From a virus: a stretch of DNA of 29,980 nt. This document shows positions 1 through 29,980 of this stretch, piece by piece (positions within the stretch are counted from its first letter, which is position 1; every line of letters begins with the position of its first letter). The notes under the pieces were generated by a model that saw nothing but the letters and a program-made list of their open reading frames with translations, did not search any database and had not been told where the DNA came from. Both the position numbers and the translations under genes were made by a program. The stretch lies in IMG/VR virus record IMGVR_UViG_3300025849_000150, positions 1-29,980 of that record; one strand, 5' to 3'.

Positions 1-3000
1 TTGACGTATTGGATTAGAATCTTCTAAAGATAAAGTCATATCTTGACTAATAAATCCATCTGTCATGCCAACTAAACGAGCATGATTTACATATGTTTGA
101 AACTCATATGAATTAGTATCTCTTGAAAATACATCTGCAAAGTATTGTGCAGCTGCACTTATAGTGTGTTTAGGATTAGAAGGATTATCTTGATTTATTT
201 CTTCTTGTGTTACATATCCTTGTTGTAGCAAAGAACCTTCTTCTACTGTTTGTCCAGAAGGAAGATGAGTTAATTCCGTACTTAAACTAATACCAATATC
301 TCTTGGATTAACTGAAGGATAAAAACTTAAAAAGTTAAAATTATTTTTTAAATTATTACCATTTCTTTCTGCTTGAATTTCTGTACTTGCAATAGCTATG
401 CCATCAAATCCCTCATTAACAGCAAGCATATTCATTTCTTCAATAATAAAATCTTGCCATTTATTAAAGTTAGGATTAGGAAATCCTATTAGCGGTATAG
501 CTGGCATATTTTTAGTAGAAGGATATCCTTCTAATGCTTCTTTAACCTCTGCTTCTGTTAAAGAAGATGCTCCTGCTTCTTTTCTAGGATCATTAACATT
601 TAATTCTTTAAGATATTTATCTATGGCTCTTTTAATATCTGCATACATATCAGATTGGACTTCATCTACAAATAAAATTTTTCTAAGTGTATTGTTATCA
701 TCTAATATATAAACATCTTTAACTCTAGCATGTACAAAAGCATTACGTGTGCCATTAGGAAAATGTGGATTTTGATAATAACCTTTTTGTTCTTGTGCGG
801 GTCCCGGATTCCAAGAGTAAACAATGTTTCTACTATTTTCTACTTGTACTGTAGTTCCATACTCAAACTCTTCTCCAAAAGTACGTGTACGTGTAAACTC
901 TGCTAACTCTTCTTCTGTTAAATTTTTAACTTCTTGTGGTATACCTTGAACTTGTTCAGCTAATATTTGTCCTTCTGATTTATTAGGATTACCATCCTTT
1001 ACAGCTTTGTATGCTAGTCTTTGTATGTCAGTAAATTTACCACTTGTAGTATCTATATTAAATCCGGGAGTTATTATATATGCAGCACGTTCATATGAAG
1101 ACATAATAGTTGGATTCAATTTTCCTAGTGCGCCTTCCCCATATAGTAACTTTGAAAAATATTCATATGATCTTTTTGCTGAATTTCTTGCATTAATTAA
1201 TTGTGTTAATTTGTTGTCTTGTATATCTAATTTAGTATATCTACCACCACCATCAAATGAATCTGCATTTATTTCATCTAAGATTTCTATAACAGGATCA
1301 CTAACAATTTGATTGTTTTCTAAACCTACTAAAAATTTTTCTAAGTAACCATCAGGGTCAGCTTTTCTTAAAGCATCTTTATCTTGTAGCAACTGTCCTG
1401 ATACAGTTAATTGATTAATTGCTATTTCAATATCGCCAGCTTTAGAATCTGAAAAAATAAAATCAGGTGATTTAGTTTCTACATTTAATGCTTGTCTTAA
1501 AATATCAAAGTTTCTTTCTATGGGAAGTTTCATTGATAAGTTTAATTTTTTATAAGACTTTTCTATTTCATCTAAATTTCTAGTTAAATTATAAAATGCT
1601 CCTGATGCTTGATCATCTGGACCTGTATAAAACTCTTCTTTTAATTTCTTATAAATTGCATCTTGATTTACTAAATGTGATTGCACACCTGATGTAAGTA
1701 TATTTAAAGATGTAGAGTTATTTTTTATTTCATCTTGATAATATTTTATAGTTTGTTGTTCATCAAGATTGGTTGCTCTTACATAAGTTGTAATATCACC
1801 ACCTGTCATTTGCATAGATATAAAACCAGTATTAGTTTTAAGATAGTTTTTTATTTCATCTATACTTACTTCTCTTGGTACACCATCTTTATTTACTTGT
1901 TCTGCTAACCATTCTTCTAATCTTGTGTCTTGTAAATAAAGTTTATTAAAAGGTATATTAGAACCTGTAAGCAACTCTTGTCCTTGTTTATTAGTTGTTA
2001 ACCATTTGTTTGCTTTAGTAGATTTAGTTTTAGTGTTATCTACAGCCTCTTGTAACCTATCAATTCTTTGACCCATCTTACTAGTCTTTAATTCTACAAG
2101 CCCAAAAGAAGGTGATCTGCTATATAAAGGTGTCATGTTCCTTTCTGCATCATAATCAAGATTCATGTCTTCAGTTAATGGTCCGCCTTTATATGATCCA
2201 ACATAACCAGTTCGTTTAAACAGTTCATCAGAAAACTGTTGTTGAGGTGGGCTAAGTATTCTAGGGTTGTCTACTGCATCTTGATATAAATCACCTGTTC
2301 TTATTGCATCAAATACATCTTCTAATCTTCTGTATTTTTTGCCACTAAAATATTTAGAAACTTGATTAAAGAATTTAAAGATAGGTTCAAATACTCTTCT
2401 AATTCCCGGTGTAAATTCAAAAGGAATTCTGCCTTGTAATTTTTGTTCGTTATAATATCCAGATGCTATAGCAACAGCCTCTTCAAAAGTTTCTACTTCT
2501 CCTCCAAATCTTGTCTGTGCTATGTCAAAAATTCTTTGTTGATTCTCGGCTAAAATTTGTAATACTTCTGGTTTAAAATAATTATTATTTATAAAATAAT
2601 GCACAGCTTCGTGATACACAGTGTCTGTAGGTGAAGCAAATCTAGGTCTACCACTCTCAGGGTTTGTTTCTAAATTTATAGCTATCATGTCACCAATAGT
2701 TACACCGGCTACTTCATTACCTTCTTCATCAAATAAATTATCTACTGCACGCACATCTGCATCAGGCATAGTTCTTTTTACTATACGTTTTAAATTCATT
2801 ACAAGATCACTGGCATTTATATTGTCTTTAAACTTATATAAGTTTCCTGAATAGTTAATGCCTGATATATCAGGTACTTCTAACTCAGGTGCTTCTTCTA
2901 TTAATTGTTGTACTTGTTCAGTTTGTATTGCTGGAGTTCTGCTTTGTTTAACTTGCGGTCCAGCTATAGCAAGTAACTCTGCTAAAGGATTAGTACGTTT

Positions 3001-5511
3001 AAACAATGAGTTATTAACAGCCTGTATGTAATCTTGTTGTGATGCATCAGGTGCTTCTTTTATTTTAGTATTTTCTTGCTCTAATTTTTCTACTCTCTGT
3101 GCAAAGGTTTGCCTTGCTGCTTGTTCTTTTGCGTCTGTTACATCTATATTTGCTGGGATTAAAGTTTTTAATACTGTGTCATCAGGATATAAAACGCTAT
3201 ATTGTTGGAATCCTTTAGCTTGATCAGCTGCTTTTGTTTTTACTTTTCTTACTTGTACATTAGGTACAGTTCTTACTGCTACTTGTTCGTAGTTTTCTTC
3301 TGCTGATATCTGATTATTAATTTCTCTTCTAGCTATACCTCTAGCTATAGTTGCTTTATCTCTTTGCCCTACAGTATCTTGTATAAACTCTTCACTTACT
3401 CCACTAGATTTAGCTATATCTAGTAATTGGTTTGTGTTGTATTTATTTTGCAACTCTTTAGTTCTTTCTTTGATAGCTTCATTTTTACTAAAGGCTTGCT
3501 TGTTATCTATACTTTCACTAAAGGCTTTATCAATACTTGTTTTGGTTGCAGTTTGTGTAGGTAATGCTTCTATTTGTCTAAAGATACTTCTTCTTTGTAA
3601 ACCAGTTAAATCTTTTATATTTGTTTTCTTAGTGTTTAAAAACAAAAATCGTTTAAACGCATCATTGTTTGTATCTATATTCTTAAAATTTGCCTGACTT
3701 AATATATCTTCAGTTTGTACTGTAGCTTGTTCTTGTGAAACAAAATCTTTAAAACTCTGTAGTTTGAAGTCTCTTGTATCAGATTTATATGCTGTGTTAA
3801 CTTCTTCTGTTACGTAAGCATCGTATTTATTTTTAAATTGACTGTATGCAGGTGTAGTTATATTAAGTTTGTTCTTTGTTTTTACTACATTTTTATTTGA
3901 ATATGCATCAACACTTTCTCTATCAGGAAATCTTGCAGTAAAAGATTCACCATCAGGTCTATTAAAAGTTTGTACTAATCTACTTCTTTTAACAGGTACT
4001 TTTTCTTTTTTAATTAATTCTACTTGTTTCTTTTTTACTGTATCTATTTGTTCTTTTAATCCATCAGCTTCTGTTAATTGATCTGCATCTTCTAACTCTT
4101 GTATTTGTCTTTCAAGTTGTACTTCTTGTTCAAGATTAGCTTGTAATTCAGGATTAACTTCTTGTAGTTGTTGTCTTACTGCTTCAGTTTTTATTTGTTC
4201 TTCTACATCAGGTATCGTAGGCACTTCATCTTTTATTGTTTGTGCTTGTGCTTCTATTTCTGCTTGCGGACCTGTTGCTGTATTAACTAAAACTGTATCA
4301 TTTAAAGGAGTAGGTTCTTTTTGTGTAGGTATTACAAACTCATCCTTTAATACTATTTCTTCGCTACCAGTAAAGTCTCTTACTGTACTAGTCCTTCCTA
4401 CATCTGTAGTAGATGCATCCTCTACCTCTGCTGTTTCTTCGCCAGTTAATCCATCGCTTTCATCTTCAATAGGTCCAACCGGTCTACCTCCTTTTGGTCT
4501 ACCTTTAGTAAGTAAGTTAACACCTAAGTCAAAGATAGCACCAGCACCACCCCCATATCCAAACTCTGATGCTATAGAATCACCTATAGATGCTGATTCG
4601 TTATAGACTCCTTTTTCAATAGCATCTTGACCTATGCTTGCTAATGCTTCTTGCGCTCCCTCTGCTGTACCTGTTATAACTGCTGACCTTGCCAAGTCCA
4701 TGTAGGTGTCAATGGTTTCTTTAGGCAATCCTCGTTTAGTTATCTTTGATAATAATATGGATAATGGTCTTACTATAGGTAATATTTCTGTTGCACCTAA
4801 AGGTACACCTAATGCATATACTAAGTTTCTATCGGCAACAGATAAATCTTCTCCTGTTTCAGCCTCATACTCACGCATTCTGCCACTAGCTTCTGCTACA
4901 CCAATAGCGGAACCCGGTGCTGCTATTTGCATAGCTGATGCTAAACTTTTAGTAGCTGCTCCAGCTGTCAACTCCCCAGCTTTTAATGCATTATAACCAA
5001 CACCTAATCTTGATGCTGCTCCAGCACCACCTGTTAATACAGTTGTGCCTACAAAACCTAATATGCTACCTAAAGCTTCACCTGTTCTACCAGCTACACT
5101 ATCTTCTGCGCCAATAGCTTCACGTAGTTCATCCATCCTAGATATAAATGCACTCTCTCTAGGATTTAACCAATCTTCTTGACCTGAAAGGTTGGTTGCT
5201 AGATCAAGTAAACCCCACACACCTTCACCCAATAAAGGTATAGTCCTTGCAGCACCACGTAGTACACCTCTAGGTGCAGCTATAACGCTATCTATCCAAT
5301 CGTTTTCGTCAGGGGTAAAGTTATTTGTAGCAAGACCAAATATAGGTAATGACCTGTCATTAACTTTATCAGTACCTAGTTGCTCGGAAGTATTATCTTG
5401 TGTTGGAGGTCTTTGATATGTATCAAATATATCAAATGGATCAGGTGTATTGCCAGTAGTTGAACCAAATATCTCAAAAGGATTTGGTGTATTTCTAGGT
5501 TCGTCTGCCAT
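1..5511 (-). CDS. Giant virion-associated polyvalent protein with HEAVH metallopeptidase and EVQSD domains (3' end outside window)
   Basis: The frame starts at an ATG (MADEPRNTPNPFEIFG) and stays open without a stop for 1837 codons to the left edge; I checked every line. Residues about 138-200 form a Gly/Ala-rich hydrophobic stretch (GRTGEALGSILGFVG, then VLTGGAGAASRLGVGYNAL) that could insert into a membrane. Residues about 418-500 are Gln/Glu/Lys-rich and likely coiled coil. At H967 is TVYHEAVHYF, an HExxH zincin motif; E1010/E1011 in ETFEEAVAIA, about 40 residues on, could be the third zinc ligand. At E1617 is FVDEVQSDMY, followed by NKWQDFIIEEMNMLAVNEGF and DGIAIASTEIQAERNG. That pair matches, from memory, a domain recurrent in phage large polyvalent proteins. 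It is the last gene of the internal-protein block, so ejection with the DNA is likely by inference. The substrate is unknown. Confidence 0.9.
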   Translation of the reverse strand, partial: MADEPRNTPNPFEIFGSTTGNTPDPFDIFDTYQRPPTQDNTSEQLGTDKVNDRSLPIFGLATNNFTPDENDWIDSVIAAPRGVLRGAARTIPLLGEGVWGLLDLATNLSGQEDWLNPRESAFISRMDELREAIGAEDSVAGRTGEALGSILGFVGTTVLTGGAGAASRLGVGYNALKAGELTAGAATKSLASAMQIAAPGSAIGVAEASGRMREYEAETGEDLSVADRNLVYALGVPLGATEILPIVRPLSILLSKITKRGLPKETIDTYMDLARSAVITGTAEGAQEALASIGQDAIEKGVYNESASIGDSIASEFGYGGGAGAIFDLGVNLLTKGRPKGGRPVGPIEDESDGLTGEETAEVEDASTTDVGRTSTVRDFTGSEEIVLKDEFVIPTQKEPTPLNDTVLVNTATGPQAEIEAQAQTIKDEVPTIPDVEEQIKTEAVRQQLQEVNPELQANLEQEVQLERQIQELEDADQLTEADGLKEQIDTVKKKQVELIKKEKVPVKRSRLVQTFNRPDGESFTARFPDRESVDAYSNKNVVKTKNKLNITTPAYSQFKNKYDAYVTEEVNTAYKSDTRDFKLQSFKDFVSQEQATVQTEDILSQANFKNIDTNNDAFKRFLFLNTKKTNIKDLTGLQRRSIFRQIEALPTQTATKTSIDKAFSESIDNKQAFSKNEAIKERTKELQNKYNTNQLLDIAKSSGVSEEFIQDTVGQRDKATIARGIARREINNQISAEENYEQVAVRTVPNVQVRKVKTKAADQAKGFQQYSVLYPDDTVLKTLIPANIDVTDAKEQAARQTFAQRVEKLEQENTKIKEAPDASQQDYIQAVNNSLFKRTNPLAELLAIAGPQVKQSRTPAIQTEQVQQLIEEAPELEVPDISGINYSGNLYKFKDNINASDLVMNLKRIVKRTMPDADVRAVDNLFDEEGNEVAGVTIGDMIAINLETNPESGRPRFASPTDTVYHEAVHYFINNNYFKPEVLQILAENQQRIFDIAQTRFGGEVETFEEAVAIASGYYNEQKLQGRIPFEFTPGIRRVFEPIFKFFNQVSKYFSGKKYRRLEDVFDAIRTGDLYQDAVDNPRILSPPQQQFSDELFKRTGYVGSYKGGPLTEDMNLDYDAERNMTPLYSRSPSFGLVELKTSKMGQRIDRLQEAVDNTKTKSTKANKWLTTNKQGQELLTGSNIPFNKLYLQDTRLEEWLAEQVNKDGVPREVSIDEIKNYLKTNTGFISMQMTGGDITTYVRATNLDEQQTIKYYQDEIKNNSTSLNILTSGVQSHLVNQDAIYKKLKEEFYTGPDDQASGAFYNLTRNLDEIEKSYKKLNLSMKLPIERNFDILRQALNVETKSPDFIFSDSKAGDIEIAINQLTVSGQLLQDKDALRKADPDGYLEKFLVGLENNQIVSDPVIEILDEINADSFDGGGRYTKLDIQDNKLTQLINARNSAKRSYEYFSKLLYGEGALGKLNPTIMSSYERAAYIITPGFNIDTTSGKFTDIQRLAYKAVKDGNPNKSEGQILAEQVQGIPQEVKNLTEEELAEFTRTRTFGEEFEYGTTVQVENSRNIVYSWNPGPAQEQKGYYQNPHFPNGTRNAFVHARVKDVYILDDNNTLRKILFVDEVQSDMYADIKRAIDKYLKELNVNDPRKEAGASSLTEAEVKEALEGYPSTKNMPAIPLIGFPNPNFNKWQDFIIEEMNMLAVNEGFDGIAIASTEIQAERNGNNLKNNFNFLSFYPSVNPRDIGISLSTELTHLPSGQTVEEGSLLQQGYVTQEEINQDNPSNPKHTISAAAQYFADVFSRDTNSYEFQTYVNHARLVGMTDGFISQDMTLSLEDSNPIRQ

Positions 5512-5534
5512 CTTATATCTTTATACTATATCCT

Positions 5535-7235
5535 CTATATGATTAGTCCTTCTTCAAGCCAGTCTTCGACTCCTTGAGTTTGTCTATCTTTAGCTACATC
5601 ATACATTAATGCTAATGCTGGATCAGCTTTTAAAGCTTGATCTAATGCACTTGCAAAACCATCTTGATCTATATTTCCGGCTTTTATATCTGCATCAATC
5701 CCTTCAACAATACCATTAATTTCTTTTATATATCTTGCGTAATCTGATTGTGCTGTTTTAACTCCTTGATCTGCATATTGTGTAGCAAGTATAGCTTTAG
5801 CTTCTTTTTTCTCTAAATCTGAAATGACATCTACATTGAGATATCTACCAAGGTCTGCATTATAATTTTTAATACTATCAGATAATCTAGTTTTTCTATC
5901 TTTATCGTAATCACGTTTTGTAGTGTATCTATCGTATCTAATTTTTTCTCTAGCAGAATACAAAGCAAATAATTCTTGTGCTTGTTTTTGTTCGTCTTTA
6001 TCTAAAGCTAAAAGTTGTTCTGTAACTCCGGAACCAAGATCAGCAAGTCCACCTAATAAAGTCGGTGAGCCTTTTTGTGCTGCATTAAATGCACCAGCTG
6101 CAATACGTAACCATTTATTTTGCATCTTACCTTTTTCATCTGTCATTTTATTAATAGATTTTTGTATAAGATTTTCATAATCTGATGCAGCTGCATAGGA
6201 TGCATCTTGTTTAGCTGCTTTAGCTACACCACTAGTAGGTAATTTTTTTATAGAAGGATCAGGTTGATAATCTGGATTCATGTTTGAGTATCCTGTATCA
6301 ATACTAGATGAAGCTACAACAGGATTCATACCAGCTGACATATTACTTGATGCAGATTGTAATAATCTATCAGAGGTTGTCATTGAGGATGTTGTAATAC
6401 CATCATCAGTTCCTACTCTTTTTGAAGCATCATCTATATCTTTAGAAGTAGGTGAAGAAGCTATAGATTGATCTTTAATATTAAATTGATTACCGCCATA
6501 ATCTATATTGCCAACAAAAACAGGATTACCTTGACCTAGTTCTTCTTGTATAGCTGATGGACTATAAGCTGTTTTAATAGTATCAACTGCTGGTTTAAAT
6601 GCAGATACAGGAGTTCCACTTCTATACGCTGTTACCATTTCTGGTGTAGCATCTGGTGGCAACCCTGCTCTTTTTAATGCACTATCAAATCTATCTCTTC
6701 CATATAAAAATTCATCAGGATTTTCACCTCTTGAATATCTACCTAAAGCTTGTGAATCGCCAGCACCATACGCTACATCTGATAATACATCACCTGCACG
6801 ATTACCTAGTTCACTAAAAAATGTACCTGTTTTTTCTAACGCTCTATCTTCTATTTCTTTTTCATCATATTCATATGGAGTTGGAAATCCTCCATTAGCC
6901 ATCTTTATAAGACCACCCATTGCAAAGCCTTGTGGTGCCATAGGTTGTTGTGGCATCTGTTGTGGTGGCATAGGCTGTTGCATAGGCATAGGTTGTTGCA
7001 TAGGCATAGGCTGTTGCATAGCTTGTTGTGCTAATTGTTCAACTATCGGAGGACTTTGATTCGGTTGTGCTTGTGATTCTTCTCTAATTTTTTGTCTATA
7101 AGCTAACTCAGAAGCAGATATAAATGCAGGACCAAGCAATCCAGTTTCTGTTTGTGGATTTAATTCTTGTGCTAAACGCTGATCTGATTGTCTCTCAGCC
7201 ATAGATATTAAATTGTTAATATTATTATCTATCAT
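5535..7235 (-). CDS. Internal virion-like protein with QQPMPM repeats and Gly-Gly motif
   Basis: 566 aa, family not recognised by name. The order is: a polar N-terminus; a Gln/Pro/Met low-complexity tract at residues about 71-99 made of QQPMPM units; the motif MGGLIKMANGGFP at 106-118, shared almost exactly with the 559-aa protein upstream; a disordered middle rich in Ser/Asp/Thr; and a charged helical C-terminal half (about 380-540) with KRDYDKDRKTRLSDSIKNYN-type heptads. There is no signal peptide or membrane segment. Its ATG overlaps the TAA of the gene before it (TAATG), so translation is probably coupled. It lies just before the giant metallopeptidase-containing protein. By position it is an internal, scaffold-like or tape-measure-like virion component; this is inference. 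Confidence 0.85.
   Translation of the reverse strand: MIDNNINNLISMAERQSDQRLAQELNPQTETGLLGPAFISASELAYRQKIREESQAQPNQSPPIVEQLAQQAMQQPMPMQQPMPMQQPMPPQQMPQQPMAPQGFAMGGLIKMANGGFPTPYEYDEKEIEDRALEKTGTFFSELGNRAGDVLSDVAYGAGDSQALGRYSRGENPDEFLYGRDRFDSALKRAGLPPDATPEMVTAYRSGTPVSAFKPAVDTIKTAYSPSAIQEELGQGNPVFVGNIDYGGNQFNIKDQSIASSPTSKDIDDASKRVGTDDGITTSSMTTSDRLLQSASSNMSAGMNPVVASSSIDTGYSNMNPDYQPDPSIKKLPTSGVAKAAKQDASYAAASDYENLIQKSINKMTDEKGKMQNKWLRIAAGAFNAAQKGSPTLLGGLADLGSGVTEQLLALDKDEQKQAQELFALYSAREKIRYDRYTTKRDYDKDRKTRLSDSIKNYNADLGRYLNVDVISDLEKKEAKAILATQYADQGVKTAQSDYARYIKEINGIVEGIDADIKAGNIDQDGFASALDQALKADPALALMYDVAKDRQTQGVEDWLEEGLII
6939..7022 (-). repeat. Tandem 18-bp repeat coding QQPMPM units
   Basis: Inside the 566-aa protein the DNA repeats an approximately 18-bp unit (cataggcatagg[t/c]tgttg on the + strand), coding QQPMPM in tandem and decaying into QQM/QQPM variants. 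The unit length is a multiple of three, so copy number can change without breaking the frame. It looks like a flexible linker. Confidence 0.8.
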
Positions 7236-8611
7236 TAGCCTCCTCCTCCCATTCCTCTAAATGCTCCAAATGCACCTAGTCCTGTGTTTAATAATTGTGC
7301 CGTAGGATTAGCTGCTTGTCCAAAATTTCTTTCTGCAAAACTTTCACGTGTTGGCATGCCTTGTAGTATGGCACTAAATCTTTCAAGCTGTTGATATGGA
7401 TATTCTCTTTGTGCCAAGAAGTCTTCATACTGTTGATCATACGCTCTTTGCATTAAGGCTTGTCTCTGTCCACCTACATCTGATAAAGCTTTTAATCTTT
7501 GTAAATCTAATGTTTGTTCTGATTTATCAAGACCTGCTAATAGTTGTGATCCTTTTAATCCTCTACCATATGCAGCTTCCATTGCTTTTTGATTAGCAAG
7601 TTGTGCTTGTAAATCTTGCGCTCCTGCTGCCTGTGAGAATCTACCTGTTGCTATCTGTGCTTCTAAACTTCTTTTATCTGCATCTGATAGTCCCTGCATT
7701 GTAGCTATCTGTGCCTTTAATGATTGTCCACCAGCTGCTTGTAATGCATTTTGTTGTGCTATTTGCGCTCTTAAATTTTGATCTGCTGCTTGTCTTTTAG
7801 CATCTTCTGTTGCCATTTGTTCTGATGTTCTTTGTTTTGCTAGTGCTAATTGACCTGCATCTGCTGATGTAAGTCCTTGGAATCTAGCTGCTCTATCTCT
7901 TTCAAATTGTTGTTGAGCCTGTGTAAACGCATTAGACAATCCTTTTGCTTCTATATCTTGTAATGATTCGTTAAGTTCTCTTTGTGCTATTGCATCTTGC
8001 ACGCCTTGCCTACTTCCACCAAATGCACCAGCTTGTATTGCTTGTTGATTTCTTTGCGCTCTTTGTTCACCAAATCTATCTGTTGCTCTTTGTTGTTGTC
8101 TATTAAGAACATTGCTTAGATATGGATTCATATATCTTTGTGCTGATCTATCATCAAAACCTCTTGATGCTCTCATATATGCTTCAGGTCCAAAACCTTG
8201 CACACCTGATCTTATAGGTGCTGCTGCATATGTACTTCTTATAGGACCTGCTTGATACTGACTTCTTATAGGCATTCCTCCAAATCTACTTTGAACATTA
8301 GTTCCACCATATTGTGAACCAGCCATCAAAGGTCCAGCAGTAGCTGCTACACCAGCTATGTTTCTAGCTTGTGCTATTCCGGGCAAGTCTCTACTAGCTA
8401 AAGCTTTTATACCTTCTTGCGCTCCAATGCTTTCAGGAGAGAATCCGGCAACACGAGGAGCCTCATAAGGAATGTAATCCTCATAAGATAATGCTTGCGC
8501 TCTTCCTACAAGATTTTTGTAGAAAGGTGCAGCATACTCAGGCAGTCTACTTTGATATGTCTTAGACGTTACTTGTTGAGTTGGAGGAGGTCCTCCTTTG
8601 CTTTTTCCCAT
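7235..8611 (-). CDS. Ala/Gln-rich internal virion protein (AGAFGGSR family) with helical repeats
   Basis: 458 aa. Residues 1-60 include LPEYAAPFYKNLVGRA, which looks ordered. Residues about 112-137 repeat a short PIRSxY unit three times. Residues about 160-205 contain MNPYLSNVLN and then AGAFGGSRQGVQDAIAQREL, a signature I recall from many uncultured marine phage proteins. Residues 280-351 are four tandem 18-residue helical repeats. The C-terminus is Gly-rich (GAFRGMGGGG). The start at 8611 has a good ribosome site (GGAG, 8 nt before ATG) although it overlaps the preceding gene by 43 bp. It sits between a GNAT-like gene and another Gln-rich gene. The role is probably internal core or ejection protein by position only. 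No enzymatic motif is visible. Confidence 0.87.
   Translation of the reverse strand: MGKSKGGPPPTQQVTSKTYQSRLPEYAAPFYKNLVGRAQALSYEDYIPYEAPRVAGFSPESIGAQEGIKALASRDLPGIAQARNIAGVAATAGPLMAGSQYGGTNVQSRFGGMPIRSQYQAGPIRSTYAAAPIRSGVQGFGPEAYMRASRGFDDRSAQRYMNPYLSNVLNRQQQRATDRFGEQRAQRNQQAIQAGAFGGSRQGVQDAIAQRELNESLQDIEAKGLSNAFTQAQQQFERDRAARFQGLTSADAGQLALAKQRTSEQMATEDAKRQAADQNLRAQIAQQNALQAAGGQSLKAQIATMQGLSDADKRSLEAQIATGRFSQAAGAQDLQAQLANQKAMEAAYGRGLKGSQLLAGLDKSEQTLDLQRLKALSDVGGQRQALMQRAYDQQYEDFLAQREYPYQQLERFSAILQGMPTRESFAERNFGQAANPTAQLLNTGLGAFGAFRGMGGGG
7559..7774 (-). repeat. Four tandem 18-residue helical repeats
   Basis: The units begin LRAQIAQQNALQAAGGQS, LKAQIATMQGLSDADKRS, LEAQIATGRFSQAAGAQD and LQAQLANQKAMEAAYGRG. 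The pattern L-x-A-Q-(I/L)-A recurs every 54 bp. A weaker earlier copy may lie around residues 256-279. The pattern suggests a regular alpha-helical rod or a repeated helix-binding surface. Confidence 0.8.
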
Positions 8612-9072
8612 TCTTTTTTCTCCGTTTTGACAACTTCTAAAGTTCTTTTTTTAAGATTTTCTTTTTTTACTATTATAAATTCTTGTTTCCAATCATAGTC
8701 TTCTAATTTTTTAACCCATCCTTTTCTGCCAGTAATTTCCATTGCATCACAATCATTATCAACTGCCCAATTTTCAAGAACTTTTAATGATTCTTCTATC
8801 CAAGAATCTAATTTATCACCAGCTGCAAAAGAAATTGATAACATTTTTTTTCTAGGATAATAAGACCATTCTGTAAATATAGTTCCATATAACTTATTGT
8901 CATCTTCTTCATCCATTATTACCCAAAGGGTTGCCTTGCCTGATAGTATGTCATTTACTAAATCTATTTTTTCAAATCTACCATATGCAGTTGGCACCAT
9001 TCTATCTACATACTTTTCTATATCAGGATATATCTGTGTAATATGTTCTTGTGGTACTAAATAAACTTTCAT
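8569..9072 (-). CDS. GNAT-like acetyltransferase-fold protein of the virion module
   Basis: 167 aa. The layout is that of a small GNAT fold. An N-terminal strand-helix segment (MKVYLVPQEHITQIYPDIEK) is followed by a beta core with LWVIMDEEDDNKLYGTIFTE and KKMLSISFAAGDKLDSWIEE, then a helix and a strand (ALVLENW-like region, CDAMEITGRKGWVKKLEDYD). The last 30 residues are a basic helix. The acetyl-CoA loop (Q/RxxGxG/A) is not clear, so catalysis is uncertain. Podoviruses such as T7 carry a protein of similar size (gp13-like) annotated with a GNAT-type fold beside their internal virion proteins, and the position here fits. Its ATG overlaps the previous TAA (TAATG). Confidence 0.82.
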   Translation of the reverse strand: MKVYLVPQEHITQIYPDIEKYVDRMVPTAYGRFEKIDLVNDILSGKATLWVIMDEEDDNKLYGTIFTEWSYYPRKKMLSISFAAGDKLDSWIEESLKVLENWAVDNDCDAMEITGRKGWVKKLEDYDWKQEFIIVKKENLKKRTLEVVKTEKKEWEKAKEDLLQLNK

Positions 9073-10460
9073 TAAGTAACTCTTTCTATTTCTTCTTCAA
9101 ACTCTATTTGTTCAGGTTGAGTTGTATTACCTGTTTTAGATTGTCTAACCCTAGATACTAATTGATCAAATTGTTTACCGCCAGCTTCACTTGATCCATC
9201 ACCTGCGTGGGCAACTACATCTGCTGGTATTACATATTCATCTTTAGATAAAGCTGCTGGTTGTACCCCATCTATCATAGCTGGTACAAAGTCATCAACT
9301 CCCCCTCCTGCTCCATCAATCATCCTTCCTTGTGATGACATCATTTGTTCTACTTCTGCTGCTAGTGCCATTAATCCTTCTTCACCATATACTTCAAGGT
9401 ATTTATTAAATACTTGTTTAGGATTAGGATGTTTGCCCATAAGTGCCATAATAGTTTCTTCTTCTAATCTTTCACCAGTTTGGTTTTCTTCAGGCATTCC
9501 ACCTTCAGCAAATCCTTGTACTCTACCTCCAGCTGCTTTACCTACATTCATATTCATATTAGGAATATTCATTTGTTGTGGATTCATTCCAATATTAGAA
9601 AATGTATTTGTAACAGATGAAGGTCTATTAGCTAAACTTTGTGCTTGAGCAGCTGCATTTGCAGCTTCAACTTGTTCTTGTTCAAATGTTTTGCCTCCAC
9701 TTTCAGCAAAAGCTTTTTGTAAATTAGCTGCGGTTGCAGCATTTTTAGCTGCTTGAAACTCTCCTTCTGTTCTTGGTCCTGTTGCTGTTTCTAAAGCCAG
9801 TTGTGTTTCTGCTGCTCTGTCTTGTAAACCTTGATCTATTGCAAGAGGAACTATAGGTTCTTGTATTATTGGTATTTGTGGAACAAATCTATCGGCTCCT
9901 CCTTCAACTACTTGTTTTGTAAATTGAGGTAATGGAATACTTTCACGATCAAAATCTTGAAAGTCTCTATTGTAAGTATCTAAATAATCAAAGGAATCAA
10001 ATTCTATTTCAGGAAACTTTGGTGCTGGTAATGTTTCATAAACAGGTGGTGGATCAAAAGGAATGGTTGGTAATTGTGGTTGATTTAAGAAAGGATTTCC
10101 TTGGAAAGAATTATATCCAAATGGATTGAATCCGCCTCCGCCTCCGAATCCGCCTCCAGATTTACCTCCACGTCCGCCTCCATATATTGGAAAAGGCTGA
10201 AACCTTGGTGGTGGCGGTGTATATCCTCTAATACCTAAAGGTTGGAATCCTTGTACACCTTGATTAAGTCCTGCGTATTGTTGTTGCAATGAAGGTCTTG
10301 GTGGTGGCATTCTTCTTATATTACCGAACCCACCAAACTGTCCTGTGTTTGCTTTGCCTGCTGTTCTTCCGCCTACAGGACCAATAGGATATTGCGATTG
10401 GAAATAATCCGCTCCAAAATCAGGGATATTAGTTCCTCCACCTTTTGCTCCTTTTGCCAT
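9072..10460 (-). CDS. Glycine/proline-rich virion protein with conserved 'VIPADVV' C-terminal domain
   Basis: 462 aa. Residues 1-150 are low complexity, with Gly-rich (GGGRGGKSGGGFGGGGGFNP) and Pro/Phe-rich tracts. Residues about 205-280 are Ala/Glu/Gln-rich helix. Residues 309-323 carry a Gly-Gly motif (AAGGRVQGFAEGGMP). Residues about 330-375 are acidic and helical. Residues about 378-444 hold GRMIDGAGGGVDDFVPAMI and LSKDEYVIPADVVAHAG, then SEAGGKQFDQLVSRVR. This last block matches, from memory, a module at the ends of many phage structural and tape-measure-associated proteins (IPA-type 'LSDGEFVIPADVV'). Function is unknown. It overlaps both neighbours by one base. Confidence 0.87.
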   Translation of the reverse strand: MAKGAKGGGTNIPDFGADYFQSQYPIGPVGGRTAGKANTGQFGGFGNIRRMPPPRPSLQQQYAGLNQGVQGFQPLGIRGYTPPPPRFQPFPIYGGGRGGKSGGGFGGGGGFNPFGYNSFQGNPFLNQPQLPTIPFDPPPVYETLPAPKFPEIEFDSFDYLDTYNRDFQDFDRESIPLPQFTKQVVEGGADRFVPQIPIIQEPIVPLAIDQGLQDRAAETQLALETATGPRTEGEFQAAKNAATAANLQKAFAESGGKTFEQEQVEAANAAAQAQSLANRPSSVTNTFSNIGMNPQQMNIPNMNMNVGKAAGGRVQGFAEGGMPEENQTGERLEEETIMALMGKHPNPKQVFNKYLEVYGEEGLMALAAEVEQMMSSQGRMIDGAGGGVDDFVPAMIDGVQPAALSKDEYVIPADVVAHAGDGSSEAGGKQFDQLVSRVRQSKTGNTTQPEQIEFEEEIERVT

Positions 10461-12139
10461 TAGTTATCTCTTTTTCTATATTCGTCTATAGCTTCGTAAA
10501 GTTCTAAAGCACCCTTAGTAAGAACAGGTGCTGCTGCTTCTATTCCTCTAACAACAGGATTGTATTGTCTGTTAAATGTTGCCATCCCTCTATCTATTCT
10601 ATTGTCTGGGTCTGTTGGAACAAACATTCTATCTAGTGATGCTGTTTGCATATTTCTTATATCTGCTAATGATGGTGCTTGATAAGGCTGTGGTGTCATT
10701 ACATCATTTAAAGTTCTTTGTGTAGGTGTACTAATAGGATCAGCCATTCTTCCTAGTCTTGGATCAATCATAGGTGCTGACATACTTCTAGCTAATTGTT
10801 CTTGTATAGCTTGATCTATTTTCATTCTTTCTAAATCTTCTGAACTACGTGCTATTTCTTCTTGTGCAGGCATACCACCTGTTGCCATCTTAATAAGACC
10901 ACCCATGTTTTTCATGTTGCCTTCTATAGCTTTGCCTCTTGTTCTTTCATATGAAGATAGCGTTCCATCATTATCAAGATCAGCTTTACTTGGATTCTGT
11001 AAAGGCATACCACCAGCAGCTAACATATCTGTAGGTACTTGCATTGCATCCATACCTGCAACCATATCAACTGGTACTGTGCCTATCATCTGACGTTTCA
11101 TTTCTTCTTCTGTATTTGGTTTGTCATCATCAGAACCATAATATTTATCTAATACCATAGGTAAAAAAGGTTGCACACCCATACCTTGCATTGCTTTACC
11201 AGCTAATGCTAATCCTGACATAGGAGGTAAAAAATCATAAGGATTACTTACTTTACCACCCTCATCAAATTCAGGTCCAGATGGAAAAGGATTGCCTCCT
11301 ATAAGCATTTGCTCACCACCAAAGGCTGAACCAAATGGATCGCCTCCACTTCCCGGAATCATAGTTCTTTGTTCTGTAGGCATGTATGGTCCTTCATAGT
11401 CGCCAAATGGATCAGGTTCTTCTGCTGGCATGTCATAGTCCATTGGTACATACATTTCACCAACAAGTCCTGATGCTGCTGCTGGCACACCTTGTGTCAT
11501 TAAAGCTTGTCCTTGACTTATGCCTTGACCTTTTAGTACTGCTGCATCACTTGCTCCTGATGTAATTCCTAAATTACTACCTAGTTGATTTAAAAATCCA
11601 CCAGAGGTAGGTACAGCTACATTACCCATTCCTAATGTGCCTGTAGTTGCAGCATTTAAATCTTGTAAAGTATTTATCTGTGGCATAGCAACAGTTGATG
11701 CTGGTACTGCTGCTTGTGCTGCTTGTCCTGCTGTTGCTTCTATTGCTTCAGTTCCGGGTATCTCTGTAGGTGCGCCCGGCATAATTCCTTTAAGTAAACC
11801 ACCTGTTAGTCCACCCATTATTCCAGCTGTTATACCTTCTTTTAAACTACCACCTTCGGCAATAGTACCTAGTCCTGTACCTAATGCAGATGCTCCTACT
11901 GTTCCAAGTGTTGCACCTAATGCTGTGCCACCTAATAGTGTTGGTGCAAGCAATGATCCTAGAAGGGGCAGAAACGCTTCTGGTTGCCCTGTTTGTGGGT
12001 TTATAGTCAACTGACCAGTCGGTGATAGTTTTGCCAAGGCATCGACTTCTATGGGGTTCATATGAACCATCATAGTATCGCCATATCTCCCCTGTGTGGC
12101 TAGTTGATCTGCTGCATTTTTAAGTGGAAAGTTACTCAT
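10460..12139 (-). CDS. Large virion protein with hydrophobic glycine-rich segment (ejection/tape-measure-like)
   Basis: 559 aa. The N-terminus has GRYGDTMMVHMNPIEVDALA and LSPTGQLTINPQTGQPEAFL, signatures I associate with marine podovirus virion proteins. Residues about 55-125 are a long Gly/Ala/Leu-rich hydrophobic stretch (LLGSLLAPTLLGGTALGATL, then TAGIMGGLTGGLLKG) suited to membrane penetration. The middle is Gly/Met/Pro-rich. MGGLIKMATGGMP starts at M412 and repeats the motif of the 566-aa protein. The C-terminus (about 520-559) is helical. A role in DNA ejection through the envelope is inferred from the hydrophobic segment and gene order. The start at 12139 follows a plausible GGAGACCACT ribosome site. 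Confidence 0.87.
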   Translation of the reverse strand: MSNFPLKNAADQLATQGRYGDTMMVHMNPIEVDALAKLSPTGQLTINPQTGQPEAFLPLLGSLLAPTLLGGTALGATLGTVGASALGTGLGTIAEGGSLKEGITAGIMGGLTGGLLKGIMPGAPTEIPGTEAIEATAGQAAQAAVPASTVAMPQINTLQDLNAATTGTLGMGNVAVPTSGGFLNQLGSNLGITSGASDAAVLKGQGISQGQALMTQGVPAAASGLVGEMYVPMDYDMPAEEPDPFGDYEGPYMPTEQRTMIPGSGGDPFGSAFGGEQMLIGGNPFPSGPEFDEGGKVSNPYDFLPPMSGLALAGKAMQGMGVQPFLPMVLDKYYGSDDDKPNTEEEMKRQMIGTVPVDMVAGMDAMQVPTDMLAAGGMPLQNPSKADLDNDGTLSSYERTRGKAIEGNMKNMGGLIKMATGGMPAQEEIARSSEDLERMKIDQAIQEQLARSMSAPMIDPRLGRMADPISTPTQRTLNDVMTPQPYQAPSLADIRNMQTASLDRMFVPTDPDNRIDRGMATFNRQYNPVVRGIEAAAPVLTKGALELYEAIDEYRKRDN

Positions 12140-12148
12140 AGTGGTCTC

Positions 12149-12481
12149 CTAATCTATTTCCAACACACCTATTACGATGTGAAATTTATCTGCTGTACTG
12201 GCAGTAAGCTTTATTATATCTAATTCATCTAAAACTAACACCTCTCCGTTAGTTAAAAATCCTTTGCGAGTTGTTGCAGCTATGGACTCTATATCCCAAG
12301 TAGCTGTTACACTTTCACTCGTGTCTGTTACCTGTACAGTAAGTGTCATTGCACTACTGCCATCTACATTGTAAGCACTTAATGTTTTTACTATGGCTGT
12401 TTTATTATCAGGTACTGTGTAAACGCTAGTAGCATTTGTTGTTGCTAGTGTTGTTATTACTTGTGTATATCTATTTGCCAT
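12149..12481 (-). CDS. Small beta-rich structural protein
   Basis: 110 aa from MANRYTQVITTLATTNATSV. An in-frame ATG 15 bases upstream (MVYFI-) would lie inside the preceding gene. I prefer the start at 12481 because it forms a TAATG overlap with the 55-aa gene before it and gives a sensible N-terminus. The sequence alternates hydrophobic and Thr/Ser residues (VYTVPDNKTAIVKTLSAYNV, MTLTVQVTDTSESVTATWDI), typical of an all-beta virion protein. There is no membrane segment or catalytic motif. Its place between the gp10-like gene and the internal proteins suggests a minor tail or head-surface component. The family is not named with confidence. Confidence 0.8.
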   Translation of the reverse strand: MANRYTQVITTLATTNATSVYTVPDNKTAIVKTLSAYNVDGSSAMTLTVQVTDTSESVTATWDIESIAATTRKGFLTNGEVLVLDELDIIKLTASTADKFHIVIGVLEID

Positions 12482-12648
12482 TATGAAATATACCAATCAA
12501 ATGCTTGTGATACCTCTCTGATATTATCAGGTGAATCTATTTGCACGAAGTTTAAACGCAGTTGATTTATTAATCTACGTATATAATCCGCACTATATTC
12601 TTCAGGTGGTATTTCTAATGGAGTGTTTACATTGAATGCTTCGCTCAT
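12481..12648 (-). CDS. 55-aa conserved small phage protein
   Basis: Short frame from MSEAFNVNTPLEIPPEEYSA to SQAFDWYIS followed by TAA. It is too short for a 60-aa cutoff but well supported. Its ATG overlaps the TGA of the upstream 614-aa gene (ATGA), and its TAA overlaps the ATG of the downstream gene (TAATG). It fills the only hole in this part of the block exactly. It is acidic at the N-terminus, with a central amphipathic helix (DYIRRLINQLRLNF). Function is unknown. It could be a small neck or tail accessory protein. Confidence 0.8.
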   Translation of the reverse strand: MSEAFNVNTPLEIPPEEYSADYIRRLINQLRLNFVQIDSPDNIREVSQAFDWYIS

Positions 12649-14489
12649 CTTCTTCCATCCGCTTTAATGTCAAACCTTGTATCTCCTAGTCTCCAGCTAT
12701 TATCTACATCTGTGCTTTCTATTCTAACTCTCATCTGTCTTGCTCTTGCTCTAACATAAGCTACACCAGTTGTATTAGTTACAGTTGCAGTTGTTGCAGT
12801 GTTTAAACTACCTAAAGGAAAGTCTCTAGTCTTTATTGAGTATGTAAGTTCAGGCTCTGTATCTGTACCTATAAAAGCAACATCAGGTATTAATCTTTGA
12901 ATGTGCATGAATTGATTACCATCACCTGCATCAAAGTCTGCACTTTCTACAAAGGCTGTCATTGCTGAACCATCATCATTAGAACCTACTTCATGTTCAT
13001 ATAAAAAATTAGATGATGTACCACTAAAACCTGCTGCTAAAGGGTTACTTGAAGCACCTCCAGCATCTATCCATGATGTTCTTGGTAATGTACCTATTGA
13101 CCATGTTTGCTCAAGATAATTATAAGTAACATATCTATCTATTTCTTCTGATGTACTTGAACAATAGAACCATGATACTTCGTTAAACTGTGCATTCCGT
13201 GTAGCAAATACTTTAAATGTTTGTCCATAATTAAAATCTTCGAATACATATGCTCTTACTGTACAGGGTAAAGATTGAACTGAACCTGAATACATATAAA
13301 AATTATCTTGATCCATAAAATAAACCACATTATTAGCATTTATAAATGCTTGTGGTGATACTGTGCTTGTACCTTCTGTTATTAAATTAATACCAAATAT
13401 AAAAGGAGGACCAATAAACTGCATAGAATATAAAGAAGTATCTGTAAATATAACTATTTCTTGTCTTGTTCTAACTGCTCCTACAATTTCAGAACCTGAT
13501 GAAAGCCTTAAACCTCCAGCAGTATTATTAGTCTTTGGTGTCCATTGTGCAGCGTTTTCTTGATCTGACCATCTAACCTGCATAGGGTCTTGTGTTGTAG
13601 TTCCAATAGGATTACATCCCATACAAATAATATGCCTATCTATTTCTGAAACAATTATTTGATTTGCTATTGTAGGTGTATCAGATGCATTAGTAAGTGT
13701 AGAAAAATCTACTGCTCTTGTAGTTTCTCCATTTGTTTTGTCCCAATAATAAATACTTCCACCTCTTGGATTAGCAACTAAATCTTCTCCAAAATTATCT
13801 AATGTCCATAATCTAAGTTGTGTAGAAAAACTATTAATACCACCACCCCAAGAACTTTGACCCCAGTTACCTGAACCAAAACCGAATCCACTTGTGTAAA
13901 AATCAGAACCTATATTGATTTGATAAGCACCATCAACTCCTGCACCACCATTACCTGTATCACTACTATTGGCAGTTACTGTATCTCCTGATGTATCTTT
14001 AGCAATAAATGTATATACGTTTACATTTGTAACTGATGCAATTTCATATTCTTGATTTAATACAGCTGCTGTTATTAGACCACCTAGACTTGCTGAACCA
14101 GCAATAGTAACAAAATCACCTTTGTTTGCTCCATGATCAGAATCGGTAGCTGTAATAGTTGAACTGCCATCTGTAGCTGCAAATGTAATTCCGTTAGTTG
14201 TTGTTGCTCTTACAGGTGTAATGTCATAAAAAGCATTACCTTTAAGTAAATATAATTTTATATGTGTACCTAAACCTATAAATTTATCTGTGTCTAAACC
14301 AATCCATTGATGTAGTTTTCTTGCCGAGCCTAAAAAACTATTGATAGACTTCTTAACCCATCCTCCTATTTTTTCAGGACGACCTGCACGAAATCTTATT
14401 TTGTCAGCATCAAACCAATTACCTTCATTACTATATGAAGTTCCTTCTTTATTTATGCCGGGTTTAAATGTATACCTAGCTAATGGCAT
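12645..14489 (-). CDS. P22 gp10-like tail/neck stabilisation protein (tentative)
   Basis: 614 aa. The start MPLARYTFKPGINKEGTSYS and the segment WFDADKIRFRAGRPEKIGGW are characteristic of a protein common in marine podoviruses. Such proteins are often related to the P22 gp10 packaged-DNA stabilisation (tail hub) family. The rest is beta-rich with many Asn/Thr/Gly, for example REIVIFTDTSLYSMQFIGPP and NVVYFMDQDNFYMYSGSVQ, suggesting a beta-propeller. P22 gp10 is shorter (about 470 aa), so an inserted domain is likely; the segment at about 90-190 (TITATDSDHGANKGDFVTIA) could be it. The C-terminus (RQMRVRIESTDVDNSWRLGD) looks like a beta domain. Identification rests on remembered family features, not a search. 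Confidence 0.85.
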   Translation of the reverse strand: MPLARYTFKPGINKEGTSYSNEGNWFDADKIRFRAGRPEKIGGWVKKSINSFLGSARKLHQWIGLDTDKFIGLGTHIKLYLLKGNAFYDITPVRATTTNGITFAATDGSSTITATDSDHGANKGDFVTIAGSASLGGLITAAVLNQEYEIASVTNVNVYTFIAKDTSGDTVTANSSDTGNGGAGVDGAYQINIGSDFYTSGFGFGSGNWGQSSWGGGINSFSTQLRLWTLDNFGEDLVANPRGGSIYYWDKTNGETTRAVDFSTLTNASDTPTIANQIIVSEIDRHIICMGCNPIGTTTQDPMQVRWSDQENAAQWTPKTNNTAGGLRLSSGSEIVGAVRTRQEIVIFTDTSLYSMQFIGPPFIFGINLITEGTSTVSPQAFINANNVVYFMDQDNFYMYSGSVQSLPCTVRAYVFEDFNYGQTFKVFATRNAQFNEVSWFYCSSTSEEIDRYVTYNYLEQTWSIGTLPRTSWIDAGGASSNPLAAGFSGTSSNFLYEHEVGSNDDGSAMTAFVESADFDAGDGNQFMHIQRLIPDVAFIGTDTEPELTYSIKTRDFPLGSLNTATTATVTNTTGVAYVRARARQMRVRIESTDVDNSWRLGDTRFDIKADGRR

Positions 14490-14490
14490 T

Positions 14491-14733
14491 TTATTTTTCT
14501 TTAGTTTTGTCTATGCCATTTAAAACAGGTTCTTCAATTACTTCTAAGGTACTTTGATAACCCACTAAAGCTGTAACTCTAATATCTAATTGATATTGTA
14601 GTTGAGCCATTTGCTCTCTAAGATTTTGAATTTCTTGTTGCAAAGTTTCTGTATAAGCGATTCTTTGTTGTAATTGAGGGTCTACAGGTTGGTCTGTAGT
14701 TTCAGTTGTTTCTACTGCTTTTTCTTCAGTCAT
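14491..14733 (-). CDS. Small coiled-coil protein
   Basis: 80 aa. The central part (QQRIAYTETLQQEIQNLREQ followed by MAQLQYQLDI) is a clear heptad-type coiled coil between an acidic, Thr-rich N-terminus and a charged C-terminus. There is no membrane segment. It lies between the paralogous 96-98-aa pair and the gp10-like gene. It may be a tail chaperone or a virion assembly factor. Nothing in the sequence fixes the function. Confidence 0.75.
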   Translation of the reverse strand: MTEEKAVETTETTDQPVDPQLQQRIAYTETLQQEIQNLREQMAQLQYQLDIRVTALVGYQSTLEVIEEPVLNGIDKTKEK

Positions 14734-14742
14734 TTTTTATCC

Positions 14743-15033
14743 TTATGAATTAGCTGCTATATAAGCTTTACCAGTTGTAACTCCGCCACTACAAGTAGTT
14801 TTTTTACTTGAAGATGAGCCGACTACGTTAGGTGTATCATCATCTGAATCAACAGGTTCATAAAGCAAGATAGTTTCTAAGTGGTCAACATTACGTTGTA
14901 CCAATTCATTTATTTCGGCTTGCGTAGAGCCATCTAAAACGTACTCAGAATCGCTGCCATTCGTATTAATGTCGTTGATAAGCGTTACGCTATCTGTTGC
15001 TGCTGTTAAGCATTCTGCTACTGTTTGAGCCAT
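14743..15033 (-). CDS. Paralogous small protein B beside the tail fibre
   Basis: 96 aa, diverged duplicate of the next gene upstream. Shared features in order are AQT-x(3)-LT-A-x-DSV-x-(L/V)IN-x-I, then Q(A/S)EIN-(E/T)-(L/M)V, N-V-(D/K)-HLE-(T/S)-(I/V)-L, VAGSS/VVGSS, and the ending TTGK-(A/N)-YI-(A/T)-ANS. The middle differs: this copy is Asp-rich (PVDSDDDTPN) and has KKTTCSGGVT. The helical segment with HLE looks like a small helical bundle. No motif reveals activity. Position directly after the fibre suggests a tail-fibre assembly or receptor-related accessory protein, by inference. Confidence 0.8.
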   Translation of the reverse strand: MAQTVAECLTAATDSVTLINDINTNGSDSEYVLDGSTQAEINELVQRNVDHLETILLYEPVDSDDDTPNVVGSSSSKKTTCSGGVTTGKAYIAANS

Positions 15034-15043
15034 ATTATTCTCC

Positions 15044-15340
15044 TTATGAATTTGCGGTTATATAATTTTTACCTGTAGTAATAGCTGTTGTATAAGCAGA
15101 TTTATCTACTGAAGAACCAGCCACATCTGGATAGCGTTTAGTGCCGTCATAAGCAAGTACGCTTTCTAAATGTTTTACATTATTATCTACCATAGTGTTT
15201 ATTTCAGATTGCGACATTCCTATTGTTGCTCTATAAGATTCACCATCATGTCCAATACCTGTTTTTATGTAATTAATTACATTTACTGAATCCATAGCTG
15301 ATGTAAGGGTTTGTGCTACTGTTTTGATTGGTATAGTCAT
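15044..15340 (-). CDS. Paralogous small protein A beside the tail fibre
   Basis: 98 aa, MTIPIKTVAQTLTSAMDSVN to TTGKNYITANS. It aligns end to end with the 96-aa gene that follows it, with the same start pattern, the same Q-S-E-I-N, VKHLESVLAYD and AGSS positions, and the same C-terminal NS. It is therefore one half of a tandem duplication. It contains IKTGIGHDGESYRATIGM, an insertion relative to the second copy. Family is unknown to me. The pair is immediately downstream of the S74 fibre gene. Confidence 0.8.
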   Translation of the reverse strand: MTIPIKTVAQTLTSAMDSVNVINYIKTGIGHDGESYRATIGMSQSEINTMVDNNVKHLESVLAYDGTKRYPDVAGSSVDKSAYTTAITTGKNYITANS

Positions 15341-15347
15341 AAATATT

Positions 15348-18128
15348 TTAGTTTAATTTTTTCTTAAGTTCTTCTACTTCTGCTGAAAGTTCTTGAACTG
15401 CTTTAATAAGAGGATGTATAAACATTTCTTGTGAAACAGATTGTATGCCTGTATTTTCTTCTACATCCCAACCACCGAAATCTTCAATGCTATGTTCATC
15501 AATAGCTTCCTTAACTTCTTGTGCTATTAAACCATACATTTTTTTATTATATTGTGGTTTTAATTGAGTTTCATCATAGTCGGGTAAGCTTGGGTCTATG
15601 TCTGCTTTTGCTTTCCAAGTAAAAGTTACTGGGTTTAAATCGTTAATAAAAGCTAAACCACAATCATTATTAGGTACAATATTTTCTTTGTATCTTTCAT
15701 CAGATACTCTTGTCCAAGAAGCGTTTGTATCAAAGTTATTATAAACTCTATCGTTACCAGTGCCTTTACCAAATGTAAATGTGTTATTACCATGACTTAA
15801 TAGACCATTACCTAAAACAATTTGATTATTTCCACTATAAACACTTACGTTAGTTCCATAACCTACTAACGTGTTAGCATATCCCGTAGTTATTACATCA
15901 CCAGAACTACGACCAATGCACGCATTTGAGTAACCAGTAGTGATATTCTCTCCTGCATAATTACCAAAAGCTGTATTTCCTGTTGCGGTTGTCATGTCTA
16001 CTAAAGAAGCGTAACCTACTGCTGTATTGTCATTAGCTGTTGTAGATTCTGACATACTAAAATGACCAACTGCCGTATTAAACACATTACCAGTAGTAGT
16101 ATTTTGTTTAGTTAGGGCAACATTACCAATAGCAATTTGATACGAACCACCTGTTACTGCGTCTAAAGCAGTATCGCCAATAGCTAATTGATAAGTAGAA
16201 GTAGTAACTGAAGAAGCAGCACCAACACCTATTGCTATATTATTTGCACCAGTAGTACATGCTCCTAATGCTCCATATCCTATAGCAGTTACAGATGAGG
16301 CTGTTGTTACTGCGTCTGCTGCTGTTGCACCTACTGCTGTGTTTTCTGCACCTGTAGTGTTTGCTACCATAGCATTCATACCAACTGCTGTGTTGTTTGC
16401 TCCTGATGTATTAACTGCTAATGCTTGACCACCTAAAGCAGTATTGTTTGCTGCTGTTGTAGCTACGCCTAATGTGTTGTAACCAACTGCTGTGTTGAGA
16501 CTTCCTGTAGTAAGTGCATCTCCTGCAGTAGCACCTACTGCTACGTTATATTCACCTGTAGTATTTGCTATTAATGAACCATAGCCAACTGCGGTGTTAT
16601 TAGAAGCTGTGGTGTTTGCTGCAAGTGCACTATCACCAACAGCAGTATTGTTTCCACCAGTAGTTTGTGCAGTAAGAGCATTTCTTCCAACTGAAACTGT
16701 GTAATCTCCTGTGGTATTGGCATCTAAGGAACCTGAACCAACTGCGACATTTCCTGTACCTGTAGTGTTTGCCTTTAAAGAATCGTGTCCAACCGCAGTA
16801 TTATTTGAAGCAGTTGTATTATTATCTAAAGAACCTTGTCCTACTGCTGTGTTAGAATTACCTGTGGTGTTAGCATCTAAAGCACTTGAACCAACTCCTG
16901 TATTTTCAATACCTGTGGTATTTACAAGTAAAGCACCTTTACCGACTGCTGTGTTTTGTGTACCTTCAGTATTTGCACTTAACGATTCAAAACCAACAGC
17001 AGTATTTCTAATTCCAGTTGTATTAGCATCTAAAGATGCAGAACCTATACCGACATTTGAGTGTCCTGTAGTGTTGGCTACAAGTGCAGCTTGACCAACA
17101 GCAGTATTGTTAGAAGCAGTTGTATTTGCTTTTAAAGCCGAATCACCTACAGCAGTATTTGAAGTACCTTCTGTAATAGCAGTTCCTGCGTTATATCCAA
17201 ATGCACTATTAAAGTTTCCTGTGGTATTAGCAATCATAGATAATCTACCTACAGCAGTATTTCTTCTTCCTGTAGTGTTTGCTAATAAGGAACTTGAACC
17301 AACTGCTACATTGTCATACCCTGTAGTGTTGGCTGTTAAGGCACTTTTACCAATAGCAACATTATCATCACCTGTAGTCAAAGCTGCAAAAACATCTACA
17401 CCTACACCTACATTATTATCTGCTGCATCTATAGTACCTGTAGTAGTATCTCCAAGCATAAATGAACTAGTACCAAAAGTTTTATAGTTTAGTGCTGAAC
17501 CATTAATAGTTAGTGCGTCTGTTTCTGTAGTTCCATCTACGTCTATAGAACCAGCTAAATCTATGTCACCACTAAAAGTAGCTGTTTGTGCAAAAGTTGT
17601 ACCACCTCCATCAGCTATAGTTATAGCGTCATCACCATCTGTAAATTCTATTAATGGGGTTTGTATTGCTGATGATGTTTCTATAATGCCACTTGTTTGC
17701 AAATTTAAAGAAGCAAAAGCATCAGTTACCTTTGCTCCACTACCTGCACCATCTAAGTAAACCATCTTAGTTGCACCCGTTGGTATAGTTACAGTTGCTC
17801 CACTACCTTGCTTTATAATAATAGACTGTGAACCACTTGTTCCATTCTCAATAATATGTACTCTATTTAAAGTATTAGGTGCAATAGTAATCGTACAAGT
17901 TGAGTCTAATGTACCTGTATATTTAACATACATAGCCCTTACAGGGTCTGTAGCTCCATCTGCTACTGTAGAAGTATGCGTATCTGCGTTGGTTGTTATG
18001 CCTTCTGTTCCAAAGCCTAAAGCTTCGCCAATCAGTTCCAAATTTGTATTCGTTGATGTTCCCCATGTACCCGACTCATCACCGGTTGCAATTTCTTTTA
18101 ATCTTAAATCATTTACATAAGTTGCCAT
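15348..18128 (-). CDS. Tail fibre with 17-residue repeats and C-terminal S74 intramolecular chaperone
   Basis: 926 aa. Residues 1-140 (MATYVNDLRLKEIATGDESG, GTWGTSTNTNLELIGEALGF) are the conserved N-terminal virion-attachment part seen in marine phage fibres. Residues 150-238 are beta-helix-like. Residues about 239-768 are some 31 tandem units of the type NTAVGxxALxANTTGxx, resembling YadA-head/trimeric beta-roll repeats. The last 124 residues are a Peptidase S74 intramolecular chaperone. VSDERYKENI gives the expected catalytic Ser809 and, five residues on, Lys814, followed by KKMYGLIAQEV and a final coiled coil (VQELSAEVEELKKKLN). By family knowledge the chaperone folds the trimer and then cuts itself off before Ser809. 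It is the likely receptor-binding protein. Confidence 0.93.
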   Translation of the reverse strand: MATYVNDLRLKEIATGDESGTWGTSTNTNLELIGEALGFGTEGITTNADTHTSTVADGATDPVRAMYVKYTGTLDSTCTITIAPNTLNRVHIIENGTSGSQSIIIKQGSGATVTIPTGATKMVYLDGAGSGAKVTDAFASLNLQTSGIIETSSAIQTPLIEFTDGDDAITIADGGGTTFAQTATFSGDIDLAGSIDVDGTTETDALTINGSALNYKTFGTSSFMLGDTTTGTIDAADNNVGVGVDVFAALTTGDDNVAIGKSALTANTTGYDNVAVGSSSLLANTTGRRNTAVGRLSMIANTTGNFNSAFGYNAGTAITEGTSNTAVGDSALKANTTASNNTAVGQAALVANTTGHSNVGIGSASLDANTTGIRNTAVGFESLSANTEGTQNTAVGKGALLVNTTGIENTGVGSSALDANTTGNSNTAVGQGSLDNNTTASNNTAVGHDSLKANTTGTGNVAVGSGSLDANTTGDYTVSVGRNALTAQTTGGNNTAVGDSALAANTTASNNTAVGYGSLIANTTGEYNVAVGATAGDALTTGSLNTAVGYNTLGVATTAANNTALGGQALAVNTSGANNTAVGMNAMVANTTGAENTAVGATAADAVTTASSVTAIGYGALGACTTGANNIAIGVGAASSVTTSTYQLAIGDTALDAVTGGSYQIAIGNVALTKQNTTTGNVFNTAVGHFSMSESTTANDNTAVGYASLVDMTTATGNTAFGNYAGENITTGYSNACIGRSSGDVITTGYANTLVGYGTNVSVYSGNNQIVLGNGLLSHGNNTFTFGKGTGNDRVYNNFDTNASWTRVSDERYKENIVPNNDCGLAFINDLNPVTFTWKAKADIDPSLPDYDETQLKPQYNKKMYGLIAQEVKEAIDEHSIEDFGGWDVEENTGIQSVSQEMFIHPLIKAVQELSAEVEELKKKLN
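15825..17414 (-). repeat. About 31 tandem 51-bp repeats in the tail fibre
   Basis: Each unit codes 17 residues with the pattern N-(T/V)-A-(V/I)-G-x-x-(A/S)-L-x-A-N-T-T-(G/A)-x-x. I count about 31 units, one of them extended by three residues (KQNTTTGNVF). Divergence between copies is substantial at the DNA level, with a few closely similar pairs (NTTASNNTAVG occurs several times). A multiple-of-three unit lets copy number vary without a frameshift. The repeats also keep antisense frames open. Confidence 0.9.
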
Positions 18129-18158
18129 AATTTTTCCTCTGTATAAATATTAAACCAT

Positions 18159-18689
18159 TTAGGCTGCTACGTCACTCCATGTTGTAGTTTGTGACGAATC
18201 TACAGCAGACCATGTGTTATTAACTCCCGGAACTACATCACTCCAAACAGTGACTGTTCCTACTGCTCCTGTAGCTAATACATTGTTTACAGCTACATTA
18301 GCATCTGCTTGTACTGTTTCTGTACCTAGTGCAGTTGTTCCGGCAAGACCAGTTATTGAAAGTATATTGACTGTAACAAGTCCTATACTTCCTAAAGCAC
18401 TTGTACCTGCTACTCCTGTAGGAAATACATTTGCATCACAAGTTACTGTCTCATCCCCAAGACCTACAGTTGATGCATTACCTGATACACCTTGTATAGC
18501 AAAACCAGCAGCTACAACTGAGTTTAATGCAGATGTTCCGACTACACCTGTTTCAGTTACATTAGCATCACAAGTAACAGTTTCATTGCCTAATGCAGAT
18601 GTGCCAGCTAATCCTGTTACAGCTACCTCTACTGAGGTAACACCCCAAGAATCTGTACCCCAACCTGCTCTACCCCAACCAGTTGCCAT
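18159..18689 (-). CDS. Repeat-containing minor structural protein (WGRAGWG start)
   Basis: 176 aa. It starts MATGWGRAGWGTDSWGVTSV, a Trp/Gly-rich head. Most of the rest is built from units of roughly 20 residues with TGLAGTSALG, ETVTCDANV and TGVAGTSALG recurring; TCDANV occurs twice and QADANV once. The end (TWSAVDSSQTTTWSDVAA) repeats a TWS/SDV unit. This is likely a beta-solenoid or fibrous virion protein. It lies directly upstream of the tail fibre gene, so a baseplate, fibre-anchor or second adhesin role is plausible. There is no signal peptide or enzyme motif. Confidence 0.8.
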   Translation of the reverse strand: MATGWGRAGWGTDSWGVTSVEVAVTGLAGTSALGNETVTCDANVTETGVVGTSALNSVVAAGFAIQGVSGNASTVGLGDETVTCDANVFPTGVAGTSALGSIGLVTVNILSITGLAGTTALGTETVQADANVAVNNVLATGAVGTVTVWSDVVPGVNNTWSAVDSSQTTTWSDVAA

Positions 18690-18697
18690 TTAAATCC

Positions 18698-19129
18698 TTA
18701 TGCTATTCTTATAACAGCGTTTGATGCGTCAGCAGTTGGAAACGTAATAGTAAATGAACCTGCTGTAGATGTTTTATCTCCACCAAAATCAAATACAGCT
18801 ACTGCTGGATCACCCGAAGCAGTGTCATTGAAGATCATACATCCTCTAGCAGTTATAGTAGCAGTGCCAAATGTAAGATCAGCAAAGTCTGTAAATGCAG
18901 TTGTGCCTGAAGTTGCAGGATCGACACGTGTAAGTGCGTTTCCTTTGGCTGTATAGTTAGTACCAGTAGCTTCTTGTGAAGTTGTATACGCAGTAGTAGC
19001 TGCACTCATAGTAGCACTACTTGTATACAGTGCTAATCTAAATGTGTTTCCACCTGAGTTTTTAAAATTATGCACACCTTCCAATAGTTCTTTCTTGAAT
19101 GAAGTACACATTGCTTGTGTTATAGCCAT
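18698..19129 (-). CDS. Conserved phage structural protein (143 aa)
   Basis: MAITQAMCTSFKKELLEGVH followed by NTFRLALYTSSATM and a beta-rich C-terminal half (ARGCMIFNDTASGDPAVAVF, DFGGDKTSTAGSFTITFPTA). This layout, a short N-terminal helix and then a beta sandwich, recurs in phage structural proteins sitting between connector and fibre genes. It has one Cys near the start and one in the beta part. Start TAATG overlaps the previous gene. It is probably a tail or fibre-base component; name and exact family are uncertain. Confidence 0.82.
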   Translation of the reverse strand: MAITQAMCTSFKKELLEGVHNFKNSGGNTFRLALYTSSATMSAATTAYTTSQEATGTNYTAKGNALTRVDPATSGTTAFTDFADLTFGTATITARGCMIFNDTASGDPAVAVFDFGGDKTSTAGSFTITFPTADASNAVIRIA

Positions 19130-19419
19130 TATAGCCTCCTTATAATATTAGCAAGGTCTTTATGTCCTTGCTGTTCTAATTGATTGCATACTGTGCATAT
19201 GTGATTCTTAATAGCTTCACGCATATAGTATCCAATTACCTGACGAGCAGCATCTTTAAATATATGTGCTTGCGCTTTTATACTCTCATCTGCTGTATCG
19301 CTTATTGAAATCAGTCTATCAGTTGCCATATCTGCAACCTCATCAACTGTATGTCCTCTATAATCTGTAGTTTTTACACCAAGATTGCCTACTGATATTT
19401 CAAATTTATCTGTTTGCAT
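19129..19419 (-). CDS. Small helical hypothetical protein (96 aa)
   Basis: MQTDKFEISVGNLGVKTTDY, then GHTVDEVADMATDRLISISD and a helical C-terminal half (HIFKDAARQVIGYYMREAIK, ICTVCNQLEQQGHKDLANII). It contains a CxxC pair (CTVC) with no second pair, so a zinc site is not supported. Genes of this kind occur in phage structural clusters; function is unknown. It overlaps both neighbours by one base. Confidence 0.8.
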   Translation of the reverse strand: MQTDKFEISVGNLGVKTTDYRGHTVDEVADMATDRLISISDTADESIKAQAHIFKDAARQVIGYYMREAIKNHICTVCNQLEQQGHKDLANIIRRL

Positions 19420-20186
19420 TAGTAAACAATAGGCTCCGGTGGTGTACTTCCATTTGATCTTTCATCTACAATCCATTCTTTAGGATTTTCTCTACCTATT
19501 ATTCCATGCGGTACCATTTTTTCTTGTACTATCTCAGAATACTTACAAACTTTTAATTCTCCGTTTTCTGCATAAGAAATTACTGGATCGTTTAAACGAT
19601 GGTAACCATAAAGTTTTTCTTTCATATCTACATTAGCATCTAAAAGATTACATCTTACAGCTACAGCTACATCAATGTCCCTCTCCATGCATTTGCCTAA
19701 CCAATATTCACAACATGCTCTACCCATTTCAGCAAAGTGTGCATTAGTATTGTAAGTAAAATCTGTACCAAACATACTGATTGTTCCTACATTATTCCAA
19801 TATGCAAATGCTATAGCATAAGCAACAGTATTATTTAAGTAAGCACATCCTGTATCTTTAATTACAGCTTCTATTGGGTATTCTTCAACAGCAGGAACTC
19901 TTGAATCTAGTTCGCAAGAGTAAATAGGATAATCTACTTTAGGTAATTCTTCTCTCATCATTTGTGTCATAGATGCTGCTTCATCAGAATCTAAAAATCT
20001 TGACATAGGATCAAGTATAAATGCTCTGTCTGCTTTATTAACTACACCTATCATCGCATTAATAACCCAAACTTCGTCAAACTTCTTGCTATGTAATAAA
20101 GAAAAATGAAAATCTATTTGACTCATCCCCATAGCAACTATAGCTATGTGTTTACCTTCTAGTTCTAATATTTTTTCTTTTAACAT
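19419..20186 (-). CDS. Rossmann-like DUF115/MptE-type protein (possible glycosyl- or pyrophosphoryl-transfer)
   Basis: 255 aa. The N-terminus (GKHIAIVAMGMSQIDFHFSL) is a beta-strand/loop/helix like a nucleotide-binding start. It is followed by FDEVWVINAMIGVVNKADRA and FILDPMSRF. Then comes TGCAYLNNTVAYAIAFAYWN-NVGTISMFGTDFTY, whose N-(T/S)-x-x-x-A-x-x-x-A...G-(T/F)-D pattern resembles DUF115 / motility-accessory-factor-like proteins found in phages and surface-glycan loci. The family members I recall are linked to sugar or phosphate transfer, but no single catalytic residue can be named. The region ACCEYWLGKCMERDIDVAVA has three Cys. It sits among neck genes, unusual for an enzyme. It could modify virion proteins; this is inference. 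Confidence 0.85.
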   Translation of the reverse strand: MLKEKILELEGKHIAIVAMGMSQIDFHFSLLHSKKFDEVWVINAMIGVVNKADRAFILDPMSRFLDSDEAASMTQMMREELPKVDYPIYSCELDSRVPAVEEYPIEAVIKDTGCAYLNNTVAYAIAFAYWNNVGTISMFGTDFTYNTNAHFAEMGRACCEYWLGKCMERDIDVAVAVRCNLLDANVDMKEKLYGYHRLNDPVISYAENGELKVCKYSEIVQEKMVPHGIIGRENPKEWIVDERSNGSTPPEPIVY

Positions 20187-20836
20187 TATTGCCCTTCTAT
20201 TCTGTATTGCCCACTTCTATAAGCATCTTTTCTATTTCTACCATCATTTTCTATAATAAGTTTTTCTAATGCATCTTTAAATCTAGTTTCATATGTTTGT
20301 AAAACATCAGCTTCACCTTTCATAAATATATATGCTTCAACTAAAGAACCAAACAAAAGAGCATCAGGTGCATTAGTACCAAGCCAACTTGTTCCATCTG
20401 ATGATGCAGTAATTGATTGTGGTAAATAAAAATAATGTAGTTCTACTGTATACGTTGAGTCAGGAGTAGGTGCTAATATTAAATGTGTATCATCAAACTG
20501 TGCATAAAACTCAGGTAATCCTGTATTAGATGCACTAGCCGGATAAGCTTCTCTGATAAAGTTTACATCTTTATTTAAAAGAAAACTGTAGTTACTACTT
20601 GAATCAAGAACAGCTAGAGAGTAAGGATATAAAAAATCATCAGGTAATACTAAGTATGGGTTATCAGCTGTGACAGAAGCGGTTTGATTTTTTCTGTAAT
20701 CAGGTAATTGTACTGAACCATTAATTCTATTCTCAGCTTGTTTTATTAGAGTAGACAGGTTGTTAACAAATGTGGTCTCTGTATTTTCTGTGTAATCTTG
20801 TATAGCTGTTTTTAATGTTGTAAATGTAAATGACAT
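20186..20836 (-). CDS. Head-tail connector/adaptor-like protein (216 aa)
   Basis: It starts MSFTFTTLKTAIQDYTENTE with VNNLSTLIKQAENRINGSVQ and LPDYRKNQTASVTADNPYLV. These signatures recur in marine phage structural clusters between capsid and tail genes. The N-terminal half is helical and the central part beta-rich (FYAQFDDTHLILAPTPDSTY, TVELHYFYLPQSI). The C-terminus is helical (DALLFGSLVEAYIFMKGEAD, YETRFKDALEKLII). This helix-beta-helix plan fits adaptor proteins that stack under the portal. Its position right after the gp4-like gene supports a neck role; the exact family is uncertain. Confidence 0.84.
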   Translation of the reverse strand: MSFTFTTLKTAIQDYTENTETTFVNNLSTLIKQAENRINGSVQLPDYRKNQTASVTADNPYLVLPDDFLYPYSLAVLDSSSNYSFLLNKDVNFIREAYPASASNTGLPEFYAQFDDTHLILAPTPDSTYTVELHYFYLPQSITASSDGTSWLGTNAPDALLFGSLVEAYIFMKGEADVLQTYETRFKDALEKLIIENDGRNRKDAYRSGQYRIEGQ

Positions 20837-21180
20837 TAGCTTGTTGTAATTTTTAAGTTTCCTATATTACCTTTCAGTACCATGTTGCTTAAACTTGAAT
20901 CACCAAATGCAGAGTTCCATCCACCTATAGGATTGAATCCAAACAATCCTCTACTAGCTTCTAAATCGTTTTGTGGTCTAGGATTCCTGAGTGCTTCTGG
21001 ATCATTAAGTCTTAATCTACCTAACTGAAGTTGAGGTTGATCTTTATCAAGAACATCTTTGCCAACAAGTAGACCAGTTCTTTTTTGATTTTTAATTTGA
21101 TTCCTTAAATCTTTTAAAGGATATCTAAAACCAGTTCTATCACATATACCATATGCATGTTTGCCTTTTGCAAATGACAT
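20836..21180 (-). CDS. Conserved small phage structural protein (CDRTGFRYPL family)
   Basis: 114 aa from MSFAKGKHAYGICDRTGFRY. The frame is open further upstream (MFREVTN...). I choose 21180 because a GGGAGG ribosome site ends a few bases before it and it leaves only one base after the preceding stop. The motif CDRTGFRYPLKDLRNQ and the Pro/Asn-rich middle (QLQLGRLRLNDPEALRNPRP) are typical of a small protein in marine phage neck clusters. The C-terminus is Gly/Ser-rich. The Cys lies in a rubredoxin-like knuckle half (CDR) but no partner cysteines are present. Function is unknown. Confidence 0.82.
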   Translation of the reverse strand: MSFAKGKHAYGICDRTGFRYPLKDLRNQIKNQKRTGLLVGKDVLDKDQPQLQLGRLRLNDPEALRNPRPQNDLEASRGLFGFNPIGGWNSAFGDSSLSNMVLKGNIGNLKITTS

Positions 21181-21181
21181 A

Positions 21182-21868
21182 TTAGTAACCTCCCGGAACA
21201 AATCTTACAGCTGCTTTGACTCTATTCTCTTCAGAGGCAAGCTTCCATTGTTCTTCGTATTGTTGTTTTAAAAAAGGTATTCTTTGTGAAGCTTCTGGAT
21301 TCTTCATAGCTAAATAATAAGCTAAGCCTGCTACTAAACATGGCAAGAAAACTTTAGGTATATCTATAGTATTAGAAGCTGGGTTGCCTGCATCATATAT
21401 TTGTCTAAGTCTATACCAAACTACTTTATAAGTTTCTGAACTATCAGGTATAGGATATAAAGTAAATGTTGTAGTACCACTATTTCTATTTACTAATATT
21501 TCATTAGGTCTACCTTGATCTAATTTATTAGGTACATCTGAATATTGTGAAAAAGATATTCTAGTTAAAGCTGTATCGCTTTGTGAATTGCTTTCACCAT
21601 CATTAGTTCTAAGATGATGTTCTAGTAAATCAATAGTATCTCCTTCTAATGTATATGTAGAAGTACCAGCAGTAAGGGTTGTACTACCTGATTCAACTTG
21701 CCATAGATTCAAACCTCTATTAGCCCATTCAAGCATCATAAGATTTATACTACGTCTAGCTGTACGCAAGTCATAGCCAGTACGCATTTCTAAACCAGCT
21801 AGTTCAAAAGCTTCTTCTGCTGCTTCTGCTATATCTAAATCAAAACTATTAGTAGTGGCTGTAGCCAT
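21182..21868 (-). CDS. P22 gp4-like tail accessory / head-tail connector protein (tentative)
   Basis: 228 aa. It begins FDLDIAEAAEEAFELAGLEM and RTARRSINLMMLEWANRGLN, the helical start typical of P22 gp4-like tail accessory factors that dock on the portal. A beta part follows (ISFSQYSDVPNKLDQGRPNE, ILVNRNSGTTTFTLYPIPDS, YKVVWYRLRQIYDAGNPASN). The end is helical (LPCLVAGLAYYLAMKNPEAS, FLKQQYEEQWKLASEENRVK). The segment GRPxEILVNR...FTLYPIP is the piece I most associate with this family. Some P22 gp4 proteins have muramidase activity; no catalytic site can be read here. Confidence 0.87.
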   Translation of the reverse strand: MATATTNSFDLDIAEAAEEAFELAGLEMRTGYDLRTARRSINLMMLEWANRGLNLWQVESGSTTLTAGTSTYTLEGDTIDLLEHHLRTNDGESNSQSDTALTRISFSQYSDVPNKLDQGRPNEILVNRNSGTTTFTLYPIPDSSETYKVVWYRLRQIYDAGNPASNTIDIPKVFLPCLVAGLAYYLAMKNPEASQRIPFLKQQYEEQWKLASEENRVKAAVRFVPGGY

Positions 21869-21871
21869 ATT

Positions 21872-22087
21872 TTATTTCTTTTTAGGTGCTTTATATCCAG
21901 TCATACCACCAGTTCCATAACTTAGCATACCGCCTTCTTTTCTTTTAACTAATTCTTGATAATCTTCAACCATTCCGCCTTCGTCATAGTTGATGACCAT
22001 ATCTTTACCAGTCTTTTTACTTTCTTCTCTTGCAGCTTTCATACCCGATCCATCGTATGAAAACTTTTTATTACCTACATTTGGCAT
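21872..22087 (-). CDS. Small Gly-Gly-Met motif protein (71 aa)
   Basis: MPNVGNKKFSYDGSGMKAAR, then three Gly-Gly-Met sites: EGGMV at 36-40, EGGML at 51-55 and GGMTG at 60-64. It ends in a basic tail (KAPKKK). There is no predicted membrane segment. A good ribosome site (AAGGAG) precedes the ATG. The same kind of Gly-Gly motif occurs in the large internal virion proteins far downstream. The gene lies between the nuclease and the connector gene. Function is unknown. Confidence 0.8.
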   Translation of the reverse strand: MPNVGNKKFSYDGSGMKAAREESKKTGKDMVINYDEGGMVEDYQELVKRKEGGMLSYGTGGMTGYKAPKKK

Positions 22088-22122
22088 CTTTTACTCCTTA
22101 TGTTTAAACGTGTTACTATATT

Positions 22123-22539
22123 TTAAAGTTCCAATATACCATTATCAATTAAAATTTGTCTGTTCTTAAGATGTTCTTCTTCTATATCATCTTTACTTTG
22201 TCCAAAGTATTTGACTGCATGATGATTGTCAACCATTGATTGATTTATGTTTACACCATCTACTACTACATCACCTAATACTCTTCCAAATTTTCCTCTT
22301 GAATCTTTAAGTTTTGTTTGTATACAAACCTTTTCTCCTTCTTCTATGGCTTTTCTTAAGAAAGCCGAAGCCATTTTTCCTCTAACCTTCTCATCCAAGT
22401 TACGAGTACGTGACTCGGGAGTATCAATACCATATAGCCTAACGCGAGACTTATAAAGGATATCAAAGCCAAGGTCCAACACAACATCGATAGTATCTCC
22501 ATCGACAATTTTTTCAACTTTACAATTATATTCATACAT
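22123..22539 (-). CDS. Staphylococcal-nuclease-type (SNase/thermonuclease) endonuclease
   Basis: 138 aa, one complete OB-fold SNase domain with no signal peptide, so it acts in the cytoplasm or in the virion. VDGDTIDVVLDLGFD gives the calcium-binding Asp. RLYGIDTPES carries the equivalents of SNase Arg35, Asp40, Thr41 and Glu43 (here R34, D39, T40, E42). KFGRVLGDVVVDGVNINQSM carries the equivalent of Arg87 (R86). All catalytic positions are present, so an active calcium-dependent phosphodiesterase is expected. It sits among small basic proteins in the structural block, not in a replication block. Host DNA breakdown, processing of packaged DNA or a virion-carried nuclease are the options. Confidence 0.95.
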   Translation of the reverse strand: MYEYNCKVEKIVDGDTIDVVLDLGFDILYKSRVRLYGIDTPESRTRNLDEKVRGKMASAFLRKAIEEGEKVCIQTKLKDSRGKFGRVLGDVVVDGVNINQSMVDNHHAVKYFGQSKDDIEEEHLKNRQILIDNGILEL

Positions 22540-22778
22540 TACCTATACCTCTTAGAAATCTTTGCAGCAGCTTTAGGTTGCTTAGAGAACTGTTTACCTT
22601 TTTTTGTATCTGCTCTTTTCTTTTTAGTAGATGCAGCATACTGTTTACTAGACATTGCCTTGATGGCTTTCTCAGGCAAATACCTTTCGCCTGTTTCTTT
22701 ACTTGGCTTGCCACTTTTTGTTTTCCATTTTTGTTTAGTCCAGTCTTTTAAAGATTTTTGTGACTTCGCTATGCTCAT
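22539..22778 (-). CDS. Small basic phage protein (KSLKDWTKQKW family, DUF5872-like)
   Basis: 79 aa and very Lys-rich. The core KSLKDWTKQKWKTKSGKPSK and TGERYLPEKAIKAMSSKQYA match, from memory, a small protein widespread in cyanophages and other marine phages (probably DUF5872). The C-terminus (KKKRADTKKGKQFSKQPKAA) is nearly all basic. The charge suggests nucleic-acid binding, but no structure-based motif confirms it. It overlaps the nuclease gene after it and the 55-aa gene before it by TAATG junctions, so the three are probably translated together. Confidence 0.88.
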   Translation of the reverse strand: MSIAKSQKSLKDWTKQKWKTKSGKPSKETGERYLPEKAIKAMSSKQYAASTKKKRADTKKGKQFSKQPKAAAKISKRYR

Positions 22779-22945
22779 TACTTCTTAGCTTTTACCTTTG
22801 CTTTCTTAGACAAGTCTTTGAAGTGAAATAACTTAACACTAGTTTTAGTATGGGTTTTATTAGTGTGTAACTCTCCATTAGGCATTTTGTGAGAACTGCC
22901 TTTGTGTTCAGTACCATCCCTTTTGTAATGTTTAACTCCCTTCAT
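22778..22945 (-). CDS. 55-aa basic phage protein (HKMPNGELHT family)
   Basis: The frame runs from MKGVKHYKRDGTEHKGSSHK through MPNGELHTNKTHTKTSVKLF to KVKAKK and TAA. It falls below a 60-aa cutoff. It is supported by an ATGA overlap with the upstream gene, a TAATG overlap with the downstream gene, and a motif (MPNG-x-LH-T-x-K-THT) that I recall from marine phage small proteins. His and Lys make up much of it. A nucleic-acid-binding role is possible but unproven. Confidence 0.85.
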   Translation of the reverse strand: MKGVKHYKRDGTEHKGSSHKMPNGELHTNKTHTKTSVKLFHFKDLSKKAKVKAKK

Positions 22946-23160
22946 TTGTATCCTCCGCCTTTTTCTTTATATTTCTTAGCTAACATTTGTGCTTTACGTG
23001 CTGACCATTGACCTGCATTGCCACCTTTAGTACCTGCCTTAATACTTTTGAATAATTTTTTTCTCATATCAGGCTTAGTATAATTACCAGCTTCGTTTAC
23101 TTTTGATTTGTTTTTTTTGTCTGCCACTTGTTTTTTTATTTGTGTCCTACTAATTACCAT
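22942..23160 (-). CDS. Small basic phage protein (KAGTKGGNAGQWSARKAQ family)
   Basis: 72 aa. The segment CNEAGNYT-like NEAGNYTKPDMRKKLFKSIK and the tail AGTKGGNAGQWSARKAQMLA followed by KKYKEKGGGYK are strongly conserved, in my memory, among marine phage small proteins. It is Lys/Arg-rich with a GGGY end. A GGAGG-like element precedes the next gene. The short overlap with the 93-aa gene (7 bp) fits operon packing. Function is not established. Confidence 0.85.
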   Translation of the reverse strand: MVISRTQIKKQVADKKNKSKVNEAGNYTKPDMRKKLFKSIKAGTKGGNAGQWSARKAQMLAKKYKEKGGGYK

Positions 23161-23435
23161 TTAACTTTATGGCTCCAATATCTAGCACTAAATTTATCAG
23201 GGTTAGAATCTTGTGCATTATGTCTTGCATAATAACTTTTCTTACGTGCTTTATCTTTTTTTGATTTAGGATTTTTTCCTGCACCACTAACACCTTGTTG
23301 TCCAAAGCGAATAGTTTTTGTTTGTTCGCCTTTCTTTGCAACAACTACATGTGATTTAGTTTTATGATTAGGAGTACGTTTAGGTTTATTGTATCCACTA
23401 ACTCCTGCATTTTTAAGCTTGGAGTCTTTAGCCAT
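23154..23435 (-). CDS. Small basic phage protein (AGVSGYNKPKRTP family, DUF6321-like)
   Basis: 93 aa. KLKNAGVSGYNKPKRTPNHK, then KSHVVVAKKGEQTKTIRFGQ, then ARKKSYYARHNAQDSNPDKF and the ending SARYWSHKVKW. This order matches a widespread cyanophage/marine phage family I recall as DUF6321. The pattern 'TIRFGQQG...RKSYYARH' suggests a compact basic fold. It is the first of the run of small basic genes leading to the nuclease. A role in nucleic-acid or capsid interactions is a guess. Confidence 0.88.
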   Translation of the reverse strand: MAKDSKLKNAGVSGYNKPKRTPNHKTKSHVVVAKKGEQTKTIRFGQQGVSGAGKNPKSKKDKARKKSYYARHNAQDSNPDKFSARYWSHKVKW

Positions 23436-23752
23436 TAATCTTCTCCTTTAAACTTTTTACTTTGTCCGGATGTGCCAGCGTAAATGCCAAAGACAGCAGC
23501 CATAGCACCTACAACTATAGATACAAGACCTGCTTGTTCAAGATTAGGTTCAGGTATTTCCATAAACCATGTGACTACTTTGTAAAGCAATATGATGTAT
23601 ACAGTAACAAATGCTCTTGGAAATATTCTCCATGCATCTATCGTCTTGGCAAGATGTATCCATTTTTGAAATGGATTGTCACCAGAAGTATTTGCATTAG
23701 CATCTATCTCTACTTCAAGATTAATTTTCTTTTTTACAGATTCTTCCATCAT
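23435..23752 (-). CDS. Two-TM holin-like membrane protein
   Basis: 105 aa. A soluble charged N-terminus of about 40 residues is followed by TM1 at about 43-64 (RIFPRAFVTVYIILLYKVVT), a short loop PEPNLEQAG and TM2 at about 73-93 (AGLVSIVVGAMAAVFGIYAG). The C-terminus is basic (KKFKGED). Size, two membrane segments and a Gly/Ala-rich second helix suit a class II holin. Marine phage relatives are sometimes annotated that way. No endolysin lies next to it. It overlaps the coiled-coil/TM gene before it by ATGA, hinting at a joint membrane function. Confidence 0.83.
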   Translation of the reverse strand: MMEESVKKKINLEVEIDANANTSGDNPFQKWIHLAKTIDAWRIFPRAFVTVYIILLYKVVTWFMEIPEPNLEQAGLVSIVVGAMAAVFGIYAGTSGQSKKFKGED

Positions 23753-23949
23753 ATAAATTTAATATAAGCTACTGCAACAGAGACTAAACCATAAAGACCC
23801 CATAGCATATTTTCTATCCTAAGAAACTTCTTACTGCCTTCGTCAAGCCTACGCTCTATGTATTCATAACGTAGAGCGTATTCTCTTTCTAAACCGCTTA
23901 GACGTGCTTCTAAAGGTAAATTGTTATCAGTATTTACTGACTTCGACAT
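23749..23949 (-). CDS. Coiled-coil protein with C-terminal membrane segment
   Basis: 66 aa. Residues about 12-47 form a charged coiled coil (LEARLSGLEREYALRYEYIE, RRLDEGSKKFLRIENM). Residues about 48-66 are hydrophobic (WGLYGLVSVAVAYIKFI), giving a tail-anchored topology. The gene is coupled to the holin-like gene by a four-base overlap. It could be an antiholin, a lysis regulator or a small membrane anchor. There is no lipobox, so an o-spanin is unlikely. Confidence 0.8.
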   Translation of the reverse strand: MSKSVNTDNNLPLEARLSGLEREYALRYEYIERRLDEGSKKFLRIENMLWGLYGLVSVAVAYIKFI

Positions 23950-24383
23950 TACGCTGTAGTAGCAGTATCGTAAGTTTTATTTGCCCAAATAATGATGCTA
24001 TAGGTATCTCCGCTGGTATGTCCAACAGTAGTTAACAATAGATCACCATTTTTCCCACTACCTGCATTATTAGGTATTCCCGGCAAACTTTTACTACTCC
24101 AAGTAAAATCCCAAGTATCAGTTTGATCTGCTCCTGCTTCTAATATAAATACGTTTGAGGATGCATTCCAAAATAATTTGAAACCCATACCTACATTACT
24201 AAACCATATTCTATTTATATTGATACCTGAACATGCTTGACCATTAATACCTGCGGTTAAAGCAGATACATCAACTTTAGCAACATTACTTTCACCAGTG
24301 CCATCACTAATATTAGTTAATTTAACTATTAAGTTTTTACCACCATCGTCTAAGATAGTTTGTGTTGTTACTGCATCAGCCAT
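23949..24383 (-). CDS. Beta-rich structural protein (144 aa)
   Basis: MADAVTTQTILDDGGKNLIV, NRIWFSNVGMGFKLFWNASS, NVFILEAGADQTDTWDFTWS and DLLLTTVGHTSGDTYSIIIW show alternating beta strands typical of a head-surface or decoration protein. Similar proteins follow capsid genes in marine podoviruses as far as I recall. There is no catalytic motif. Its position, second after the capsid terminator, supports a head or tail accessory role. Confidence 0.83.
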   Translation of the reverse strand: MADAVTTQTILDDGGKNLIVKLTNISDGTGESNVAKVDVSALTAGINGQACSGININRIWFSNVGMGFKLFWNASSNVFILEAGADQTDTWDFTWSSKSLPGIPNNAGSGKNGDLLLTTVGHTSGDTYSIIIWANKTYDTATTA

Positions 24384-24392
24384 TTATTGCTC

Positions 24393-25298
24393 CTAACTTA
24401 GATTCATATTAATGAGTGAGTACTCTGTATTAGCTGATACAGCCATTACATCGCCTACTTCCATTAATACGTTATCTGTTGCCGGTGCAACGCCACCTGC
24501 TGTACCACCTGAACGAACCGCTGCATTACCTACAACTAAAGTTCCTACAGTTAATAAAGCTGCTGGTCCTGAAATTACTGCCCAACCATAATAATCTGCT
24601 GTCATGTCAATTACTGTAGCACCCATTAAAGCACCTGTTTCTGCTGCTGGTGCAACAATAAGGTCATTAGAAGGGTCAGCTAATAGTGTTAACTGTGAGT
24701 TAGTTGTAAGAGCAGTTGCTAAAGCGTCATAGCAAGTAATAACAATAGAAGGGTCTGCTGAGTGATCATGTGCTGGATTAGATTTAACTCTAAGCATTTG
24801 TCCTTCACCTGCTACATCATTAACCCAAAGATAACCATTTGCATATTGATTAAGAGTTATATCAGTCCCACCTGTTTCCACAGATATTGCAGTTTCACCT
24901 GCTGCTACAGCTGCTGTTGCAGACATGTTAGCGTGGTCAGAAACTACTGCCGGTTGTTGTAAAAGTTTACCTGCTGTTACCGCAGTTCCACCTATTCCAA
25001 CATAACGATAAGTATTATTACCATAGATTAATTTAGAACCTAATGGGAATAACTGTGTTGCGCTCTCTGCATAAGGGTTAGCTGTGGCATATTGACTACC
25101 ACCTTTACCTACAATTAGATCAGCTGGTCCAAAACCTGCTGCTGCAACATATTGAATATGTCCACCATCATCAGTAAAGATATTACCATCAGCGTTTATT
25201 ACTAAACCATCAGTAACTGCGCCAGTTGTAGAATTGATATCAATAGTTTTAAAACCATTCTCGGACCTGACCGGTCCATTAAAAGTTGAATTTGCCAT
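24393..25298 (-). CDS. Structural protein after the capsid gene (head fibre/decoration-like)
   Basis: 301 aa. MANSTFNGPVRSENGFKTID is a start I associate with cyanophage/marine phage structural proteins. The body is beta-rich with Ala/Gly/Thr (LIVGKGGSQYATANPYAESA, VAAGETAISVETGGTDITLN, YLWVNDVAGEGQMLRVKSN). It ends MAVSANTEYSLINMNLS. A strong AAGGAG ribosome site precedes the ATG, so it is likely abundant. It is the first gene after the capsid terminator. Its role could be head decoration or fibre; no enzyme motif is present. Confidence 0.86.
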   Translation of the reverse strand: MANSTFNGPVRSENGFKTIDINSTTGAVTDGLVINADGNIFTDDGGHIQYVAAAGFGPADLIVGKGGSQYATANPYAESATQLFPLGSKLIYGNNTYRYVGIGGTAVTAGKLLQQPAVVSDHANMSATAAVAAGETAISVETGGTDITLNQYANGYLWVNDVAGEGQMLRVKSNPAHDHSADPSIVITCYDALATALTTNSQLTLLADPSNDLIVAPAAETGALMGATVIDMTADYYGWAVISGPAALLTVGTLVVGNAAVRSGGTAGGVAPATDNVLMEVGDVMAVSANTEYSLINMNLS

Positions 25299-25316
25299 AA
25301 TTAAGTCTCCTTAATA

Positions 25317-25358
25317 AATCTATTGTCTTGGCTTGTCTGCTAGGGCAGTCAATAGATT
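25317..25358 (-). other. Stem-loop in the capsid/downstream-gene spacer
   Basis: AATCTATTG on one side and CAATAGATT on the other form a perfect 9-bp stem, with an inner CTGC/GCAG pairing possible. It lies between the terminator behind the capsid gene and the AAGGAG of the 301-aa gene. On the minus strand it would be the 5' leader of any transcript starting here or reading through the terminator. It could protect a processed mRNA end. Confidence 0.55.
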
Positions 25359-25411
25359 AAAAAATTATCCCTAGAAAGGGTAGGGGAGTATATATCATTT
25401 CAACTCCCCTA
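25359..25411 (-). terminator. Terminator-like double hairpin behind the major capsid gene
   Basis: Seven bases after the capsid stop, TAGGGGAGT and ACTCCCCTA (25381-25411) form a perfect 9-bp stem with a 13-base loop. Read on the minus strand, this is followed by a small second hairpin (CCCT/AGGG, 25369-25380) and then ATAATTTTTT. The layout matches an intrinsic terminator, probably leaky because genes in the same direction follow closely. Confidence 0.7.
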
Positions 25412-25417
25412 AAGTTA

Positions 25418-26332
25418 CTAGCTTGATCCCGAAGAACCAAAAGCACCTAGTGGATCGGATACTCCAAAGGAATACCTTTCTCTCGCTTTGTACCTTACAT
25501 TGCCAGTGTCAAAGTCACCATCCATGCTTGTTTCTAATGGAGTACGTGCAAAGTGCTTAAAGCCATTTGGTACGTCTGTCATTATAAAGAAAGCGTTAGT
25601 ATCTGTGAGGAAGTGATTTACAACGTAACCTTCAGGAATGCTGCCATTCGCTTTAAGTGCGTTGAGATCGTTATCAGCTGTTGCTGGTCTTCCATCAGAT
25701 TCTAGGATACGTGAAGCAGTGAACATTCCAGCTGGAGGAACAATTAACTTACGTGGTTTTGCTGCTATTAACAGTCCACGTTCGTCTGTCCATCCTGCTA
25801 TTTGAATCACAGCATTCTCTAACGAAGTTTCGTTAAGGTCTGCTTGTGTTGCAAATGTATTGGAGTTTGTTCCACCTGACACCAAAGGGTGTGCAGTTGA
25901 AAATAAATCTACTCCATCGCCAGAATTGAAGTTACCACCAGAAAATCCTTGGTTAAGAGGATTTGCGGCTTTAACCTGCTTTGTGTAAGCCATGCTTCTC
26001 GCAAGTGCTTTCGTATAACGTGCTGATAGCGAATCATAAAGATTATCTTCCATCGCTTCTTCAGTTATAGAAAAGCCCATTCCGATTGTTTCATGGTTAT
26101 AACGAGTGCTAAATGACTCTTGTGCAGTATCATAATTGATTGCTGAACCTTCGTCTTTAACTGAAGCTTGACCAAATCCACTTAACTTAACTTCTTCTTC
26201 AAACGATCTGTCTGAAGTTTCTGTTTCGTAAACTTGCTCATGCTCATTCTCGTACTTAGCATACTCTAATCCAAACAGGGCGTTTAAACCCGGAAGGAGT
26301 TCTTTAAGTAACTGCGCTCTTGAAATTGCCAT
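25418..26332 (-). CDS. Major capsid protein (HK97 fold, Mu gpT-like)
   Basis: 304 aa. The N-terminal helix (SRAQLLKELLPGLNALFGLE), the extended E-loop region (FEEEVKLSGFGQASVKDEGS), the spine-type segment GMGFSITEEAMEDNLYDSLS, and DLFSTAHPLVSGGTNSN followed by WTDERGLLIAAKPRKLIVPP all match the Mu gpT-like class of HK97-fold capsid proteins in marine podoviruses. The C-terminus has RYKARERYSFGVSDPLGAFG. There is no delta domain, which fits a separate scaffold gene upstream. A strong AAGGAG site lies about 8 bases before the ATG, and a terminator follows. This is the expected most abundant product of the block. Confidence 0.93.
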   Translation of the reverse strand: MAISRAQLLKELLPGLNALFGLEYAKYENEHEQVYETETSDRSFEEEVKLSGFGQASVKDEGSAINYDTAQESFSTRYNHETIGMGFSITEEAMEDNLYDSLSARYTKALARSMAYTKQVKAANPLNQGFSGGNFNSGDGVDLFSTAHPLVSGGTNSNTFATQADLNETSLENAVIQIAGWTDERGLLIAAKPRKLIVPPAGMFTASRILESDGRPATADNDLNALKANGSIPEGYVVNHFLTDTNAFFIMTDVPNGFKHFARTPLETSMDGDFDTGNVRYKARERYSFGVSDPLGAFGSSGSS

Positions 26333-26345
26333 TTCTTATTCTCCT

Positions 26346-26927
26346 TTATATGCCAGTTGTGTTACGCATCAGATGACCCGCATTAAACTTAACAACCAAG
26401 TCAGTGAACGCATCACCGGCTGTGTTATCAGATTTAGGCGAGATATCTACTATCCTTACAGGAAGTGTAGCTGTTGTTGCAGCTATAGTAGAGATATCTA
26501 CTGCATTCTTACTTGTTCCAATAGCTGTAGTACCAGCAGTTTGAACAACAGCAACATTATTTCCGATTACAGTCTGAGCGGCTGAGCCGTCTGATTGCAT
26601 TTCGAAAAGAACATCAGGGTCGTCCAACACGTAGGCTGACGTATCAGACGCTACTGTGCTTGCTGGATAGTATTGAGAAAAAGTTTTCTGGCTTGTATTT
26701 GGATCGGTATAGGAAACACCAAGGAAAATTCCTATAGGAGTGCAAGCTGTTGTGCCTGTGTCTTTTTCAACACTGCCGGCTGCAACAAGTTTTACAAAGT
26801 CCCCATAGAAAATGCTAGTGCCATAGTTGGATGCTATGCTGTAATGTCTTACCTTTCCAGAAAAAGAACCATTGGCGGATAATGTGCCGACTGGTCTCGC
26901 TCCGTAAGGAGTTGCTGAACTACTCAT
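26346..26927 (-). CDS. Head decoration-like protein upstream of capsid gene
   Basis: 193 aa. It has ATPYGARPVGTLSANGSFSG, RHYSIASNYGTSIFYGDFVK and IGIFLGVSYTDPNTSQKTFS, then QYYPASTVASDTSAYVLDDP. This matches, as I recall, a protein found just before the capsid gene in many marine phages. The strand-rich domain with FLGVSY and PDVLFEMQSDG suggests a decoration or capsid-stabilising beta barrel. The last part (DISPKSDNTAGDAFTDLVVK) is also beta. Separation from the capsid gene is only 13 bp, so they are co-transcribed and co-regulated. Confidence 0.87.
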   Translation of the reverse strand: MSSSATPYGARPVGTLSANGSFSGKVRHYSIASNYGTSIFYGDFVKLVAAGSVEKDTGTTACTPIGIFLGVSYTDPNTSQKTFSQYYPASTVASDTSAYVLDDPDVLFEMQSDGSAAQTVIGNNVAVVQTAGTTAIGTSKNAVDISTIAATTATLPVRIVDISPKSDNTAGDAFTDLVVKFNAGHLMRNTTGI

Positions 26928-26970
26928 TTTATATACCTTTTATACATAAATTAAACAAAAAAGATGATAA

Positions 26971-27450
26971 TTATTTACCACCTTTGCCAAAAGTAACCTG
27001 TGACTTCCTTTCTTTAAACATAGGCATAGCAGGGTTTTCTTCCCTCATGTAGTTAGCATCTAAAGCAGTCATCTGTTGATCAGCCATATTAGTATAATAA
27101 TCGGCTCTCTTCTTGATTTCTTCTTCAGGTGCTTTACATAAAAGTAGTCCGCCTACTTCTATACCACCATCGAATTGCGAGTTAGTATCCCTAACCATTT
27201 GCAACTCAGGGTGATCCTCTGCTTTGACTGGTACCCATCCTTCTCTGAACTTAGTAGATACATTCATATTGTCAGACTGTCCAGCTGATGCTGTACGTAT
27301 CCAACGAAAAACATAACCCTGTTCAGGATTAGGATCAGGTAACAAGTTTGGTGGAGTCCAAGGTTTGTCACGTTGATCAGATTCTCTCGATTCTAATTCA
27401 CGTGGGGTGCGCTCTTGATCTTTATTTTGATCTTTTTCTAACTTATCCAT
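26971..27450 (-). CDS. Conserved phage head-cluster protein (159 aa)
   Basis: The N-terminal 30 residues are highly charged. Then comes KPWTPPNLLPDPNPEQGYVF, RWIRTASAGQSDNMNVSTKF and REGWVPVKAEDHPELQMVRD. These form a conserved core I recognise from marine podovirus head clusters. GGIEVGGLLLCKAPEEEIKK follows. The C-terminus is helical and ends QVTFGKGGK. No enzyme motif is seen. It is encoded between scaffold and decoration genes, so it is likely a minor head or assembly protein. Start overlaps the scaffold stop (TAATG). Confidence 0.84.
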   Translation of the reverse strand: MDKLEKDQNKDQERTPRELESRESDQRDKPWTPPNLLPDPNPEQGYVFRWIRTASAGQSDNMNVSTKFREGWVPVKAEDHPELQMVRDTNSQFDGGIEVGGLLLCKAPEEEIKKRADYYTNMADQQMTALDANYMREENPAMPMFKERKSQVTFGKGGK

Positions 27451-28403
27451 TATCTTTGCTCCTTCGCATATTGTGATGCGTATTGCTCTGGTGTAAGTCC
27501 AAGTTTCTTGGCGAGAGTTACTTGAGTCTTAGTTAACTGCACTATGCGCTGTTTGGTACTTGCTCTATTGGCAGGTGCCACCACAGTCGAGGGTCGCTGT
27601 GAAGATGCAGTATTATCTTCAAAGCGTTCGGGAAATCTATTTTTCATTGCTTCATCTACTCTGCTATAGTAAGTTTCGGAATCCCTTACAGGATCAACAC
27701 CTTCTCTTACTAACTTAGCATGCATACCATATGCTAAAGCTGTCATATCCTCATCGCCTGCACGTTCAAACCAAGGATTACTCCTTATATATTCAGCAGC
27801 AGATGGGTCTATTTGTACTTGCTGTTGTGGTGCTGGTTGTGCATATTGAGGTTGTGAATATTGTTGTTGAGGTGCAGGTGGTGTAGGTGCTTGCATAGTA
27901 GGTTGATAGTTCTCTACGTATGACTTATCAGCGTAAGCTGCACTTAATTTCTCTTGTGCTTGTAATAGCTTGTCTGTGTCTCCTGACTCATATGCGTTCT
28001 TATATTCACTCTTGGCTGAATCTATTTCAGTCGTTGTTTTAGTTTTTAAACTATTTATTAAGGCACCTTCACTTTGAGCAACTGTAGTTTTAAGTCTTTG
28101 GTTTTCTTCTTGTAGTTGTCTTGCTACATTTATAGATTCGTCCCTAACTTTTTGCGCTGCATCTGCTCTTCTTTTTTCTTCGTGAAAGTCGTACTTAAGT
28201 TTATCAATACGTTTTTTAGTTCTTTCACCAATGCCTTCTATCTCTTCATCGACATCGCTATCACTAGCTTGTCTTGGTGGTTTCTGATCTTCCTCTGGAC
28301 GATCATCAATCACATCTACTTCTATATCAGGGATAGGCACTTGTACCTCCGTACTGGGGGCAAGTTCCAAATCTTCTGTCATAGCTTGTGCTTCTTCCAT
28401 CAT
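27450..28403 (-). CDS. Scaffold-like head assembly protein
   Basis: 317 aa. Residues 1-55 are acidic and disordered. Residues about 56-165 are a long coiled coil (RTKKRIDKLKYDFHEEKRRA, VARQLQEENQRLKTTVAQSE, LLQAQEKLSAAYADKSYVEN). Residues about 166-196 are a Gln/Pro/Ala/Tyr linker. The C-terminal part has YIRSNPWFERAGDEDMTALA, YGMHAKLVREGVDPVRDSET and a basic end with KTQVTLAKKLGLTPEQYASQ. This plan, acidic/coiled-coil/linker/basic helix just upstream of the capsid gene, is that of a podovirus scaffolding protein. It overlaps the GroES-like gene by ATGA. Confidence 0.86.
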   Translation of the reverse strand: MMEEAQAMTEDLELAPSTEVQVPIPDIEVDVIDDRPEEDQKPPRQASDSDVDEEIEGIGERTKKRIDKLKYDFHEEKRRADAAQKVRDESINVARQLQEENQRLKTTVAQSEGALINSLKTKTTTEIDSAKSEYKNAYESGDTDKLLQAQEKLSAAYADKSYVENYQPTMQAPTPPAPQQQYSQPQYAQPAPQQQVQIDPSAAEYIRSNPWFERAGDEDMTALAYGMHAKLVREGVDPVRDSETYYSRVDEAMKNRFPERFEDNTASSQRPSTVVAPANRASTKQRIVQLTKTQVTLAKKLGLTPEQYASQYAKEQR

Positions 28404-28786
28404 GCTTTTTCTATTCCTCTAGGGTCATCTACAACAGCCTCAACAGTATCATCGTTGATAAGTCTAAATTCTTTGCCATGAATATTCATGCGAGTACCAC
28501 TATATGATCTCATAATAATAAAGTCGCCTTCCTGACAGTATGGACCTGTCGGAAATCTACTTTCATTTTTATAACAATCTGGTCCCATCTTAAGAACAAA
28601 ACCCACAATGGATGCTGTCTCCTCTCTTTTTCTATATTGATCTGCAATAATAATTCCACCATCTGATTTTTCTTCGTGTTCAGGTAGTGCTATTAATATT
28701 TTATATCCTTGAGGTTCGGGAAGTTGGGTAGCTTCTGAAGATTCTTCTTTATCTACTTCTTCCTTTTTTACTGCTTCTACTGTCAT
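28400..28786 (-). CDS. groES: GroES/Cpn10-like co-chaperonin
   Basis: 128 aa: an acidic 22-residue N-terminal extension, then a Cpn10 domain. PQGYKILIALPEHEEKSDGG is the start of the fold. The mobile loop EKSDGGIIIADQYRKRE has the hydrophobic III that would contact GroEL. ASIVGFVLKMGPDCYKNESR, TGPYCQEGDFIIMRSYSGTR and FRLINDDTVEAVVDDPRG complete it. By analogy with T4 gp31 and phage Cpn10 homologues it would pair with host GroEL to fold the capsid protein. No GroEL gene is in the window. The gene lies between portal and scaffold, exactly where a capsid-folding helper would be needed. The acidic extension is unusual for GroES. Confidence 0.9.
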   Translation of the reverse strand: MTVEAVKKEEVDKEESSEATQLPEPQGYKILIALPEHEEKSDGGIIIADQYRKREETASIVGFVLKMGPDCYKNESRFPTGPYCQEGDFIIMRSYSGTRMNIHGKEFRLINDDTVEAVVDDPRGIEKA

Positions 28787-28834
28787 AAGTTACCTTATGT
28801 TGCGTCAAATATATAAAGAGTCTGACGTTCTCTT

Positions 28835-28853
28835 ACCTTTCACCATGAAAGGT
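28835..28853 (-). other. Perfect hairpin in the 72-base spacer before the GroES-like gene
   Basis: ACCTTTCA and TGAAAGGT form an 8-bp perfect stem with a three-base loop. It lies in the leader of the GroES-like gene (28787-28858), just after the 65-aa gene. It has no T-run behind it on the minus strand, so it is not a classic terminator. A processing or mRNA-stability element is possible. Confidence 0.5.
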
Positions 28854-28858
28854 GCGTA

Positions 28859-29056
28859 TTAACTACCTGAAATAACTTTATTATATTTATCAGTTATCTC
28901 TCGAAGGGCAATACGTAACCCTTCTATCTTGCCTTTAAGGTGGTAAAGTTCTGTTAGGTCCTTTATTTCTCCATCTATAACGACTTCTGTGATTCTATTT
29001 ATCTCATCGTTTAAACTCTGTGTCAAGTCTTCTGTAAACTTTATGTCAACTTCCAT
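28859..29056 (-). CDS. Small helical hypothetical protein (65 aa)
   Basis: MEVDIKFTEDLTQSLNDEIN, IKDLTELYHLKGKIEGLRIA, then RLREITDK-like basic helix and the end VISGS. It is amphipathic and helical throughout, with no membrane segment. ATG overlaps the portal stop (TAATG). By location it may be a small head accessory or portal-associated protein. It is not recognised. Confidence 0.75.
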   Translation of the reverse strand: MEVDIKFTEDLTQSLNDEINRITEVVIDGEIKDLTELYHLKGKIEGLRIALREITDKYNKVISGS

Positions 29057-29980
29057 TAGTCTTTAAGTAAAGTCTCTGTTATCTTTCTTCCTATCTCTGC
29101 ACCTTTAGTTCTTTCTTGTGCAGATACTTTTGATATATCACTACCTATCTTAGCACCAGCCATATTCAACTCAGCTTCTATTTTAATTCTTTCAAGTTCG
29201 TCTTTCATTCTAGCTTTCTCTAAGTCAGCTGCTATACGTGCTTCATCAGTTTCAACTTTGCTTTGTGCTGCTTGTGCTTTGATTGCAAGTTCTTGTTGTT
29301 GCATCTGTAGTACAGGGTCTTGTGCTTGTTCTTCTTGTTGTTCCATCTGTGCAGCTTGCATGTTCTTACCAAGTAATTGTTGCGCTGCTGCTGCCACTAG
29401 AGTTGATAGTCTTAGTTCTATCTCAGGTGGCAATGGTTCACCAACTGGTGGTAGTTTAGTTCCTATCTCTTCTTCTATCTGTCTTCTATATTCGAAACCT
29501 ATATGTTCAATAATGTGGTTACTTAGTGCAGCTTGTATTGCATCAGCATTGGGTGCTTGTGCAGCCATTTCTTGTATCTTGGGGTCCTGCAACATAGCCA
29601 TATGAACTGTAATATGCGAGGCATGATCTTGATATTCAAATGCTTTAACAGGTTTGCCGTTAAGTATGTCCATATTCTCGGACACAGGGTCTGTTGGTTG
29701 TATATCATCTTCAAGAGGTACGATATCTTGTGGGTCACGTATGCCTAACACCTCTAACATCTGTCTATGTAGCTTGGGTAGGTCGTATAACTGCGGTGCA
29801 GACTGTGCAAGTTGCAATGCTGCTTGGTATTGCATGATTCTTTGCGCCATAGTTGCTGCATTTGGGTCTGATACTGGAATTACATCCACTCTTTCGTCAA
29901 AGTCTACTGCTTTTATAGCAGATTCCCCATCTACCTCGTACTCATAGTCCGCAGGCATGTAATCTTTGATGATATCGGAC
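29056..29980 (-). CDS. Portal protein, C-terminal portion (P22-like; start beyond right edge)
   Basis: The frame is open from the right edge (residues DIIKDY before the first in-window Met), so about 307 codons of a longer protein are visible. DYEYEVDGESAIKAVDFDER, then VDVIPVSDPNAATMAQRIMQ and YQAALQLAQSAPQLYDLPKL followed by HRQMLEVLGIRDPQDIVPL match the C-terminal part of P22-like podovirus portals in my memory. After this comes a Gln/Ala/Glu-rich helical barrel or coiled coil (QMEQQEEQAQDPVLQMQQQE, ELERIKIEAELNMAGAKIGS). An in-window ATG at 29958 would falsely split the protein. It comes first in the head block, upstream of co-chaperonin and scaffold, as usual. Confidence 0.88.
   Translation of the reverse strand, partial: SDIIKDYMPADYEYEVDGESAIKAVDFDERVDVIPVSDPNAATMAQRIMQYQAALQLAQSAPQLYDLPKLHRQMLEVLGIRDPQDIVPLEDDIQPTDPVSENMDILNGKPVKAFEYQDHASHITVHMAMLQDPKIQEMAAQAPNADAIQAALSNHIIEHIGFEYRRQIEEEIGTKLPPVGEPLPPEIELRLSTLVAAAAQQLLGKNMQAAQMEQQEEQAQDPVLQMQQQELAIKAQAAQSKVETDEARIAADLEKARMKDELERIKIEAELNMAGAKIGSDISKVSAQERTKGAEIGRKITETLLKD

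Follow-up and report, generated by a model that had tools for sequence, protein, structure and literature searches.

A beta-solenoid shaft in an exchangeable distal cassette of a marine phage fibre, probably remodelled by recombination between phages rather than by slippage

Introduction

Phages of bacteria are known to change their attachment by trading fibre parts, and exchange of tail-fibre modules is well known. The locus described here raises a narrower question. If the shaft of a fibre is a long array of short, similar protein units, does it change by slippage of its own repeats or by exchange with the fibres of other phages? The original prediction named slippage or recombination. Here we analyse the whole of a 29,980-base virus record, IMGVR_UViG_3300025849_000150 (hereafter the window), in which the long open reading frames (ORFs) lie on the minus strand. 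The source is a marine bacterial virus; its capsid protein is 72% identical to those of Synechococcus phage MinM2 and Planktothrix phage Pag-Yong1, 61-65% to those of Pelagibacter phages HTVC023P and HTVC027P, and about 54% to those of Roseobacter phages CRP-901/902. Megablast of window positions 5500-29980 against the isolated phages of the phage collection returned no match.

Results

Anatomy of the fibre

The fibre is encoded by one ORF, which has the following parts:

15348..18128, minus strand: fibre gene, 926 aa, one ORF (ORF; PHROG matches)
17532..18128, minus strand: N-terminal anchor, aa 1-199, common to marine phage fibres with other distal parts
15849..17438, minus strand: array of 31 units of 17 aa, aa 231-760 (profile scan; lag-17 periodicity; modelled strands)
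16104..16112, minus strand: insertion of 3 residues, aa 673-675, which interrupts the register from unit 26 to unit 27 (profile scan)
15705..15848, minus strand: short stem from the array to the putative cleavage site, aa 761-808 (translation)
15351..15704, minus strand: Peptidase_S74 or intramolecular chaperone autocleavage (ICA) domain, aa 809-926, with a C-terminal helix (PF13884; structure)

The fibre protein matches a tail spike family of PHROG (9.6e-98) and other structural families; no match was found among PDB sequences at E up to 1, nor in NCBIfam at E up to 1. The anchor has relatives in at least 589 stretches of viral contigs and matches fibres of Roseobacter CRP-901/902, Synechococcus MinM2 and Pelagibacter HTVC023P at 35-50%. 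Genome contigs searched with patterns from the fibre protein yielded one weak anchor match only.

The claim of about 31 in-frame 17-residue units was confirmed by two observations. A scan with a unit profile, with the cut-off set at the 95th percentile of the maxima from shuffled proteins, found 31 units, all in frame and spaced by 17 residues throughout save for a single spacing of 20, which is also present in relatives L006 and L008. The residue identity at lag 17 amounts to 245 of 560 positions (aa 201-760), whereas lag 34 gives 219 and the remaining lags between 10 and 33 give 30-79. The tract itself is thus real, but it occupies 15849-17438, 24 bases off the predicted 15825-17414. The unit consensus across relatives is DANTTGSRNVAVGYQAL, and the spacing equals 17 residues in 1315 of 1498 cases in 49 arrays, these calls resting on one profile that was trained on the same relatives. 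A search of one open-access collection for the unit motif or 17-residue repeats gave no paper that, by its title, concerns phage fibres, and the available portions of PMC9599517 and PMC9004378 contain nothing on such arrays.

A self-cleaving S74 end had also been proposed, and the domain is indeed present. Pfam PF13884 matches aa 809-879 (E 2.4e-12, 47.4 bits at a curated cut-off of 22), so that Ser809 is the first matched residue. Peptidase_S74 is matched, at E up to 0.01, in all 22 aligned relatives, in every one of which Ser809 and Lys814, five residues apart, are invariant. Among the 49 array fibres introduced below, a Ser/Lys pair at the right spacing is found in 48 tips (45 by motif search and three by inspection), the exception being L054, and in the 45 the distance from the array end to the serine is 12-112 aa. 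A tip profile also matched 12 of 35 array-free fibres; its match to 49 of 49 array fibres arises by construction and is therefore not a test. The tip model resembles the endosialidase and MyRF chaperone domains 3gw6, 3gud and 7dc3 (Z 8.0-9.4, rmsd 2.6-3.1). For these S74/ICA domains, the available text of PMC8326128 and PMC3742443 describes a Ser-Lys pair and trimer-dependent cleavage, the pair of endoNF being S911/K916 (PMC8326128). The likeness thus covers the domain match, a Ser-Lys pair five apart, the C-terminal helix and the structural match; the difference is that the domain sits here behind a long solenoid array and that its cleavage is predicted from sequence. Self-cleavage of the fibre is plausible.

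Models of the fold

An AlphaFold2 model of the whole fibre protein, built with 22 sequences (mean pLDDT 71), has a five-residue strand in each of units 1-25, shorter or absent strands in most later units, and a C-terminal helix. The best match to its array is the BpaC beta-roll 7o23 (Z 14.2, rmsd 8.1, 297 residues aligned). A model of 14 units (pLDDT 68) gave a long list of matches, with an autotransporter fragment (TibA) and tailspikes of phages at its head (Z about 16, many rmsd values near 3); Foldseek found no match at E up to 0.001 for either model. The models support a beta-solenoid array of either hand, since the two favour different solenoid types, and a YadA-like roll is one candidate. 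Pfam YadA_head is absent from the window fibre at E up to 1 and was matched in one of 22 aligned fibres (5.6e-4). BpaC and YadA heads, which are left-handed parallel beta-rolls, are similar in their short coil repeats, but as far as the accessible text of PMC9543794 goes, their layers have 14 residues (15 in UspA1), in contrast to the 17 of this fibre. BpaC, with 42 layers, a Thr/Asn core and a relative, BoaC, shorter by 10 layers (PMC9543794, same portion), also displays a near-identical tandem expansion that is absent from these arrays.

Variation of array length among relatives

The comparison drew on 341 loci: that of the window and 340 in viral contigs, a contig sometimes contributing several overlapping pieces. 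The anchor occurs in 218 loci. There are 125 complete fibres, 84 of them distinct, 49 with arrays and 35 without, a set biased by the array-containing query. An anchor-region query gave 80 loci, in which 31 fibres are cut by a contig end, and the 44 distinct complete fibres divide into 12 with arrays and 32 without. Near-identical alleles were dropped for the comparisons of pairs, three of the 49 arrays for the gap and anchor/tip counts and four for the count of shared runs, and the pairs are not independent.

The shaft was expected to be variable in length, with counting of units in relatives as the check, and the counts do differ widely: 11-57 units per array, with a median of 31, in the 49 distinct array fibres. 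Alignments of 69 non-independent array-fibre pairs, each with 60% identity or more, contain 298 gaps of 5 aa or longer inside arrays; the length is a multiple of 17 in 127 of these but not in the other 171, whereas outside arrays it is so in 7 of 169. Hence the length varies, often by whole units. Both the range of unit numbers and the whole-unit gaps would be expected if one array expanded and contracted by slippage or unequal crossing over among its own units, tuning fibre length, and long exact repeats do occur within a few arrays (49 bp in L068, 38 bp in L170). This explanation nevertheless appears very unlikely in view of the DNA of the units and of the unit counts in close copies.

Divergence of the units in DNA

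The tract is weakly repetitive at the DNA level. Inside it, Tandem Repeats Finder detects two short sub-arrays (2.7 and 2.2 copies, 72-79% matches). In the first 26 units of the window, which are in perfect register, the mean DNA identity between units is 55% and that of the best pair 80%, and an identical residue is encoded by an identical codon in 47% of cases overall and in 43% between neighbours. The mean identity of neighbouring units in the window is 0.577, and the longest exact word that recurs in its tract has 18 bp. Across the 49 arrays, none of 26,441 within-array unit pairs is at least 90% identical, although recent duplications may be under-represented in this count because assemblers collapse or cut near-identical repeats. 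Units with a 90% match in another array number 176 of 1547; near-identical alleles were kept here, but allelic pairs were set aside and not compared with each other. The longest exact self-repeat per array has a median of 18 bp and a maximum of 49.

Moreover, the unit count is constant among close copies. In the window's own species, all four complete copies (the window, L002, L003 and L004), a small sample of assembled contigs, have 31 units; another copy, L005, starts inside the array and has 30 units up to the contig end. In comparison with the window, the fibre gene has no base difference in L002, one, in the array, in L003, eight at aa 226-252 in L004, and four in L005. Likewise, L015 and L227, 95.8% identical over 13.8 kb, have 32 units each, and L028, L029 and L030 have 37 each. 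The DNA divergence and the constant counts lead us to reject the claim that the tract is easily variable by slippage, which plays no visible part within one array. The corrective lesson is that a regular repeat in the protein does not imply a slippage-prone one in the DNA.

Older events are still discernible. Neighbouring units are more alike than under shuffled order (z of 7 at lag 1), and the internal sharing of 12-bp words exceeds that of codon-shuffled arrays (mean z 2.5), which shows a contribution of older local duplication. We also considered active avoidance of DNA repeats by codon choice and rejected it, since neighbours share codons slightly more than in codon-shuffled arrays (mean z +1.0 over the 49 arrays; -1.1 in the window).

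Blocks shared between arrays

Runs of at least three units at 85% identity or more are shared by 17 of 990 non-independent pairs of 45 arrays, and the within-array control gave no run of three. A sharp edge lies inside the array in 14 of the 17 runs, in three of them on both sides, and in 11 of the 17 the ordinal place of the run is displaced. With truncated arrays included, runs of at least two units occur in 46 of 3403 pairs. Units 7-13 of L195 correspond to units 4-10 of L278 with a mean identity of 96% and have dissimilar units on both sides. In the window, units 23-31 correspond to units 20-28 of L006 (90-100% in DNA), where the tip is 93% identical in protein; the earlier units are at 50-76%, and L006 has three units fewer. 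In the pair L040/L133, units 1-8 are 100% identical, unit 9 falls to 76%, unit 11 vs unit 10 is at 62%, and 45-84% follows; the anchors of this pair are 80% and the tips 34% identical in protein, and identity is 67% over a 4.9-kb alignment in which the fibre is included. We read these abrupt runs, found in a minority of pairs, as the signature of arrays recombining with each other, in which the constant unit preserves the register.

In another account, the units were duplicated long ago and have diverged passively since; arrays descend vertically with occasional loss or gain of a unit, and the conserved blocks are slowly evolving stretches. It is consistent with the fall of similarity with distance along arrays, with whole-unit gaps in otherwise colinear alignments, and with the lack of a shared block in most array pairs. 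We consider it unlikely in view of sharp steps of DNA identity between neighbours, as between units 8 and 9 of L040/L133, of blocks displaced by 3, 6 or more units, and of the decoupling of the two fibre ends. Indeed, anchor and tip identities are uncorrelated (r = 0.007 in 1035 non-independent pairs), and tips are below 60% identity in 97 of the 114 pairs with anchors at 90% or more. Conversely, eight of the nine pairs with tips at 85% or more have anchors of at least 75% identity, which means that the most similar tips still accompany fairly similar anchors.

The least probable explanation for the shared blocks is that false mosaics arose in metagenome assembly, where different phages were joined at conserved codons of the repeat. 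The relatives are assembled contigs with short exact words common to their arrays, some junctions may be chimeric, and the perfect L040/L133 block is the most exposed. However, the mean identity of 14 of the 17 shared blocks is 90-98%, not 100%, and breakage at contig ends is about equal for array fibres (55 of 135) and others (29 of 74), fibres cut before three units could be counted being included in the latter. Recurrence of whole cassettes in different data sets, described below, is also at odds with this explanation.

Two finer patterns were set aside. Movement of blocks by multiples of three units, seen in 10 of 11 displaced runs, was dropped as it holds for 6 of 16 displaced block families in 83 arrays; a three-unit period does not stand out in the arrays. 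Positions of alignment ends (HSP ends) within a unit were not used for hot spots, because conserved codons bias where alignments stop.

Replacement of the cassette in close relatives

In close relatives the DNA flanking the distal part of the fibre is 92-98% identical to the window, and the part between the flanks is replaced. The cassette of the window, about 3.0 kb, consists of the array, the S74 end and the small genes behind them:

17530..17632, no strand: right cassette border, where identity ends at 17530-17545 in haplotype B and at 17585-17632 in haplotype C
15044..15340, minus strand: small ORF, 98 aa, within the swapped cassette (ORF list; comparison of relatives)
14743..15033, minus strand: small ORF, 96 aa, with an end similar to that of the 98-aa ORF, within the swapped cassette
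14491..14733, minus strand: small ORF, 80 aa, within the swapped cassette except for its last bases
14500..14508, no strand: left cassette border, where flank identity resumes at 14508 in haplotype B and at 14500 in haplotype C

L067, of haplotype B, is 97.8% identical to the window over 17530-26128 and 92.2% over 10138-14508; between these flanks it has an unrelated stretch of 1.58 kb with two other small genes and the gene for a fibre of 571 aa, which lacks both array and S74. The second contig of this haplotype, L211, is 91-92% identical to the window over most of the downstream flank, and its cassette of 1598 bp is 100% identical to that of L067. Haplotype C has a third module, also without array or S74, 99.2% identical over 1575 bp in L078 and L214; L078 is at 96.3% to the window upstream and 98.2% downstream, and L214 at 94.3% downstream. 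Each cassette recurs across data sets, B in L067 and L211 and C in L078 and L214. In place of the 80-aa ORF of the window, both haplotypes have a 68-aa ORF. The last small gene of their cassettes is common to them (222 bp at 90%), so the cassettes are themselves mosaic. Assignment of L069 to haplotype B was rejected, since its anchor is that of B (199 of 199 aa) but the match stops about 66 bp further on. Being 97.8% identical upstream, it leaves the identity with the window at the same right border, and its contig ends at aa 281; it is a further variant, cut short there, and was left out of the B count.

Haplotypes A, B and C thus combine a conserved anchor with alternative distal parts between conserved neighbours, as in an exchangeable receptor-binding module. 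Since other cassettes occupy nearly the same borders, the array is one of several distal modules in these close relatives. Recombination, the second route in the original prediction, therefore stands as exchange between the arrays of different phages and as replacement of whole cassettes, but not as expansion of one array.

Discussion

We conclude that this fibre probably has a beta-solenoid shaft in an exchangeable distal cassette, which is remodelled by recombination between phages and not by slippage. From N- to C-terminus, the fibre would consist of an anchor, a solenoid built of 17-residue beta coils, a short stem and an S74 domain, the last of which would help the chains to trimerise and then probably cut itself off before Ser809. 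The array would serve as a rigid shaft and perhaps also as a surface for binding, as no more than about 48 residues would remain beyond it after removal of the S74 domain. When two phages meet in one cell, exchange in the anchor, in the array or in the downstream genes could give chimeras that still fold. Between array-bearing phages, runs of units are probably exchanged by recombination within the array; in close relatives, other distal modules take the place of the whole cassette, and their borders nearly coincide. Because all units have the same length and motif, the joins would stay in frame and in structural register even when displaced, and therefore length would change by whole units, with stretches of shaft and the tip recombined. 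Such exchange in co-infection, which we infer, fits phage mosaicism as generally known. Binding of a receptor by this fibre is likewise an inference, and an effect of fibre variation on host range and reach, proposed originally, would be plausible.

A bolder reading, which we hold only tentatively and think rather doubtful, is that the array itself is the receptor-binding surface, and that its units, uniform in length and motif but diverged in DNA, constitute a community-wide pool from which marine phages assemble new surfaces by in-register recombination. Such an array would be protected from collapsing on itself by the dissimilarity of its units, which would keep them from recombining with one another; if this were true, the fibre would be a combinatorial adhesin that accepts foreign blocks at almost any unit.

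Compared with familiar module exchange, a modular shaft in which unit-level exchange reads off directly is less usual, and it makes it possible to measure, in natural populations of marine phages, the rate at which modules are swapped relative to duplication. Haplotypes A, B and C, occurring in close relatives, provide ready-made natural comparisons for host recognition.

Several known systems are similar in part. In the metaviromic islands or hypervariable fibre regions of marine phages, pelagiphage fibres likewise have a conserved N-terminus and a repeat stretch, with S74 and a YadA-like end (PMC3909814, PMC10504331, in the portions available). In the first of these sources, marine fibres with a conserved N-terminus, repeats, S74 and a variable end are described from read recruitment. 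In both, the C-terminal part is held to vary in the population because it under-recruits reads; units, block exchange and cassettes at given borders are not resolved in the same portions, in contrast to the present arrays. Alteromonas phages A5, V22 and P24 have a fibre module in common although the phages are otherwise unlike, but according to the available part of PMC10579305 whole multi-gene modules are concerned, whereas here exchange appears to occur inside the repeat array in addition, with whole-unit change of length. In the antireceptors of Streptococcus thermophilus phages, repeats separate the domains of a modular receptor-binding protein; these repeats are collagen-like, however, and the host-range determinant is a separate variable region (PMC5601072, as far as its available text goes).

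Finally, array-like fibres are encoded by cultured phages. A tblastn search of cultured-phage records, none of which covers 80% of the query, identified them in Pelagibacter phages HTVC112P and HTVC111P, Methylophilales phage Venkman and Roseobacter phage CRP-1, with 72-74% of the query covered (64% in CRP-1) at 38-40% identity; the matches are annotated as tail fibre, tail structural or adhesion proteins.

Unit Order and Internal Repeats of the Arrays

Units of the NTTA type, with alanine at position 6, are placed next to each other more rarely than by chance in the array of the window (15849-17438) and its related arrays: over these 83 arrays, 22 adjacent pairs were observed versus 113 (sd 8) expected for shuffled order. 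A stacking rule of the solenoid possibly lies behind this spacing-out. Among 49 distinct array fibres, the longest internal exact repeats occur in two of the relatives' loci on assembled viral contigs, L068 (49 bp) and L170 (38 bp), and these arrays are the best candidates for real within-array duplication.

Cassette and Other Genes of the Window

The exchangeable array cassette includes two adjoining small ORFs:

14743-15033, minus strand, small ORF
15044-15340, minus strand, small ORF

Both have similar ends (TTGKxYIxANS), and both are replaced by different small ORFs in haplotypes B and C, the close relatives with other distal modules. Another distal variant on the same N-terminal anchor is found in the related locus L069 (aa 199-281), where the fibre is cut short by the contig end.

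Outside the cassette, the window carries these genes:

18159-18689, minus strand, 176-aa gene directly upstream of the fibre gene
20186-20836, minus strand, SU10_adaptor match
21182-21868, minus strand, SU10_adaptor match
28400-28786, minus strand, GroES-like co-chaperonin Cpn10 encoded by the phage, with a Pfam match at E 7e-11
1-5511, minus strand, gene of at least 1837 aa, continuing past the window end

The 176-aa gene has internal repeats of its own, of the GTSALGxETVTCDANV type, and matches nothing in either Pfam or PHROG. The two SU10_adaptor matches, in genes close to each other, suggest that the head-tail adaptor has been duplicated.
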